Positions 1-64,000 of a DNA stretch of 64,000 nt are shown here, in pieces (position 1 is the stretch's first letter; each line of letters starts with the position of its first letter). The DNA comes from Solibacillus sp. FSL H8-0538. GTDB taxonomy: Bacteria; Bacillota; Bacilli; Bacillales_A; Planococcaceae. Location: the NCBI RefSeq assembly GCF_038003525.1, contig NZ_JBBOPI010000001.1, positions 2,969,001-3,033,000 on the forward strand. The letters run 5' to 3'. A program made the translations under genes and the position numbers. The notes beneath the pieces are model-generated. The model had not been told where the DNA came from, searched no databases, and saw only the letters and a program-made list of their open reading frames with translations.

Positions 1-552
1 ATAAACGAGAATGAGACCTGTCCACGAATACAAATTAAAATCCGCAAACACTTCCCAACCAAGCTTGGCAAAAAGCAATGTAAACAATCCATTATTTCCA
101 AGTAAAATAATATATGAAAATGAAAGGGGAATCCCCTCAAAATTCGACGTCATATTAGCAATCATCAATAGACGGTTTTGGATTTTTTGTGAGAACTTTG
201 TAATTGAATAGGCAGCAATGACAGCAATAATGACAGAAACTACAGCAGAAAATAAGGAAATGACAAGACTATTTTGAATGGCTTGTAAGTAAAATTCACT
301 TTTAAATATGGTGATATATTGATTAATCGTAACTTGTATTCCATCGTCTGCATAAAAACTATTTTTAATCATTGCCACTAAGGGCCCTATTTCAAACCCA
401 ATCACAAACATAATAAATGGCAGTAAAAGAGCTAATAAGTAAACTTTTTGTTTTTTTATTTTTCTCAAGACTTCTCGCTCCTCTTTGTTCTCTAACAATT
501 GGGGAATTGGTTTAACAGTACGTTCGTTAAACCAATTCCAGCCAACCTTCAT
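1..552 (-). CDS. ABC transporter permease (partial, runs off the window)
   Basis: The N-terminal 184 codons of an inner-membrane permease read leftwards from an ATG at 552 and leave the window open. After a basic stretch (about residues 25-36) comes a hydrophobic segment (about 37-60), an extracellular portion, then a second long hydrophobic segment after I-Q-N-S-L-V-I-S, the usual start of the binding-protein-dependent permease domain of the PotB/2-aminoethylphosphonate/iron type. It lies 21 bp after the phosphodiesterase-like gene and follows the solute-binding lipoprotein gene, so all three form one operon. The ATPase is probably beyond the left edge. Substrate is not shown by the sequence; the phosphodiesterase neighbour suggests a phosphonate or phosphoester (inference). 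Confidence 0.8.
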   Translation of the reverse strand, partial: MKVGWNWFNERTVKPIPQLLENKEEREVLRKIKKQKVYLLALLLPFIMFVIGFEIGPLVAMIKNSFYADDGIQVTINQYITIFKSEFYLQAIQNSLVISLFSAVVSVIIAVIAAYSITKFSQKIQNRLLMIANMTSNFEGIPLSFSYIILLGNNGLFTLLFAKLGWEVFADFNLYSWTGLILVY

Positions 553-573
553 TCTTCAACTGGTAAATTCGCC

Positions 574-1389
574 CTAAAGACCTGGCAATTGATATGAAAT
601 CATTTTATCGGACGGCTCAATATTCAAAAATTCACAAACGAGCGGTGCAAAAGCTAATTGCGGAACTACATCATTGTAAACGCCAGGTTCAACTTTTGGA
701 CTAATAATGAAGAGCGGTACATCACGCTCACCATCCGTTATGCCGCCATGGTTCCCAGTTTCACTCATGCCATGATCAGATGTAATTAAAATGTGGTAGC
801 CTTCTTTAATCCAAATTGGCAAAAGTTGTGCCAACAAGCTCCCCATTTTTAAGATTTGTTCACGATATTCTTTCGATTCTGAACCAAAAATTTCTCCTTT
901 TACATCTACACTAAGCGGATGGATATATAAAAAGTGTGGGTCATACTTTCTGCGTAAAGCTTCTGCATCCATTAACACATGACTGTCTGGATAGTCATCA
1001 TCCCAATAAAATTTTCCGTATTGAATCGGTTTGGACTCATCCTCTTGCTCACGATCTTCAATAAAATGGAATGGCGCTCGATTATACAGTTCGCTTACCC
1101 AGTAATACGATGCCGTTCCATTTCTTAAGCCATTTTCTTTCGTAAGGTGAAAGAGACTTTTCTCGGTAGATAGACGAACAGCTTGATTAGACGTAATTCC
1201 GTTCACTGATGCTGGTGTACCCGTTAGTAACACCTCATATAATGGGCGGGAAAGACTCGGCAATTCCGACTTTACTTTATAAAGTGCCGCCTGATTCGTT
1301 TCAACTAAATGTTGAATATATCCAAGAGCTTCACATGCTTTATCATATCTCATACCATCAACAACAATTGCTATTACTTTATTTGACAT
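574..1389 (-). CDS. Alkaline-phosphatase-superfamily phosphodiesterase/hydrolase
   Basis: A 271-residue soluble protein of the type I phosphodiesterase/nucleotide pyrophosphatase clan. An N-terminal V-D-G-M metal site (residues 10-13), an S-L-S-R-P region where the nucleophile normally sits, and the C-terminal S-D-H-G-M-S-E-T-G-N-H-G-G block supply the metal ligands of the fold. It has no signal peptide, so it should act in the cytoplasm on an imported phosphoester or phosphonate. The start overlaps the end of the upstream lipoprotein gene by 11 bp, indicating translational coupling. Related enzymes include phosphonoacetate hydrolase and nucleotide pyrophosphatases; which substrate is used cannot be told from the sequence. 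Confidence 0.8.
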   Translation of the reverse strand: MSNKVIAIVVDGMRYDKACEALGYIQHLVETNQAALYKVKSELPSLSRPLYEVLLTGTPASVNGITSNQAVRLSTEKSLFHLTKENGLRNGTASYYWVSELYNRAPFHFIEDREQEDESKPIQYGKFYWDDDYPDSHVLMDAEALRRKYDPHFLYIHPLSVDVKGEIFGSESKEYREQILKMGSLLAQLLPIWIKEGYHILITSDHGMSETGNHGGITDGERDVPLFIISPKVEPGVYNDVVPQLAFAPLVCEFLNIEPSDKMISYQLPGL

Positions 1390-2491
1390 GGACTAACACC
1401 TCTTCTTGCCAAATTTGTGGTAACGTTTTAGCCGTTGCTTCCCACGATTTGTAATCTTCAACTGGTTTTGCATTTTTGTACTGCTCTTCTGGAACCATTT
1501 TTTCAGCTACTTCTTTCGGAAGTTCTACATCACGAATTGGACGGGCAAATCCTTTAGCTAAGTTAATTTGTCCTTCATCGCTTAAAATATATTCTCTCGT
1601 TGCCATCGCTGCATGAGGATGTTTTGCATATTTGTTAATAATTGTTGCGTAACCACTAACTACTGAACCCTCACTTGGAATGCTCACATCAAATTGATCG
1701 CGGCTGATTTGTTCAGCGTAACCAAGAGCATTGAAGTCCCATACTAAGGCAACTTCCACTTCCCCTTTTTCGATGTTAGCTGGTTTAGCATCTGTTAAGC
1801 TTAGACGACCTTGCTTAGCAAGCTTCGCAAAAAAGTCAATTCCTGGTTGAATATTTGTTTCATCACCGCCGTAAGCCATCGCAGCAGCAAGAACGGCCAT
1901 TTGGTTCTGTGCACCACGCTGAACATCTCCAACCGTTACTTTATAATCTCCTTTTAATATGTCATCCCAAGATTTAGGCGGGCTATCTACTAATTCTTTA
2001 TTAGTAAAGAATGCAATTGTTCCTTGGTAGCCAACAACCCAATCCCCGTTGTCATCTTTTGCCCACGCAGGAACATCATCCCAATAAGATGTTTTATAGG
2101 CAAGCGTTAATTCTTTTTGTTCCGCGATTGGCCCAAAGGCAATCCCTACATCGCCGATATCAGCTGTCGCATTCTCTCCTTCAGATTCCATTTTGGCAAT
2201 CTCTTCGGCACTCGATAAATCTGTATCATTGTGTTCCAATGTATATTTTGTCATCACTTCATTCCACGTTTCGCCCCAGTTAGCCCATGAATCAGGCATA
2301 CCGACACTATTAATTGTTCCCTCTTCTGTTGCCTTTGTTTCAATTTCTTTCAGGGTTAACGAACTTGTTTCCTTAACAACTGGTGCAGCCTCCTCTTTAG
2401 TAGCTCCACAAGCAGCTAATCCTAGTACACTCATCCCTAACACTGCAACTTGAATAGACTTGTAACAATTCTTCTTGTAAGTGTAATTCAT
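1379..2491 (-). CDS. ABC transporter extracellular solute-binding lipoprotein
   Basis: 370 residues with a lipoprotein signal: basic start, hydrophobic stretch and an L-A-A-C lipobox with the lipidated cysteine at residue 28. The body resembles family-1 solute-binding proteins of the PotD/iron/2-aminoethylphosphonate class (for example the W-D-D-I-L-K-G-D-Y-K segment and the late T-R-E-Y-I-L-S-D-E-G-Q motif). It is the first gene of the operon, with GGGAGG 10 bases before the ATG, and overlaps the hydrolase gene by 11 bp. It captures the substrate outside the cell for the permease at 1-552. The ligand is unknown; iron or a polyamine are alternatives to a phosphonate. Confidence 0.85.
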   Translation of the reverse strand: MNYTYKKNCYKSIQVAVLGMSVLGLAACGATKEEAAPVVKETSSLTLKEIETKATEEGTINSVGMPDSWANWGETWNEVMTKYTLEHNDTDLSSAEEIAKMESEGENATADIGDVGIAFGPIAEQKELTLAYKTSYWDDVPAWAKDDNGDWVVGYQGTIAFFTNKELVDSPPKSWDDILKGDYKVTVGDVQRGAQNQMAVLAAAMAYGGDETNIQPGIDFFAKLAKQGRLSLTDAKPANIEKGEVEVALVWDFNALGYAEQISRDQFDVSIPSEGSVVSGYATIINKYAKHPHAAMATREYILSDEGQINLAKGFARPIRDVELPKEVAEKMVPEEQYKNAKPVEDYKSWEATAKTLPQIWQEEVLVHVK

Positions 2492-2838
2492 AAAAAATGC
2501 CTCCCTATAATGTGGTTTTTTTAATGTTTATTACTGTTTGTTACGGTTTAATAATAATCTGACAGTATTAATACCTCATTAATCCCACATTAAGACTTTG
2601 TAAATCCAATTTTTATTTCTCCAGTTCATCAGCTTTTATTCTCATAATTGAGTCCCAATAGCAAAATACAGAAACAAATCCACTTTTCATTATTTTTGTA
2701 ACCGTATGGACGGTTGATTTAGGTAAACTCCTTAAATTCTCCCTCCAGCGACTAAGAAGCCAAAATAAAAAGAGCAGCAAAAAAGCGAGGCCACTGAAAA
2801 ACTTAAGTTTTTATAATGACGAATCTTTTTCAGTTAAG

Positions 2839-2882
2839 AATAAGGCACTTCTTGTTCAATTTTGAACAGGAAGTGCCTTATT
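2839..2882. terminator. Rho-independent terminator, probably bidirectional
   Basis: A 21-bp stem with one internal mismatch (arms 2839-2859 and 2862-2882, AATAAGGCACTTC outermost) is followed on the plus side by TTTCTTTC. It lies just past the stop of the IS1182 remnant. Confidence 0.6.
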
Positions 2883-2896
2883 TCTTTCTCTATGCC

Positions 2897-3045
2897 TTAC
2901 TCTTTTTCATTAAGTAGCTTTAATATTCGTTTCAGATTAACAGCGAATATCGTTGTGGCACCTTGAATTTCCATGCCAAATAGACCCGCAGCCGACACCG
3001 TATCGTACTCGCCCCCAGAAAAGCGTTCGCCGCAACGGAAATCAA
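2897..3045 (-). pseudogene. IS1182-family transposase C-terminal remnant
   Basis: About 49 codons read without a stop on the minus strand and end in TAA at 2897-2899. The translation contains R-C-G-E-R-F-S-G-G-E-Y-D-T-V and finishes N-L-K-R-I-L-K-L-L-N-E-K-E, which I recognise as the end of IS1182-group transposases common in Lysinibacillus. No start codon or catalytic DDE core remains, so it is a dead fragment held between the element's terminal repeats. Confidence 0.6.
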
Positions 3046-3375
3046 CGACATCGAAGAAAAAAGCCAGTTCTTAAACGATGTCTCGTTCAAGAACTGGCTA
3101 AACTACTTTATAGGCTTTTTCAGTGGCTTCACTAATCATGAAGTTCCCTTTTTATTTCGTGAGATAAAATTACACCAAAACAAGGTTTGGAAAAAATAGG
3201 ATTCGGTTAGGGTTTGAAGCTTTTTTTCAACCGATAACTGTTACATTACCTACAAGAGTTTAATCGAATGAATATTGTTGGCTAACAGTACCTACGACTG
3301 AAAATGTTGTACTCAAAGCATCAAAAAGGAAAAATTTCAATAAAACTCCTAAATTAAAAATAGCTCCTAGACAAC

Positions 3376-3818
3376 CTAACCGTTATAAACACTTTCACAT
3401 GTTCCAACTGCTGGTTCATAAAAACAATGACTTTTAAATTGACCAGCAAAAGGTTGACCGTACCATGTTGGAGGGCATGGAGCATATGGATTAAAATACC
3501 AAAGCGCATATTTCCCTGGGTGATCGCTCCAATAATCCAAAGCCTGTTTTGCTAATTTTTTTCAGTAGGTCTCGCTCTTTGATAAAATAAATTCCCTTTT
3601 TGAACAGCTTCAAAAGAATAATTTCCTCCTTGTACCTGATAAATGACATCTTCAATTGTTCTTACATCTTTAAAGTCTAGACAATCTGCTATAGCACGAT
3701 TAACAATAACATTGCCAACATATAACATCCCTTGTTTTCCTTCAGCTTCTGCTCTCATCATCCTTGCCATTAAGTCAATATCTGCATCTCGGTATTTTAC
3801 TCTTGGCATTTTTTTCAT
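3376..3818 (-). pseudogene. cwlJ: CwlJ-like spore cortex-lytic hydrolase, frameshifted in a poly-A run
   Basis: Codons from 3818 give 88 residues (D-I-D-L-M-A-R-M-M-R-A-E-A-E-G-K-Q-G-M) typical of the SleB/CwlJ hydrolase family that degrades spore cortex peptidoglycan at germination, including the catalytic-type glutamate in R-A-E-A-E-G. The frame then stops at 3552. Adding one A to the seven-A run at that point restores the expected rest of CwlJ, through A-L-W-Y-F-N-P and F-K-S-H-C-F-Y-E-P to a stop at 3376-3378; the total length (about 147 residues) matches CwlJ of Bacillus subtilis. So the gene is either inactivated by a single-base deletion, rescued by slippage on the A run, or affected by a base-calling error. 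Its ribosome site is weak. Confidence 0.75.
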
Positions 3819-4080
3819 CTCAAAAAGATAGTATGAAAAAAATCCTACATTGATGTCATTGTTTATAAAATAAGGACGCTTAGTTTTTAAGGCTTACAGT
3901 TCTTAAGGGACTGTCAATATTTTGATTGTTTTTATTGGCTAATGCAACCGAGCTAATGGCCAACACGTGGGTGGTCATGGTGGCAGTATGTTGTCACTTC
4001 TAATCATTTTTCCCATAAAAAACAACAATGTAATTTAACACAGCTATGTTATACGCATAATATATAGAAGGGGGGAACAT

Positions 4081-4848
4081 ATGGGATTATTCATTAATAA
4101 CAGTCAGCACCCGGGAGTGTTTAAAAATAACAGCCAACTTACCGAAACAAATCAAGTCGAGTTTCGGAGCGATTATTTATCGGAGTTCGTAAAGGAACAA
4201 CAAGCCTCGAATAAATCATTTCATCAAGCAATTTATAGTTTAAAAAATTCTCAAAATAAATTTAGTCAGCAACAATTAATCCAATGGAAACAAATCGACA
4301 AACGTTTACGCGAGTTACAAGAACTTACTTCTCAACACGAAGAAATTGAACGCCAAGTAATGGAGTGGTTGGAAAAACTAGAGGCCCGAAATACGGAGCT
4401 TCACACGATGATGACGAATGAACAGCTAGAAAAGAAAAACTTAATAAATCAAGTCGAGAGTATCGGTCAATCTCATGGGGAAATCGAACATCTATTGAAT
4501 CAATTTGGTGAGACAAATGAAGAAATTTTTAATCGGCTCGACCAATTTGCAGAAGTAAATGATGAAGTCGTTAATTGCTTAGAACAAGTTGGGTCAACTA
4601 ATGAGGAAATCATCGTAAAAATAGATGAACAGCATACGCTACATCAAACAATGGCGAATCAAATTTCTACTATTGAACAAACACAAAAAGAATTACTAAA
4701 TCGTGTAGATACTCATGAAGGATTAATGGATAAAATATTACGCCAAATAGACAATATGCGTTTCATTTTGTATGAACGAACAAACTTTTTAGAAGAAAAA
4801 ATTGAAAAGGCATATGAATATTTTAGTCGTATCTATTCAAAGAACTGA
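4081..4848 (+). CDS. Coiled-coil protein with 14-residue repeats, unknown function
   Basis: 255 residues, no signal peptide or membrane segment. From about residue 55 to the end it is almost all heptad-like helix rich in Q, E, N and L. Residues about 135-185 hold three tandem units built on L-x-Q-[FV]-x-x-x-N-[ED]-E-[IV], spaced 14-15 residues, suggesting a long dimeric or trimeric coiled coil. The N-terminus (M-G-L-F-I-N-N-S-Q-H-P-G-V-F) is not coiled. GAAGGGGGG precedes the ATG. It is a single gene closed by a terminator at 4868-4903. I do not recognise a function; a spore- or cell-surface role is only a guess. Confidence 0.75.
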   Translation: MGLFINNSQHPGVFKNNSQLTETNQVEFRSDYLSEFVKEQQASNKSFHQAIYSLKNSQNKFSQQQLIQWKQIDKRLRELQELTSQHEEIERQVMEWLEKLEARNTELHTMMTNEQLEKKNLINQVESIGQSHGEIEHLLNQFGETNEEIFNRLDQFAEVNDEVVNCLEQVGSTNEEIIVKIDEQHTLHQTMANQISTIEQTQKELLNRVDTHEGLMDKILRQIDNMRFILYERTNFLEEKIEKAYEYFSRIYSKN

Positions 4849-4867
4849 TCTGCTTCCATTTTATAAA

Positions 4868-4903
4868 CCCTCTAAACGTAATTCTAGTTTGGAGGGAATT
4901 TTT
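4868..4903 (+). terminator. Rho-independent terminator
   Basis: Stem arms 4868-4877 (CCCTCTAAAC) and 4887-4896 (GTTTGGAGGG, one G-U pair) are followed by AATTTTTG. It ends the coiled-coil gene. Confidence 0.75.
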
Positions 4904-5002
4904 GTGTTCTTTTATCTATTAGGCGCATCTGAACGCTTTAGTTATTATTCGCTTCATCTCTCAGAAAAACGTATAATTAACTTCTAAGAAAGGGGCGGCT
5001 TC

Positions 5003-5176
5003 ATGAAACAAATTACACTAAATTCTAAAGAATTTAATCAAGTTTTGAAAAACCTTCAGCTTGAAAACATGTCTCTCACTCCCTCACTTCAACTAAAAGC
5101 ATTAGAAATCGTTAACTCGAGGGTAGAAATCACATCGGACCTCATTAAGGACGCTTTGAATAATGTCAAAATATAA
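5003..5176 (+). CDS. Fic-inhibiting antitoxin (VbhA-like, class I)
   Basis: A 57-residue protein with a good ribosome site (AAAGGGGCGG) whose last 14 bases overlap the start of the Fic gene. It contains N-L-Q-L-E-N (residues 17-22) followed by a helix with A-L-E-I-V-N-S-R-V-E-I-T. This matches the layout of small Fic antitoxins, in which a helix carrying [S/T]xxxE[G/N] inserts a glutamate (here E21) into the ATP site of Fic and blocks AMP transfer. The first motif residue is N instead of S/T, so the match is near rather than exact. A perfect -10 TATAAT lies at 4972-4977 without a clear -35. Confidence 0.7.
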   Translation: MKQITLNSKEFNQVLKNLQLENMSLTPSLQLKALEIVNSRVEITSDLIKDALNNVKI

Positions 5177-5741
5177 CGAGCATCATAATGACGACTATTT
5201 ACTAAAGCACAATCTGTTAGGTGTGACGACATTTGAGAAATTAGCGGAAGCTGAGGCATTTGTATTCTCCATTCGCGCTTTGCAAGTTGAACAACAAGCA
5301 TATGAAATTCATTCTTTTACATTAAATGAATTTAAACTGCTACATCATCATCTGTTTCAAGACGTTTATCCGTTTGCAGGGGTTTTCCGAGATGTGCAGC
5401 TGATGAAAGGCATGACTCGTTTTTGTCAGTTCCAATATATTGATTTGTACGCAGAAGATTTATTTAAACAATTACAAAAAGAACCGATTTGGACTACCCT
5501 TGAAGAAGCAGCGAAAAGACTTGCTTACTACAAGGCCGAGCTTAATATGCTTCATCCATTCCGTGAAGGCAACGGCAGGACAACCCGTATTTTCATACAA
5601 AAATATGCCGAATCCCAAAACATACGATGGCATTATGCGAAAATGGAACGCACCATCTATATTGATGCGATGATTAGGTCAAAGGGCTATCTTGATAAAC
5701 TCGAAAGTATTTTTTTTAAAACAATTGAATTCATAGATTAA
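5163..5741 (+). CDS. Fic family AMP-transferase toxin
   Basis: 192 residues containing the full catalytic loop H-P-F-R-E-G-N-G-R-T-T-R (residues 131-142); the histidine is the catalytic base and the N-G-R part binds the nucleotide phosphates. Fic proteins transfer AMP from ATP to a hydroxyl of a target protein; toxins of this size with a separate antitoxin commonly act on gyrase or topoisomerase IV (family knowledge, target not shown here). The protein lacks its own inhibitory helix, consistent with dependence on the antitoxin encoded by the overlapping upstream gene. A perfect palindromic terminator follows 1 bp after the stop. Confidence 0.9.
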   Translation: MSKYNEHHNDDYLLKHNLLGVTTFEKLAEAEAFVFSIRALQVEQQAYEIHSFTLNEFKLLHHHLFQDVYPFAGVFRDVQLMKGMTRFCQFQYIDLYAEDLFKQLQKEPIWTTLEEAAKRLAYYKAELNMLHPFREGNGRTTRIFIQKYAESQNIRWHYAKMERTIYIDAMIRSKGYLDKLESIFFKTIEFID

Positions 5742-5742
5742 T

Positions 5743-5784
5743 AGAACCCCCTACAAATTGACATGTCAATTTGTAGGGGGTTCT
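5743..5784. terminator. Bidirectional terminator between convergent genes
   Basis: A perfect 42-bp palindrome centred on ACATGT at 5761-5766, with outer arms AGAACCCCCTAC and its complement, followed by TTTG on the plus strand. It lies between fic (+) and the gene ending at 5833 (-). Confidence 0.85.
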
Positions 5785-5832
5785 TTGTAGAAGCTTAAAA
5801 TCTACGCCACTTTTATAACGGCAATCTACTAG

Positions 5833-6402
5833 TTACACTTCCACTTTCTCTATCAATCGGAATACAAATGTATATAGTATTTCATACACTTGCTCCAATG
5901 TTAGTTGGTCGTTAAAATCATCCATCGCTTCAAGCGCGATATTCATTTCCCATAAACTTTCTTGCGCGTTAAATGCGACACTGCATTTCGCTCGTTCAAT
6001 ATCCAAGCTAGATAGCAAATGCGCTTGAATATCTGTTTTATGTTTCTTTTGTAGCTGCACTGCAAATAACGCAGTATATGCCTCAAACTCTTCGTCAAAC
6101 TCTAACGCAAATGCATCCACACGCACGCGGTCCAACTCTTCTGTCGCCGCATAAATAAATTCATTTTGATGCGCTTTTAAATAATGTATCGGTGTCGCTA
6201 AAAACGTAGCCTCTTCCTCTGCAATCAACTCTTCTGATTCCTTATCACAGCGCTCTAACACTTCAAACTGGAAATGCTTTCGCCCTGCTATTACACCTTG
6301 TGGCAGTAGGTTGTGCTTTTTTGCATATGCCTTCTCCACCTCAAATAACGCAAGCTCCTCCCCCTGCTCTGAAATGTAGACTTGCATTCGTTTTTTCAAC
6401 AT
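5833..6402 (-). CDS. Conserved hypothetical protein, unknown function
   Basis: 189 residues, soluble, acidic and rich in E, A and L. The ATG at 6402 is chosen because GGAGGAG stands 8 bases before it; an upstream ATG at 6426 has no ribosome site. The N-terminus reads M-L-K-K-R-M-Q-V-Y-I-S-E-Q-G-E-E-L-A-L-F. I see no catalytic motif, signal or membrane segment. Similar small proteins in Bacillus relatives sometimes carry an aminotransferase label, but nothing here resembles a PLP enzyme. It stands alone, convergent with fic. Confidence 0.7.
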   Translation of the reverse strand: MLKKRMQVYISEQGEELALFEVEKAYAKKHNLLPQGVIAGRKHFQFEVLERCDKESEELIAEEEATFLATPIHYLKAHQNEFIYAATEELDRVRVDAFALEFDEEFEAYTALFAVQLQKKHKTDIQAHLLSSLDIERAKCSVAFNAQESLWEMNIALEAMDDFNDQLTLEQVYEILYTFVFRLIEKVEV

Positions 6403-6619
6403 ATTGTTAACTCCTCCAAAGATCAAATGTCATGTATTAGTATAGCGTAGATGAAGATATGTTGTGCTTTTTTGATATTGATACAAGAATAGTAATGATT
6501 AGCAATAGAAAACTCCTAATTTTGTACATCTTTATGGAAGCGAAAGTGTACAGAACTGTGTTGACGCATAAGTCGAAGTTAAACTCCACCATATAAATAG
6601 TATAAGGGATGGTGGAAAA

Positions 6620-8008
6620 GTGATATTTGAAGATAACACAGGAAAACGTTGGTTCAAAATAAAGGCCCTTTTTCTCATAGGATTGATGTTGTTGCTTGCA
6701 TCACTTTCGACATATGTACTTAATCTATACCGAATTATAGATTTCCCAATAATTAATGTGATAAATATGCATTTGTTCAATGTGATGAAAAAGTTATTTA
6801 TATCTTATCTATTTATTACGATCATAATTGGGTTTCTTCGCATGTTAATAATATTCTACTTTTGTTTTAGACAACTGAGAAGGCAAAAAATAATTCGAGA
6901 GCATCACAGTGTAACAAAGAATTTTTTCAAATTGTATAGACCAAGTGTAACGGTAATTATTCCCGTCTTTAACGAGGAGGTTGTTATTAATAGAACGATT
7001 AAAGGAATATTAAAAACACGGTATTATCCATTAGTTGAAATTCTTGTTATCGATGATGGGTCGACGGATCAAACAGTGAAAATCATTGAAAAAGAATTTG
7101 CCAATAATCGTAGAGTGAAATTAATTAAGAAAAATAATGGTGGCAAATCTTCTGCACTGAACTTAGGAATTCAATGTGCACAGGGCGACATTATTATCAC
7201 CATTGATGCAGATACAATTATTGAAAAATCTACAATTGCTCATTTAGTCAGTAATTTTTCAGATCCTCGTGTTGCAGCTGTATCTGGAAATTGTAAGGTT
7301 GGGAACATTAAAAACCAATTAACGCTCTGGCAACATATCGAGTTTGTTACCTCAAATAATTTAGATAAAAGAGCGTTTGAAGAACTTAGTTGTATAACAG
7401 TTGTACCAGGATCAAATAGCGCTTGGCGTAAGAGTGTTATTGAAAAAATCGGGTATTTTCATCATGATACATTAGCAGAAGACACCGAACTAACATTTAG
7501 AGTCTTGAATGCTGGGCACAAAATTGTATATGAAGATCGCGCCCTTTCTTATGAGGAAAGTCCTGAAACATTAAAGGATTTCATTAAACAGCGGATTCGT
7601 TGGTCATATGGGATTTTACAAGCCGCCTGGAAACACAAAAAGAATATTATTACCTCTTCAAATAAAACACTAAAATACTTCGCAGTTCCAAGCTTGTTAT
7701 TTTCATACTTACTTTTTTTAACTTCTCCTCTGGTAGATATCATTTTTATTGTTTCAGTTTTATCGGGAACAACATCAATCTATTTGTTTGCATTGCTTTT
7801 TTATCTGACTGACTTTTTAAACTCTTTTATTGCATTTAAGGTTGGCAAAGAAAAGATGAAGCCGCTTATATGGTTGTTTATCCAAAGAATAGGATACCGT
7901 TACTTATTAGCTTACGTTACATGGAAAGCTCTAATATCGGCCTTACGCGGTGAAAGTATAGGTTGGAATAAGTTAAATCGTTCAGGAAATAACGAATACA
8001 AATCTTGA
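6620..8008 (+). CDS. Processive family 2 glycosyltransferase (membrane polysaccharide synthase)
   Basis: 462 residues from a GTG start. Two N-terminal membrane segments (about 15-38 and 50-75) precede a GT-A catalytic domain with V-I-I-P-V-F-N-E-E, D145-D146, the D-A-D-T metal site (196-199), E-D-T-E-L with the catalytic base D288, and Q-R-I-R-W (324-328), the Q-x-x-R-W signature of processive enzymes. More membrane helices follow from about residue 353. This layout is that of PgaC/IcaA (poly-N-acetylglucosamine), hyaluronan and NodC-like chitin-oligomer synthases. It is the first gene of a four-gene operon that also encodes a PIG-L deacetylase, so a partly deacetylated aminosugar polymer is plausible (inference). 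Confidence 0.88.
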   Translation: MIFEDNTGKRWFKIKALFLIGLMLLLASLSTYVLNLYRIIDFPIINVINMHLFNVMKKLFISYLFITIIIGFLRMLIIFYFCFRQLRRQKIIREHHSVTKNFFKLYRPSVTVIIPVFNEEVVINRTIKGILKTRYYPLVEILVIDDGSTDQTVKIIEKEFANNRRVKLIKKNNGGKSSALNLGIQCAQGDIIITIDADTIIEKSTIAHLVSNFSDPRVAAVSGNCKVGNIKNQLTLWQHIEFVTSNNLDKRAFEELSCITVVPGSNSAWRKSVIEKIGYFHHDTLAEDTELTFRVLNAGHKIVYEDRALSYEESPETLKDFIKQRIRWSYGILQAAWKHKKNIITSSNKTLKYFAVPSLLFSYLLFLTSPLVDIIFIVSVLSGTTSIYLFALLFYLTDFLNSFIAFKVGKEKMKPLIWLFIQRIGYRYLLAYVTWKALISALRGESIGWNKLNRSGNNEYKS

Positions 8009-8047
8009 GATTCTTGACACCTGTTTCAAAAGGAAGGTAGTGAGATT

Positions 8048-8731
8048 ATGAAAATAGCGATTCATCAACCGAACTATTTACCATGGATTGGGTACTTTGA
8101 TAAGTTGGAACAGGTAGATCAGTTTGTACTATTGGATAAAGCAGTTCATTCAAAAAGTGGATTTATTCATCGAAATAAAATTAAAACGCCTAATGGTCCC
8201 CTAGTTCTAACTGTCCCTTTGAAGAATAAAGAACAACCAATTAACGAATTACAAATAGCGAATAATGTTAATTGGCCAGTTAGTCATTGGAAAGCAATCG
8301 AGGCGAATTATAAAAAATGTCCGTATTGGGCTACGTATAAAGATGGGTTTGAACAACTCTATCGCAGTAAGTGGGAGAATGTTGCTACGCTAAATATTAC
8401 GCTTATTAAACATATCAATGCACTGCTAAATATTACGACCAAAATATTACTGGAATCTGATTTCGAACTAGATTTTGGCAATGGCAATACGAGAAATGTG
8501 AACATCGTATCCCATTTAGGTGGCGATGTTTATTTATCTGGGGTTGGCGCACGAGTTTATAATGATATACGTGAATTTCATGATAATCAAATAGAGCTTG
8601 TATACCAAGATTTTAAACACCCTGAATACCCTCAACGCTTTGGAGATTTCCAGCCTAATCTTTCAATTATTGATATGCTCTTTAATTGCGGTCCTGAAAC
8701 GATGGAAATGATTCGAAAGCAAAGACGCTAA
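8048..8731 (+). CDS. WbqC-like family protein
   Basis: 227 residues beginning M-K-I-A-I-H-Q-P-N-Y-L-P-W-I-G-Y-F, the hallmark of the WbqC family found in O-antigen and surface-glycan clusters. Family members are presumed to help make or transfer modified sugars; the reaction is not settled. AAAGGAAGG precedes the ATG. It sits 39 bp after the glycosyltransferase gene and ends 46 bp before the deacetylase start, in the same operon. Confidence 0.85.
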   Translation: MKIAIHQPNYLPWIGYFDKLEQVDQFVLLDKAVHSKSGFIHRNKIKTPNGPLVLTVPLKNKEQPINELQIANNVNWPVSHWKAIEANYKKCPYWATYKDGFEQLYRSKWENVATLNITLIKHINALLNITTKILLESDFELDFGNGNTRNVNIVSHLGGDVYLSGVGARVYNDIREFHDNQIELVYQDFKHPEYPQRFGDFQPNLSIIDMLFNCGPETMEMIRKQRR

Positions 8732-8777
8732 AATGGTTGGTGTTAACATCAATGGAGAAAATAAAGGAGGTGAAATT

Positions 8778-9461
8778 ATGATTACGTCAGGATTGGAAAA
8801 AATCTTAATAATTGCCCCACATGCAGACGATGAAGTTCTAGGTTGTGGCGGACTAATCGAAAAGGCATGTAGATATAATAATCAAGTTAAAGTTGTTGTA
8901 TTATCGGTTGGCGATATAGTTTTCCCGCACAGTAATGAAAAGGTATTAGGAACAACGCGAATAAAGGAACTAGAAGAAGCATTAGAGGTACTCGGATGTA
9001 GTGATTTTGAAGTAATGTATCAGGATAAGGATTCTCTTCTCGACACGATTCCGAAAGCTGAGATCATTGCAAAACTAGATAAAATTTTAAATGATTTTAT
9101 TCCTACCATGGTATTTATCCCTCTCCCTAGCTACCACCAAGACCACGTTGTTCTATTTGAAACTTGTTTTGCAGCACTTCGACCAAAGCCCAACCGATTT
9201 ATCAAACTGATTGCCATGTATGAATACCCACTTATTTCGTGGCAGTATCAAAAGTTTTGGAATACGGGGGAATTATACTTAGATTTATCCAATACCATTC
9301 AAAAGAAAGTAGAGTCGTATTTAAAGCATAAATCCCAAATTCGTCCTCATAACCATCTTATTTCTCCAGAAAGCGTAATAAAATGGGCTGAAATGAGAGG
9401 ATTAGAAACCGGGCTGGCGTATGCAGAAAAATATTATATTTTGCGTTCCCATTTGCTCTAG
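8778..9461 (+). CDS. PIG-L family N-acetylglucosamine deacetylase-like protein
   Basis: 227 residues from the ATG at 8778, chosen because AAAGGAGG lies 7 bases upstream; an earlier in-frame ATG at 8733 has no such site. It shows P-H-A-D-D-E-V-L-G-C-G-G (residues about 14-25), the zinc site and catalytic Asp of PIG-L/LmbE deacetylases, and the later zinc histidine in Y-H-Q-D-H. These enzymes remove acetyl groups from N-acetylglucosamine units of glycolipids, thiols or sugar nucleotides. Its place after the GT2 and WbqC-like genes suggests a role in the same glycan. Confidence 0.87.
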   Translation: MITSGLEKILIIAPHADDEVLGCGGLIEKACRYNNQVKVVVLSVGDIVFPHSNEKVLGTTRIKELEEALEVLGCSDFEVMYQDKDSLLDTIPKAEIIAKLDKILNDFIPTMVFIPLPSYHQDHVVLFETCFAALRPKPNRFIKLIAMYEYPLISWQYQKFWNTGELYLDLSNTIQKKVESYLKHKSQIRPHNHLISPESVIKWAEMRGLETGLAYAEKYYILRSHLL

Positions 9462-9502
9462 ACAGGAAAAAGGCAGAACTGTAAAGGAGGAAGTGATTTC
9501 AC

Positions 9503-10552
9503 ATAAATAAAAAGAACACGCACAAGTCGAATAGTCTTGGTCCTATCCCGCATAATCGTCCAACATTAGGGCAAGAAGAAGAAAATATGGCGATAAACGT
9601 TCTTCAGTCAGGATGGCTTGCCCAAGGAACTGCAGTGGAACGTTTTGAAAATGACATGTGTGACTTTTTAGGTTTACCGCAAGGCTCAGCAGTGGCCGTC
9701 TCAAGTGGAACTGCTGCACTCTATTTAGCGCTAGTAGCTCTTGAAGCAAAAGGAACGAATATTGCTTTTCCAGCCTATTCATGTTCTGCCTTAAGAAATG
9801 CAACTGCTTTAGCTGGAGGAAATCCATTATTAATCGATAGTAGGATGGATAGCCCGAACATGAATATTGAAACCATCGACCATGCAACAAATATAGCCAT
9901 TATTCCACATATGTATGGATTGCCGCAGGACTTTTCAAAACACCCTTGTAAGATACGTGTAATTGAAGATTGCGCTCAAGCATTAGGAGCTAGTGTAAAT
10001 AAAACTCCTGTTGGATTACAAGGAGATGCCGGTGTATTTTCATTTTATGCGACAAAGTTAATAACATCTGGTGGCCAGGGGGGGATGGTGGTGTCAAAGG
10101 ACGCTGCCATGATTGAAGCCCTTAAAGATTATCGGCTATTCGACCGGAGATCCGATGCAAAAATCCGATTCAATTTTCAAATGACTGATTTACAAGCTGC
10201 CATTGGAAGTGCTCAGTTACGACAATTCTCAAAATTCCTGAAAAGAAGAGCCGAAATTTTCCAACAATATCAAGAAGCCAACTTCCCTTTACTCGATGCA
10301 AGTGCGGGCGTACAGCCTGTTCGTTTCCGCGCCATTTTACGGACAACGAAGCAAGAAGATATAATCGCTGCGTTAGCTAGGCATAATGTTTCAGCAGGTG
10401 TACCCCTTCAAGATTGGGAATTGCTCGGTCCAAAAGAACTCTATCCAGCTGCCTATTATTGGACTCAAAATACGGTTTCCTTGCCTATCTATCCTTCGCT
10501 TACAGATGAAGAAGTAAATCTAATCATTAATATTGTCGGAAATGTATTGTGA
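9503..10552 (+). CDS. DegT/DnrJ/EryC1 family sugar aminotransferase, start codon apparently ATA or frameshifted
   Basis: PLP enzyme that aminates keto-sugar nucleotides. The lysine in F-Y-A-T-K-L-I-T-S-G-G-Q-G-G is the PLP-binding residue, and E-D-C-A-Q-A-L-G-A supplies the cofactor aspartate. The first ATG (9587) would cut off the conserved segment P-I-P-H-N-R-P-T-L-G-Q-E-E-E-N, which is encoded in frame from ATA at 9503. AAAGGAGG lies at 9483-9490, 12 bases before that ATA. No ATG, GTG or TTG occurs in frame between the preceding stop TGA and 9587. So either ATA is used, a base is lost near CATAAATAAAAAG, or translation begins at 9587 with a short protein. Last gene of the glycan operon; a terminator follows. 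Confidence 0.75.
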   Translation: MNKKNTHKSNSLGPIPHNRPTLGQEEENMAINVLQSGWLAQGTAVERFENDMCDFLGLPQGSAVAVSSGTAALYLALVALEAKGTNIAFPAYSCSALRNATALAGGNPLLIDSRMDSPNMNIETIDHATNIAIIPHMYGLPQDFSKHPCKIRVIEDCAQALGASVNKTPVGLQGDAGVFSFYATKLITSGGQGGMVVSKDAAMIEALKDYRLFDRRSDAKIRFNFQMTDLQAAIGSAQLRQFSKFLKRRAEIFQQYQEANFPLLDASAGVQPVRFRAILRTTKQEDIIAALARHNVSAGVPLQDWELLGPKELYPAAYYWTQNTVSLPIYPSLTDEEVNLIINIVGNVL

Positions 10553-10586
10553 GTAGACATCGCACATTTAATTTGACCATAGTAAA

Positions 10587-10636
10587 AAGAGTGTAGATAC
10601 AGTTGAAATCCAACTATATCTACACTCTTAAATTTT
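10587..10636. terminator. Rho-independent terminator between convergent genes
   Basis: A 13-bp stem, AAGAGTGTAGATA at 10587-10599 with its complement at 10617-10629, plus an inner AGTTG/CAACT stem, followed by AAATTTTTTT. It ends the glycan operon and may also serve the opposing chemoreceptor gene. Confidence 0.85.
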
Positions 10637-10643
10637 TTTATTC

Positions 10644-12341
10644 CTATAGTTCAAATCGTGTCATTGACTGTCGTAATTGTTCACCCATGGTAGCTAAATT
10701 AGTTGCTGATGAAGCAATTTCTTCGATACTCGCTGACTGTTCTTCTGTTGCGGCCGCTACGGTTTGAATGTTTGATGTACCTGTTGCAACCGAGTCATTG
10801 ACATCACGAATAGTTGTTGAAATATTAGATAAATCATCATTAACTGTTTGAATCGATTTTTGAACTTCGATCATTTTCGATGCAAGTTCATTAACCGATT
10901 GATAAATATCACCGAAGGAAGTACCTGCAAGTTCAAATGTTTTTGTACTTTCCTCTAAGTTTTTATAGCTGTTTGACATTGCATCGACTGCAAGAGATGA
11001 TTCCTTTCTAATAACATCAATCCGTGTCGTAATATCACTAGCTGCATGCTGTGATTGATCGGCAAGTTTACGTACCTCTTCTGCTACGACTGCAAACCCT
11101 TTACCATGTTCGCCAGCACGCGCCGCCTCAATTGATGCATTTAATGCTAATAAATTTGTTTGTTCTGTAATAGCTGTAATTAAATTTACAATTTCACCAA
11201 TTTCCTTTGTATAGTCACTTAAGCGATTAACAATACCTGAAGTGTCTGAAATCATGCTAGTTGTTACCGACATTTGACTAACAGCGTTTTGAATTAAATT
11301 ATTCCCTTCTTGAGCAGATGTTGTTGTTGTATAGGCATTTTCAGTAACGTCTTTTGCAAATTCCGTCACGTCTATTAACTGTTGAGAAATGCCGGATACC
11401 GTAATTGAAACACTATTCATCGCATTCGTTTGACCATCTGCATTTTGTGCAATTTCCTGAACTGATGATGTAATTTCTTCGATTGTTGCACTCGTTTGTT
11501 CTACACTAGCAGATAACTCCTCTGAGGTAGCTGCTACGTGCTTTGAATTTACATTCACTTGTACAATTAGATGACGTAAATCATCAACCATCGTAAATAA
11601 CCCCTTCGCTAACATAGATATTTCATCTTCATTATTCAGGTTAAACGTTGGTACATTAAGTTTCCCTTGTGAAACTTCAGTTACATACGCCAAGGCATTA
11701 TTAATTGGTTTAATCGTGCGGCGACTAATGACATATGAAATAATAATTCCCGAGATAATTGCTAAGATGGATATAGCTGTAGAAATCCATAAGATGATAT
11801 TTTGAATATCTTTAACAAATGATGCATCCATATCTAATCCTAAGATGATCTCAGTTCCCTCAAATGGAACGAAAATAGACTTATGTATACCATATTCATC
11901 TTCATATACTTCACTAATCTCGACCTTTTGATTATCGATTGCACTATGCATTAACGAATTAAATACATATCCCGCATCATGATTATCCGTTTTACTTAAT
12001 GCTACAATATGTTCTGTACCACCAGCTCTTGATAGTAAATAAACATTTTCGACCCCATACTTACGTTGCATTTCATTGACCAATTTTAATAATTGGTCAT
12101 ACTTTGACATATCGTCCTCGTCAGCACCAAGCACTAAATCCTTGTCTGTACCTTCCTTTATTTCACCAGATATTATTTTTAATGAAGATTCAAATTGTGT
12201 AATAACATAATTATCAATGATTTTTGTTGAAGTTATATACAATACCAAACTGAATAAAACTGAAATGATAGCAATGGGTAGGATAAAACTTAACATAAAT
12301 TTGAAAAACAATGAATTTTTAAATTTCAATCTATACTTCAA
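10644..12341 (-). CDS. Membrane methyl-accepting chemotaxis protein
   Basis: 565 residues. A membrane segment at about 12-34, an extracellular sensor domain of about 150 residues, a second membrane segment at about 182-203, a HAMP linker (R-R-T-I-K-P-I-N) and a long cytoplasmic signalling helix pair with the hairpin tip [19 protein letters not shown] that contacts CheA/CheW. The start is TTG at 12341, with GGAGGG 11 bases upstream inside the end of the previous gene; the two reading frames overlap by 11 bp. That coupling to a PLP decarboxylase suggests the receptor and enzyme respond to or act on the same amino acid or amine (inference). Confidence 0.9.
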
Positions 12342-13968
12342 CGTGAATACCCTCCAAGTTTGATAATGAAAGCTTTAATGATTCGATAATGGCTGGAATA
12401 TGATGCACTTCTGTATAAGGTGATATTGCAAATAATTTTGCAGCAGCAATGGGTACTAGTTCACTCGTATCACTTGCTCGTACTGTACAAACTCGCGTCG
12501 TGTCACCAAAGAAGATTTGATCCCTATTTTCTCCCAAAATTTCAAAAAGCTTTTCATTCATCTCATTAATAGAAGTAATTTGCGCTTTCGTCATGACGCC
12601 ATTCTGTTCTTTGTTCCATGCATTGCCTGCAGGATAAAAACGAAATGCCGTGACAGGTCCAATATTTTCTGGATTTACGATTTGGAAGCTTAAGTTCGAC
12701 TGAGTCAGCTGCTTACGAAAAGCTAAATTAACTCTTACATAGTTTGCCAAAATTGTTTGATAACCTGTTTTCCCGAATGCAGTTAGTGCTGCAAAAATGG
12801 CGATAGAACTGCCCATACGCGAGCATTCCAGTGTATATCCTGTATGATATGTACCGTAGCCTCGATTTCCTACATATGGTGTATCAAAATCATCTAAATC
12901 AAGTAAGCCTAAACTACTCCCATCCTTCACTAAAAATAAACTTGTTAAGTACGGTGTTTGACCTAGCTTTTGAAAATCAAAGCATAGAGAATCAGCTAAG
13001 TATAAATTTTTCATGCGCTTCGTAATTTGTTGCAACCCTTCCAGTACATCCTGCTCAAACTGTAATGGGTTACTCGCGTAATCATAATCATTGAAAAACG
13101 CATAAAATCCACCTAAAGCCGAATCCGCATGAATATGGATTGGTTTTAGATTGTAACGTTGCTCAATTGACATTGTAATGTATTTAATAGTAGCCATATC
13201 ATCAATTCCAAAGCTGTCTGTGGTACCAGTAGTAGCTACGATGTACACAGGAATACCGCCTTTAGCAATTACTTCTTCAAGGCGATATTGTAGGTCTTCC
13301 ATATCCATGGCATGATCTTTACCGGCCTTTACTCTTATTAAGTGATTGCTACCAATTCCTACCGCTTCAATCGATTTCAATAAACTATAATGCGCATTTT
13401 CAGAGGCAAAACAGTATAAATTATTCGGTACACCCTCTTCTTTCGCATGAGGGAATTGTTTAGCAATAGCTAGTCGTAAACCACTAAATACAGCACCTTG
13501 CCCTCCCCATGTTGTGTAGCCAAAGCTTTTCGTAAAGTCATAACCTACGATTTTAGACATCATTGAAATGATTTTCACTTCACACTCTGCCGCCGCTGGA
13601 CCATAAACATCCCATAGGTTATTACCATTTAACAAAGAATTCGTAAGCGAACCTAGTACACCAGGAACACTGGCCATTGGTAATACATTTGTCACAAAAT
13701 TATGTGTATGGTATGGATGACCTTCCATTAATTCCACTAAATCCTCCACAACCGTGTCCAGTGAAGAGCCTATTTCTGGAACAGTATGCTGTTCCATTAG
13801 CTCTTGATAAAAAAGAGGAGATCTCGATCTTTTTTCACCAAGTATTGTTTTATTCGGATCTTTTAGTTCATCCATTGTAGTCAATATCTTTTCGATATGA
13901 TTTAAGATTACTTCCCTCTGAGAAGTGTTCCCGTCCTCGCTTTGAAATAATTGTTGTACTTTTTTCAT
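12331..13968 (-). CDS. Group II PLP-dependent amino-acid decarboxylase
   Basis: 545 residues related to glutamate, aspartate, tyrosine and diaminobutyrate decarboxylases. H-A-D-S-A-L-G-G holds the aspartate that pairs with the PLP nitrogen, and K334 in [10 protein letters not shown] is at the PLP-lysine position. In most group II enzymes the residue before that lysine is histidine; here it is Q, so substrate or reaction could differ. The C-terminus continues with [11 protein letters not shown], conserved in the family. Its stop codon lies inside the start of the chemoreceptor gene. Substrate is not evident. Confidence 0.85.
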
Positions 13969-14637
13969 TTATTACTGCCACTACCTTCCGAAAAAAAATT
14001 AGATAAATTTACATATTTACATAACTGTAATAATCCCTAGATATATTACTATAAAATCCCATAAAACAACACATTTATTGGAATATAATTCAAAACAGAT
14101 AAAATGACCTAAATTTTCGGCATTCAAAATCACTATTAATTTTACAATAATTTCAATTAAAATCTTAGGAGTAAATTCTTTAATACACTCTAGTTATTAT
14201 TTTTAAATCATTATCTCGAAAAAATTCCAAAAACTATTTCGTTACCTGGCACGTACACCATTCATCGTAAAAATACTATTTTTTATTTCTAGTCATATAA
14301 AAAACCTTCCAATTCTTTGTTTGAATTAGAAGGTTTAAGAGCAAAAATCCGTATAAAAATAGTGAAAATCTCTAGTTAGCACAATGGGAATCTTACAAAG
14401 GAGTTTGCCTATCATTCACTTTCTCTCATCTACCATAAAACGAATTAGGTCTTATATTATTTAGATTAAATCAAAACTTCTACCGTGAAAATTTATGATT
14501 TACGTTCATGAAACGAATAAAAATACATTTATTAAATCCTTATTTTCATATCACATCCTTAAGCACAGCTGTGTATCCTAGTGAAGGAACCTAATTCTAA
14601 AGTTCAACAGTAGGTTTAGGAAAGGAGTGAATATATA
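13969..14637. other. Long AT-rich intergenic region with one hairpin and one short repeat
   Basis: No plausible gene in 669 bp between divergent genes. It contains a hairpin at 14302-14336 (arms AAACCTTCCAATTC and GAATTAGAAGGTTT, followed by a T run when read on the minus strand) and a variant of the window's GTGCCTGGCAC repeat at 14243-14259. Promoters for the decarboxylase and for the gene at 14638 should lie here but I cannot place them with confidence. Confidence 0.5.
14302..14336 (-). terminator. Terminator-like hairpin without an obvious gene to end
   Basis: Arms 14302-14315 and 14323-14336 (one mismatch), followed on the minus strand by TTTTTT. No minus-strand gene precedes it, so it may be a relic or end a small unannotated transcript. 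Confidence 0.5.
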
Positions 14638-15309
14638 GTGTACCCTTACTCAAATACGTATTACTCGTATCCTCTAAACGCTGCCTATCAACCTTCTTCA
14701 TACTCGCAATATACCGCACCAATTAGACATTTATTGAAACAACATCCGTACTATAATGATTGTCGTTGCATTAGCAAGGCAGAAGTCGAATTAAAAAGTA
14801 TGAACCGCTTGCTTTGGTTGGAGCATGTCAACTGGACTAGGATGACCATAAGTAGTATTGTATTTAACTTACCTGATTTACCATTTGTACAAGAGCGACT
14901 TTTGCAAAATGCGACCGATTTAGGGAATTTCCTTCGTCCTTTTTATGGCGATCAACTTGCAGACCGTTTTGCTGTACTTATCAAAGAACATTTAGTGATT
15001 GCTGCTGAGTTAGTAACAGCAGCTGTAAAGGGCGATACCCAAACAGCAGATGCTAAAGAGAAGGAATGGTATCGTAATGCAGATGATATTGCAGCATTTT
15101 TAAGCAGCATTAATCCATATTTAGGAAAAGAAGAACTACAGAAAATGTTCTACACACATTTAGCTTTAACGAAATCGGAAGCAGTTAGTATGATTCAGAA
15201 AAACTATAAATTATCTATTGATATTTTTGATCAAATTGAAGCACAAGCCTTGGAAATGGCAGATATGATTTCATCAGCTATAATCATGCAATTTCATTGT
15301 CTGTTCTAG
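14638..15309 (+). CDS. Conserved helical protein, unknown function (relatives often labelled acetylglutamate kinase)
   Basis: 223 residues from a GTG start with AAAGGAGTGA 9 bases upstream. The first 35 residues are Y-, S- and P-rich and look unstructured. The rest is helical with E-H-V-N-W-T-R (about 62-68), K-E-H-L-V-I-A-A and T-H-L-A-L-T-K-S-E-A blocks, suggesting an internally repeated helical bundle with conserved His/Glu pairs. From memory, relatives in Bacillus carry the name acetylglutamate kinase, but no kinase motif is present, so I would not use that name. The Tyr-rich N-terminus recalls spore or surface proteins (guess). Confidence 0.7.
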   Translation: MYPYSNTYYSYPLNAAYQPSSYSQYTAPIRHLLKQHPYYNDCRCISKAEVELKSMNRLLWLEHVNWTRMTISSIVFNLPDLPFVQERLLQNATDLGNFLRPFYGDQLADRFAVLIKEHLVIAAELVTAAVKGDTQTADAKEKEWYRNADDIAAFLSSINPYLGKEELQKMFYTHLALTKSEAVSMIQKNYKLSIDIFDQIEAQALEMADMISSAIIMQFHCLF

Positions 15310-15338
15310 CGTTTCTCCATTAAAGAATTATAGTATTT

Positions 15339-15358
15339 AGTGCTTGGCACATACACAA
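15339..15358 (+). repeat. GTGCCTGGCAC-type short repeat, divergent copy
   Basis: AGTGCTTGGCACATACACA resembles the repeat seen best at 27570-27594 (GTGAGTGCCTGGCACAAACC). It sits in the gap after the gene ending at 15309. Confidence 0.45.
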
Positions 15359-15368
15359 TTTAGAAAGC

Positions 15369-15435
15369 CACAACTCGCCGAAAATAGGGCGAGTTGTGTC
15401 CTTACGCATGTGGACGGAAAGTAATACTTGCTTAC
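15369..15435 (+). repeat. Dispersed hairpin repeat, copy 1
   Basis: CACAACTCGCC (15369-15379) pairs with GGGCGAGTTGTG (15387-15398) and is followed by TCCTTACGCATGTGGACGG. Related copies are at 16391, 53967, 58373 (inverted) and 58984. The shared plan is a hairpin then CTTACTTATGTGGATGG. Confidence 0.65.
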
Positions 15436-15448
15436 CCACAAACAAAGA

Positions 15449-15477
15449 GAGTGGTCTCAAATACTTTGAGACCACTC
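15449..15477. terminator. Rho-independent terminator between convergent genes
   Basis: A perfect 13-bp stem, GAGTGGTCTCAAA and its complement around a TAC loop, 5 bp from the end of the LysM-3D gene. Confidence 0.75.
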
Positions 15478-15481
15478 CTCC

Positions 15482-16306
15482 TTAATACAGCACTTTTAAC
15501 TTTACTGTTTTGACTCCCCATGCCATCGCATTTTCATGAGATGGAATAAAAACATCAATTTTATTCCCTTTAATGGCCCCACCTGTGTCGCCAGCAATTG
15601 CCTCTCCGTATCCTTCCACCCAAACCATTGTCCCAAGTGGAATAACCCGCGGATCAACTGCAATTACTTTTTGATTTGGATTGGCACGTAAATCAATCCC
15701 ATAAGCTGTCGTCCCCGAACATCCTGTACAGTAAGCTGTATAGGCGGTTGCTGTAACAACCATCTCTTTAGACATTTCTTCAGCTGGGGGTACATCGATT
15801 TTCTCTTTCGATTCAACAATCGCAGGAGTAATTGGGTTAGACACTAACTCTTCCTGTTTTTCTGGCGCATTGCTTTTTAAGTCCACTTCGTTTACTTCTT
15901 CACCAAAGACCTTCAACTCATCTCCAGGGTAAATCGAATAACTCGTCAAATTATTCCAACTCATCAGCGACTCAAGTGAAACATTGTACGTCAATGCAAT
16001 CCGATATAAGTTATCTCCTGCGGCAACCGTATGCATTTTGGGTTCTAGTGGAACATTCACGGTGTCTGTCGGTTCTGGTTGACCATTTGCAGTATCTGTC
16101 TGCTCTGGTTGCTCCTTCACAGTGACTGTCCGATCCGAATTATCCCTTGAATTACTATCCCTTTTCCAAGAACTATCCCTATCAGCAGAATCATATGGTG
16201 AATCTAGATTATTTGTGGAAATAGGAAAAACTGTAGATGCATAGGTTATTGAATACGTTGAGAATACGAGAAATGTAGTGACTAAAAACAACTTAATTTT
16301 CAACAT
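15482..16306 (-). CDS. Secreted LysM and 3D-domain cell-wall protein
   Basis: 274 residues from the ATG at 16306, chosen because GGAGG lies 8 bases upstream; the open frame extends 22 codons further without a ribosome site. It has a signal peptide (residues 1-24), an S/D/N-rich linker with imperfect repeats of the form Q-P-E-[QP]-T-D-T, one LysM domain (about 92-135) that binds peptidoglycan, and a C-terminal 3D domain with T-A-Y-T-A, D-T-G-G-A-I-K-G and K-I-D-V-F, the three aspartates that name the family. The 3D domain is shared with lytic transglycosylase-like enzymes such as YocH and Sps, so it probably trims wall glycan. Confidence 0.88.
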   Translation of the reverse strand: MLKIKLFLVTTFLVFSTYSITYASTVFPISTNNLDSPYDSADRDSSWKRDSNSRDNSDRTVTVKEQPEQTDTANGQPEPTDTVNVPLEPKMHTVAAGDNLYRIALTYNVSLESLMSWNNLTSYSIYPGDELKVFGEEVNEVDLKSNAPEKQEELVSNPITPAIVESKEKIDVPPAEEMSKEMVVTATAYTAYCTGCSGTTAYGIDLRANPNQKVIAVDPRVIPLGTMVWVEGYGEAIAGDTGGAIKGNKIDVFIPSHENAMAWGVKTVKLKVLY

Positions 16307-16390
16307 AATATACCTCCAATGTATTTTTTTGTAATTTACCATCCAGTAATACCCAAATAATCTAAAAACCAAACACTATTATTTAGAAAA

Positions 16391-16440
16391 ACACAACTCA
16401 CTCAAAAGAGGGCAAGTTAATGTCTTACTTATGTGGGTGA
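16391..16440 (+). repeat. Dispersed hairpin repeat, copy 2
   Basis: ACACAACTCACTC with a decayed partner GAGGGCAAGTT, followed by TGTCTTACTTATGTGGGTG. It is the same family as 15369 and 53967. Confidence 0.6.
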
Positions 16441-16470
16441 AAAAGTTACCTTTTCTAATCTACATAAAAA

Positions 16471-16521
16471 AAGAAACCACCCTCCAAAACAGCTAAAATC
16501 TGTTTTGGAAAATAGTTTCTT
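16471..16521 (-). terminator. Rho-independent terminator for the soluble chemoreceptor gene
   Basis: Outer arms AAGAAAC/GTTTCTT (16471-16477, 16515-16521) and an inner TCCAAAACAG/CTGTTTTGGA stem; read on the minus strand a run of seven T follows. Confidence 0.8.
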
Positions 16522-16609
16522 AATGGCATATTCTAATTTTACAAAGACTCATAATTAGCCTAGCTAAATTACACTTACCTAGTCCTGTTTCATATAGCAA
16601 TCCTTACTT

Positions 16610-17434
16610 TTAGCCTTTAACCTGACCAAGCTCCATTAATTTTTGACCAATTTCATGAATACCTGAATATGCGTCACTCATTTCATGCATGCTAGCCGTA
16701 TATTCCTCTGTAAACGCAGCAATCTGAGTTGTAGACCCATTAATATAAGTAATTGATTCTTTTATTTTTTCAAGCTGTTTTGCGATATTATCTGCACTCT
16801 CAGTACTGCTTTGGGCCATCTTCTGAATTTCATTTGCAACTACTGCAAATCCACGTCCATGCTCACCTGAACGAGCCGCCTCAATGGATGCGTTTAATCC
16901 GAGAATTTTTGACTTCAGAGCTATATCCCTAACTACATTAACAATCGAATTAATTTGTTGGATATCGTTACTCATCGAATCGGAAAATCTTGCTAACTCT
17001 TCCAAACGCTTCGACACATCCGTACTAGCCACTGTTAATTCTTCAGTAGTTGCCGTCATTTCTTCAACAGAACTAGACAGTTCCGTTGCTACTCTTCGCA
17101 TATTGTTTGTTTTTTCGTTTGAAATAACGCCTGTTACAACACCAACTAGTTTACCTTCGTCATAAATTGGTAGCGAAGATGCAATATAAGCAAATCCAAA
17201 AAGCTCGGGTCCTCTCTCTTCTCTTAAAAACTTACCGCTTCTAAGTGCTCTAATACTAGTAGTTTTACTATGTTTTTCAACAGTTTCGCCTATCTTAATT
17301 TTCAGATCTACTACTTTACCTCGTTTATACGCAACTACGCGTTCTGTATCGAAAATTAGAATACAAGCGTCCTCAGGGTACGTCGCTTGGTAAAATTCAA
17401 TTGAATCAATTACAGCCTTTAGTTTAGTATTCAT
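16610..17434 (-). CDS. Soluble chemoreceptor (YfmS-like)
   Basis: 274 residues with no membrane segment. The first ~115 residues form a small sensor domain (A-C-I-L-I-F-D-T-E-R-V-V-A-Y, then V-D-L-K-I-K-I-G-E and P-I-Y-D-E-G-K-L-V-G-V-V-T-G), as in Bacillus subtilis YfmS. The remainder is a short methyl-accepting signalling domain with the tip [18 protein letters not shown]. The ATG at 17434 has GGGGGA 5 bases before it; an in-frame TTG six codons earlier is less likely. It would pass a cytoplasmic signal to CheA. A terminator at 16471-16521 ends it. Confidence 0.87.
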   Translation of the reverse strand: MNTKLKAVIDSIEFYQATYPEDACILIFDTERVVAYKRGKVVDLKIKIGETVEKHSKTTSIRALRSGKFLREERGPELFGFAYIASSLPIYDEGKLVGVVTGVISNEKTNNMRRVATELSSSVEEMTATTEELTVASTDVSKRLEELARFSDSMSNDIQQINSIVNVVRDIALKSKILGLNASIEAARSGEHGRGFAVVANEIQKMAQSSTESADNIAKQLEKIKESITYINGSTTQIAAFTEEYTASMHEMSDAYSGIHEIGQKLMELGQVKG

Positions 17435-17648
17435 CGTATCCCCCATCCCCAAATTTATATCTATGTACTTGTATATTAATTATAGCCGAATTAATTTTTA
17501 ATGCCTGTTTTTTATGAAATAAACAATTTTTTCTAAAAAAACACGAATATCCATCATATAAATCACTATTTTTTCTACATTTCATACTCATTAGACGAAG
17601 TATCTATATTCAATATGCATTAGTTTTTGTTGCCGAACTAATTAGAAA

Positions 17649-17683
17649 AGGATGTTCCATTATTAATCTGGAACATCCTCCTT
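17649..17683 (-). terminator. Terminator after pdxK/thiD
   Basis: AGGATGTTCCA (17649-17659) pairs with TGGAACATCCT (17669-17679), and TTTTC follows on the minus strand. Confidence 0.75.
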
Positions 17684-17743
17684 TTGCGTTATTAAGAGTT
17701 AGATACGTGAAGTCAAGATATTTCATCTTTCCACCTCGTATGA

Positions 17744-18586
17744 TTACTTTACTGAAACCAATTCAGAAATAACAACCCCCTGCTCGCCAACTTCTTTAAA
17801 CGCACGGTGATCAATAGCACCGGCAACAGTTTCAAAAGGAATAAAACGACGAATGCCTGATGTAACGAATTTTTTAGCTAACAACACAGCATCCTGCACA
17901 GTTAAACCTTGTGCTAATCCAGCCGTAATTGCAGCAGAGTAAGAACAACCTGCACCATTTGTATGCGTCGTTTCGATACGCGGTGCTTCCAGTTGGATCA
18001 TCCGATGACCATCATAAAGAATATCAATAGCAGGCCCATCTAGTCTTCCTCCTTTGACAAGCACATACTCTGGCCCGAGCTCATGTAAGTCATGTGCAGC
18101 ATCTTGTAAGTCCGATAAAGTTGTTATCTCTCTACCTTCAAGTAAATACGTTGCTTCTGGCATATTGGGGGTAATAATTTTCGCTTGTGGCAACAGTTTC
18201 GTTTTCATCGCATCCATTGCCCCCTGTTCCATAAGAGCGGGTCCCACTTTCCCGAACATAACTGGATCGACGACGATATTTTTAACAGAAGTTGTTGGGA
18301 GCCAGTTTGCGACAAGCTCGATAATGTCCTTCGTAAATAACATACCTGTTTTTAGTGCATCAATATCAACTTGTTCGTTAATCGTATATAGTTGTGCCTC
18401 AATAACTTCAATGGGTTGTGTAAAGATGCCTTGTTTGGTTGTTGGATGCGTTGCAACAAACGCTGTAATGGCAGATGTTCCGTATACACCTAACTCTTGA
18501 AATGTTTTTAAATCGGCTTGAATACCTGCTCCACCGCGTGCAGCAGAACCTGCAATTGTACATGCTTTTGAAATACTCATATTCAT
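17744..18586 (-). CDS. pdxK: Pyridoxine/hydroxymethylpyrimidine kinase (PdxK/ThiD family)
   Basis: 280 residues of the ribokinase fold. The substrate loop A-G-S-A-A-R-G-G-A-G-I-Q-A-D-L-K (residues 12-27) and the anion-hole motif N-G-A-G-C-S-Y-S-A-A (about 210-219) define ThiD-type kinases. The cysteine in G-A-G-C is the feature used by the PdxK subgroup for its dual Cys-Asp mechanism. The loop normally reads G-S-D-S-S-G-G; here it is G-S-A-A-R-G-G, which may alter specificity. Overall order resembles Bacillus subtilis PdxK, which phosphorylates pyridoxal, pyridoxine and hydroxymethylpyrimidine. No thiamine genes are adjacent. AAGGAG precedes the ATG. Confidence 0.85.
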   Translation of the reverse strand: MNMSISKACTIAGSAARGGAGIQADLKTFQELGVYGTSAITAFVATHPTTKQGIFTQPIEVIEAQLYTINEQVDIDALKTGMLFTKDIIELVANWLPTTSVKNIVVDPVMFGKVGPALMEQGAMDAMKTKLLPQAKIITPNMPEATYLLEGREITTLSDLQDAAHDLHELGPEYVLVKGGRLDGPAIDILYDGHRMIQLEAPRIETTHTNGAGCSYSAAITAGLAQGLTVQDAVLLAKKFVTSGIRRFIPFETVAGAIDHRAFKEVGEQGVVISELVSVK

Positions 18587-19045
18587 TCAATTCTCCTTCT
18601 TTTTGAGGAGCTATCGCTTTAGCCCACGACCGCAATGTAACGAACAATGAAAATATTCGCTAATTTACCCATAATGTATGCCCAAGAGGTACTTCAAACG
18701 ATAGCCATATATAGTAGAAGATTACACAACTCAGCCACAACATCAAAGTACCTATGCTTCATTTTTCACCTTGTTGAATCGAACTTTTTCTTCAGTGTTG
18801 TATGTGTTGTTCAAAAGGTGCTCCCTAAATTTCTAAATACTTCGTAAATTTATATCATGTTATTGGACCGTTTAAAATAGCCAAATCAACAAAATTATTA
18901 AAGGTCAGTTTTTATCGCTTCAATGCCTACAGCTTTATCTACTTATTCACTAAAGTAAGAGGTCTAAATTGAAGAAAGTACTTAAAGACAAAGGTAGATC
19001 AGTCAGCTTCCTACCTAAAAAATTGATTATTTTAATTCAAAAAAA
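18587..19045. other. Intergenic region, nothing recognised
   Basis: About 460 bp of AT-rich DNA between pdxK/thiD and the terminator of the SLH gene. Only stop-rich short frames are seen. The promoter of the kinase gene should lie at the left part. Confidence 0.4.
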
Positions 19046-19082
19046 GCACCACAAATCCGCTATGATTACGGGTTTGTGGCGC
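19046..19082 (-). terminator. Terminator of the SLH gene
   Basis: CACCACAAATCCG pairs with CGGGTTTGTGGCG around CTATGATTA with small mismatches; a TTTTTTT run follows on the minus strand. Confidence 0.75.
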
Positions 19083-19107
19083 TCTATTTATTTATTTTTG
19101 CTCCTAC

Positions 19108-20175
19108 TTATTCTTCACTAATAGACAATACTAGTGCCATTATTTTAGAGAATTGCGCGCGTGTCAGGTTACCTTTAGGATTGAATTTCCCACCATCCCC
19201 CCCAATAAGCCCTAATTGTTGCAAGAAGCCAATTGGTTTTACTGTGTCCTCTTGCATTTGCCCCTGATCTACAAATGTATTATTCATGCCAATTAACTTT
19301 GCATCATAGCCTTTTGCGACCAATAAACTTGCCGTTACATAGGCCATCTCCTCACGTGTCACAGGTTTATTTGGCTCGAAGGTATCGCCTTTAAAAATAC
19401 CGATTAACCCATACTCTTGCAAAATCGCTACTTCTTTCGCACCCCAAAAGTTGTGAAGGTCGGTATATGTTGCTGGTCCTTCATAATCTGCATCGACATC
19501 TAAACCCGTTGTGCGGAAAATCATCGCCGCTAATTGACCACGTGTTACTTGACCATTTGGATTAAATGTTGTTTCAGATGTACCATTAATAATTCCTACT
19601 TGATAAAGTAATTGGACATAGCTTTCTGCCCAATGTCCAATTGTATCCGTGAAATACCCACCCGCTTTTAAATCGAAATCTACACGATTGATTACCTTAA
19701 AAAATTCATCAAGGTCTTGGCCACTTAACGCTTCCCATTTACCTGAAGCATAGATTTCTGCTTTAAAAGCTTGTCCAGCTTGGATAAATTTCAATTGAAT
19801 GGCTTCCCCAAAAAGTTTATTAAACTCTTCATAGCTCTTCCGAAATTCATCTTCACCTTCCGTATAAAGGTTCGTGCCATCCTCGTACGATTGTAAAATT
19901 GTTTTTAACGGTATCTTTACCACAAAGCTATTTTGGCTTTTATTTGGAATTAATGTCATTCCGGCTTCCAAAAATTCTAACTTGGAGATTATGAACATTT
20001 TGTATAGGTCTTGATACGATATGCCTTGTACCTGAATCGTGTTCGTTGCAGCAAACAATTGCTTTTCATGGACAATACTAGAAACCTCGATATGTCCTTG
20101 TGCCTGTACTTGAAAACCAAACCCTGTTGTTAAGTAAGCAATACTTAATGCGCCTGCTAAAACTGACTTACGCAA
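19108..20175 (-). CDS. Secreted S-layer homology (SLH) domain protein
   Basis: 355 residues with a signal peptide (residues 1-25, ending V-Q-A-Q). The N-terminal ~150 residues are not recognised. The C-terminal half carries three SLH domains: one with H-W-A-E-S-Y-V-Q and N-G-Q-V-T-R-G-Q, one with F-W-G-A-K-E-V and N-K-P-V-T-R-E-E, and a last one with P-K-G-N-L-T-R-A-Q. SLH domains bind pyruvylated secondary cell-wall polymer and hold the protein on the surface. The start is TTG at 20175, preceded by GAGGAAGGGG at a slightly long distance. Confidence 0.87.
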   Translation of the reverse strand: MRKSVLAGALSIAYLTTGFGFQVQAQGHIEVSSIVHEKQLFAATNTIQVQGISYQDLYKMFIISKLEFLEAGMTLIPNKSQNSFVVKIPLKTILQSYEDGTNLYTEGEDEFRKSYEEFNKLFGEAIQLKFIQAGQAFKAEIYASGKWEALSGQDLDEFFKVINRVDFDLKAGGYFTDTIGHWAESYVQLLYQVGIINGTSETTFNPNGQVTRGQLAAMIFRTTGLDVDADYEGPATYTDLHNFWGAKEVAILQEYGLIGIFKGDTFEPNKPVTREEMAYVTASLLVAKGYDAKLIGMNNTFVDQGQMQEDTVKPIGFLQQLGLIGGDGGKFNPKGNLTRAQFSKIMALVLSISEE

Positions 20176-20437
20176 TTAACATTTCCCCTTCCTCTGTTTA
20201 GAGCTAGTGTACTTACTGGGCGCTTTCAACATGTTTCAAAACACAATTAATAAATGTATTCACCTTAATGGCATTTAACTCTAGCAATTGACCTTTAAAT
20301 AAAATGAGGTAAAACATCCTTATACTAACATTCAGCAATTTAGCGTTATTACCTTCCGAACAAATTACCCCTTTTTAAAAGCATACTAAAGTATTAATAA
20401 CGGCTACTGTTTTAGGAGTTAAATCCCATTAAACAGC

Positions 20438-20474
20438 AAAAACCCTTTGATCCATTTAGGAATCAAAGGGTTTT
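20438..20474 (-). terminator. Terminator after sstT
   Basis: AAAACCCTTTGAT and ATCAAAGGGTTTT form a 13-bp stem. It resembles the ssrA terminator and lies directly beside the ssrA-like fragment at 20478, as in the real ssrA locus, so it may once have been the ssrA terminator. Confidence 0.7.
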
Positions 20475-20477
20475 GTA

Positions 20478-20522
20478 TATATGGAGAACGGCTCGAGTCA
20501 GACTCGCTGCTAGAAACTCCAA
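20478..20522 (-). repeat. Degenerate copy of the ssrA 3' end (candidate distal attachment site)
   Basis: Starting at TATATGGAGA this stretch matches the 3' end of ssrA (from 53343): ten identical bases, one extra A, then 26 of 34 identical including the tmRNA-specific AGAAACTCC. It has the same orientation as ssrA and lies beside a similar terminator. The tyrosine integrase sits next to ssrA at the other end, so this fits a decayed distal attachment site of an old island. I judged identity by eye. Confidence 0.55.
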
Positions 20523-20564
20523 ACCAACGCTTTTATTAGCATTTTTCTACTTTTACTTTAGTTT

Positions 20565-21797
20565 CTAGGAATTAATAATAACTTCCTTACCTTCTTTACG
20601 ATTTTTAGCGTATTCAGCTGTAGCTGTGAAAAGTACGTCAGAAGATGAATTAAGTGCCGTTTCACAAGAATCCTGAATAACACCAATGATAAGACCAACC
20701 CCGACAACTTGCATAGCAATCTCATTTGGAATTCCAAATAAGTTACATGCTAGAGGAATCAGTAAAAGAGATCCACCGGCAACACCTGAAGCACCTGCAG
20801 CTGATACAGCGGCTAAAATACTCAGCATCAGGGCAGTTGCCATATCTACTTCAATCCCTAACGTGTGAACAGTGGCAAGTGTCAAAACAGCAATTGTCAC
20901 CGCTGCCCCCGCCATATTGATTGTCGCACCGAGTGGGATCGATACCGAATACGTATCTTCATCTAAGTCTAGTTTTTCACATAAACTCATGTTCACTGGA
21001 ATATTTGCAGCGGAGCTACGCGTAAAGAAGGCTGTAATACCACTCTCTTTTAAGCATTTAAGTACAAGTGGATATGGATTTTTCCGAATATAGATAAATA
21101 CGATAATTGGATTCACGACAAACGCGATAAACAACATACATCCAACTAAAATTACAATTAATTTTCCGTATTCAAGTAATGTTGACAAGCCATTTGTTGC
21201 AATGGCATCAAAAACAAGACCCATGATACCAATAGGTGCTATATTAATTACCCATTTCACTACTTGAGAAACTGCATCTGAAAAATTATCGAGCGTGTTT
21301 TTCGTAGACTCACTCGCATTTTTCAATGCAATACCCAGAACGATCGCCCATGTTAGAATCCCAATATAATTGGCATTTAATAGCGCATCTACCGGATTAT
21401 CCACAATGTTAAATAATAATGTTTCAATGACAGCAAGAATTCCTTCAGGAGGCGTAACACCTTCTGCTCCTGTAGTCAGTGTTAACGTTATAGGAAAAAT
21501 AAAGCTAGCAACAACTGCTATTAATCCTGCTAAAAATGTACTTATAGCATAAAGAATAATAATAGATTTCATATTCGTTTGATGGCCACTTCTATGTTTA
21601 GCAATGGCATTCATAACTAAGAATAATACCAAGATTGGTGCAACCGCCTTTAATGCACCGACAAATAATGAACCGAAAATTGTGATCCCGCTTGCGGCAT
21701 TCGGCATAGTTAAAGCCAAGATTGTCCCGACAATCAGACCAACAAGAATCCTTTTTACTAAACTCACATTGTTCCATTTAAGAATTAAATGTTTCAT
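20565..21797 (-). CDS. sstT: Serine/threonine:sodium symporter SstT
   Basis: 410 residues of the dicarboxylate/amino-acid:cation symporter family, membrane-embedded throughout. The S-S-A-A-N-I-P-V-N motif (re-entrant hairpin 1), [10 protein letters not shown] and G-A-S-G-V-A-G-G-S sequences, and the length, match SstT, which imports serine and threonine with sodium. GGAGGG precedes the ATG. A hairpin in the 5' leader (21831-21882) could attenuate transcription. Single-gene unit. Confidence 0.92.
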
Positions 21798-21830
21798 TTG
21801 TTTCCCTCCAAAATTTTTTGAAACTAGTAA

Positions 21831-21882
21831 AATAAAAGAGAGTACAGCCGATTCTCATCGATGAGAAAGTATGCACTCTTTT
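21831..21882 (-). promoter_or_regulatory. Leader hairpin upstream of sstT, possible attenuator
   Basis: On the minus strand AAAAGAGTGCATAC and GTACTCTCTTTT form an imperfect stem enclosing a CTCATCGATGAG palindrome, followed by TTTTATTT and then the sstT start about 35 bases on. That is the form of an intrinsic terminator placed inside a leader. No known riboswitch motif is recognised. Confidence 0.35.
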
Positions 21883-22156
21883 CATTTCGAAATAGTCTGA
21901 TATTATACAATCTTAACATTATATTTAGAATAATAAAACAATTTTATTACTTTTACATATTTTTTTGATTTCTTTAAGAGAGTCTGAAGAGGGTTAGACT
22001 CTTTAATTTACATAATGGTACACGTAAGGAAAATGTGAACCGTGGCGTTGTTGCACAAGCATTATCACCTATTATTTCATTTAACCAATCTCTTGAAATA
22101 GTAACTATGAATTTCACAACTATTTAGGTGAAGGTGCACCGATTAATTTGAATGAA

Positions 22157-23842
22157 TTATATTTTAAAGCGACGAACCAGCTCATTAAGCGAATCGGAAA
22201 TGGTCGTTAATGTTTGCGCAACCGTTTGAATTTCTTCCATGGATGCTAGCTGTTCTTCTGTTGCAGCCGCCACTTCATGTGTGCTTTCAGAATTTTCCTT
22301 AAATAGTGAGGAAACCATTTCATACTTTTGTGTAACCATCGTGAAGTCAGCTGTTAGTTGTTCTGTTGCAGCAGCTATTTCTTGCACTTTTCCGGATACA
22401 TGCGAGATGGATTGTATAATTTCATTAAATTGAACTGATGTAGCGGATGTTAATTGGACCCCACTACCGACATTTATTTTAACCTTTTTTATTGTTTGAA
22501 CGGTTTCATTTGTTGTCTCTTGAATACGAGTGATTAGTGCTCTAATTTCATTTGTGGATCCACTTGATTGTTCAGCTAATTTACGTACCTCTTCTGCAAC
22601 AACGGCAAATCCTTTTCCATGCTCTCCTGCTCTTGCAGCTTCAATTGCTGCATTTAAAGCGAGAAGATTTGTCTGGTTTGCTATTTCATTAATAAATGTA
22701 GTTATTTCACCAATTTTCACAGCATCCTCTGCAAGTGAATTGATATTTTTATCTGTTTCATCTACGGATTGATGAATTACCTCCATTGAAGAAACCATTT
22801 TCTCTACAGATTTTTCGCCATTATCCGCTTGTATGCTAACTTCATTCGTATACTCTGAAACTTCCGCTGTATAGAGTGTCATGCTTTCCAACCTTTGTAA
22901 TGATTGCACTATTGCAATAGTGCTTTCACCCAAAATGTTAGATTGATTATCCATACTAATGGAGACATCATGTATACTTTCTGCAATTTGATTGGAGGTT
23001 AGTTTGGATTGTTCCGCACTCGCTGAAAATTCTTCCGAGGACGCTGCAACTCTTTCAGATGAAGAGCTAATTTGTGTAATCATCTTTCTTAATGAAGAAA
23101 TAAACTGGTTAAACGAAGTTGCTACTTCCCCTAACTCGTCCTTGTTTTTTACATGGATCGTTTTCGTTAAGTCCCCGTTACCCTGAGCGATCTCATTCAT
23201 CTGATCTTTCAATTGGCGTAAAGGTATTAAGATGGATTGTAAAAGTAATACGCCTAAAATGATTCCAGATCCTGTTGCTGCTGCAGAAACTGCCATCAAT
23301 ATTACTTGACTTAATTTAGATTGCGATTTCAAACTTGCGCTTGCTTCTTTTATTTTTTTATCTAATTGCTCCGTGTAACTTTCAAACGAAGGATCGAGTA
23401 CCTCCTTACGAATTCTACGTTCTTCCCCAAAATGAATTTCTTCTGATTTCTTAGGATTGATTGTACTATTTTGAATAACTAACTGACTTTGATTCCAATA
23501 TTCTTCGTAGTTTTTCTTCATCTCATTAATCATCTTTTGCTCTGAAGAAATAATTGTTAAGTCGCTTAATTTATCAAATTCATTTATTATATCTTTTGAT
23601 TTTTCTTCCATTTGCCTCGAAAATGATTGATCATTTGTTAATAGTAGTGCCCGCTCATCATTAGAAAGTCCAGCAAGTCGATATTGAATTTGCTTAGTGA
23701 TCGTTTTTATTTCCATCAGTTTATTTAATTCCTCATCTTTTGAGACAATCTTAGATACAGACCATGTACTAAATCCACCAATAGCCATGATTGATACTAC
23801 CAAAATTGAGGTAACAAGAATAAGTCTTGTTTTAATACGCAT
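22157..23842 (-). CDS. Membrane methyl-accepting chemotaxis protein with four-helix sensor
   Basis: 561 residues. First membrane segment about 7-29, a helical extracellular domain of about 150 residues of the 4HB_MCP type ([14 protein letters not shown]), a second membrane segment about 182-204, HAMP ([11 protein letters not shown]), then the signalling domain with the tip [20 protein letters not shown] ribosome site GGAGGATC precedes the ATG. Stand-alone gene; ligand unknown. Confidence 0.9.
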
Positions 23843-24714
23843 ACAGATCCTCCATCTATTTCATTAAATTTTTTCTACTAGCTAAACTAAGTGTAGTGGT
23901 TTCATTAAATTCATCATTAGGCTCGTACTCAATAGGGCAATGAAAAAGTTGATTTCTACTGAAAATTCTAATAAGTATATGCTAAATAGTGATAGGTCAT
24001 TGGTGCTCTGGCACTCGCTTTCCGCGGGCGGTGGCGAGCCTCCTCGGGCCAACACGATGTTGGTCACAAAGGCGTTGCCACAGGACGTGGCGTTCTTAGC
24101 CTTCGTTCCTAAAAGCTCCTGCGGGGTCTCACCTGTACCGCTATTCCCGCAGGAGTCTCGCGCCGCCGCACCAATGCTTTCTGAATAAAATAAAGCAGAA
24201 GCATAAAATTACTATGAAAAAATACTGTTTCGGGGTTTTTCAGTACCCTCGCACTCAATAGCCGCTTTTTGCATTCGAAAGATAGAAACAAAATGCGAAA
24301 CTATACAAAAGGTCATTTATCCAAAAAAATTCTTAAGCAAAGTTAGCACGCCTTATTGACTATTACTATTTTAATCACTACATATTTTGTACTAGACATT
24401 TTTTTATATTAACAAAATATTCAAGTTCAATCAAATTTATAAAAAAATCCCATTTTAACAGTTGTATCTTTATATTTTTGGTAAGGTTTTCTTGCTAAAC
24501 ATTCTATTAATTAAATTAAAAAAGGTAGTTTCCTACATTCCGATAATGTTTGGATGGCTGGCATTGATTGATTGGGAGAAACATATATTTAGGGAAAATT
24601 GTTATACTGCAAGAAAACAGGCTAATTGAGAGAAGCATTTATGCAGTCAGCTATTGAAGAAAAAAATCGAGCAGTTTGGCTTTTATCACATTTTCTAATC
24701 TATAAACAAGAAAA
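23843..24714. other. Long intergenic region holding a GC-rich repeat
   Basis: About 870 bp without a convincing gene. The left part contains the GC-rich repeat at 23997-24187; the rest is AT-rich. A 48-codon frame at 24641-24787 is not supported as a gene. Confidence 0.5.
23997..24187. repeat. GC-rich dispersed intergenic repeat
   Basis: A block much richer in GC than its surroundings, with CGCTTTCCGCGGGC, GAGCCTCCTCGG, GCTCCTGCGGGGTCTCACCTG split by variable bases, and ATTCCCGCAGGAGTC. I recognise this pattern from intergenic repeats common in Bacillaceae genomes. The two CCTGCGGG/CCCGCAGG parts can pair as a hairpin. The middle (about 24050-24110, around GCGTTGCCACAGGACGTGGC) looks like a second motif nested in the first. 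Confidence 0.6.
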
Positions 24715-24747
24715 ATTGAGTGACTCTACGCTTATGAGTCACCCAAT
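24715..24747 (-). terminator. Terminator overlapping the stop codon of the phosphodiesterase gene
   Basis: ATTGAGTGACTC pairs with GAGTCACCCAAT around TACGCTTAT, and TTTTTC follows on the minus strand. The stem includes the last codons and stop of the gene ending at 24732. Confidence 0.75.
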
Positions 24748-26309
24748 AGTTGAAGAATCCATTCTTTCAGATCAACAAGTCGATTAGATTGAGGAGATTT
24801 ATTCGTTCCTACAATAATAAGCGGCACAACCGAATCAACTTTATGGAGAGATCCATGCGCTCCCCCTCCAGCATGATCATGACTATGTTTTTCAATGAAC
24901 TCATATGATGGTTTTGCATCCACTATGATCACATTCCCTTCTTGTGAATGAAGCGCACCATTTAGTCTTGCGAGGGCATCCGGATAATTATTATAGTGAA
25001 TAACTCCTTGCTCATTAATTTTTAAATCTAAAAGAGATAAATCACCGTCTAATTGCCAAGATTGATTGTAAATATCGACATATGACCCGTTTGGTGAAAA
25101 CGTCAATTCTTCATCGCTTTGTGTACTGACTACATGGTTGGTTTGTTCGTCTTTCCAAGCAATAAAACCAATTCGTTCATCTTCTTTTAGAATGGTAACA
25201 AGCTCTGATAACTTTACCTGATTATATTTCACATAAATGTAGGCCATTCGCTCATTAATCGCAATTGCTAGTTGACCATCTTCATTTTCGCGCTCCCAAA
25301 AAGTATAGTTCGGCAATAGTTCATTTAAATTAATTAAAGAAGTTTCTTTATCTTTATTTATGAACGATTGACCACTATCACCAAGCACAATCCATGTTAC
25401 CTCTTGAACGGCTTCCTCCCAGGATGAATAGCTATTTAAAAGTTCTTGAAGTGCTTTATCGGCTTTCTCAATGCCCTTTAAATCAGTGGGGCCATTTTTG
25501 TGTATTGTTGCATCGGCATCGGGAAGATATGCGAGTGTAAATGAAGGTAGTTTATTTTGTTCGATTAAATAGCTCAGCTCATTTACAGTAAAATTATTAT
25601 TGCCACCCAAACGATCCCAAATAAATTTATTACGGTCATTCTCTGGATTGTACTGAGATAAAGTGCCCAGAGAAAGCAATGTTGGTCCGTTCATCTCAAT
25701 CTCTTTTGGCAAAAGATTGGCGATTGAAATTAGTTTGGGAACATGTAACTTGTGCGGATGACTTCCACGATAGATAAGACCATTAATGGAAGCAGATTGT
25801 AGATTCCGTATTGCAAGTTCTTCATGAATCGTTTTAATGTTTTGACTTAAATGCTCTTTATTGAGTTGAACAACACTATCAAGAGCTACGTTTTTAACCC
25901 CAAGATTCCATATTTCACTAACACCACTCCCATAGCTAATTACTCGATTTTCGTTTTCATGAAACCAAATAAGACCCGGAACTTTATGCTCGTTTGGATA
26001 AACGCCTGTTAGTATAGTACTATCTATCGTTACAGACATTGTCGGATACGAGCTCACTACATCGGTGTACAATTGGCCGTTATTGATCAAAAACGAGAAA
26101 GCAGGTGCTTTTCCCTCTCCAATCGCTTTTTGTAGAGGCTCCGCCATCAGCGAATCCACGGTAATTAGAATTATAGGTTTCTTAGGTGGTTCAACCGCTA
26201 TATCTTCTAACTCCTTTGTCTGTGACATTGAAATTCCGAGTACAAGTCCTACACAAACCACAATGAATAAAATAAAAACAGTAAGTATTGTTCGTTTCAA
26301 TAAAGTCAC
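24732..26309 (-). CDS. Membrane-anchored alkaline-phosphatase-superfamily phosphodiesterase
   Basis: 525 residues with one N-terminal membrane anchor (about 8-28) and a large extracellular domain. The type I phosphodiesterase/nucleotide pyrophosphatase core is visible: T-V-D-S-L-M (first metal Asp), S-Y-P-T-M-S-V-T (nucleophile Thr region), L-P-D-A-D-A-T-I-H (metal Asp and His), L-G-D-S-G-Q and H-A-G-G-G-A-H-G-S near the end. It should hydrolyse phosphoesters outside the cell; substrate unknown. The start is GTG at 26309, although a TTG three codons later is better spaced from AAAGGTGAC. It is a different branch from the cytoplasmic enzyme at 574-1389. Confidence 0.82.
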   Translation of the reverse strand: MTLLKRTILTVFILFIVVCVGLVLGISMSQTKELEDIAVEPPKKPIILITVDSLMAEPLQKAIGEGKAPAFSFLINNGQLYTDVVSSYPTMSVTIDSTILTGVYPNEHKVPGLIWFHENENRVISYGSGVSEIWNLGVKNVALDSVVQLNKEHLSQNIKTIHEELAIRNLQSASINGLIYRGSHPHKLHVPKLISIANLLPKEIEMNGPTLLSLGTLSQYNPENDRNKFIWDRLGGNNNFTVNELSYLIEQNKLPSFTLAYLPDADATIHKNGPTDLKGIEKADKALQELLNSYSSWEEAVQEVTWIVLGDSGQSFINKDKETSLINLNELLPNYTFWERENEDGQLAIAINERMAYIYVKYNQVKLSELVTILKEDERIGFIAWKDEQTNHVVSTQSDEELTFSPNGSYVDIYNQSWQLDGDLSLLDLKINEQGVIHYNNYPDALARLNGALHSQEGNVIIVDAKPSYEFIEKHSHDHAGGGAHGSLHKVDSVVPLIIVGTNKSPQSNRLVDLKEWILQLLGDS

Positions 26310-26367
26310 CTTTTTCTTTTAAGTAGAATTAGTATGGTGATTATTAAGGAATACATGCCCATAGAAA

Positions 26368-26400
26368 AAACCTCTTTTTAGGCTATAAAAAGAGGTTTTC
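26368..26400 (-). terminator. Strong hairpin upstream of the phosphodiesterase gene
   Basis: A perfect 14-bp stem, AAAACCTCTTTTTA and its complement around GGCTA, followed by TTTTTT on the minus strand. It lies 59 bp before a minus-strand start and far after the previous gene, so it may be an attenuator or end a small RNA. Confidence 0.65.
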
Positions 26401-27107
26401 CATGTATCAATATTAAAATTTTGTTTGTAATTTTGGCTCTACACCAAAATCTGAACTTGACAGAACTTTCCACTTCAGGCAGGCGCTTTCTTTTAAAGTA
26501 AAGGACATGTTTTGGTAAAGACCCTTCATTTTTAAGAGTTACCTTATGAACCCAACTTCACGAAAAGCATACTGAATTGAGCATCGTCTTTTTGATGCGC
26601 TTTACACATCGCTGTTATTACAGTGTCTTTTGGGAATTTTACGCCTATTTGTTGCTGCGTGAAACTTTCAGTAGTGATCGATTGACTGCGGTTCAAAATA
26701 ATTCATTCAAAAAATTGGCTACACTTTATAAATCATGAAAAATGCGATATGGCGGATTTTATATACAACATAATTATTAATAAGTGCAAAACTGAATAAA
26801 ACGTTGGTGCATGTGCGTTATTTTAAAAGAACTGACACTTATTTATTTTTAAGTTGTATCGCGATTGTGACAAATGAAGGTTTTAGCGATAAATTTTTTG
26901 GGGGGAAATATTTTTATTAACAAATTTGCTGCCATTATTTTTAGGTCGTTGAGTAATTTTTATATAAATGCGCCAGGTACAGACACAATATATTGTGTGA
27001 GTGCCTGGCACAAACCTTAAAGGACTCCAACCACATGAAAAAAGAGAATGAATTCATTATGAAATCATCCCCTCAAAGTTTGAAATTACTTATACTGATA
27101 TTACTCA
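26401..27107. other. Long intergenic region with a short orphan reading frame and a repeat
   Basis: No supported gene. On the minus strand, about 47 codons without a stop end in TAA at 26544-26546; they translate plausibly (F-P-K-D-T-V-I-T-A and F-S-M-L-F-V-K-L-G) but lack an ATG or ribosome site, so they may be a gene remnant. An inverted pair of GTGCCTGGCAC repeats lies at 26969-27016. Confidence 0.4.
26969..27016. repeat. Inverted pair of GTGCCTGGCAC-type repeats forming a hairpin
   Basis: TGCGCCAGGTACAGACACAATA is answered by the inverted TATTGTGTGAGTGCCTGGCACA, with 18 of 22 positions pairing (each arm slightly over 20 bases, shown here in compressed form as the arms 26969-26990 and 26991-27012). 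CAAACC follows the right arm, as in the single copies elsewhere. Confidence 0.6.
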
Positions 27108-27506
27108 TCAATGACTCGCTAAACGTTTTTCAAAATCCGCCTTAAACAACAGAATAGCATCAATATTTACAGCAAAATCGTGGTCACTGATATTAAAATT
27201 AGTTATAAACTCGTCAGATCTCTCACGAACCATAATTGTCGGACGGATATTGTCTCCAATGGCGTCCTGAGTTACAGTACTTCCATAGAAATACCAGTTA
27301 GTTTCAGTAGGCGCATTTGCTGCATTCTTAGATAAGTCATTTTTTATTATTTCGCATAAATTATCCATAAAACCTTCATTAAGCATAATGTTTTTTCCAT
27401 ACTCACCATCAACAGTTATATCAGCATATCCATACCAAATATTCCTGCTTTTTCGCTTTCCGTCATTTGAAGTGAATGTTTCATCAAACAAAATCTTCAT
27501 TTTCAT
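27108..27506 (-). CDS. Hypothetical protein
   Basis: 132 residues, soluble, with an AAAGGAGGG ribosome site before the ATG. It has W-Y-G-Y-A-D-I, N-W-Y-F-Y-G-S and D-H-D-F-A-V-N-I-D-A blocks, suggesting a small mixed alpha/beta fold. No family is recognised. It is separated from its neighbours by long gaps and short repeats on both sides, which suggests acquisition as a single gene. Confidence 0.65.
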   Translation of the reverse strand: MKMKILFDETFTSNDGKRKSRNIWYGYADITVDGEYGKNIMLNEGFMDNLCEIIKNDLSKNAANAPTETNWYFYGSTVTQDAIGDNIRPTIMVRERSDEFITNFNISDHDFAVNIDAILLFKADFEKRLASH

Positions 27507-27569
27507 TACCCTCCTTTGAAATATAATTTATTCACACTATTATATACCAATTACAAATTTTAAAATAGC

Positions 27570-27594
27570 TTGTGTGAGTGCCTGGCACAAACCG
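27570..27594 (+). repeat. GTGCCTGGCAC-type short repeat
   Basis: TTGTGTGAGTGCCTGGCACA followed by AACC: the best-conserved single copy. The GTGCC-T-GGCAC core is itself a palindrome. Confidence 0.6.
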
Positions 27595-27627
27595 CGAGTT
27601 ACTAAAATAATGATTTCATTTAACGCG

Positions 27628-27664
27628 AAAGCCCCCTGATTCTATTGCGAATCAAGGGGCTTTT
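27628..27664 (-). terminator. Terminator
   Basis: AAAGCCCCCTGATT pairs with GAATCAAGGGGCTTT; it follows the stop of the gene ending at 27679. Confidence 0.8.
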
Positions 27665-27678
27665 ACTATGTCTAACTA

Positions 27679-28029
27679 TTACTTTTGATCTTCAATCGCA
27701 TGTACTAGTTTTTCAAAAAGCTTCGTATCTGCTACGTCTTCATCCGTGATTTCATGAATAATTTCACCAGCTGCAACATCCACTAATAAAACACTCTGTC
27801 CGTCTTTAATAAATTCGTCCGCCTCTACTTCACCTTCATAAAATTGATACCCTGCAAGGACAACATCTGCGCCCGATTCTTCATCTTTGAACATATATAG
27901 CATTGTGCTATTTCCATAAACGTCTTCTAATAACGTTTGTAACTCAGCTGACCCTTGAGACCATTTCATTTCGCCTGCGATCGTTGCCACTAGCATTGAT
28001 TCGATAAACTCATCACTCGTATTATTCAT
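27679..28029 (-). CDS. Hypothetical protein
   Basis: 116 acidic residues starting M-N-N-T-S-D-E-F at 28029, where GGAGGC lies 5 bases upstream; four earlier in-frame codons overlap the ribosome site. It shows S-T-M-L-Y-M-F-K-D-E-E-S-G-A-D and L-L-V-D-V-A-A-G-E-I-I-H. Soluble, no signal. I do not recognise a family. A terminator follows at 27628-27664. Confidence 0.65.
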   Translation of the reverse strand: MNNTSDEFIESMLVATIAGEMKWSQGSAELQTLLEDVYGNSTMLYMFKDEESGADVVLAGYQFYEGEVEADEFIKDGQSVLLVDVAAGEIIHEITDEDVADTKLFEKLVHAIEDQK

Positions 28030-28041
28030 TCTTGCCTCCAT

Positions 28042-28369
28042 GTATAAGCCACATTTTTCTTGTGACTGATTTTCTATAGCATATCGCTTAGTTTGTTCTA
28101 GTGCTAGTAAAAAGGCTAGCGATCCGACGAAAGGTTTTCCATTAGCTTGTCAATCTTAGGTCTTAGACAAAATCATTCTAAGGAACCATGGGAATAATTT
28201 TCCTACATTTCACAATAAATGTGCAACTGAACCGATGGAAAGGGGAGGACATAGGTCAGATTAGATTATGTAATTTTTTCGATATCAGTATAAGTATGGA
28301 TTCTAATTTTTCATTAGTAGCAATAGTTTTTTTGGTGTGTAATTTTTAACTTTTAAGAGGAGGCTTTTT
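28042..28369. other. Intergenic region, nothing recognised
   Basis: About 330 bp between divergent genes. Promoters for both should lie here. No regulator gene or operator-like palindrome for the RND pump is seen. Confidence 0.35.
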
Positions 28370-31300
28370 ATGTCGGTATTTACAAAGTGGGCATTTGGAA
28401 ACAAAGCTGCTGTCGCCGTATTGACCACTTTAATATTTATTATTGGTGTAGTCAGTTATTTTAGACTGCCTATGGAATTTTTACCTTCTGCAGATAACCC
28501 GCAAGTTACCATTATTTCCATGGGCCAAGGAACTGATTCCAAAACAATGGAATTAGAAGTAACCATTCCGATTGAAAGAGCCGTTATTGGATTGAACGGA
28601 AAAACATCCGTCTATTCAACCACTGGAGACGGATTTTCAAAAGTGGATCTATTCTTCGAAGCAGGATATGATATGAAGCAAGCTAAACAGGATGTACTAG
28701 ATGCATTAAGCAATGTACCTTTGCCTCTCTATATATCCAAGCCAATCATTTCACAACTGAATACGTCTATGATTCCAATTACGAACATTGCCGTTACCTT
28801 TAATGAAGGATTGACTACAGAAAACTTGGATTTTGCACGTGAAGAACTTCAATCACGCTATCAAGAAATCAAAGGGGTTTCCAGTGTAGATGTATATGGC
28901 GTGACAGAATCCGTCATTTCGCTCAATATCGATGATGAGAAATTGGCTGAAAATCAAATTTCTCTTTAAGCCGTTTTAGGTATCCTCAATGGTCAAAATA
29001 CGGCAGTAGCTGTTGGTGAAAAGATTATTGACGGAAAATCAAGCAATATAAAAGTAATCGGTGATTTAACAAGCATCGAAAAACTGAAAGGATTAACGAT
29101 CGCACCAAATGTAACGCTTGGAGATATTGCAACGATTGAAGAAACAAAAGATGCGAATTTCATGAGCCGTTTCAATGGCAAAGATAGCATCGATATTAGC
29201 ATCACAAAGGACAGTCAATCCAATGCGGTGACAATCAGCAAAGAAATTGAAAAAGTAACAAAGGAAATCAATGAAAAATACGATCAGCAGGAATCCGTTC
29301 TATACATTTCCTCCGCTGATTTGGTCGAAAATTCCGTTCACACGATGATAAAAGAGGTCCTTCTCGGAGCGCTATTTGCAACGATTGTCATTATGGTCTT
29401 CCTACGAAATATCCGCTCTACCTTTATTACGATCGTTTCAATTCCTTTATCACTTTGCTTCACACTATTCTTACTATCATGGTCTGGTGTGACATTGAAT
29501 ATTTTAACCCTTGGTGGTGTAGCGGTTGCAGTTGGGCGTTTAGTTGATGACAGTATTGTTGTCATTGAAAACATTTTCCGCAAAATGCAAACGGAGAAAT
29601 TCTCTGTCCAAATGATTATTGACGCAACGAAGCAAGTGGGCGTCGCGATTACTGCTTCTACATTAACAACTGTTGCCGTTTTCTTACCCATGAGTTTATT
29701 GAATGGCGGACTTCAAGAATTCCTTTTACCGTTCGCTTTAACGGTTACCTATTCCTTACTTGCTTCTTTGCTCGTCGCATTGACGGTTGTTCCGTTATTA
29801 AGTGCGGGATTATTAAAGAATACAAAGATGCCCGTGCATAAACCAGCTGTTCGTTTTCCAAAAGTAGTTACCTGGTCTTTAAACCATAAATGGATTGTCT
29901 TCTTGATTTCAATTCTTCTTTTCATTGGATCCATCAGCATTTACTTTGTCATTCCAAAAGGTGCAGTTGACAACTCTTCTGCTGACTATGTTGTGGCAAC
30001 GCTGAGTTATCCGAATGATACACCCATTGAAAAAGTAAAGGAAAAGACGATTGAACTTGAATCCTCTATTCTAAAACTGGATGAGGTTCAGTATGTATTT
30101 TCACAGGTAGGTTCTCCAGCTGAAGCCGCTCGATATGGATATATTGGATCACCGACAGAAGCATCCTTCAGTATTTTATTGGACGATAAAAAGGATACTG
30201 ATTTAATTGTGAAAGAAATGGAAAAGAAAAAAGATCAATATCCTGATGCCCTTTTAGAAGTAACCGCAGCCTCCTTTATGATGGGGGGAGCAAGTACAAA
30301 TATCACCATTGATGTCGTCGGTGATAATTTAACGGAGCTTGAAGAAGTGGCAACTAACATTAAAGAAACAGTACAGAACATTGAGGGCGTAGTGGAAGTA
30401 ACGACCAATCTAGATGAAAAGAAAAAGGTATACTCTCTCATGGTGGATCCAACAAAAGGAAACACGGAACAAATCGCACAGCAATTGGGCGTGATGTTAA
30501 ATAAGACACCAATTGGAACGATACGTTTAAATGACAAGCAAAAAACTGTATTCCTGGAACCTTTGCTTGATACGGAAACACCTGAAGACTTGGAGAATAT
30601 ACCCGTCATGACCAATACTGGTCTTGTACCTGTATCAACCATCGCTACGCTACGAGCTGAAGAGCGTTCAACCAACCAATATCATAAAGATGGGGAAACC
30701 TACCTTCGAGTTACGGCATCTGTTGAACCTGCAAAGCTATCTGAAATCTCAAGTAAAGTCAATCTAGAGCTTTTCGGCGATAAAAATGACAATGATGGGA
30801 TGGATCTTCCTGAGAATGTCGAGGTCCTAGTCGGTGGAGCAAGTAGCCAACAGGCAGAAGATTTTACAGATTTATTTCTTATTATGCTTGTTTCAATTGG
30901 GATTGTATTTTTAATTATGGTCATCACATTTAAGTCGATACGAGCACCAATCGCCATCCTTTGCTCTCTGCCACTTGCTGCGATTGGCGCCATTTTAGGA
31001 ATCGTCATCAGTCGCATTTCCGTTGATATTACAGCACTTCTTGGCGCATTAATGCTAATTGGTATCGTAGTAACAAATGCGATTGTACTTTTAGACCGAG
31101 TCAAACAGAATGAACAAAAAATGATTATTCGTGATGCACTTGTTGAGGCAACAGCAACGAGGATGAGACCGATATTCATGACGGCCATTGCAACGATCTG
31201 TGCGATGCTTCCACTATTAATGAAACAAGCCGAAACAGGAAGCTTAGTATCACAAAGTCTCGCTATTGTTGTTATTGGTGGATTAGCCATGGACACACTT

Positions 31301-31396
31301 CTGACTTTGATTGTGATTCCATGTATATATGAATTACTTTATTTTAAAAAATCTAAGAAACAGCGAATGAGCCAACTAACTGACCAAGATACATGA
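28370..31396 (+). pseudogene. RND efflux transporter (SwrC/AcrB family) interrupted by an in-frame TAA at codon 200
   Basis: The reading frame spans 1009 codons. Codons 1-199 give the N-terminal membrane helix and porter start (F-L-P-S-A-D-N-P-Q-V), then TAA at 28967-28969, then the same frame continues A-V-L-G-I-L-N-G-Q-N-T through the rest of an RND protein to 31396, including the helix-4 region G-G-V-A-V-A-V-G-R-L-V-D-D-S-I-V-V-I-E-N. TAA is one base from CAA, GAA or AAA. The nearest ATG for the second part is 29162. RND pumps export drugs, solvents or lipopeptides using the proton gradient; Bacillus SwrC exports surfactin. GAGGAGG precedes the start. Unless read through, no functional pump is made. 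Confidence 0.85.
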
Positions 31397-31442
31397 GTAT
31401 CGTATAAAGGTCTTTGTAGTAAAAATAGGTGGGAATACAAAT

Positions 31443-31486
31443 AGGGATATTGAACAAGAGTTGACCTCTTGTTCAATATCCCTTTA
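31443..31486 (+). terminator. Terminator after the RND gene
   Basis: A perfect 18-bp stem, AGGGATATTGAACAAGAG and its complement around TTGAC, followed by TTTAA. Confidence 0.85.
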
Positions 31487-31499
31487 AGTAATAATAAAT

Positions 31500-31548
31500 T
31501 TTGTGAGTGCCTGACACAAACCCTCAAATTTTGTGTGTACCTGGCTCC
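31500..31548 (+). repeat. Two tandem GTGCCTGGCAC-type repeats
   Basis: TTTGTGAGTGCCTGACACAA with CCC, then after ten bases TTTTGTGTGTACCTGGCTCC. Both are diverged copies in direct order. Confidence 0.55.
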
Positions 31549-31552
31549 TATT

Positions 31553-31795
31553 TTATCTAGGTCCGTCTCGATCCAAAATAGCTGATGTGTTCTCGTCATG
31601 AAAAGTATTTAATTTTGTCGTTGAACTGTCTACCTTGGCATTTTTATTTAGCTCATCTAAAGGAATGATATCCGTTGTTTGTACTTCCGCTGCATGTGTA
31701 AGTAATGCTTTGCTATCATTTTGCGAAAATCCAAATGCTCCCTTTACTTGCTGGATTGTCTTTTCTTCTTGATTGGTTTTCGAATTCTCCTTCAC
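31553..31795 (-). CDS. Small hypothetical protein
   Basis: 80 residues from GTG at 31795, with GAGGAGGTG 8 bases upstream; the frame is open further but overlaps that ribosome site. The protein is polar, rich in K, E, N, Q and T, and ends I-L-D-R-D-G-P-R. It contains G-A-F-G-F-S-Q-N-D-S-K. No signal peptide or membrane segment. It lies between short repeats, downstream of the HutD gene. Function unknown. Confidence 0.5.
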   Translation of the reverse strand: MKENSKTNQEEKTIQQVKGAFGFSQNDSKALLTHAAEVQTTDIIPLDELNKNAKVDSSTTKLNTFHDENTSAILDRDGPR

Positions 31796-31888
31796 CTTTT
31801 TCACACCTCCTCTTTTTAGGATGTGTGTTTCTTTAATCATTATGTAAAAAACATCTCAGCTACTTGTTAATCGCTAAATTGGCTCCTT

Positions 31889-31931
31889 AAATTTTGTGCG
31901 TGCCTGGCACAAACCATATCTGAGTGCTGGG
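31889..31931 (+). repeat. GTGCCTGGCAC-type repeat plus decayed partner
   Basis: TTTTGTGCGTGCCTGGCACA followed by AACC, then TGAGTGCTGGGTACC 5 bases later. The second unit is a weak copy. Confidence 0.55.
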
Positions 31932-31940
31932 TACCTAATC

Positions 31941-32558
31941 TCAGAAAATCACGCTTGCTCTTATGACATTGGCTTCCGCTTCGGCTCTATTGAATAGTGT
32001 TATAGAGCTGCTTGTTTCCAAATGTTCTCTGTTTAATAGGATGAAGTCACCCTCTTCTAGATCGATAGCTGCCTGGTCGCCGATCGTTATATGAACCGGG
32101 CCGTTGATGCAATAAAAAGCTTCAGCTATTTGATGTCCATCCGGATTTTTTGGATTGACTGTTTCGTGATAACCGCCTTTTTCTACCGTTATGGCTTCAA
32201 GGTCTCCGCTACAGCCCTCCGCCAGCATAAGATTGAAATCTCTTACTTTGCCAAAGCTTCGAGTAGTCCATCCTCCATTGAAGCGATCTTGTTCATAAGG
32301 CTTTAAATGTACGTGATGATGCCCTTCATGCTTTAGCGTCATTTCCCCATCAATGACCATAATTAATCTGTTTATATCCGGGAGAGGGGTGAACACAGAC
32401 TCTTCAAATTCAACGATAGCTGAACTAATTCTCCACTTAAAGTTCCGCTCTGTATAATCTGCATCCTCAGGATAAATGGCTAGCTGCGTAGTGAGCCCAC
32501 CTGACCACTCATTGGTCGTTTGTTCATTTTTTCTAATCAGTTGTATTGAATACGGCAT
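31941..32558 (-). CDS. HutD/Ves family cupin protein
   Basis: 205 residues with the HutD markers N-E-W-S-G-G-L-T-T-Q near the start and F-K-W-R-I-S-S-A-I-V soon after, then a double-stranded beta-helix (P-D-I-N-R-L-I-M-V-I-D-G-E). HutD proteins accompany histidine-utilisation genes in many bacteria and are thought to regulate or bind formylated intermediates; in Escherichia coli the relative Ves is cold-induced. No hut genes are near here. AGAAGGAGA precedes the ATG. Confidence 0.85.
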   Translation of the reverse strand: MPYSIQLIRKNEQTTNEWSGGLTTQLAIYPEDADYTERNFKWRISSAIVEFEESVFTPLPDINRLIMVIDGEMTLKHEGHHHVHLKPYEQDRFNGGWTTRSFGKVRDFNLMLAEGCSGDLEAITVEKGGYHETVNPKNPDGHQIAEAFYCINGPVHITIGDQAAIDLEEGDFILLNREHLETSSSITLFNRAEAEANVIRASVIF

Positions 32559-32732
32559 ATTTTACATTCTCCTTCTCTCATTCTGGATACCTGTACATTA
32601 ACCCATTCCGGTAATACAGTGCAATTATTTGAATTTTGTATTGAAGTTTCGTAAGCCCGTAATCAAATAACGCATATATATGACAGGCACCTCCCGGTAC
32701 GATAGATATATCAAATAAGGGAGGTGTTTTCT

Positions 32733-32927
32733 ATGCCAACAACTAAACTAACAATTGTCCCCGTGTCGCTAGACCCTATCATTGACGAATCTTCATTTAC
32801 AAATTCACCGCAATCTCCTTCTGATCCAAGCTGCGTAATTAAAACAGCTACCGCAGTAATCTCTTTCTTCAATGGCGTAGATGAGCACATCATCCAAACG
32901 ATCGTGAAGGAGCTGAATAATCAATGA
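32733..32927 (+). CDS. IS66 accessory protein (TnpA position)
   Basis: 64 residues from ATG at 32733 with GGGAGGTG upstream. Sequence is Pro/Ser-rich then ends with a helix (V-I-S-F-F-N-G-V-D-E-H-I-I-Q). It overlaps the next gene by 4 bp (ATGA). It occupies the first-gene position of Firmicute IS66 elements; its role in transposition is not defined. Confidence 0.7.
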   Translation: MPTTKLTIVPVSLDPIIDESSFTNSPQSPSDPSCVIKTATAVISFFNGVDEHIIQTIVKELNNQ

Positions 32928-33277
32928 AGCATGATTTTACGAGCGTGCAGAACATCTACATTATTTGCGGTAAGACCGATATGCGTAAAGGTATTGACGG
33001 TCTCGCAACACTCATTCAGGATTCTTTTAAACTTGATCCATATAGTGATTCCATCTTCTTATTTTCTGGAACGAGTAAAGACCGTTATAAATGTTTGTAT
33101 TTTGATGGAGATGGCTTCGCCATGCTTTATAAACGATTAGATAATGGCAAACTGCAATGGCCAAAAGATGAAAAGGAAGTACGTAACCTTTCACAAAAGG
33201 AACTTCGCTGGCTGTTAGAAGGTTTATCGCTTCAGCAGCCAAAAGCGATTGCGAAATCTGCAAAAGGTGTCTTTTAA
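32924..33277 (+). CDS. tnpB: IS66 accessory protein TnpB
   Basis: 117 residues with I-Y-I-I-C-G-K-T-D-M-R-K-G-I-D-G-L-A and L-Y-K-R-L-D-N-G-K-L-Q-W-P, diagnostic for the IS66 Orf2 family. This protein is required along with TnpC for IS66 movement. Its start overlaps the previous stop. Confidence 0.92.
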   Translation: MKHDFTSVQNIYIICGKTDMRKGIDGLATLIQDSFKLDPYSDSIFLFSGTSKDRYKCLYFDGDGFAMLYKRLDNGKLQWPKDEKEVRNLSQKELRWLLEGLSLQQPKAIAKSAKGVF

Positions 33278-33328
33278 ACCCACCTATTAAGGTGGTATAA
33301 TCATCCATAACTTATACTGAACGGAAAT

Positions 33329-34891
33329 GTGGTGAATGATTTGACGAACGTTTCTCCTAAGCAAGAAAATCAAAATGAACGATTAATTCGAATGCTTGAG
33401 CAACAATTAGCTCAGTCAAATCGACAAATCGAAGCGTTGACTGAACAAGTTCGCCAATTAACCAAGGCTTTATACGGTTCAAAATCGGAAAAATCAAAGT
33501 ATAAAGCACCAGACGGACAAGGTTCTTTATTCGAAGACGATCCGTCTTTTAGCGATTCTGAGCAGACAGAAGAACAAAGCACGGCAATGATTACGTATAC
33601 CGTTGTCCGTAAATTACATAAGAAAAAACGGAATGATTCTTTTCGTGACGGGATTGAAATAGAAGAAATTCACCATCATCCTGAAAACACGCAATGTGAC
33701 TGTTGCCTTGGTCAAATGACCGAAGCTGGTACGACCATTGCGCGTGAGGAAGCAAAATTCATTCCGGCTACAATGAAGCGTGTTCAACATATTGAACACG
33801 CTTATGAGTGTAGGCATTGTAAAAAAGATACTACTCAAAAAGCGCAGATGAAACGTGGAAAAGCACCGCAAGCTGCCATTCAACGTAGCATTGCAGGACC
33901 TACTGTTTTAGCAAAACTCATCTACGATAAGTTCATCCAGTACTTACCTCTTTACCGCCAGGTGAAGGAGTGGGACCGATTTGGTCTGCTTACCAATGAC
34001 AAAAACTTATCGAATTGGGTCATTCGTGCAGCAGAAGATTGGCTTCTACCGGTTTATGAGCAGATGAAGCAGACATTAACAGCAAAATCTGTTCTGCATG
34101 TGGACGAAACGTATGCGCAAATTATTAAACGATCAGATGGTAAATCAGGTCAATCGAATGCCTACAATTGGGTGTTCCGAAGCGTGCCAAGCCAAGGACC
34201 AATCATCGTTCTTTTCCAAAGTGCTTTATCGAGAAGTCGTTCTGTATTAGAAAACTTTACAGCTGGCTTTAAAGGAACCGTGATTTGTGATGGATATTCT
34301 GCATACGGCAATCTACCTGATGTCACGTTCGCCAACTGTTGGGCGCATGTACGACGTTATTGGCTGAAAGCTGATAGCAGAAACGGTCAAATTGGTGTGG
34401 ATTACTGTGACCAACTGTATCACTTAGAACGTCAATTTAAGCATCTTTCACCAGGTAAACGACGAAAAGCACGGCAAAAACATTCGAAACCGATTGTAGA
34501 AAAGTTTCTAAAATGGGTAGATGAATCCCCTTTCTTCGGAAAAAATGCCTTGGCAAAAGCTGCCGAATATACATTAAATCGTGTACATGGGTTAAAAGCT
34601 TTTCTGCTCGATGGTCGCATTGAAATCGATAATAATCCAGCTGAAAATGCGATTCGCCCTAATGTGATCGGCCGAAAGAACTGGCTTTTCTCTGTTAGTG
34701 AAGCTGGTGCTAAAGCGAATGCGATCTGCTTAAGTTTGGCTGAAACAGCAAAAGCAAATGGTATCGACTTCTATCAATACCTAGTAACGTTAATGACAGA
34801 GCTGCCGAATTTACCGATCCATCAGCAACCCCAAATTTTAATTAACTACATGCCTTGGTCAAAAAATATCCAAGCCACATGTGCTAAATAG
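33329..34891 (+). CDS. tnpC: IS66-family transposase TnpC
   Basis: 520 residues. An N-terminal leucine-zipper-like coiled coil (about 15-50), a zinc-finger block (C-D-C-C-L-G-Q ... C-R-H-C), and a DDE core: L-H-V-D-E-T-Y, I-C-D-G-Y-S-A-Y and E-I-D-N-N-P-A-E-N-A-I-R. The length is normal for the family and there is no internal stop, so it is likely functional. The start is one of two adjacent GTG codons at 33329 and 33332. Confidence 0.92.
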   Translation: MVNDLTNVSPKQENQNERLIRMLEQQLAQSNRQIEALTEQVRQLTKALYGSKSEKSKYKAPDGQGSLFEDDPSFSDSEQTEEQSTAMITYTVVRKLHKKKRNDSFRDGIEIEEIHHHPENTQCDCCLGQMTEAGTTIAREEAKFIPATMKRVQHIEHAYECRHCKKDTTQKAQMKRGKAPQAAIQRSIAGPTVLAKLIYDKFIQYLPLYRQVKEWDRFGLLTNDKNLSNWVIRAAEDWLLPVYEQMKQTLTAKSVLHVDETYAQIIKRSDGKSGQSNAYNWVFRSVPSQGPIIVLFQSALSRSRSVLENFTAGFKGTVICDGYSAYGNLPDVTFANCWAHVRRYWLKADSRNGQIGVDYCDQLYHLERQFKHLSPGKRRKARQKHSKPIVEKFLKWVDESPFFGKNALAKAAEYTLNRVHGLKAFLLDGRIEIDNNPAENAIRPNVIGRKNWLFSVSEAGAKANAICLSLAETAKANGIDFYQYLVTLMTELPNLPIHQQPQILINYMPWSKNIQATCAK

Positions 34892-34973
34892 CCATCTATC
34901 CGAAAAAATTTCAGATAGATGGCCATTCGTCGTGCGTACCGAAAAGGTGCGCTTTTTTATATTTCGGGCTTAC

Positions 34974-35243
34974 GATGAAATGCAATTAATACTTGCTGTT
35001 TCTTTTCCAAACCAATCACCTCTATATCCCCCCAACTATTTACAGTTAGGATTATTTTGATATAAAGTGGCTCACATTTCAATTGCGTTAGTGGCTCAGT
35101 TTTAGATTACCAAATACAACCGTCTAAATAAAAGAACTCCAAGAAATGTCATTACATCTCTTGGAGCGATTTTTTGTTTATTCATTATTCCGCCACTGCA
35201 TAACTTCTCACTATTATATAGAGTGAAAAATTATATAAAATAC
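34974..35243. other. Gap between IS66 and the helicase operon with possible IS21 remnant
   Basis: AGTGGCTCACATTTC and AGTGGCTCAGTTTTAG at about 35060-35105 recall the tail of IS21-type elements, whose 3' regions contain such GTGGCTCA units. The call is from memory and weak. A terminator for the helicase operon follows at 35137-35176. Confidence 0.3.
35137..35176. terminator. Rho-independent terminator
   Basis: CTCCAAGAAATGT and ACATCTCTTGGAG form a stem followed by CGATTTTTTG on the plus strand. It lies 68 bp beyond the helicase stop codon. Confidence 0.65.
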
Positions 35244-38200
35244 TTAATTAAAACTTAATACTAAAGAAGCCTTTTCATAGACATTCGGCAAGTCATTTTT
35301 AATCTCATATGGTGAAAAATACATAATAAATTCCTCATCAATTCTTTTTTCGATATTATTTTTCAAGCCTATTTTTTTACCATTCCTTAATTTAATCACC
35401 TCTTCTTGCTCACACCATTCAACAAATGACTTATCATGATGTAACTCAAAGGCTTTTATTAAAGGGAGTAAATATTGATATTTCTTTTCTGAGTCATACT
35501 CACTACTTTCGCCTAAAGTTAAATAATTAAATAACTCCAAACCTAAACTTCTATCTATTTGAACATGCTTCATTTGATTTTGATAATTTCTTAAGCATTT
35601 ATAACAAGACCCATCACAATCATTTGGACAATTTTTCAAAACATGAAATACCTCGTTTTTGATTTCTTCAATACGTTGTCCAGCAACATATGAATATCCA
35701 GCTCCTCCTGATAAATTATCAAAAAGATAAAGGTCTACATTGTAGCTACCATCATCTAGAATTTTTATTCGATGCCCTACAGTCAACTCTTGAGGGTCAA
35801 TATCTAAAACTCTACTTGTAGCTAAAACAAAGGCTTCTCCCAATGTAATAAATGCATCTTTTGCCCACTTCTTATTAAAATCAAAATCAATATGTTTATC
35901 TAAAATTACTCGAACTAAAAGCAAGTCTGTTTTAAAATCATTTCCTAAAAACACATTAATCAGCTTTCCTGTGCAGCGTGAATCCTTATTAGATTGCACT
36001 TTAAAAGGCTTATCATGTTTTGTTTGCTCTTGAAACTGACTTTTTTTAGTTACGGCTTGTATGAATCCACAATCTTCACAAATAGAAAAACCGCTTTCCC
36101 CATCAATTCCTTTATTTGTTACTACTAATTCTTGATCTGCACCATGAGCAGATAGCATTAATTTAGTACCCTGTATAGGTTTGAATTCAAAAGCTTCCTC
36201 GTTATTAGGTATAAGTTGTGGTGTACTAGCATAACTAAAGTTTTGTTTTTTATCACCTTTTTGAACTTCTCTTCCCTTTTCTGGAGAAAACCCTAGAGGA
36301 CGGATATAATGCTTTTCTGATAATTTTTGTTTACAAATTGGACACTTACATACTTTATTTAACTCATCTTTCTTAGAAATATAATTACAATTCAAACAAT
36401 AAAGCATCTTATTTGTTCTCAGATTTACTTCTGCTAAAGGCTGCTCAGGATTTTTGGCAAATGGATTATAAATTCCACCAATTCTATATGTCTTTTTGTT
36501 AACAACTACTTGTCTTCCCGGAGCATATTCTCCTAAAGCGCGATTTAAATCCAGTTGTGGTCGCTGTTCAATTACAACTTTTCTAGTAAATGGATTCCAT
36601 TTTTGAATATACAAGCTAGTTAAGTCACGTGGGAACGCATAAGTCGGTAAAAATCCATAATTAAATAAAAACGATAAAAACTGTGAATCAGGATGCTTTT
36701 CCTTATCATATTCTTCATCCGTCTCCATATGATATTGATTTAACTCCGACTCTATCCCTTCATAGGCTTGCTGAAGGTTCCCCCCTAAGTAATCCGCTGC
36801 ATTTTTTATTATTTCCCATTTAATCTCTAAAGTTGATGCTGCTTCATCTGGAACAATTGAATAAATTTCAGGAAACTCTTTAAACCTTTTATTAATTTGC
36901 TTGTTTAGCCATTGTTCGAAACTATTTAAATCAAATGGTGCATTTGAACCAAAGAAATCTATAGTCTGTCCTAGAGATTCAATGATATTACTTAAAGCTT
37001 GTTCATCATCCTCAGCATACTTATGAAAATAAGTTTGAATCATAAAGGCATTTAAATGTCTCGTAATAATTTTTTTATTATCAATATAAATAAGTGCCTC
37101 TCTTGTATCACCACTAATAATATGCTGCGGATTTTGGAAATAATATGCATCGTGTGGTCCATTTTGAGCATATGTTATAACCGTCGATAAGGAAGAACCT
37201 CTTCGACCTGCTCGACCCGCTCTTTGCTGATAATTTTCTCTTTGTGGTGGAATATTACGAAGTCCAACGGCTGTTAATGACCCTATATCTATCCCGACTT
37301 CCATCGTTGTAGTACAACTCAAGATATCTACAGTCCCCAAACTTTCGTCTAAAATTATATCTTGGAAGGCCATTTCATATTTCTCTGTCGTAGCAAATGC
37401 AACACTCGGATCTTTTTGAGATAGTTGAGCTGTATGTTCTTCTACGGATATATTTGAAATTTTATCTCCCTCTAAAATATCTTTTATAGGTGTTCTCCAA
37501 TAGCCTTTCTCAGCACTTAAAATTTCGCTCTTTGGTAATAAAACATCTAATCCATTTGAAAGGCAAGTTGGACATGTATTGTTCGGATTAACTGCATGGA
37601 TTTGTTTACATTTAGAACAACGATACCATGTATGATTAATTCCATCTTGAATAGCTAAACTATTTAAATTTAAATAGTACTTATCATGTTCATGCTCACA
37701 TAAACGTTTACTAAATAAGACTTCAATCACTTGATTCAGCTCGTCTTCATTTCCAACGTACATCTGAATAATTTTTTTTAACTCGTCAGATATAGAACCT
37801 TTTGTTCTACCCCATTGCTCATCATTTCTATAAAAACCAAATATTTCGCATCTATCTTCGTTTGAAATATCTTTATCGACTGCAACTTCTTCTAGCATTT
37901 CTCGGATAAACAAGATAATTATCTTTTTGAAATCTTCGAGTGATATAATATCCTTTACTGAACGATGAATTGTTTTCACCATAATAGGTACAACAAAACC
38001 TACTGTTGTTTCATATAAAGAATAACCTGGAGAAGCAAGTACATGAACTAATCTAACTTTCAATTCATTATTAATTTTAAAGTTTCTGAACGCTCGACCG
38101 TCAAACTCTATATCTTCGAATTCGTTCGTTCCAAACTCTTCATCTATTAATTCAACGTATTCTTTTACATCTATTAATAAATCTTTTCTATCCGGCTCAT

Positions 38201-40577
38201 TTAACAAGCGCACATTATTTTCATTTATATAGTGTAAAATTGCTGGGTATAACTCTTCTCCAATTGCACCCTCAATATCTAAATTATTCAATTGATATGC
38301 TGCTTTAACTAATAATTGACGTACTACATCTTTTTCAACTTCTTCTGGAATATCTCGAGCTAGACGAGCTGCACGTTGACGACCATCTGAAAAAATTAAT
38401 ACTTTACGTCCTTCATTTATATTATCTTCAATTGACATTGAAGGCGGTTGAATAATAAATTGTTCACGAATAAGGTTGGCGAAGGGTTGCTCTCCCTTTG
38501 TTCGTAAGTCTCTTATATTAAATTTTGCGTTCTTTAAACAACATGGACATTTATCAAATGAGATGACATTAGAATAATCGCTTTTTTTATTACCGCGCTT
38601 TGATTTCCCAATAAATTTATATACTTTTAAATAATCATCTAATTCTTCTCTATTTGGCATATTATCTACTAAGAAACCTGTTTTCACATGTAACCACATG
38701 GCCTCAATATTTTTAAGCGCCTCTTCTCTAGGCTGCTCTACTAAAAAATGAATTTCTGTTAATTTGTCACCAACAATGCCGCTTCCGCTCTCATTCCATA
38801 AAAAGGTTTTTCCAGTATGTTCTTCTGAAATATAGCCTCTCAAATAAACTGATCCACAATAGCGATGTGTCATTAATTCGTATACTTTAGAACCGCATTT
38901 ACATACACTCCTACGATCATCATATAACTCACCTAATATATCCCCTTCTTGATTAGAATCACAATAAGGGTTAATACAGCTATAAGCCCCTGCTAAACCT
39001 CTAAAAAATATATGAACACGTGCTGGAAGTAAGATTTTGTCCTCCTTTTTTGCTGCATTTGCTAATAACAATAAATTACTCACCGCTTTTTTAGCTTTAT
39101 CTAACTCTGCTTCTGGACAAAAGAAGTTTGCTAATTCTTCTAATCTAGTTCCATTACCACTGATTTTTTGAAAAACTAAACTTAAAGGTGGGTAGTTTTC
39201 TAAATGATCGTAAAGGTACTCTTGAAAGTTTTTTAGCTCAGCAGGCGGTTCTGACCAACCTAACGCTTTAAAGCTGTGAGCTAAATCTAATTTAGTCTTT
39301 TTATAATTTTTTATATACTCAATAAATGATTCTGAATTAATATTAGCTAGTATGTCTACATCTTGAATAGATGCCTTCATTGGTGCAACTCTTGATTGTT
39401 GAGTACCTTCAATTAGCTTAAAGTCACGCAAAATAGGCTTCCCAGTCAATTGATAAGCAAATTCTTTGGCTTTAGTTTCATCACCTGGCTTACCTAAACT
39501 TGCCGAAGTTAAAATACAGCGAATTCGATCACGATTAATTCCTAAACGACCTTGTAAACGTCGAATTAGTAATGCCACTTCTGCACCACCTGTTCCACGA
39601 TACATATGAGCTTCATCTAAGATTAAGACAAATTGATTATTTGCATCTTCTTGAAGCCATTTCTTTGTATTTTCCCATATTGAACGTTCAATAGGCCTCA
39701 TTAACATATATTCTAGCATCGAATAATTGGTTACTAATATATCTGGCGGAGTTTGTTGCATTTCATGCCTTGTTAATAGTTCCGCATCTGTCAGGTTTCC
39801 TTTATAAGGCCCTTTTCCTTTTACTTTAGAGTTCACAAATGCCTCGAGATCCTTTGCTGGCCATTTCCCTCTTAACTTCATTTTCTCTACTTCTTTAGGA
39901 TTAGATTTCTCTAACTCCAAATAATAGTTTAAAATATCATTTAAATGATATTTATCTTTTTTATCGGAGTGTGCTCCAGCATAAGGCGTTCGAGATGTAT
40001 ACATACCAAATTGAATATTTCTATCTGCTACTTCATTAAATAGACTCTTTAATTCATCGCTATTAAATAGCCTTCTTAACCTTGTCATCTGATCATTTAC
40101 TAAAGCATTCATAGGATACAGTACTAACGCGCGAACAGCTCTCTTTTTAAATGTTTTAGGAGAAGTTTCAGCTTCTCTATATAATACGTTAAGCATAGGA
40201 TGTAAAAATGATTCTGTTTTACCTGAACCAGTTCCTGTAGAAACAATTAAATCCATATTATCTGTTAAAAATGATTCTAGTGCTTTTTGTTGGTGTACGT
40301 ATGGACGCTGAAAAACACCAACAGAATTTTTTAGCCCTGCCAAATGTGTCATTAACTTTTTGGCTGTTTCAGGAATATCCATTTTGTTATAAGTCTCACC
40401 AATTTCATAAATTGGTGTGGCTTCAATAAATGGCTCTGTAGAAATCGTCCCTGAGCGCTTTAATAAATCCGTACGTTTTCTTTGAGTACTAATTTCACTT
40501 ATTGGATATTGTGTTTCAATATATTCACTTAGTTTTTTATGTAATCTTTTTGTTACTTCATCTATTGTATATTCCAC
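35244..40577 (-). CDS. Large DEAD/DEAH-box helicase with DUF1998-type C-terminus (DruE-like)
   Basis: 1777 residues, the last gene of a four-gene operon. Walker A is T-G-T-G-S-G-K-T (114-121), Walker B is D-E-A-H (about 321), motif III is T-S-A-S-L, and motif VI is Q-R-A-G-R-A-G-R-R-G (about 1118-1127). Three cysteine groups follow or sit between: C-S-K-C...C-P-T-C, C-L-N-C...C-P-I-C, and near 1650 the C-P-N-D-C-D-G-S-C-Y-K-C-L-R-N-Y block after L-S-G-G-A-G-Y, which is the DUF1998/MZB zinc signature. Helicase plus DUF1998 at this size is the hallmark of DruE in Druantia anti-phage systems; DrmA/DrmB of DISARM and DpdJ are relatives. The GTG start lies directly after the previous stop, with GGAGAGAG upstream. 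Expected to move on or unwind DNA. Confidence 0.9.
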   Translation of the reverse strand: MEYTIDEVTKRLHKKLSEYIETQYPISEISTQRKRTDLLKRSGTISTEPFIEATPIYEIGETYNKMDIPETAKKLMTHLAGLKNSVGVFQRPYVHQQKALESFLTDNMDLIVSTGTGSGKTESFLHPMLNVLYREAETSPKTFKKRAVRALVLYPMNALVNDQMTRLRRLFNSDELKSLFNEVADRNIQFGMYTSRTPYAGAHSDKKDKYHLNDILNYYLELEKSNPKEVEKMKLRGKWPAKDLEAFVNSKVKGKGPYKGNLTDAELLTRHEMQQTPPDILVTNYSMLEYMLMRPIERSIWENTKKWLQEDANNQFVLILDEAHMYRGTGGAEVALLIRRLQGRLGINRDRIRCILTSASLGKPGDETKAKEFAYQLTGKPILRDFKLIEGTQQSRVAPMKASIQDVDILANINSESFIEYIKNYKKTKLDLAHSFKALGWSEPPAELKNFQEYLYDHLENYPPLSLVFQKISGNGTRLEELANFFCPEAELDKAKKAVSNLLLLANAAKKEDKILLPARVHIFFRGLAGAYSCINPYCDSNQEGDILGELYDDRRSVCKCGSKVYELMTHRYCGSVYLRGYISEEHTGKTFLWNESGSGIVGDKLTEIHFLVEQPREEALKNIEAMWLHVKTGFLVDNMPNREELDDYLKVYKFIGKSKRGNKKSDYSNVISFDKCPCCLKNAKFNIRDLRTKGEQPFANLIREQFIIQPPSMSIEDNINEGRKVLIFSDGRQRAARLARDIPEEVEKDVVRQLLVKAAYQLNNLDIEGAIGEELYPAILHYINENNVRLLNEPDRKDLLIDVKEYVELIDEEFGTNEFEDIEFDGRAFRNFKINNELKVRLVHVLASPGYSLYETTVGFVVPIMVKTIHRSVKDIISLEDFKKIIILFIREMLEEVAVDKDISNEDRCEIFGFYRNDEQWGRTKGSISDELKKIIQMYVGNEDELNQVIEVLFSKRLCEHEHDKYYLNLNSLAIQDGINHTWYRCSKCKQIHAVNPNNTCPTCLSNGLDVLLPKSEILSAEKGYWRTPIKDILEGDKISNISVEEHTAQLSQKDPSVAFATTEKYEMAFQDIILDESLGTVDILSCTTTMEVGIDIGSLTAVGLRNIPPQRENYQQRAGRAGRRGSSLSTVITYAQNGPHDAYYFQNPQHIISGDTREALIYIDNKKIITRHLNAFMIQTYFHKYAEDDEQALSNIIESLGQTIDFFGSNAPFDLNSFEQWLNKQINKRFKEFPEIYSIVPDEAASTLEIKWEIIKNAADYLGGNLQQAYEGIESELNQYHMETDEEYDKEKHPDSQFLSFLFNYGFLPTYAFPRDLTSLYIQKWNPFTRKVVIEQRPQLDLNRALGEYAPGRQVVVNKKTYRIGGIYNPFAKNPEQPLAEVNLRTNKMLYCLNCNYISKKDELNKVCKCPICKQKLSEKHYIRPLGFSPEKGREVQKGDKKQNFSYASTPQLIPNNEEAFEFKPIQGTKLMLSAHGADQELVVTNKGIDGESGFSICEDCGFIQAVTKKSQFQEQTKHDKPFKVQSNKDSRCTGKLINVFLGNDFKTDLLLVRVILDKHIDFDFNKKWAKDAFITLGEAFVLATSRVLDIDPQELTVGHRIKILDDGSYNVDLYLFDNLSGGAGYSYVAGQRIEEIKNEVFHVLKNCPNDCDGSCYKCLRNYQNQMKHVQIDRSLGLELFNYLTLGESSEYDSEKKYQYLLPLIKAFELHHDKSFVEWCEQEEVIKLRNGKKIGLKNNIEKRIDEEFIMYFSPYEIKNDLPNVYEKASLVLSFN

Positions 40578-41486
40578 CTATACTCTCTCCTTTAAATTTA
40601 ATTTTTCAATGACTACTCGAACATTGTTCAACTGCACTTCATGAGTAATAAATTTTTTAGGGTTTCTCAAACAATTAGGTAACGCGATTAAGTTTAATAA
40701 GCTTATTTCTTCAATTGGTAATTGTCGATTAAAAGAAATTTCAACCAATCTATTTTTTAAGGGTTTAACTATGTAATATTTATCTATTCCATAAACATCC
40801 AAAAGCGCAAAGAAAATTCTTCTATAATTTGATTTAGGAATATGCGTACCATAAATTATCTTTCCTCTTTTTACCGCTATATAAATATCCCTACGTTTAA
40901 AAGCTGTTTCGTGAATTGCAATGAACCATTCACCTTCTTTAATCTTACTAACCATAGTAGTCTTAAAGTGCCTTCCACCAATGAATAAAATATACTCGGC
41001 TATCTCTAAATTCAGAGGCATTATTTTTTTTTCAAAGCTAGGCAAAACATCCGAAATTTCTGATCTATACGCATAATCATCTACTTGCAACACAGGGTAA
41101 TTTGATTGTTTGGCTAAGTAAACCTGAGTTAATCCATAATACGATTCATTTGATTTAAACTCATCAGCACTTATTAATACACTTGTTTCTTCACTTGGAA
41201 ATTGAACTATTCTCGCTGGTAGCAAAGAGTAATATCCATTATCTTGTTTTAAAATCTCTCCTTGTTGATGCATTAATTGCAAGAGCTGCCATGACTTGTT
41301 TTCTTCCCCATTAAAAAAGTTTAAAAATTCCTCACTTTCTTTAGAAAACATTCTGTCTATTATAGGAGTAATTCTTCTATAATGAATTTTTTCTACTTGT
41401 ACCTCTTCAGAAAAACTAAGAATTAGATTTTTCACGTATGTCATATAATAGTTTAATTTTTTCTGTACAATCAATTGATTATGCAT
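40578..41486 (-). CDS. Unknown protein of the helicase operon (third gene)
   Basis: 302 residues from ATG at 41486, chosen because GAGGTGG lies just upstream and the start then falls 10 bp after the previous stop; the frame is open for 24 more codons inside that gene. Residues about 45-100 could form a winged-helix (L-L-Q-L-M-H-Q-Q-G-E-I-L-K-Q-D-N-G-Y-Y), followed by L-L-P-A-R-I-V-Q-F-P. The remainder is mixed alpha/beta with many basic residues (I-P-K-S-N-Y-R-R-I-F-F-A-L). No catalytic motif is evident. The stop abuts the helicase start, so expression is coupled. It may match DruG of Druantia type II by position (inference only). Confidence 0.75.
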   Translation of the reverse strand: MHNQLIVQKKLNYYMTYVKNLILSFSEEVQVEKIHYRRITPIIDRMFSKESEEFLNFFNGEENKSWQLLQLMHQQGEILKQDNGYYSLLPARIVQFPSEETSVLISADEFKSNESYYGLTQVYLAKQSNYPVLQVDDYAYRSEISDVLPSFEKKIMPLNLEIAEYILFIGGRHFKTTMVSKIKEGEWFIAIHETAFKRRDIYIAVKRGKIIYGTHIPKSNYRRIFFALLDVYGIDKYYIVKPLKNRLVEISFNRQLPIEEISLLNLIALPNCLRNPKKFITHEVQLNNVRVVIEKLNLKERV

Positions 41487-41496
41487 TCTACCACCT

Positions 41497-43431
41497 CTAG
41501 AGCCCTTCTGATGGTAAATACTTATTGAATAGTTTAGAAAAAGCCATATATCCATCATCTACACCTATTATGTTGGTATAATAGTATAGCCATTCAACAA
41601 GATCTGTTGTTAATTCAAGGTCTTCTATTTTCTCATTATTAGCTAAATACCATTCTATAAAGTCTTTTTCGAGACCGCGTATATCTTCAAACTTAATAAA
41701 TAAGTCTAGATTTTTTAAATTTAATTGACCCATAGTTAATTCTTGAACTTGCTTTTTTCGGATAGAACTTTGAATAAATTGCTCTGAATTAATAACGGGC
41801 ACTTCACCTAATGTACTTAATAACTCATTTGCATCATCTTCTTTATCTAATGTTAACATCCATAAATTTGGCGTTAAGTTATTTTTAGACCATTTCAGTT
41901 GCTTAAAATACATAGGCAAAGAGTATTGTGCTGTAGTTAAATGTATATTATGAAAGATTAATGACTTAACATTTTCCTCATCTGTATATTGATAAAATAA
42001 AGACTCTAACGCCTTCACTCCAAAAGATTCCAATTCAGGGATCACTGTTAGTACTTCTTCACTAGAAATTGTTTTTGATAAACAGTTTGCAAGTTCCAAC
42101 GAATATTTACCTGTAATGATTAAGGGGAGTTCTCGCATAATAGCAGAAATTATTGTACTAGATAATGCCTTCTTAGAATCCCTCGCATTAAATATCTTCA
42201 AATTCAACTTCAAAATATCAATTACGTCTTCTAATGAATTATGTTGAAAGCCTTTTTCCGAAGAAAAATCAAAATACATAGCATACTCGGACTGTTGTCT
42301 CGAATTTTGAATTCTAGGTTGAAATTCAATCGATGACTTTAATAGTTCATTAGCGTAGACTGTAGTATAGTCATTTTGAAGCCTTTCAATTTTTTGGTGA
42401 AATGTTTGCTCAATTGTACTCAGCAGTTTTTGTGTATTGGATAACTTTTCTTCAGTCTCATTTAATTCTCTAGCTTTCTGACTAAGTAAACTATGATTAC
42501 TTTTTATTTCATCAAGTAATAGCTTATTCTCCTTAGCAAATTTATTATATTCATCTTTGAACTTCTGAGATGTATTGTGCTCTATAATTGTTTGGGTTAG
42601 TTCTAAAGACAACAATTGAGTAGTGTAATGCTTTTGGAACCCATCATCTAAAGTTTTATTATCAATTAGTGTTATTATCCGGTTAAAACGATCGACGATA
42701 TACTTTTCTTCTATTACTTGTGTAGTTAACCATGCACTCAAATTTTGCTTTAATTTCCTAGAAATTTCTCCTAACTCTGTGTTAGCTTTTAAGTGTTGCA
42801 GTACAAATGATAATATTGTTTTATCATCTGCCAAATCAAAATTACCTATAGCGATTTCTGTATTAAATTCATATACAAAAAATGAGCGATTTTTTCTAAT
42901 AAAATCATCAAATATCGTGACAGCATTAATTTGCACTTTGTAATATGGAACAAACCCAATATTTTTCAAACCATATCCAAATTCGTTTTCAATTAGCTTT
43001 ACAGGGCCAATTAAGTATCCATCTTTTGTGCGAAACACCACATCATTTTTAGGTAAATAATCAAGTCTTATACCTTTCCTTAAAAGCCTTATAATTGTTT
43101 CATAATCATTTTCAACGCTATAAAATAGATCAATTAATTCATAAAAAGAATGACTAAATTCTTCCTTACTTAAAATATATTTATTTGAAGTTATACGATC
43201 ACTTTCAAAAGTATTTGATTCACTTAATTGATACAATGCAAAAATTTGTTCTACATTATGCTTATAAGGTACAAATATTTTCCCAGTATTAGGGAAATAC
43301 TCTACATAATCCTCTTCTGATTTTAAAATGGTGAAATTTCCTTCCTCATATATTGCAAAAGGCTTTGCTGCACCATATTCATTACCCTCTCTATATGATC
43401 CCTTGTTAAATAGTTTAACTAATACAATCAT
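41497..43431 (-). CDS. Coiled-coil protein with possible degenerate AAA+ domain (second gene of the helicase operon)
   Basis: 644 residues. The first ~280 residues are mixed alpha/beta. About 285-365 is a coiled coil rich in K, E, L and S. The C-terminal part has the spacing of an AAA+ ATPase: I-I-T-G-K-Y-S-L-E-L-A near 438-448 in the Walker A place, S-L-I-F-H-N-I-H near 490 in the Walker B place, then W-M-L-T-L-D at the sensor-1 place. None of these has the needed residues (no GK[ST], no DE), so it would not hydrolyse ATP. The ATG lies 6 bp after the previous stop, with GAGGTG inside that stop region. Confidence 0.78.
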   Translation of the reverse strand: MIVLVKLFNKGSYREGNEYGAAKPFAIYEEGNFTILKSEEDYVEYFPNTGKIFVPYKHNVEQIFALYQLSESNTFESDRITSNKYILSKEEFSHSFYELIDLFYSVENDYETIIRLLRKGIRLDYLPKNDVVFRTKDGYLIGPVKLIENEFGYGLKNIGFVPYYKVQINAVTIFDDFIRKNRSFFVYEFNTEIAIGNFDLADDKTILSFVLQHLKANTELGEISRKLKQNLSAWLTTQVIEEKYIVDRFNRIITLIDNKTLDDGFQKHYTTQLLSLELTQTIIEHNTSQKFKDEYNKFAKENKLLLDEIKSNHSLLSQKARELNETEEKLSNTQKLLSTIEQTFHQKIERLQNDYTTVYANELLKSSIEFQPRIQNSRQQSEYAMYFDFSSEKGFQHNSLEDVIDILKLNLKIFNARDSKKALSSTIISAIMRELPLIITGKYSLELANCLSKTISSEEVLTVIPELESFGVKALESLFYQYTDEENVKSLIFHNIHLTTAQYSLPMYFKQLKWSKNNLTPNLWMLTLDKEDDANELLSTLGEVPVINSEQFIQSSIRKKQVQELTMGQLNLKNLDLFIKFEDIRGLEKDFIEWYLANNEKIEDLELTTDLVEWLYYYTNIIGVDDGYMAFSKLFNKYLPSEGL

Positions 43432-43437
43432 TTTAAT

Positions 43438-44949
43438 TCACCTCATCTTTTCTAATTCATTAATTAATGGCTCTGGAATATAAATATATTGTTTTCGAAT
43501 CAAACTTAATAAAAATCCCCTATGCTTATAGTCACTTTTTTTAAGTTGATTTTTTAACTGCTCTATTATATGTCTATCATAAATTCTTTTAGGAAATTTT
43601 TTTGCATTCAAACATGTATGTAAAATATTATCCCAATCAATTATGTATTTCGCATTTTCTTGTGATTGTTTTTTTAACTCCCATTTACCAATTCTCGGTA
43701 ACGTTAAAGTTGCAGGTGCTTCTATCGTATGAGTTCCACCAGAAGTAAAGCGATAACAAATTTCAGTTGCATTATGCAAATTGAAAGGGAGTTTAGTAGA
43801 TACTTTAATTTCATCTCTATAAATTATTTGGGAGTCTAATAGAACGTTTTTATCATCAACATTAAAATACTTAGAATTTATAGGATTATTAATAAAATTC
43901 TCTACCTTTCTAACTGTATAAAGTTCTGAAGTTCCTGCTTCAACTATTAACTTATAATCTCCTGGGAAATCCAAAACTAATGAGAAAATCCCCTTTTCGT
44001 TAGGACGAACCCTATTTAATTTCCCCAAAGGTGACAAAATACATATAGCAGGATTTAAAAAGCTAATACTACTTTCTTTACTTGTATATAGAAATTGACA
44101 TTCGTCCTCTAAAATATCATAGGTTGTTCCTAGCTTCTTAAATTTCACAGGAGTTATTAAATCTAAAATACTAGTGGCTGGTAACAACGTATAATTTAAC
44201 TCTTTATAAAACCAATTGACCAATTCTTCATCCAAATTCTCTGGCATAACTAAATCATATAAATATAATTGATTTATTTCATTTATAGAAATGATTTCAA
44301 TACTTCGGGGTATATTTTTTAACTTTAATTTCGTTATAACAAAAAAACGACTCATTAGTGTAAGTTGACGATAATGGACTGATCTATATTCACCTTGTAT
44401 ATTTTTAAATAGTAAAGGTCCCTTTTCGAAAAGCTCATACTTTCCGGATGCATTTAAATCTAATAATTTTTCAAATTTAGGGTTATCACAAGTAATAGTA
44501 TAGGTTTCTTTTAATGGGACATTTACTAAACATTCGTCTATTGAAAGTAATAAACGTTTATTATTCAAAATAAATGAATCCACCTCTTCACAGTAATAAT
44601 TAAAATAAATATCATCAAAAATAACTCTAGGTGTAAATTTATCTTCTATAGACGGAAAACGTAATGAAAAAGAATATCCATTATTAATTGGACAAATTAC
44701 TACGCGAATTCGTTGATTTGCAAGATCCTCTTCTTCAAAATAATTAAATAAAGACGGTGTAGGTACATAAAGTTCACAAAGCTTTTCAATTTCTTTTGCC
44801 ACATAATCTTTATGTCTAAAATGTGGCTTGTTTTTTTTACCTGGATGAAAACTTAGTTTTCCTCCACATACTGGACACTCATAAATTTCATATTTAAGAG
44901 CCTTATTTGCTGATACTAAGTTATTTTCACTATTATATGCATAATGCAT
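43438..44949 (-). CDS. CoiA-like zinc-motif protein (first gene of the helicase operon)
   Basis: 503 residues. The N-terminus has A-N-K-A-L-K-Y-E-I-Y-E-C-P-V-C-G-G-K-L (C25, C28) followed by K-P-H-F-R-H-K (H43, H46), the zinc-binding pattern seen at the start of competence protein CoiA and of nuclease-like proteins in mobile DNA. The remaining 450 residues look beta-rich (for example G-D-Y-K-L-I-V-E-A-G-T-S-E-L-Y) and are unrecognised; the nuclease core of CoiA is not visible. GAGGTGAAG precedes the ATG. As first gene it sets operon expression; a hairpin at 45189-45221 lies upstream. Confidence 0.78.
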   Translation of the reverse strand: MHYAYNSENNLVSANKALKYEIYECPVCGGKLSFHPGKKNKPHFRHKDYVAKEIEKLCELYVPTPSLFNYFEEEDLANQRIRVVICPINNGYSFSLRFPSIEDKFTPRVIFDDIYFNYYCEEVDSFILNNKRLLLSIDECLVNVPLKETYTITCDNPKFEKLLDLNASGKYELFEKGPLLFKNIQGEYRSVHYRQLTLMSRFFVITKLKLKNIPRSIEIISINEINQLYLYDLVMPENLDEELVNWFYKELNYTLLPATSILDLITPVKFKKLGTTYDILEDECQFLYTSKESSISFLNPAICILSPLGKLNRVRPNEKGIFSLVLDFPGDYKLIVEAGTSELYTVRKVENFINNPINSKYFNVDDKNVLLDSQIIYRDEIKVSTKLPFNLHNATEICYRFTSGGTHTIEAPATLTLPRIGKWELKKQSQENAKYIIDWDNILHTCLNAKKFPKRIYDRHIIEQLKNQLKKSDYKHRGFLLSLIRKQYIYIPEPLINELEKMR

Positions 44950-45188
44950 TTCTTCACCTCATGTCACTGCCACTATATTAATTGAATATATATTTTAGAA
45001 TCATCTTGAAAAGTGTAATATTTTACTATATTGAAATATCCCCCTCTCTTCGTTCTGGATTACATATATTTAATTCGATAACTATTAGTTTCATATTAAC
45101 AAAAAAGACTCATAAAAACTCTAAATTTTGGGTTTAAACTAAATTTATATACCTATTATTAATAACGTGGAAATTTTCCTCATAAACT

Positions 45189-45221
45189 AATAAATCCAGC
45201 ATCTTCAATACTGGGTTTATT
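45189..45221. terminator. Terminator-like hairpin
   Basis: AATAAATCCAG (45189-45199) and CTGGGTTTATT (45211-45221) pair with one G-T; a weak T-rich tail on either side. It may insulate the operon. Confidence 0.45.
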
Positions 45222-45277
45222 ATGCATTTAATTCATTTTTCAATTACCTATACAATTTATACTTATTATGTTTATTC

Positions 45278-45314
45278 CCTCTACATTACATCCATACTGG
45301 ATGTAATGTAGAGG
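45278..45314. repeat. Perfect inverted repeat beside the IS3 left end
   Basis: CCTCTACATTACATCCA and its exact complement flank TAC. It touches the IS3 terminal repeat at 45317. No T run follows, so termination is doubtful. Confidence 0.6.
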
Positions 45315-45371
45315 CATGGACACACTTACGCTAAGTTAGTAAAATAACCTAAACGAGAGGACGTGTCCGAC

Positions 45372-45601
45372 ATGAGTCAAAAAAAGTATAATCAAGAGTT
45401 CAAACAAACCGTGGTGGAGCTTTATCGCTCTGGCACGCCGGTCAATCAACTATCAAGCGAATATGGTGTATCAGAAGTAACGATTTATAAATGGATTAAA
45501 CTTCATTCTCCCATTGAAGGAACAAATGAGTTAACGGCAGCGGAAGCCGCTGCGATCCAAAAGTAAAATCTACGCTTGAAACAAGAGGTAGAAATCCTAA
45601 A
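45372..45601 (+). pseudogene. IS3 OrfA, 5' part, with nonsense codon
   Basis: From ATG at 45372: helix-turn-helix protein (Y-N-Q-E-F-K-Q-T-V-V-E-L-Y-R-S-G, then Y-G-V-S-E-V-T-I-Y-K-W). TAA at 45564-45566 replaces the glutamate expected in A-A-I-Q-K-E-N-L-R-L-K-Q-E-V-E-I-L. The frame then runs to the IS110 junction at 45601. The last 30 bp of orfA, ending in TAG at 47266-47268, lie beyond the IS110. Confidence 0.8.
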
Positions 45602-45612
45602 CATACTAACAT

Positions 45613-45790
45613 TAGTAGTACAAACCAAGGCCATGGTTTGTGCTACTATTTTTTTATAGTAGAAGTGAAGGAAAGTCGAATAGCCTTTGGGACCATCTGA
45701 GAGTCCGTATTTTAAACCGGCTAACTTCACACCCTTATTTGAATCAGTTTAGTATGTTGGGTCCAAAGAGATCGTGTATAAGAAAGTGGA
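45613..45790 (+). ncRNA. Candidate bridge RNA of the IS110 element
   Basis: The non-coding left end starts with a stable hairpin (arms within 45613-45649, ACAAACC/GGTTTGT). ATAGCCTTT at 45680-45688 is the reverse complement of the right target flank AAAGGCTAT (47238-47246). TTAGTATGTT at 45749-45758 is the reverse complement of AACATACTAA at the left junction (45600-45609), that is core AA plus element end. Both are followed by GGG then ACC or TCC, suggesting two equivalent guide loops (target and donor). Left-side guides were not identified. Length limits are approximate. Confidence 0.55.
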
Positions 45791-45842
45791 ATCAATAAGG
45801 CTATGTGAAGACTTCTATGATTGGCTAAAAAGGAGAAACTAT

Positions 45843-47066
45843 ATGAAACATGTCATTGCGTTAGATGTCAGTAAAGGAAAAAGTACAATTGCAATTTACA
45901 ATGGGTATAAACAATGTGAATTTGAAGGTGAATTCTATCATAAGCGTGTTGATTTCGAACGATTACACCAACGTATCGAAGAAATTACACTACTTGATGG
46001 ACAAGCGCCAGAAATCGTCTTTGAAGCAACGGGTGTCTATTCAAAGCCTATAGAAGCGTTTTTTAAAGATTACGGTTATACATACTACCGCATGAATCCA
46101 CTTGAAGCGAATTTACAAATGGCAAAGATGCGACGTCATAAAACCGATATGAGTGATGCCCATGAACTCGCAAAAACACACTTCAAAATGGAGCACGAAA
46201 CAACGTACATACAAGACGAATATTATGAACAGATGCGCGCATTGACTCGTTATTATGATGAAATCGACGAAGAAATCATTCTACTCAAAAGTAGAATGCA
46301 TGCGATCCTACAACTGAGTTTTCCAGAATTAGAAACGCTTATTACACCTAGTTCGGCACTATTTTTAAATATAGTACAACTGTACCCACATCCAGCACTT
46401 TTACAGGCACATTCGAAAACAATCATTAAAAATCGGTTAAAAGCCAATACGCGAAAAAACCTATCACTAACGCGTGCGGAGAAAAAAGCAATTACATTAT
46501 TAGAAGCAGCTGAAAATAGTTACCCGGCTATTAAGCCGACAGATATTCGATGTGACCAAGTACGAGATTACGCTGCTCGCATTTCCGAATTACTGGAAAA
46601 GAAGGATTCACTTGTAAAGCAAATGGTGGAATTGTCACAAGGACGAAAAGAATATATAGTATTCCGATCGATTCCTGGCATTGGCGATTCAACGGCGTGC
46701 AGATTAATTGGCGAAATCGGTGACATCCACCGCTTTCAAAATGCGAAACAACTGAACGCTTACGCAGGCATTGATATTATGCGATACCAATCAGGCAATA
46801 CGCAGTACAGAGATCGCATTAATAAACGTGGAAACAAACATTTACGGAAGATTTTATATTTCATGGTATGCGCCATGCTTATGGCAAAAGGAAAACCGAA
46901 TCATTTTGTGGATTATTACTATAAATTAAAAACGCAACCTCAGAGGAAGCCCCATAAGGTTGCGATTGTCGCCTGTATCAATAAGTTTCTGAAAGTGACA
47001 TTTCAGTTAATAACACAAGGCATATTGTACGATTATGAGTCCGCACTACCAGCTCAGAAATCGTAA
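45843..47066 (+). CDS. IS110-family transposase (DEDD recombinase)
   Basis: 407 residues from ATG at 45843 with AAAAGGAGAAACT upstream; the frame is open earlier but that region overlaps the RNA-coding part. N-terminal RuvC-like DEDD domain: A-L-D-V-S-K-G-K-S, F-E-A-T-G-V-Y, and K-T-D-M-S-D-A-H-E-L-A. The C-terminal Tnp20 domain has F-R-S-I-P-G-I-G-D-S-T-A and Y-A-G-I-D followed by Y-Q-S-G-N, where the serine is the likely nucleophile. The gene is intact. IS110 enzymes use a structured bridge RNA to choose donor and target. Confidence 0.92.
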   Translation: MKHVIALDVSKGKSTIAIYNGYKQCEFEGEFYHKRVDFERLHQRIEEITLLDGQAPEIVFEATGVYSKPIEAFFKDYGYTYYRMNPLEANLQMAKMRRHKTDMSDAHELAKTHFKMEHETTYIQDEYYEQMRALTRYYDEIDEEIILLKSRMHAILQLSFPELETLITPSSALFLNIVQLYPHPALLQAHSKTIIKNRLKANTRKNLSLTRAEKKAITLLEAAENSYPAIKPTDIRCDQVRDYAARISELLEKKDSLVKQMVELSQGRKEYIVFRSIPGIGDSTACRLIGEIGDIHRFQNAKQLNAYAGIDIMRYQSGNTQYRDRINKRGNKHLRKILYFMVCAMLMAKGKPNHFVDYYYKLKTQPQRKPHKVAIVACINKFLKVTFQLITQGILYDYESALPAQKS

Positions 47067-47144
47067 TCAAATGTAATTAAACTATATCATACTGGCCTTT
47101 CGAAAAAAATAAAAATCGTTAGGTCATTTTGGCGTATCTAAAAA

Positions 47145-47190
47145 ATGTAAGTGAAGTGTGGAGGGATATCCCTCCACACTTCACTTACAT
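47145..47190. repeat. 46-bp perfect palindrome in the IS110 right end
   Basis: Centred on GATATC at 47165-47170, with arms containing GTAAGTGAAGTGTGGAGG and its complement. Read on the minus strand TTTTTAGA follows, so it can terminate transcription entering from the right. On the plus side AAAAACAT follows. Confidence 0.7.
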
Positions 47191-47240
47191 AAAAACATAA
47201 TCTATTTTTAATAATTAGGTTGACTAATCGTAAGGAAAAA

Positions 47241-48142
47241 GGCTATGACCATATTCGCGCAAAAATAGAAGACCAAGAACTCATCGATCACATTGAAAAA
47301 GAAAGCGAGCATCAGCCTGTTCAACTGATGTGTCGCGTATAAAGATACCTAAAAGTACGTATTATCAATCGTTTCATAAGAAGCCAAACAGCTATCATGT
47401 CGCCAATGAGAAGCTTTTAGTACGCATTCGTGCCATCCACGCAGACAGTAGTGGGCGGTACGGTGCGCCAAAGATTTTCGCCATTTTAAATCAAGAAGGC
47501 TATACCGGCAGTATTGATCGCGTTCAGCGTATTATGAAACACGCAGGCATCCGTTCGAACATTGTAAAAAAGTACAAACCGACCTCATCTAGTGGTCATG
47601 TGGAAGAACGTGAAAACGTAATCGAACAGGACTTTACAACCGAAACCATCAACGAAAAATGGGTAGCGGATATTACGTATATCCACACCGTTCAAGATGG
47701 CTGGTGCTATTTGGCGTCGGTACAAGATTTACACACAAAAAAGATTGTCGGCTATAAATTTGGTCGCCGTATGACGGTAGACCTTGTTTTAGACGCGCTC
47801 GAAAACGCCGTGATGGCCCAGCAACCCGCATCAGGCTTAATTTTGCATACCGATTTAGGGACGCAATATACAAGCGAAGATTTTCGTAAAAAGCTCGAGC
47901 AGCATGGCATCACGCCATCATACAGTCGCAAAGGTTGTCCGTATGATAATGCGTGCATCGAATCGTTCCATGCGACATTGAAAAAAGAAGAAGTTTACCG
48001 CACACGCTACGCCAATTTTGAAGCAGCTCGCATGGCTTTATTCCGCTACATTGAAGGCTGGTACAACCGCAAGCGAATTCATGGTAGCATCGGCTATTTA
48101 TCGCCAGATGCATTTGAAAAAATCTGCCGTGCCGCAGCGTAA
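47241..48142 (+). pseudogene. IS3 OrfB transposase, frameshifted
   Basis: The orfB frame enters G-Y-D-H-I-R-A-K-I-E-D-Q-E-L and reaches a stop at 47339-47341 after L-M-C-R-V. Restoring one T there gives R-V-L-K-I-P-K-S-T-Y-Y and continues in the long frame from 47330 to 48142. The retroviral-type DDE core is complete: A-D-I-T-Y-I-H, H-T-D-L-G-T-Q-Y and N-A-C-I-E-S-F-H. The 47330 frame alone gives 270 residues lacking part of the N-terminus. Confidence 0.82.
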
Positions 48143-48385
48143 ACATGGATGATGCAAATCCCCACCCCCACATTTTTGTCTGGCAACATCCGTATCTTTT
48201 TCGCGCTACATCCCAAGTAGGCGGTCAAAGGCTCTTTTCACTTTGACGGGCTACTTGGGATGTGGAACAATCCAGTCCGGATGTTGCCCAAGAAAAAACT
48301 TAGGCAGAATGTGTCCAAAAACTTGACGTAGATCCATATCTCTACCAATAAACTCTATTAAGTACTGTAAAATTAGGCACAAAAA

Positions 48386-48422
48386 CTACCGATAAACAAA
48401 ATTTTTATCGGTAGCTTTCTTT
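48386..48422. terminator. Rho-independent terminator
   Basis: A perfect 11-bp stem, CTACCGATAAA and its complement. TTTTTG follows on the minus strand and CTTTCTTTT on the plus strand. It ends the gene at 48432. Confidence 0.8.
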
Positions 48423-48431
48423 TGTTTCTAA

Positions 48432-49409
48432 TTAACCTCTAATTTCTTTATCAATTGACTGCTCATTCATTGAATCATTTATAATTTGATCGATATCTTC
48501 ATCAGATAAAGCATTGTTCTCATTAGACCTCTGTGTGTTTTTTATACCCTCTCTAAAACTATCTATTGCTGTTAAATCATTTTCTGTGTAATCAATAAGG
48601 TACTCTTTCAAACTTCTACCTTTTGACTCATAATCCCAAATTTCTTTTTTATTCAATTGGCCTCTATTATTAGCCTTATTAAGATATAAAAGTGTTTGCT
48701 CTTGTCTGTGGTACTCTTGTCTTCTAATACTTACAATTTTCTCCCAATATTTTTCAGCATCATATAGATAACTACTTACAACAAATTTTTTTGGTACTAG
48801 AACAATTGGAAAATCTCTTTTACCTACACCTTTAATACTTGGAACATATTCAACAAACTCTTCCCATTTATTATTCATATGGTTCCAAAATTTTCTTTCT
48901 AATTTAAAATCTCTTTTAATGTTATATATTTCACATTGTTGTATAGTAAATTCTACAAGCTTCTTTTTTATTAGGCTTGCGATTAAATCTGACATTTTAT
49001 CACAGCCAAATTTGTCTATAAAGACATGTAAGTCTTCGATTCGTCCAATTAAACCTTTTGAAATTAATTCTTTTATATGAATAAAATTAAAAATTTCATT
49101 TAACTCTTCTTCACTATTTCCAGTTCCTTGTGGAAAGCCTTCCGTATATCCCAAATAAATTTCATTTGATTCGCCCGAATAAACTAAGTTGCTTCTTGCT
49201 TCTTCAATTTGCTTATTCTCATACAAATCTAATACCGTGTTAAAAAAGTCTAAAATTATTTGATCACATTCAATAGCTAATTCGTCATTTTCAGCTTCAA
49301 TACGTGTTGGGTCAATAAATAATTTATTATCCCAATCGATTCTAATATCTATAAATTCGAAATCTTTCTGAGAATATTCTTTTAGTTTAAAATACTTAGA
49401 AAATCGCAT
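48432..49409 (-). CDS. Unknown protein with F-I-D-P motif
   Basis: 325 soluble residues. The N-terminus is distinctive: R-F-S-K-Y-F-K-L-K, then D-F-E-F-I-D-I-R-I-D-W-D, then L-F-I-D-P-T-R-I. Mid-protein G-F-P-Q-G-T-G-N-S-E-E-E-L and D-K-F-G-C-D-K-M-S-D-L, then F-P-I-V-L-V-P-K-K-F-V. I have the impression of a family met in accessory or defence islands, but cannot name it. Acidic tail. No ribosome site better than GGCGG is seen before the ATG. It is followed by a strong terminator and may be its own unit. Confidence 0.7.
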   Translation of the reverse strand: MRFSKYFKLKEYSQKDFEFIDIRIDWDNKLFIDPTRIEAENDELAIECDQIILDFFNTVLDLYENKQIEEARSNLVYSGESNEIYLGYTEGFPQGTGNSEEELNEIFNFIHIKELISKGLIGRIEDLHVFIDKFGCDKMSDLIASLIKKKLVEFTIQQCEIYNIKRDFKLERKFWNHMNNKWEEFVEYVPSIKGVGKRDFPIVLVPKKFVVSSYLYDAEKYWEKIVSIRRQEYHRQEQTLLYLNKANNRGQLNKKEIWDYESKGRSLKEYLIDYTENDLTAIDSFREGIKNTQRSNENNALSDEDIDQIINDSMNEQSIDKEIRG

Positions 49410-49578
49410 TATCTTACCGCCTTATACTTTTCTTTTGTTATTAAATTTTTTATAAGATAATACTCTAAGTACTACATTGATTTTATTTTAAAAGAAATAT
49501 AAAATAATGCTGTAGTCAACGAAGACCTAGAGTATTTAATTTTAATTAATTGCCGTTAATTAAAGTTCAATTACTTGT

Positions 49579-49619
49579 CATTGAAAGTATAACTGGTTGC
49601 CGCCTTTATACTTTCAATG
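49579..49619 (-). terminator. Terminator overlapping the stop of the small basic gene
   Basis: A perfect 13-bp stem, CATTGAAAGTATA (49579-49591) and its complement (49607-49619), enclosing AACTGGTTGCCGCCT. The right arm includes the TGA of the gene ending at 49614. Confidence 0.7.
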
Positions 49620-49739
49620 TTTTTCATCTTGATGCTTTTTCAATATTTTTGCAGCTTTACTTTTTTCCTTCTTAGAACTGCCCTTACTACTTAATGTTTT
49701 ACCTGCTTTTCCAACTTTTCCTCCTGAATGCTTTGCCAT
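49614..49739 (-). CDS. Small Lys/Ser-rich basic protein
   Basis: 41 residues from ATG at 49739 with AAAGGGGGC 7 bases upstream: M-A-K-H-S-G-G-K-V-G-K-A-G-K then S/K-rich, ending K-H-Q-D-E-K-H. Eighteen or so basic residues suggest nucleic-acid binding or a disordered tail. Similar small proteins occur in Firmicute accessory DNA from memory. It follows the membrane-protein gene by 21 bp and ends in a terminator, so it is probably the last gene of the STAS cluster. Confidence 0.65.
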   Translation of the reverse strand: MAKHSGGKVGKAGKTLSSKGSSKKEKSKAAKILKKHQDEKH

Positions 49740-49760
49740 CTTCAAGCCCCCTTTATAAGT

Positions 49761-50168
49761 TTATTTTCTTTTATCATCTAAGAATAACAATCCAAATACT
49801 ATAACCGCGATTAAAAATACACCTATAACGGCCTTAAGTGCATAAAGTATAGTTGCTATTGATATTCCCAATATTATAACTGATAAAATAATATGAATAC
49901 CTACACTATATTCATAATAAGTGTATTTAATTGACTCCCATGTAATTTTCAACATAACCAACGATGCTGACATTTGTAAAGTAATCCCAGTTATAGATAA
50001 AATACCAAAAATCAATAAACTATTAGCATTTGAACTAAATAAAATTTCTATAGCTTTATCAATATTTTCTACATGTACATCTACAAAATAACTATTAGAT
50101 ATAAAAATTATCAATAAGCCTAGCAATACCAGCGCCAAAGCAAAATATGATTTAACATTTATACTCAC
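49761..50168 (-). CDS. Small membrane protein with four hydrophobic segments
   Basis: 135 residues from GTG at 50168, where AAAGGAGG stands 7 bases upstream; the frame extends 16 codons further across that ribosome site. Hydrophobic segments lie at about 8-26, 48-70, 86-105 and 108-127, with a short basic C-terminus (D-D-K-R-K). No transporter or enzyme motif. It lies 93 bp after the STAS-winged-helix gene on the same strand. Confidence 0.65.
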   Translation of the reverse strand: MSINVKSYFALALVLLGLLIIFISNSYFVDVHVENIDKAIEILFSSNANSLLIFGILSITGITLQMSASLVMLKITWESIKYTYYEYSVGIHIILSVIILGISIATILYALKAVIGVFLIAVIVFGLLFLDDKRK

Positions 50169-50261
50169 TTTACCACCTCCTTTCAAAAATTTATGTTCCC
50201 ACTCTTTGGTTTTCAATTTTTTTTTTGAAAACCATTTATTTTTTTAAGGAAGTTTCCTTCC

Positions 50262-50825
50262 TTAAAAAATACTTTGGTATATATATTGTCTACCACCCTC
50301 TATAAGTGGCTCCTCTACTCTTCTAATTAGTCTTTGTTTATATAGCGAGTTTAAATGAGTACTCATTAAATTTGGTTGCTTGTTTAAAAGTTCGGCAACC
50401 TCTCTAGCTGTAGTTTTTTTTAATAAGTACACTTTTTCTAAAATTTTTTGATGAGTTCCTGAAATATCACCTATAAAATTTGCTTTACCATCAGAGAGCT
50501 TCTCAACAATTGCCAACTTTGTGTCAGCTAAAGTGGTTTCAATATTGTATGTGTGTTCATGAACTTCATTATTCAAATTGATGAAATATAAAAATTTATC
50601 ATTCTCACAATCACACAAGTACCGAATTACTTTACTAATTACTTCATCTACACCAGAACTATTAATAGCTTGTACATCCTTAAAGTCATAATAAAATATA
50701 GTACCAATATCAGCTTTAGAGATACTATCTAAAATTTCATCCTTAATTGGTGCTACTTTAACTCTACTAATAAGATGTTTATTACTAATTAATTCTGGAC
50801 AAAGCACCGTAGCAATAATAATCAC
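50262..50825 (-). CDS. STAS-like (DUF4325-type) protein with winged-helix C-terminus; unusual start
   Basis: About 187 residues. The first part resembles a STAS-like fold (T-I-F-Y-Y-D-F-K-D-V-Q-A-I-N-S-S-G-V-D-E-V-I-S). The C-terminal ~65 residues form a winged helix (T-A-R-E-V-A-E-L-L-N-K-Q-P-N-L-M-S-T-H-L-N-S-L). That joins a partner-switch type module to DNA binding. The only GTG near the start (50825) overlaps the AGGAGG, and the next (50804) is 17 bases from it; ATT codons at 50819 or 50816 have normal spacing, so a non-standard ATT start is possible. Follows the STAS-ATPase gene by 63 bp. Confidence 0.7.
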   Translation of the reverse strand: MIIIATVLCPELISNKHLISRVKVAPIKDEILDSISKADIGTIFYYDFKDVQAINSSGVDEVISKVIRYLCDCENDKFLYFINLNNEVHEHTYNIETTLADTKLAIVEKLSDGKANFIGDISGTHQKILEKVYLLKKTTAREVAELLNKQPNLMSTHLNSLYKQRLIRRVEEPLIEGGRQYIYQSIF

Positions 50826-50888
50826 CTCCTGATTTCAATTATAAATTTGAAAACGATAATTTAAAACTATTACATATTCAAATTTATG

Positions 50889-51734
50889 TCAAGCAATTTC
50901 AATACAAAAATCATAGTAAGTCCCTGGATAAATGGAGGTAGTTTTAAAAATTTGAATATCCTTAGTAAGAATATTATATATATTATTCCCTGTTTTAAGT
51001 AGAATTCTACTTTCTTTAAAGTTATCAGAAAAAGAATTCTTTCTCATTGTATTTAACCCTAACCCACCTGACGATTCCCTTGTACTTTCATTAACCATGA
51101 AAGCTTTTTTTAAAATATCATGTTGGGTATCAGTTTCATCTGCCTTAACTTTAAATCTATTAATAATACCTACTCCATCATCAGCAAGACCTATACGTAT
51201 TTTATTTGAAGACTTATAAAGTTGGATAGTTACAAAACCATTTCCTCCACTATGATTATAAATATTTGTTCCTAACTCCGTTGTAATGTTGATAATATTA
51301 TTTGTAATCTTAGATGAGAAATTATTTTCTGAAAATATCTTTAAAATGGAGTCTGTCATACACTCTAAATCATCGTCATTTCTCAAAGGTAATATTTCTA
51401 ATAAAATAGAACTTGTATCATTTCTATTTCTTGACTTATATTCTTCTAAACTACAATTACTAGAAACACCCTCAGGTAAGTATTCAAAAAAATTTAACCT
51501 TTCAAGATAAGAAACAATTTCACAATGTTCTAAATCTAAGTAAACTTTCATATATCTATTTAAATTTTGAATTCCTAAAACAAAACTAATCATACCTAGA
51601 GGTGTTATAAAAGCTAAATTTGAAGCATCAATTACTATAGTTTTATAATTCTTATTAATTGATGCATAAACTTGCTGATTAAAACTATCAATACTTGTAA
51701 TCGAACTCACAATATTAGGTAATAATATTCTCAA
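50889..51734 (-). CDS. STAS-like plus GHKL ATPase fusion protein
   Basis: 281 residues from a TTG start with AGGAGG 8 bases upstream. Residues 1-90 look like a STAS domain (V-I-D-A-S-N-L-A-F-I-T-P-L-G-M). Residues about 130-281 form a GHKL ATPase: T-T-E-L-G-T-N-I-Y-N-H (N box), A-D-D-G-V-G-I (G1) and S-S-G-G-L-G-L-N (G2). This joins in one chain what SpoIIAA and SpoIIAB (or RsbV and RsbW) do as partners. No histidine-phosphorylation motif. It is the first gene of the cluster and likely controls the winged-helix protein encoded next. Confidence 0.8.
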   Translation of the reverse strand: MRILLPNIVSSITSIDSFNQQVYASINKNYKTIVIDASNLAFITPLGMISFVLGIQNLNRYMKVYLDLEHCEIVSYLERLNFFEYLPEGVSSNCSLEEYKSRNRNDTSSILLEILPLRNDDDLECMTDSILKIFSENNFSSKITNNIINITTELGTNIYNHSGGNGFVTIQLYKSSNKIRIGLADDGVGIINRFKVKADETDTQHDILKKAFMVNESTRESSGGLGLNTMRKNSFSDNFKESRILLKTGNNIYNILTKDIQIFKTTSIYPGTYYDFCIEIA

Positions 51735-51929
51735 CCTATAGTCCTCCTAAATTTCAAGTAATTACATAATAGCAAGAAAACATTTCTAACCTCAAATAAA
51801 AAGAAATAAAATTCATAATAATCAATTTTATATTAAAAATAATACTTATTTACAATAAGATTAATTATCTTAAATACGGTATAATTTTAAAGTCTCCAAA
51901 CTGCTCCACAAGCACACATGGAGGACAAC

Positions 51930-53186
51930 ATGGCAATTACAATCAAAAAAGAAACACTTAAAAATGGAACCACATCATATAAATTCGTCGTTAATTTAGG
52001 AATTCCTGAAGGTGAAACTAAACCTCGAATCGTTACTCGACGAGGCTTCACATCTACAAAAGAAGCAAAGCAAGAGCTAAAAAAATTACAGGCTCAAGCT
52101 GCACTTGGCATCTATCCTGAAAAGAAAGTGCGCGGTAGCAATGAAGCGGCGAGCTTGCAAACAGTAACTACAGTTGAAGTTGCACTCGCTTCTTCAACAA
52201 ATAAAACAATGACATATCAAGAAGTGTTTGAGATTTGGAAGGAAGCATACGAGCTGAAAGTCGAATCAACAACTGTCGACAAAACAATGGGCTATTTTAG
52301 AAATCACATCCTGCCTGAATTCGGTACGCGTCCAGTCGATTCAATTACGTACCTAGACTGCAAGCAGCTTATGACGAAGCTGACAAAAAAGCTGAAATCA
52401 AGTCGCAAAATTCTTTTCTACTTCAGTCGTATTTTAAAAGAGGCTGTACAGATGGATCTGATTCCAAAAAATCCGATGACAGGCATTGAGCTTCCTTCCG
52501 AAAAGAAGAATCAGTTTGAGCATGAAAATGAGGTTTTTAAAGAGAACTACTATGATCGTGAGGAATTAGCGGAATTTCTAGCATGCTGCAAGAACGATTT
52601 ATCGCAGCTGAAATATACGGCATTTCATTTGCTAGCTCATAGCGGTCTACGTAAAGGTGAGCTTTTTACGCTTACCTAGGCGGATATTAATTTCGAAGCG
52701 GCAGTGTTGAGGGTTAATAAGGCTGTAGGCTATTCGACGACACGAGGGCTTCATATTAAGAACACAAAGACGTCAAAACCGCGCGTTGTGGATTTGGATG
52801 AAGAAACCCTTAGCTTATTAAATGATTGGGCGGAAATGCAGCGTTTAGAGCTTTCAAAAGCGCGGCTGAAAGTTAAACCTGATAGCAAGCAGCTGTTATT
52901 TCCAAATATCTATAATGAGTTGATGCATCCCTCGAAAACGAGTAGATGGATTCGCGATGTACAGAAGAAACATAACCTTCGCGAAATTTCTACCCATGGA
53001 CTGCGTCATACGCATTGTTCCTTACTTTTTGAATCTGGCTTCTTTACCCCAGCACAAGTAATGGAGCGATTAGGCCATACTGATTTAGAAACAACGATGA
53101 AGATCTATACGCACGTGACTCGTCAATCGCTCGCGAGCAGTACAAAAAATTATTTAAGCTTTATTAAAAATGATGATAACGAATAA
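51930..53186 (+). pseudogene. int: Tyrosine integrase with an in-frame amber codon
   Basis: From ATG at 51930 (GGAGG upstream), 418 codons: an arm-type DNA-binding N-terminus, a SAM-like core-binding domain, and a catalytic domain. TAG at 52677-52679 (codon 250) replaces the tryptophan expected after L-F-T-L-T, one base from TGG. The frame continues to A-D-I-N-F-E-A-A-V and on. The first catalytic Arg (H-S-G-L-R-K-G-E) lies before the stop; H-G-L-R-H-T-H and the nucleophile in M-K-I-Y-T-H lie after it. So the two halves cannot work alone. It lies beside the 3' end of ssrA, a common integration target for such enzymes. Confidence 0.88.
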
Positions 53187-53273
53187 AAGTTGTCAAAAAC
53201 CGTGACAACTTTTTGGCAACTATTTTGGCAACTTTTAAACTGTGCTTAGATGAGTGTCTATGCGCGGACAAAA

Positions 53274-53301
53274 TAAAAAACCCTTGATATACAAGGGTTT
53301 T
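53274..53301 (-). terminator. ssrA terminator
   Basis: AACCCTTG and CAAGGGTT form the stem, followed by TTTTTTATTTTG on the minus strand, 45 bp beyond the ssrA 3' end. Confidence 0.8.
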
Positions 53302-53342
53302 GAGGACTCATATGCGTTTATATGACGCCATATGATTTCCAG

Positions 53343-53388
53343 TATATGGAGACGGCGGGAGTCGAACCCGCGTCCAGAAACTCCAATA
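53343..53388 (-). other. Proximal attachment site within the ssrA 3' end (candidate)
   Basis: TATATGGAGACGGCGGGAGT and the following bases to CTCCAA match the decayed copy at 20478-20522 in the same orientation. The amber-interrupted integrase gene lies 157 bp away on the inner side. Crossover point not defined. Confidence 0.5.
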
Positions 53389-53699
53389 CTCCAGCTTCTA
53401 CGCGTGTAGTTTACCTATTTGCGATTCGCGTGGCATTATGCCGGTAAACAGGCGTCCTGCACGCTAGCTTGGAAATCTCTTGCCGGTGACTCAAGCAGCA
53501 CCACCGACCGTATCCCACTAAAGTTGGGCCCTACGTTATGCACATGGGCGATGCATAGGCAGAGCGCTTACGAGCTTACGCTGCGAAAGCTAAGTTTTGT
53601 TGTTTGCCAGTTATTATATAACTTCCGTTGATGACGAAGACGAGACCTCCGACGCGCGACTAGAGCTTGAACCATCCCTGTCGAATCCGTAACGTCCCC
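53347..53699 (-). ncRNA. ssrA: Transfer-messenger RNA (tmRNA)
   Basis: The 5' end GGGGGACGTTACGGATTCGA near 53699 pairs with the 3' GTCTCC(A) at 53347 to make the alanine-type acceptor stem; GGGTTCGACTCCC is the T arm. The tag frame at 53576-53611 reads ACT then G-K-Q-Q-N-L-A-F-A-A and TAA, the degradation signal added to stalled proteins. CCA is not encoded in full after the discriminator A, so it must be added. SmpB, its protein partner, is encoded at 54601. The 3' end doubles as the likely integration site of the adjacent integrase. Confidence 0.95.
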
Positions 53700-53873
53700 C
53701 TATAAGTCGGTTTTCGATAAGCACTTGCTTCTCGAAACCATTCGGTGAAATTTAGGATTAACTAAATCACTTAGGAGTAGATACTGATTGCTCAATATCG
53801 TACGGTCAGATCTGCATAAGCAGTCTGTAAAGAGTATCGTATGAGTAGACACTCACTGGCAACTGTATTACAA

Positions 53874-53902
53874 AGTATAAGTCAAAAAAGGTTAAACTGC
53901 AA
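53874..53902 (-). promoter_or_regulatory. Candidate SigA promoter upstream of ssrA
   Basis: On the minus strand TTGCAG (53902-53897), 17-base spacer, TATACT (53879-53874). Transcription would start near 53867, about 170 bases before the mature tmRNA 5' end, which would need processing. A closer promoter could exist. Confidence 0.35.
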
Positions 53903-53966
53903 GTAATCCTTTCGATCTTCCTAATAAATATTATTAGGAATAATGCCAAAAATGAACATTAAAAAA

Positions 53967-54030
53967 GCACAACTCGCCCAAAATAAGACGAGTTGATGCC
54001 CTTACTTATGTGGATGGGAAGGTTTTTCAT
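53967..54030 (+). repeat. Dispersed hairpin repeat, copy 3
   Basis: GCACAACTCGCCC with partner GACGAGTTG, followed by ATGCCCTTACTTATGTGGAT. The best-preserved tail of the family. Confidence 0.65.
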
Positions 54031-54043
54031 TTACCTCATCTTG

Positions 54044-54373
54044 TTAATCTACAATAAACAGTTTGGCTCCGGTACTCGTGTACGATCGATGTGGGCTTGT
54101 ATCATCTGCTACCTGATAACTGACTCCGGGCGTAAGTTTGAATTTTCGACCATCTGAAAGTTCTGTATCAAGTTCGCCTTCAAGTACTAATAAAACATGG
54201 CCTTTGTTACACCAGTGGTCTGCTATGTATCCAGGCGTATACTCTACCATTCTAACTCGAATATTCCCCATCTCAAATGTTCGCCAATAAGCATTCCCTT
54301 CAATTCCAGGATGTTGCGTAGCGCTTATTTCATTCCAGTCAATTGTAGAAAACGGAACATCGGTAATCTTCAT
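54044..54373 (-). CDS. DHCW-motif cupin protein
   Basis: 109 residues from ATG at 54373 (AAAGGTGG upstream; seven earlier in-frame codons lack a site). A small single-domain cupin with I-A-D-H-W-C-N-K-G-H-V-L-L-V-L-E-G-E-L, the D-H-[CW] motif of a recognised cupin subfamily, and a C-terminal S-P-H-R-S-Y histidine. Probably binds a metal; substrate unknown. It lies between the ssrA upstream region and smpB, on the same strand as smpB but after its terminator. Confidence 0.82.
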   Translation of the reverse strand: MKITDVPFSTIDWNEISATQHPGIEGNAYWRTFEMGNIRVRMVEYTPGYIADHWCNKGHVLLVLEGELDTELSDGRKFKLTPGVSYQVADDTSPHRSYTSTGAKLFIVD

Positions 54374-54565
54374 ATTTTTATCCACCTTTCCCAAAACTAT
54401 ATTAAAACTCGTTTACTAAACCATTCGTATAAATAATAAATAGTTCTTGTTTAGAATGACAGTTCCCTTTTGGAATAGCAATATTTGTTGGGTGAAAATA
54501 GGTAATAATCAGAAAACTTTTTATTCCTTCCATCACTAACCCTACCCGAATACCACCAAAATAAA

Positions 54566-54594
54566 ACCACTTAGCTCCTCTTGAACTAAGTGGT
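54566..54594 (-). terminator. Terminator of the secG-smpB operon
   Basis: ACCACTTAG and CTAAGTGGT around CTCCTCTTGAA; TTTTATTTT follows on the minus strand. It lies 6 bp after smpB. Confidence 0.8.
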
Positions 54595-54600
54595 CTTATC

Positions 54601-55065
54601 TTATTGATTTCTTCCTTTAAATGCACGTTCTATATCACGTTTCGCCTCTTTTTTGCGGAGGTCATCGCGTTTATCGTAATCTTTTTTACCCTTACCAATA
54701 CCAATTAGCAGTTTGGCATAACCGTCTTTAATGTACATTTTTAGCGGTACGATTGTGTAGCCATCTCGTTTGACTGAGCCAATGAGTTCAGAAATTTGCC
54801 TTTTATGTAATAGAATTTTGCGGCTACGTAGTGGTTCATGATTGAAACGGTTCCCTTGGTCGAACGGGCTAATATGCATATTATTAATCCACGCTTCGCC
54901 ATCGCGCATGCCCACGTAGGAATCTTTTAGTTGTACTCTGCCTGCACGAATCGCTTTGATTTCTGTACCTGTTAAGACCATGCCGGCTTCGATTGTTTCT
55001 TCAATAAAGTAATCATGCCCTGCTTTTTTGTTTTGTGCTAATACTTTCCCTGCGCCTTTTGCCAT
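54601..55065 (-). CDS. smpB: SsrA-binding protein SmpB
   Basis: 154 residues starting [15 protein letters not shown] at 55065, with GAGGAG upstream. The OB-fold motifs [17 protein letters not shown] and the basic tail ([19 protein letters not shown]) are complete. SmpB carries tmRNA to stalled ribosomes; its tail reads the empty mRNA channel. It is the last gene of the secG - esterase - rnr - smpB operon, with ssrA encoded about 900 bp further on. Confidence 0.96.
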
Positions 55066-55115
55066 TTGTAACACTCCTCACAATGGGTGAGGTGCGGCAG
55101 GCGCCGCACCATCAT

Positions 55116-57539
55116 TTATTTCTTATTATTTCTTTTCTTTTTACCTTTTTTCGCTACGCCTTCGAAAAATTTCGGCTTGTCACTTGCTTTCCCGTCTTTG
55201 CGACGGCCGCGTGGATCGCGGTCGCTTGAGCTTGCTCGTTCACCACGTTTTTCTGCTGATCGGGCAGTACCAACACTTGAGCCATCTCGTTTTTTGCGGT
55301 CTCGTTTTTCACCTGTGCGTTCGCCACGCTTTTTGTCGCTGCGACCTGCATGAATTACTTTCGGTGCAACCTTGCGGGATGGACGACTACCTGACGACAC
55401 CATGCCGACGATTTCAAAGTCTACGGAAGATTCCTCAATCGTTACGTTTGCCACGCGGATTGTTACTTCATCCCCAATACGGAACTGGCGACCAGTGCGC
55501 TCTCCGATCATAATCATTTGACGGTCATCAAAGCGGTAGTAATCATCCGTCATATTACTAATATGCACTAAGCCTTCTACAGTGTTTTCTAGCTCGATGA
55601 ACATACCGAAGTTTGTAATAGACGACACAATCCCTTGGAATTCTTCACCAATTTTATCAAACATGAATTGCGCTTTTTTCAGTGCGTCCGTATCGCGCTC
55701 AGCTTCAACGGCACGACGCTCTCGGTTTGAAGTATGGTCTGCGATTTCGTCCATTACCTGACTCCACTGGAATACCGTTTCCTTTGACGTATCCCCGTTT
55801 ATTAAATACGTACGGATTAAGCGGTGTACGATTAAATCTGGGTAACGACGGATTGGTGATGTAAAGTGCGTATAATAATCTGTTGATAAACCGAAGTGAC
55901 CTAGCGATTCCGGATAATATTTCGCCTGTTGTAACGAGCGAAGTAGCATCGTTGAAATAACTGGCTCCTCTGGTAAACCTTCAATTGACTTAATAATTTC
56001 TTGTAATGCTTTTGGATGCACAGAATTTCCTGTACCTTTAATAACTAATCCAAAATTCGTTACGAACTCGAAGAAGCGTTGAAGTTTCTCAGGTTTCGGG
56101 TCTTCGTGAATACGGTAAAGGAATGGTACTTCCATCCAGTGGAAATGCTCTGCAATTGTTTCATTGGCCACAAGCATGAATTCCTCAATTAACCGCTCAG
56201 CTACTGTACGTTCACGTAGCACGATATCTGTTGGCCAACCTTCTTCGTTTACAAGCACTTTTGATTCCTTGAAGTCAAAGTCAATTGCCCCGCGCCCCAT
56301 ACGTTTGCCACGTAACACCTGTGCCAGCTCTGCCATATCCTTGAACATCGGAACAAGGCTAGCATAGCGCTCCATTAATTCAGGGTTTTCATCCGCATGC
56401 TCTAATATTTTAAATACATCCGTGTACGTCATACGTTCTGTCGTCTTAATGACGCTTTGGAAAATTTCGTGTTTAATCACTTGACCGCTGCCATCAATAA
56501 TCATTTCACAAGATAATGTTAAACGGTCTACCTGTGGATTTAATGAACAAATACCATTTGACAAGCGGTGCGGGATCATCGGAATTACGCGGTCTGTTAA
56601 GTACACAGAAGTCCCGCGCTCATACGCTTCCAGATCAAGTACTGAGCCTTGTGTTACATAATAGCTTACGTCTGCGATATGAACGCCCAATTTATACGTG
56701 CCGTCACTATTTTTCGTTACCGTTACAGCATCATCTAAATCTTTTGCGTCCGCGCCATCAATTGTAACGATGGTTTCGTTACGTAGATCACGACGACCAA
56801 CTAAATCTTGTTCCTTAATTTCATCCGGGACTTCAACAGCAGCATCCACCACTTCTTTCGGGAATTCGGGTGGGATATCATATTTGTATAGGATTGATAA
56901 AATGTCCACTCCTGGGTCATTTTTATGGCCTAAAATTTTGGTAACCATGCCAGTTGCAGATTTTGTTTCATCTGGCCAATGCGTTACTTCTACAACTACT
57001 TTATGGCCATCAACCGCACCTAATGCATCCTCCTTGGCGATAAAGATATCCATATTTAATTTTTTGTCATCTGTTACGACAAAGCCAAAGCCTCGATTTG
57101 CCTGGAATGTCCCAACGAATGAAGTTTTACTACGTTCGACAACTTTGGTTACGGTACCTTCGCGGCGTTCTCCAGATGCTTCTTTTAATACGCGTATTAG
57201 TACTATATCCCCGTTTAGTGCCCCATTAATTTCATATGGCGGAATAAAAACATCGTCCATGCCTTCTTCTTCAGGTGCAACGAAACCAAAGCCCTTTGCG
57301 TTCCCAATAAAGCGTCCACGTAGTAAATTCATGCGCTCTGGTAAACCGTAGCGATTTGAGCGTGAGCGTACGACATGCCCTAGCGCTTCCATTTTCACAA
57401 GTGTTTTCACAAGCTCACGGAAGTCATCTGCCTCTTCTAGTTCAAATGCTTCTTCGATTTCAGCAACCGTTAGTGGCTTATATTCTTCTTCTTTCATAAA
57501 CGCTAATAAACGCTGTTGTAATTCGTTATTTTGTGTCAT
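55116..57539 (-). CDS. rnr: Ribonuclease R
   Basis: 807 residues from ATG at 57539 with AAAGGAGGG upstream. In order: an N-terminal winged helix, two OB-fold cold-shock domains ([19 protein letters not shown]), the RNB catalytic domain with [14 protein letters not shown] (metal aspartates), an S1 domain ([15 protein letters not shown]) and a long Lys/Arg-rich tail. It degrades structured RNA 3' to 5', including the faulty mRNAs released by tmRNA and SmpB, which fits the gene order. The tail is unusually rich in G, S, D and R. Confidence 0.96.
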
Positions 57540-57581
57540 ATGTTTTCCCTCCTTTGAACAGAAAGTTTCTATTTTCAACAG

Positions 57582-58328
57582 TTAGACGGTCCAGTCCAGT
57601 GTTTCTAAAAACTGATGGATGTCCTCATGTAGTTGATCCTTTTCTTTATCGAGCGTAATAACATGCCCCGAATGCTCGAACCATTTTATATGCTTATCCA
57701 GTGATTCCACCTGCCCGTATATAGTATGAGCAGAAAGTGGATCAATAATTTCATCTTTTCGAGATTGCACTACAAATAATGGTGCATAAATAAGATCAAT
57801 TGAATTTCGAACGTCTGAAATGAGCTGCTGCAACTCCGGTAAGGACGCCATGCCTTGCTTACGAATTGCTGCTAGTTCTATTTCAATTTCCTGTTCACTT
57901 TTTCCTTCTTGTATTTTATATTGTTTGGCATATTGTAAAACGCCCTCGAACATAATGTCCGTTGTGCGCATCGTCATTGGTGCACACATTGTTATGATTC
58001 CTTTAACTGGTGCATCTAAACCTAATTTCAAAGAAAAAACACCGCCTAAAGAAAGACCAATGACCGCTATTTCCTCATAACCTGCCCCTTTTAACATATT
58101 GTATCCGGCAACAACATCCGTCCACCACTCGGCAGGTGTCGAATTGATGAGTTGCTCAGGTGGTACGCCATGTCCTTTGTAATGGGGTGCATGCGAAGTG
58201 TAGCCCTTCTTTTCTAAAAAACGTCCAAGCATACGAACGTCAGCTGAGCTACCGGTAAAGCCATGCAGCAGTAATACCGCGCGTTGTCCAGCTTCAAAGA
58301 AAAACGGTGCTGATAGTGCTTTTCGCAT
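57582..58328 (-). CDS. est: Carboxylesterase (alpha/beta hydrolase)
   Basis: 248 residues. [11 protein letters not shown] (oxyanion loop), G-L-S-L-G-G (nucleophile Ser), a late Asp in R-K-D-E-I-I-D and H-S-G-H-V-I-T (catalytic His). It matches the thermostable carboxylesterase Est30/YvaK group, which always sits between secG and rnr in Bacillus relatives. Acts on short-chain esters; physiological substrate unknown. GGAGG precedes the ATG. The stop lies 42 bp before the rnr start codon. Confidence 0.92.
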
Positions 58329-58372
58329 TTGAATTTCCTCCGTTATTTTCTAGTTAGATATGAAGTTGCAAC

Positions 58373-58432
58373 TCCAAATCTACATAAGTAAGAACAGTAT
58401 CTCGCCCTATTTTGGCGGCAAACTGTGTCTTT
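58373..58432 (-). repeat. Dispersed hairpin repeat, copy 4 (inverted)
   Basis: On the minus strand GACACAGTTTGCCGCC, AAAATAGGGCGAGATACTG and TTCTTACTTATGTAGAT follow the family plan. It lies in the secG-esterase gap, inside an operon. Confidence 0.55.
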
Positions 58433-58463
58433 CCAATATATGCACATAATCCCATTATAAAAG

Positions 58464-58490
58464 AAAAAGCCCAACCATGCTCGGTTAGGC
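58464..58490 (-). terminator. Terminator-like hairpin after secG
   Basis: GCCCAACC and GGTTAGGC with loop ATGCTC; GGGCTTTTTC on the minus strand. It may partly separate secG from the downstream genes. Confidence 0.7.
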
Positions 58491-58506
58491 GTTTAATTTC
58501 GTTATA

Positions 58507-58734
58507 TTAAATTTTTGTAATAGCTAGTGCTAACACAAAGAATAATACAGCAAGAACGATTGTAATGCGGTGTAAGACTAAATCCATGCCGCGCGCCTTC
58601 TGTTTTCCAAATAGTTGTTCAGCTCCACCCGAGATGGCCCCTGATAACCCAGCACTCTTACCTGATTGTAATAACACCATTACGATTAAGCTTAAAGCTA
58701 CGATAATAAGTAATGTCATAAATAAAGTATGCAT
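58507..58734 (-). CDS. secG: Protein translocase subunit SecG
   Basis: 75 residues with two membrane helices (about 3-22 and 52-72) and between them the conserved [18 protein letters not shown]. SecG assists SecYE and SecA in protein export. The start follows GGAGGTGG. It heads the secG - esterase - rnr - smpB block. Confidence 0.95.
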
Positions 58735-59030
58735 TTTGTTCCACCTCCTAGATTCGAAACGTCACAATAAGTTCTAGTATACCAAAAATAGGCTAGGGTG
58801 ACAACGTGCTTCTTTTTTGATTACTGAAAGTTTTTGTTTATTCTGACCATTTATTCGTTCTGTTATACATGGTGAAACAAAATAATTTTTTTGAAGGCTT
58901 CTTCACAGTGTTCAAGTCTATTAAATGTATATGATTTACCCCGATTTTTGTAAAAAAAATTAGGCAAACCGTTATTAGAAAGACACTCCTCGCCCAATAT
59001 AGGACGAGATGATGGCTTTATCTACAAAAA
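58735..59030. other. Intergenic region with a hairpin repeat copy
   Basis: About 300 bp between secG and the MFS terminator. It should hold the secG promoter. A repeat copy lies at 58984-59030; otherwise nothing is recognised. Confidence 0.4.
58984..59030 (+). repeat. Dispersed hairpin repeat, copy 5
   Basis: ACTCCTCGCCCAATATAGGA, CGAG, then ATGATGGCTTTATCTAC. A diverged member of the family at 15369. Confidence 0.5.
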
Positions 59031-59065
59031 AAACTAGCTTACCAATGAAAAAAGTAAGCTAGTTT
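59031..59065 (-). terminator. Terminator of the MFS gene
   Basis: A perfect 12-bp stem, AAACTAGCTTAC and its complement around a 11-base loop; TTTTTTTGTAG on the minus strand. Confidence 0.8.
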
Positions 59066-59077
59066 CCTTCATTCAAT

Positions 59078-60463
59078 TTAAATTTCTTCGCGCACGTTTT
59101 TTATAAACAGCGCAATGACTAACGCAATGATTGCAATAATAAGTCCAAACGTAATTGAGTTTTGCACACCACTAATCATACCTTCAGTCGGATCCACAGA
59201 ACTACTAGCTGTGATAGACATAATCGTCACTGCAATCGCCGTTCCAATCGCACCCGATACTTGCTGTAATGTATTCATGACGGCCGTTCCATCTTGGTAC
59301 AATTCTTTCGGTAATTCATTTAATCCATTCGTCTGCGCAGGCATCATCACGAGCGATATACCGACGAACATAGCAATATGAAGCGCCACAATTAAATACG
59401 GTGACGTCCCCGCATCAATTGTTCGTAACATCGCTAAACTGACGATAACTACAACTAACCCGCCTGGCACCATTTTCTTTGGTCCAAACTTATCAAATAA
59501 ATTACCGGCTACAACAGACATGAACGCATTCACAATCCCACCAGGTAATAGCACAAGTCCTGCAAATACGGGCGCGAGCAATAATACATTTTGCAAGTAA
59601 ATAGGCAGCAGTACCATCGTTGATAAAATCGTCATCATGCCGACAAGTAAAATCAGTAATCCTACCACATACATAGGATACTGGAAAACACGTAAATTTA
59701 GCATGGGTTGTGTTAAATTAATTTGGCGGATGGAGAATATGATTAATCCTGCTGCCCCTATACCAATAGACAGCATAACTTCTTTTGTGAAAAAGCTTCC
59801 AAGTTCTCCTGAAATACTAAATCCATAGACAATACCACCGAATCCAATTGTTGATAAAACGAAAGAAATTATATCAAATTTAATCGGTTTAATTTCACTC
59901 ACATTTTGAATGAACTTCAGTCCGATAAACAGTGCAATCACTAAAAATGGAAGGCTAAACCAAAAAATCCAATGCCATGTTAACCTGTCCATGACAATTC
60001 CGGCGACAGTTGGCCCAATCGCAGGCGCAAAAATAATAACGAGTCCAATTTTCCCCATCGCTGCGCCACGTTTATGAATCGGATACACAAGTAAAATCAC
60101 GGTCATCATTACCGGTAGAATAATTGCCGTTCCAATCGCTTGAATGATACGACCTGCAAGTAACACACTAAACGTTGGAGAAACCGCGGATACAATTGTT
60201 CCTAAAATCGAGAATACTAATGATACTGTAAATAGCTGGCGCGTTGTGAATCGCTGCATTAAATACGCAGATACGGGCACAAGAATCCCCAGCGTTAATA
60301 AGTATCCTGTTGTTAACCATTGAATCGTAGACGTTCCTTTTTCAAAATCTTTCCCTAATTCAACGAATGCCATATTCAGTGCCGTTTCATTAAAAATCCC
60401 GATAAAAGCCGATACTAAAAAGGCTACGATAATTTTATTACGTTGTTCATATAAATTTCCCAT
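59078..60463 (-). CDS. MFS multidrug efflux transporter (DHA2/EmrB family)
   Basis: 461 residues from ATG at 60463 with AAAGGAAG upstream. Fourteen-helix drug:proton antiporter pattern; N-E-T-A-L-N-M-A in helix 1, W-L-T-T-G-Y-L-L-T-L-G (motif D1), G-R-I-I-Q-A-I-G-T-A-I-I-L-P (motif B) and G-P-T-V-A-G-I (motif C). Relatives include LmrB, QacA and MdtP. It is divergent from the response-regulator gene at 60616; the 152-bp gap could allow shared control, though the two-component genes need not regulate it. Confidence 0.9.
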   Translation of the reverse strand: MGNLYEQRNKIIVAFLVSAFIGIFNETALNMAFVELGKDFEKGTSTIQWLTTGYLLTLGILVPVSAYLMQRFTTRQLFTVSLVFSILGTIVSAVSPTFSVLLAGRIIQAIGTAIILPVMMTVILLVYPIHKRGAAMGKIGLVIIFAPAIGPTVAGIVMDRLTWHWIFWFSLPFLVIALFIGLKFIQNVSEIKPIKFDIISFVLSTIGFGGIVYGFSISGELGSFFTKEVMLSIGIGAAGLIIFSIRQINLTQPMLNLRVFQYPMYVVGLLILLVGMMTILSTMVLLPIYLQNVLLLAPVFAGLVLLPGGIVNAFMSVVAGNLFDKFGPKKMVPGGLVVVIVSLAMLRTIDAGTSPYLIVALHIAMFVGISLVMMPAQTNGLNELPKELYQDGTAVMNTLQQVSGAIGTAIAVTIMSITASSSVDPTEGMISGVQNSITFGLIIAIIALVIALFIKNVREEI

Positions 60464-60615
60464 AAAACTTCCTTTCAAATTCCACAATCTATTTACACAC
60501 GTTAACAAATTCCTAACTATTTGTATACCTCGTATTTGAAGGATTAGCTATAGTTGCATTTATCATGAGCTTTCCTCTACGATAATAGTAAATCCAATTT
60601 AAGGAAGGTGTGTTT

Positions 60616-61305
60616 ATGGCCAATCGCATTTTAATAATTGAAGACGAAGAACAAATTGCACGTGTTTTGCAGCTAGAGCTCGAGTTCGAGGGCTACGAAA
60701 CAGGTGTTGCACATACTGGCGCTGCGGGCTTAATTGCATACCGAGAGCACCAATGGAACTTAGTGTTACTCGATGTTATGCTACCTGAAATGAACGGACT
60801 AGAGGTGCTAAAGCGCATTCGAAAGGATCAACAAATGACTCCGGTAATTTTATTAACAGCAAAAAATGATGTGAAAGATAAAGTAGCGGGCCTTGATTTA
60901 GGGGCAAATGATTATATTACAAAACCATTTGAGTTTGAGGAATTACTTGCACGTGTTCGTGTAGCGCTCCGATTTAAAGGAGATCATGCACCTGCACCTG
61001 CACCTTCAACTATTTATACGTTTTCTAACTTAACATTAAATGAACATACGCGAGACGTTATGCGCGGAGGCACTTCTATTGAATTAACACCTCGTGAGTT
61101 TGATTTACTGTTACATTTTATGAAGCATCCGAAAAATGTTCAGTCACGTGAGCAGCTTCTAAATGCTGTATGGGGATTTGATTATTACGGGGATACGAAT
61201 GTTGTCGACGTGTATATTCGTTATGTACGTCAAAAAATTGGTGCACAACATTCCCCACTTATTCATACAGTGCGAGGCGTCGGTTATGTTTTAAAGGAGA
61301 GTTAA
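60616..61305 (+). CDS. OmpR/PhoB-family response regulator
   Basis: 229 residues from ATG at 60616 with AAGGAAGG upstream. Receiver domain with E-D-E-E (acidic pocket), phospho-acceptor D53 in L-L-D-V-M-L-P-E-M-N-G, and K in I-T-K-P-F; C-terminal winged helix with L-T-P-R-E-F-D-L-L-L-H and R-Y-V-R-Q-K-I-G. Followed directly by its kinase and two PepSY genes, the same arrangement as ykoG-ykoH-ykoI of Bacillus subtilis. Likely responds to an envelope or metal signal (inference). Confidence 0.94.
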   Translation: MANRILIIEDEEQIARVLQLELEFEGYETGVAHTGAAGLIAYREHQWNLVLLDVMLPEMNGLEVLKRIRKDQQMTPVILLTAKNDVKDKVAGLDLGANDYITKPFEFEELLARVRVALRFKGDHAPAPAPSTIYTFSNLTLNEHTRDVMRGGTSIELTPREFDLLLHFMKHPKNVQSREQLLNAVWGFDYYGDTNVVDVYIRYVRQKIGAQHSPLIHTVRGVGYVLKES

Positions 61306-61306
61306 G

Positions 61307-62659
61307 ATGAAACTTCATACAAAGGTAAATCTTTTTTCGACTTTACTGACCTTTATTATTTTAGTAGCAAGCTTTACGGGCATTTATTTTTTATATGAAA
61401 AGCTCGCATACGAAACCGAGTACGCCCAACTGCAGGACCGTGCGGATGAGCTACTCGTTGCAGTTAGTCATCTTGAAACGACGGAAGGTATTGAAACAGT
61501 TTTTCGGGCTTATATTCCTTCGAACGGATTATTGCGTGTCGTAAATAATAACAACAACAGTTTAATCACGATGCAGGCGACGTCTACTGTTGAAAAAATC
61601 CCTGTCATACTGAACTCTCCTGATGGCTATACAATATCGCATTGGCAAGGTATTCCGGTCATCGCGATGCAAATTCCCATCATTTGGCCAAACAATGAAG
61701 TTGCAGCAGCACAGCTCGTTCAACCACTTCCAGATGTTGCAAACAATATGGAGTTACTTCGTTGGATATTAATTGTCATTACATTAATGGCGTTTATACC
61801 TATTTATTTCTCGAGTTCGGTGTTAGCCAAACTTATTTTAACGCCCATTCAAAGGCTTACTTCAACAATGCAAAAAAACATTTCGAATGGAAGCTACGAA
61901 CAAATTGACATAAAAAAGCAGTCAAAAGATGAAATTGCACAAATGACGGACACGTATAACGCGTTAATGGTGCATTTAGAAAACAACTATGCAAAGCAGC
62001 AACAATTTGTCGGCAATGCCTCGCACGAATTAAAAACGCCACTCACGGTCATCGAAAGTTATGCAAAATTACTGGAACGTCGAGGCTTTGAAAATGTCCA
62101 AGTTGCACAGGAAGCTGTCCATGCCATTACAAAAGAAACCGCTACTATGAAAGCGTTGATTGAACAAATGTTGCAACTTTCCAAAGCAAATGAAAAACTA
62201 AAAATGGACTGGGCTGAAGTAAATATCCTGCACCTGCTCACACATATTGCTACTCAAATGAAGCAAGCTTATGGCACAACCATTATTATTTTAGGAAATG
62301 GTGCCACGATTATTTCTGATGAAGAAAAGCTAAAGCAGTTGCTTTTCATTTTTTTAGATAATGCACGCAAGTATAGTGATGACGATATATGTGTGCACGT
62401 CACTACCACTACTACTGTCCAAATTTCCATTCAAGATAAAGGCATCGGCATTCCGAAAGATGATCTCCCTCATCTATTTGACCGTTTTTATCGTGTCGGT
62501 GAGGACCGCAATCGTAAAACAGGAGGCACAGGTCTTGGTCTAGCGATCGCAAAACAGCTCACAGAAAGCTTATCTGCTCATATTGACATTGAAAGTGCAG
62601 AAGGCGTAGGGACAACGATTTTACTTACCTTACCGAAAGAAGGTGGCGTACATGACTAA
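61307..62659 (+). CDS. Sensor histidine kinase
   Basis: 450 residues. Membrane helices about 8-30 and 149-170 enclose a 115-residue extracellular sensor. HAMP follows, then H240 in S-H-E-L-K-T-P-L-T-V-I (autophosphorylation), N-A-R-K-Y-S (N box), D-K-G-I-G-I (G1), F-Y-R-V and G-G-T-G-L-G-L-A (G2). It begins one base after the regulator stop and overlaps the next gene by 8 bp, so the three are co-translated. YkoH-like by position. Confidence 0.94.
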   Translation: MKLHTKVNLFSTLLTFIILVASFTGIYFLYEKLAYETEYAQLQDRADELLVAVSHLETTEGIETVFRAYIPSNGLLRVVNNNNNSLITMQATSTVEKIPVILNSPDGYTISHWQGIPVIAMQIPIIWPNNEVAAAQLVQPLPDVANNMELLRWILIVITLMAFIPIYFSSSVLAKLILTPIQRLTSTMQKNISNGSYEQIDIKKQSKDEIAQMTDTYNALMVHLENNYAKQQQFVGNASHELKTPLTVIESYAKLLERRGFENVQVAQEAVHAITKETATMKALIEQMLQLSKANEKLKMDWAEVNILHLLTHIATQMKQAYGTTIIILGNGATIISDEEKLKQLLFIFLDNARKYSDDDICVHVTTTTTVQISIQDKGIGIPKDDLPHLFDRFYRVGEDRNRKTGGTGLGLAIAKQLTESLSAHIDIESAEGVGTTILLTLPKEGGVHD

Positions 62660-63191
62660 AATGTATTTACGGATCATTGCGCTATTTTTCGTTGTCATTC
62701 TGGCGAGCTACTTATTATTTACAAGCTTCAATGACATCACAAAGGATACTCCTTTTACACAGCAGGAAATCTCATCTCGCGTCGAGCTTTTGTATGCTGG
62801 GAACGTCGAGACAATTGTTCATCAAAACGATGCCTATATCGTCTCCTTCTTAAAGAATTCGGTTGTTTATGAAGTCGTCGTGGATCGTCAAAGCGGAGCA
62901 TTTTCTAATTTAAAGCTTGTTTTTGAGCAACTCGATCAAACTACACAACAGCCAACAACTGAAAAGCCTGTTGAAAAACCACCTGTCACACCTATACCTG
63001 TCCATTTAACCGCGCAACAGGTGCAACAAATTGCTTTAAAGCAGCTTACAGGGAAGGTCGAAAGCATCGATTACTACGATACAGCAGATGGCGGCTATTA
63101 CTTAGTTGAGGTGGATGGCGAGGATGAGGAAGCAACCCTTCAAATCCACTCGATCACAGGGAAAGTTCTATCGGTCACATTTGATGACTAA
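62652..63191 (+). CDS. PepSY-domain membrane or secreted protein
   Basis: 179 residues starting M-T-K-M-Y at 62652, overlapping the kinase stop (ATGACTAA), with GAAGGTGG upstream. A hydrophobic N-terminus (about 6-24) is a signal or anchor. Two PepSY-like units follow (R-V-E-L-L-Y-A-G-N-V and A-Q-Q-V-Q-Q-I-A-L-K-Q-L-T-G), joined by a Pro/Thr-rich linker (about 98-120). PepSY proteins act outside the membrane and often modulate the linked kinase or a protease. Confidence 0.85.
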   Translation: MTKMYLRIIALFFVVILASYLLFTSFNDITKDTPFTQQEISSRVELLYAGNVETIVHQNDAYIVSFLKNSVVYEVVVDRQSGAFSNLKLVFEQLDQTTQQPTTEKPVEKPPVTPIPVHLTAQQVQQIALKQLTGKVESIDYYDTADGGYYLVEVDGEDEEATLQIHSITGKVLSVTFDD

Positions 63192-63281
63192 ATTCTCATC
63201 GTTTTCTAATGTTTCTCTCAGTGTTATTTCATTTACTTCCCTTACAATAAAATTATCAACAACACATTGGAGGAATGAAAA

Positions 63282-63827
63282 ATGAAAAAATGGTTAGTCA
63301 TTGCAACAGTATTCATTGGTATTCTTGGTGGATATGCATTCGCTCAGACAGACATTTTAGGCTCGGCAGAAAAAGCTACAACAATCTCGGCAGCAGAAGC
63401 GAAAAAAATTGCCTTAAAGCAATTCGACGGGAAAATTTCTGACTTCGAATTTGATGGCGATGATGCTGTTCCTCATTACGAAGTCGAAATTAAAAATGAT
63501 ACTGAAAAAGTAGAAATCAAGGTAAACGCACAAGATGGTACAGCAACGATTACTGAACGCAAAGCTTTGAAAGCAGCAAAAACAACAAACTCTTCATCAA
63601 CTACAAAAGCTCAAAATGCAAAGCTCTTAACAGAAGCGGAAGCGATTGCAATTGCCCAAGCAAAAGCAAGTGGCACAGTTGTAAAAGCCGAGCTTGATAC
63701 AGAAGACGGCGTACAAATTTACGAAATTGAAATCCGCAACGGTCAAAAAGAGTACGACTTTGATATCGATGCAATTACAGGTGCTATTTTAAGCTACGAA
63801 GAAGATACGGATGACGATAATGACTAA
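63282..63827 (+). CDS. Secreted two-PepSY-domain protein (YkoI-like)
   Basis: 181 residues with a cleavable signal peptide (1-21, ending Y-A-F-A). Two PepSY units, A-A-E-A-K-K-I-A-L-K-Q-F-D-G-K and T-E-A-E-A-I-A-I-A-Q-A-K-A-S-G, with conserved Y-E-[VI]-E-I turns, and an acidic tail (D-T-D-D-D-N-D). TTGGAGG precedes the ATG. A 90-bp gap from the previous gene, with a TACAAT box near 63243, allows separate expression, possibly under the upstream regulator. Confidence 0.87.
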   Translation: MKKWLVIATVFIGILGGYAFAQTDILGSAEKATTISAAEAKKIALKQFDGKISDFEFDGDDAVPHYEVEIKNDTEKVEIKVNAQDGTATITERKALKAAKTTNSSSTTKAQNAKLLTEAEAIAIAQAKASGTVVKAELDTEDGVQIYEIEIRNGQKEYDFDIDAITGAILSYEEDTDDDND

Positions 63828-63837
63828 CAATTAAGAA

Positions 63838-63960
63838 GAGCACATTCGCTCCCGTTTGCACCCGACAAGCGCTGGAGAGTCCGAAGCGAAAGTAAACGCT
63901 CCACCACTTTCGCCCGAGAGCAGACCGCGACCTCAAGCGTGCGGCGCGAATACCTAGGCA
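63838..63960. repeat. GC-rich intergenic repeat at the right edge
   Basis: A GC-rich block (GCGCTGGAGAGTCCGAAGCG, AACGCTCCACCACTTTCGCC, GCGACCTCAAGCGTGCGGCG) in AT-rich surroundings. I have seen similar non-coding blocks in Lysinibacillus-type genomes. It shares no obvious sequence with the 24-kb repeat. Confidence 0.45.
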
Positions 63961-64000
63961 TGACTACAAAGTTATACTTTCTTATCCACTAAAAAAGCAA

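What the first reader, a model, noticed from the sequence alone, without database searches (positions are those of the whole stretch)
35244..44949. Four-gene operon with a DruE-like helicase and unfamiliar partners: candidate new anti-phage system
Seen: four minus-strand genes with gaps of 6, 10 and 0 bp: a CoiA-like Cys/His protein (503 aa), a coiled-coil protein (644 aa), a 302-aa protein, and a 1777-aa DEAH helicase ending in a DUF1998 zinc block. Known: helicase-DUF1998 proteins of this size mark Druantia (DruE) and relate to DISARM DrmA/DrmB. Inference: the operon lies in an IS-rich segment next to an integrase and resembles a defence locus. Druantia type II is druM-druF-druG-druE; here there is no methylase and a CoiA-like protein takes the first place, so it may be a subtype or a new system.
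Basis: partly seen in the sequence, partly recalled or inferred. Interest (0 to 1): 0.85.

Follow-up and report, generated by a model that had tools for sequence, protein, structure and literature searches.

The report
DruA-less Druantia type I operon
The four genes are druB, druC, druD and druE of the known Druantia type I anti-phage system, in a lineage that does without the fifth gene druA: a variant of a known defence system, not a new one.

Summary
In detail: four co-directional genes with gaps of 6, 10 and 0 bp. PADLOC profiles name the genes, in order, DruB, DruC, DruD and DruE of Druantia type I; the helicase scores 1970 bits against DruE1, 713 against the next type. This is not a recent accident: of 15 genomes with a full-length DruE1 searched for DruA, 13 have none; 10 of 11 loci of this Bacilli lineage keep all four genes together and form one supported DruE clade; two pairwise comparisons show purifying selection on all four genes. 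PADLOC's type I profiles already cover this lineage. DruC ends in a predicted AAA+ domain without nucleotide-binding motifs. Only DruE keeps a recognisable active site, its helicase ATPase. Best guess: DruB/C/D recognise infection and license DruE, which acts on single-strand-containing phage DNA. Identity near certain, mechanism inferred.

The parts
43438..44949 (-). druB (503 aa): CoiA-like N-terminal zinc domain (invariant Cys25, Cys28, His46, Cys58), beta-rich body with predicted tandem Ig/fibronectin-like sandwiches at about 259-426, helical C-terminus
   Evidence: PADLOC DruB1 116 bits; DUF7828 above cut-off; hhalign to E. coli DruB E 4.8e-15 over the first 262 residues; invariants in 15 rows; AlphaFold2 model pLDDT 80.1; Ig-like matches of modest Z, about 8
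41497..43431 (-). druC (644 aa): N-terminal beta domain, coiled coil, C-terminal AAA+ fold lacking the nucleotide-binding motifs
   Evidence: PADLOC DruC1 159 bits; model pLDDT 75.5, pTM 0.43; RavA Z 12.2, rmsd 4.5, 224 residues; no P-loop in 22 of 22 DruC proteins
40578..41486 (-). druD (302 aa; mechanical ORF 326 aa starts at 41558)
   Evidence: PADLOC DruD1 89 bits; hhalign to E. coli DruD E 2.7e-10; start from alignment and ribosome-binding site
35244..40577 (-). druE (1777 aa, GTG start): SF2 YprA-family helicase with MZB zinc domain and a C-terminal region without conserved catalytic residues
   Evidence: PADLOC DruE1 1970 bits over 2-1770; Pfam DEAD, Helicase_C, MZB; 36% identical to E. 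coli DruE; motifs intact in 20 rows
35136..35167 (-). possible rho-independent terminator of the operon
   Evidence: 14-pair stem and T-rich tail; number of such sites in the region not above chance
53347..53699 (-). tmRNA gene (ssrA), one edge of the variable segment that holds the operon
   Evidence: ARAGORN; the closest relative has the operon downstream of ssrA in the same relative orientation
51918..53186 (+). tyrosine integrase in two ORFs (broken) next to ssrA
   Evidence: Phage_int_SAM_3 and Phage_integrase
45363..48142 (+). IS3-type element pieces with an IS110-type transposase between them, upstream of druB
   Evidence: HTH_Tnp_1, Transposase_20 with DEDD_Tnp_IS110, rve

Best explanation
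This is a druBCDE operon of the Druantia type I lineage that naturally lacks druA. Shown by sequence: the four genes are homologues of DruB, DruC, DruD and DruE; druA is not found; this form is an old, stable lineage in Bacilli and its genes are under purifying selection. Inferred: it defends against phages. DruE is an ATP-driven SF2 helicase that loads on phage DNA with single-stranded stretches and remodels or blocks it; DruB (zinc finger plus Ig-like sandwiches) and DruD recognise an infection cue; DruC (coiled coil plus an AAA+ domain that has lost ATP binding) is a non-catalytic scaffold that couples them to DruE. No nuclease active site is recognisable in the operon, so destruction of phage DNA would need an unrecognised site or a host nuclease.
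For: Identity: all four PADLOC type I families; E. coli DruB, DruD, DruE; DruC profile against DruC-position proteins of other loci, Prob 98, E 1.9e-13; a same-lineage relative fits PDLC00004, 00007 and 00011 along their full length at 1016, 1279 and 617 bits. DruA absence: PF14236 in 2 of 15 genomes, 0 in the own genome; 0 of 2 Peptoniphilus genomes. Stability: with (all four genes in 10 of 11 loci; 11-row clade, SH-aLRT 100, all without DruA). Function: dN/dS 0.29, 0.14, 0.22, 0.09 for B, C, D, E against the closest relative and 0.22, 0.15, 0.20, 0.08 in a second pair (NG86). Defence context: in 6 of 10 relatives a defence gene was found among the neighbours sampled. Mechanism: intact DruE motifs, AAA+ fold without P-loop, Ig-like region in DruB, and by analogy Druantia III, where DruE engages 3'-tailed DNA and the Ig-bearing DruH is the likely sensor (PMC13192584, passages).
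Against: DruA, part of type I as published (DruABCDE; passage in PMC13316683), is missing. DruC against the single E. coli DruC was not significant (Prob 1.1, E 0.05); homology rests on the multi-sequence comparison. No phage assay for any druA-less locus is known to me. 4 of 10 relatives showed no defence gene among the neighbours sampled. The DruB Ig-like match is of middling Z, and DruD was not folded. Who senses and who acts is analogy.
Confidence: 0.8

Rival explanations
1. A decayed type I locus: druA was lost when IS elements inserted upstream, and the rest is no longer functional.
For: IS3 and IS110 elements lie right upstream of druB, where druA stands in E. coli; the neighbouring integrase is broken; two relatives carry damaged copies (druB missing in G924, short druC in G786).
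Against: druA is absent in the whole lineage, not just here; all four ORFs are intact; dN/dS is well below 1 in both pairs tested; about 350 bp between druB and the IS holds no druA remnant.
Confidence: 0.08
2. A separate subtype of Druantia: the druA-less lineage works by a different route from druABCDE, so that druA is replaced rather than merely dispensable.
For: The lineage is a clade (SH-aLRT 100); its DruB, DruC and DruD need PADLOC profiles of their own; E. coli DruC is not recognised directly.
Against: Gene order and all four families are shared with type I, and no common extra gene takes druA's place in the ten relatives.
Confidence: 0.3
3. A DNA-repair operon around a YprA/MrfA-like helicase rather than a defence system.
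For: YprA-family helicases also serve repair (PMC12458937, section 5); the MZB domain is shared with MrfA.
Against: DruE1 profile match over the full length; sparse presence, 9 of 261 genomes of the family; mobile or defence neighbours in several relatives; carriage on plasmids and on contigs classed as viral.
Confidence: 0.03

Closest known systems
Druantia type I (druABCDE; E. coli loci read here: NZ_CP132983.1 and NZ_CP180702.1)
   Same: Order B-C-D-E; DruE 36% identical over nearly its whole length; DruB and DruD homologous by profile comparison; DruC in the same position and homologous through intermediate sequences.
   Different: No druA in the operon or found in the genome. DruB, DruC and DruD are so diverged that PADLOC covers them with separate profiles.
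Druantia type II (druMFGE)
   Same: A DruE helicase; type II is reported to encode an inactivated CnuB (McrB-like) homologue with a coiled coil (PMC12458937, passages), which resembles DruC here in architecture.
   Different: No methylase; the helicase scores 713 bits on the best DruE2 profile against 1970 on DruE1. No type II protein was compared directly.
Druantia type III (druHE)
   Same: DruE family; DruH has Ig-like domains and is the likely sensor (PMC13192584, passages), as I suggest for DruB.
   Different: Two genes; type III DruE has an active PLD nuclease, whereas type I DruE is reported to have an inactivated Vsr domain (PMC12458937, passage), in line with the lack of conserved catalytic residues in the C-terminus here.

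Membership tests
Druantia (any type) | DruE: large SF2 YprA-family helicase with MZB zinc domain | tested here: met
   DruE1 1970 bits; DEAD, Helicase_C and MZB above cut-off; motifs intact
Druantia type I | DruE of type I | tested here: met
   DruE1 1970 bits against DruE2 713, DruE4 662, DruE3 599
Druantia type I | DruB | tested here: met
   PDLC00004 116 bits; E. coli DruB by hhalign E 4.8e-15
Druantia type I | DruC | tested here: met
   PDLC00007 159 bits; profile against other loci E 1.9e-13; direct comparison with the single E. coli DruC not significant
Druantia type I | DruD | tested here: met
   PDLC00011 89 bits; E. coli DruD by hhalign E 2.7e-10
Druantia type I | DruA (DUF4338, PF14236) | tested here: not met
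   0 matches in the own genome with PF14236, in a search that found it in 2 of the 15 genomes searched; also 0 with PDLC00001, but that search rang in no control. The operon is therefore filed as a druA-less variant, not as a canonical type I member.
Druantia type I | Anti-phage activity | not testable with these tools
Druantia type II | DruM methylase, DruF, DruG with a type II DruE | tested here: not met
   None of the four proteins hits DruM, DruF or DruG profiles at E 1 or better among the families listed (for the helicase the best 25 of 39 were shown); DruE is of type I
CoCoNuT/McrB-like GTPase (for DruC) | Homology to McrB/CnuB | tested here: inconclusive
   AAA+ fold with RavA on top (Z 12.2); McrB is not among the rows shown, which excludes nothing

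The most novel reading that the evidence does not exclude
druBCDE is a self-sufficient Druantia subtype that defends without DruA and without a nuclease of its own: one helicase motor, a dead AAA+ scaffold and a fast-diverging Ig-like recognition protein, stopping phage replication by occupying or remodelling DNA rather than cutting it.
Probability: 0.2. Interest if true: 0.5.

Novelty: new variant of a known kind. Interest (0 to 1): 0.27.

Why it matters
Type I Druantia is the least understood type in the papers I could read. A natural druA-less lineage suggests that druA is an accessory part, and reduces the system to four genes of which only one has a recognisable active site. That makes a direct question testable: can a helicase with non-catalytic partners stop a phage? 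It also warns that annotation rules which require druA may miss these loci; whether PADLOC or DefenseFinder rules do so was not checked. In the library searched, no paper holds the terms DruBCDE, 'lacking/without/lacks DruA', 'Druantia I-B' or 'Druantia type I-B'; that covers open-licence PubMed Central papers only.

Tried and rejected
Type II or a new system: rejected on PADLOC scores. Solved-structure sequence searches with DruB, DruC and DruD profiles: DruB none; DruC only chance-level coiled-coil matches (best E 0.062); DruD best E 0.22. A second copy of the tmRNA 3' end as the far attachment site: a 19-base pattern with up to 3 mismatches found only the tmRNA itself in the window, so the far edge of the island is not placed. 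NCBIfam gave no family at its cut-off for any of the four proteins. McrB or CnuB does not appear among the fold matches of DruC, which shows nothing. Direct DruC against E. coli DruC not significant. Other-type DruE loci (L085-L088) gave no DruA, DruB, DruC or DruD match to my profiles. A protein-level test of DruC against type II or IV partners was not made. DruD was not folded (two jobs, used on DruC and DruB). The DruE tree is a 'quick' tree with support values of one kind; whether druA-less rows are one clade is open (2 changes with all 29 rows, AU p 0.159 for one clade; 1 change, support 86, without the three haloarchaeal rows). Left out of the tree: L046 (near copy), L048, L073-L082 (partial or more distant). 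The neighbour scans used 20 proteins and single further ones, chosen from longer lists, so 'no defence gene' in 4 of 10 relatives is not a full survey. dN/dS from NG86; YN00 failed for several pairs and synonymous change is near saturation against the closest relative.
Full report
Check of the observation. The four ORFs exist at the stated places. The third gene is 302 aa if started at the ATG that relatives share and that follows an AGGTGG stretch; the gaps are then 6, 10 and 0 bp. A hairpin with a T-rich tail follows druE, in a region where such sites are no more frequent than chance. The operon lies between an IS66 element (32924-34891) and pieces of an IS3-type element around an IS110-type transposase (45363-48142); further right are an integrase in two ORFs and tmRNA.

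What the genes are. PADLOC profiles: 503 aa = DruB1 (116 bits, E 5.2e-34), 644 aa = DruC1 (159 bits, E 3.7e-47), 302/326 aa = DruD1 (89 bits, E 9.2e-26), 1777 aa = DruE1 (1970 bits, E 0, residues 2-1770). Other DruE types score far lower (713, 662 and 599 bits for the best DruE2, DruE4 and DruE3). Against E. coli type I proteins read from an annotated locus: DruE 36% identical, DruB E 4.8e-15 over the N-terminal half, DruD E 2.7e-10. DruC against the single E. coli DruC is not significant (E 0.05, Prob 1.1), but its profile matches a seven-row profile of DruC-position proteins from other loci at E 1.9e-13.

DruA is missing. No PF14236 match in the own genome, in a search of 15 genomes that found it in two others (G330, G563). 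An earlier search with PDLC00001 was also empty but rang in none of its controls, so it proves little. In the sample, 13 of 15 genomes with a full-length DruE1 have no DruA, nor do both Peptoniphilus genomes; of the eight virus records searched, four have DruA. All six plasmid records with a DruE match carry DruA nearby (annotation; phmmer for the unannotated one), and so do the two E. coli loci read out of 69 E. coli genomes with a match.

The lineage. Full-length DruE1 was found in 9 of 261 genomes of the window's family, 7 of 398 of a class draw at E 1e-200 and 3 of 398 of a phylum draw (the E = 0 rows of 17 with E up to 1e-100); the draws share genomes. Eleven loci, the window included, form one clade in a quick maximum-likelihood tree of 29 DruE proteins (SH-aLRT 100), all without DruA. 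Ten of them have B, C, D and E together; G924 lacks druB next to an integrase gene and has a short druC, and G786 has a short druC. Six further druA-less rows (two virus contigs, two Peptoniphilus, G355, G627) form a second supported clade. With all rows the label needs two changes, but one druA-less clade is not rejected (AU p 0.159); without haloarchaea it needs one. So druA absence is old and inherited; the direction, gain or loss, is not shown. PADLOC profiles PDLC00004, 00007 and 00011 match the B, C and D proteins of G489 over their full length at 1016, 1279 and 617 bits, whereas E. coli proteins match 00005, 00006 and 00009. Sequences of this lineage were thus already in the hands of PADLOC's authors as type I. 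I found no text that remarks on the missing druA (open-licence library only).

Selection. Against the closest relative (G840, DruE 78% identical) NG86 dN/dS is 0.29 (B), 0.14 (C), 0.22 (D), 0.09 (E), with synonymous change near saturation; in the closer pair G489/G629 0.22, 0.15, 0.20, 0.08. All four genes are kept, DruE most strictly. DruB, C and D diverge much faster than DruE: 19-21% against 49% identity to the G489 proteins. DruH likewise diverges faster than DruE in type III (PMC13192584, passage).

Context. The window's operon lies on the 3' side of ssrA, with a broken integrase between; the closest relative G840 has its operon on the 3' side of ssrA too, in the same relative orientation, and in both an AcrB-type permease gene lies beyond the operon (for the maps), with a GmrSD restriction gene in between in G840. 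Among the ten relatives, defence genes were found among the neighbours sampled in six: G775 (Gabija GajA and GajB, Wadjet JetC and JetD), G489 and G629 (type I restriction-modification), G970 (Cas8c/Csd1-type and Cas7 proteins, a type IV-like restriction enzyme), G840 (GmrSD), G924 (candidate PDC-S60). In G977 a rolling-circle Rep gene is upstream. In G739, G786 and G902 the neighbours tested were other genes, apart from a WYL-type regulator upstream of the G786 operon.

Parts and mechanism. DruE keeps Walker A, DEAH and motif VI in 20 of 20 aligned rows apart from small variations; in its last 108 residues only H1671, R1676, L1682, L1763 and P1764 are identical in at least 18 of 20 rows, no catalytic set, consistent with the inactivated Vsr domain reported for type I DruE (PMC12458937, passage). 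DruC (model pLDDT 75.5, pTM 0.43) has an N-terminal beta domain, a coiled coil and a C-terminal domain like RavA (Z 12.2, rmsd 4.5, 224 residues). The P-loop is absent in 22 of 22 DruC proteins checked. [quoted passage not shown] my result puts such a dead AAA+ domain in DruC of type I. DruB (pLDDT 80.1) has a zinc site (Cys25, Cys28, His46, Cys58 invariant in 15 rows) and Ig/fibronectin-like sandwiches around 259-426 (Z about 8 with small domains such as filamin; middling). DruA, where present, is DUF4338, which one paper calls GNAT-like (PMC10853773, passage). In Druantia III, DruE engages 3'-tailed DNA and DruH, with three Ig-like domains, is the likely sensor (PMC13192584, passages). From this I infer DruB and perhaps DruD as recognition parts, DruC as scaffold, DruE as motor. 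None of these roles is shown here.

Papers. PMC12458937: abstract, sections 5 and 26, passages. PMC13192584, PMC8565338, PMC13316683, PMC10853773, PMC7251935, PMC12774648, PMC11090510 and PMC11811056: passages only. Doron et al. 2018: not held; what I say of it is from other papers' passages or recalled.

Verdict. A druA-less variant of Druantia type I; ordinary as a defence operon, mildly interesting as a natural four-gene version.

Noticed in passing
window 48432-49409 (-): 325-aa protein matching PADLOC's candidate defence family PDC-M36A (E 3.1e-22), between the IS elements and the integrase.
   Followed up: partly
window 50262-50825 and 50889-51734 (-): Neighbouring genes: one with an ArsR-type helix-turn-helix and weak CasR/Csa3 matches, one with a histidine-kinase-type ATPase domain, both below Pfam cut-offs; possibly a small signalling pair in the island.
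   Followed up: no
window 28370-31396 (+): AcrB-type (RND) permease in two ORFs of 199 and 744 aa matching different parts of one Pfam model; it looks broken.
   Followed up: no
window 51918-53186 (+): Integrase beside tmRNA is split in two ORFs, so the island is probably no longer mobile by its own enzyme; no second copy of the tmRNA end was found in the window.
   Followed up: partly
L038 (G775): DruBCDE directly beside Gabija (GajA, GajB) and Wadjet (JetC, JetD) genes: three systems in under 20 kb.
   Followed up: no
L041:17186-18028 (G627): In the second druA-less clade a D12-class adenine DNA methyltransferase directly follows druE; G355 (L031:17012-17851) has a gene of similar size in the same place, not tested.
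   Followed up: no
L067 and L068 (IMG/VR contigs): DruA-less BCDE operons with a longer, 924-aa DruC on contigs classed as viral.
   Followed up: partly
L044-L046 and L049 (haloarchaeal plasmids): druA lies upstream of the dru genes and points away from them (L044-L046), or lies downstream on the other strand (L049), next to hypothetical genes and, in L044-L046, a gene annotated as FtsK translocase.
   Followed up: no
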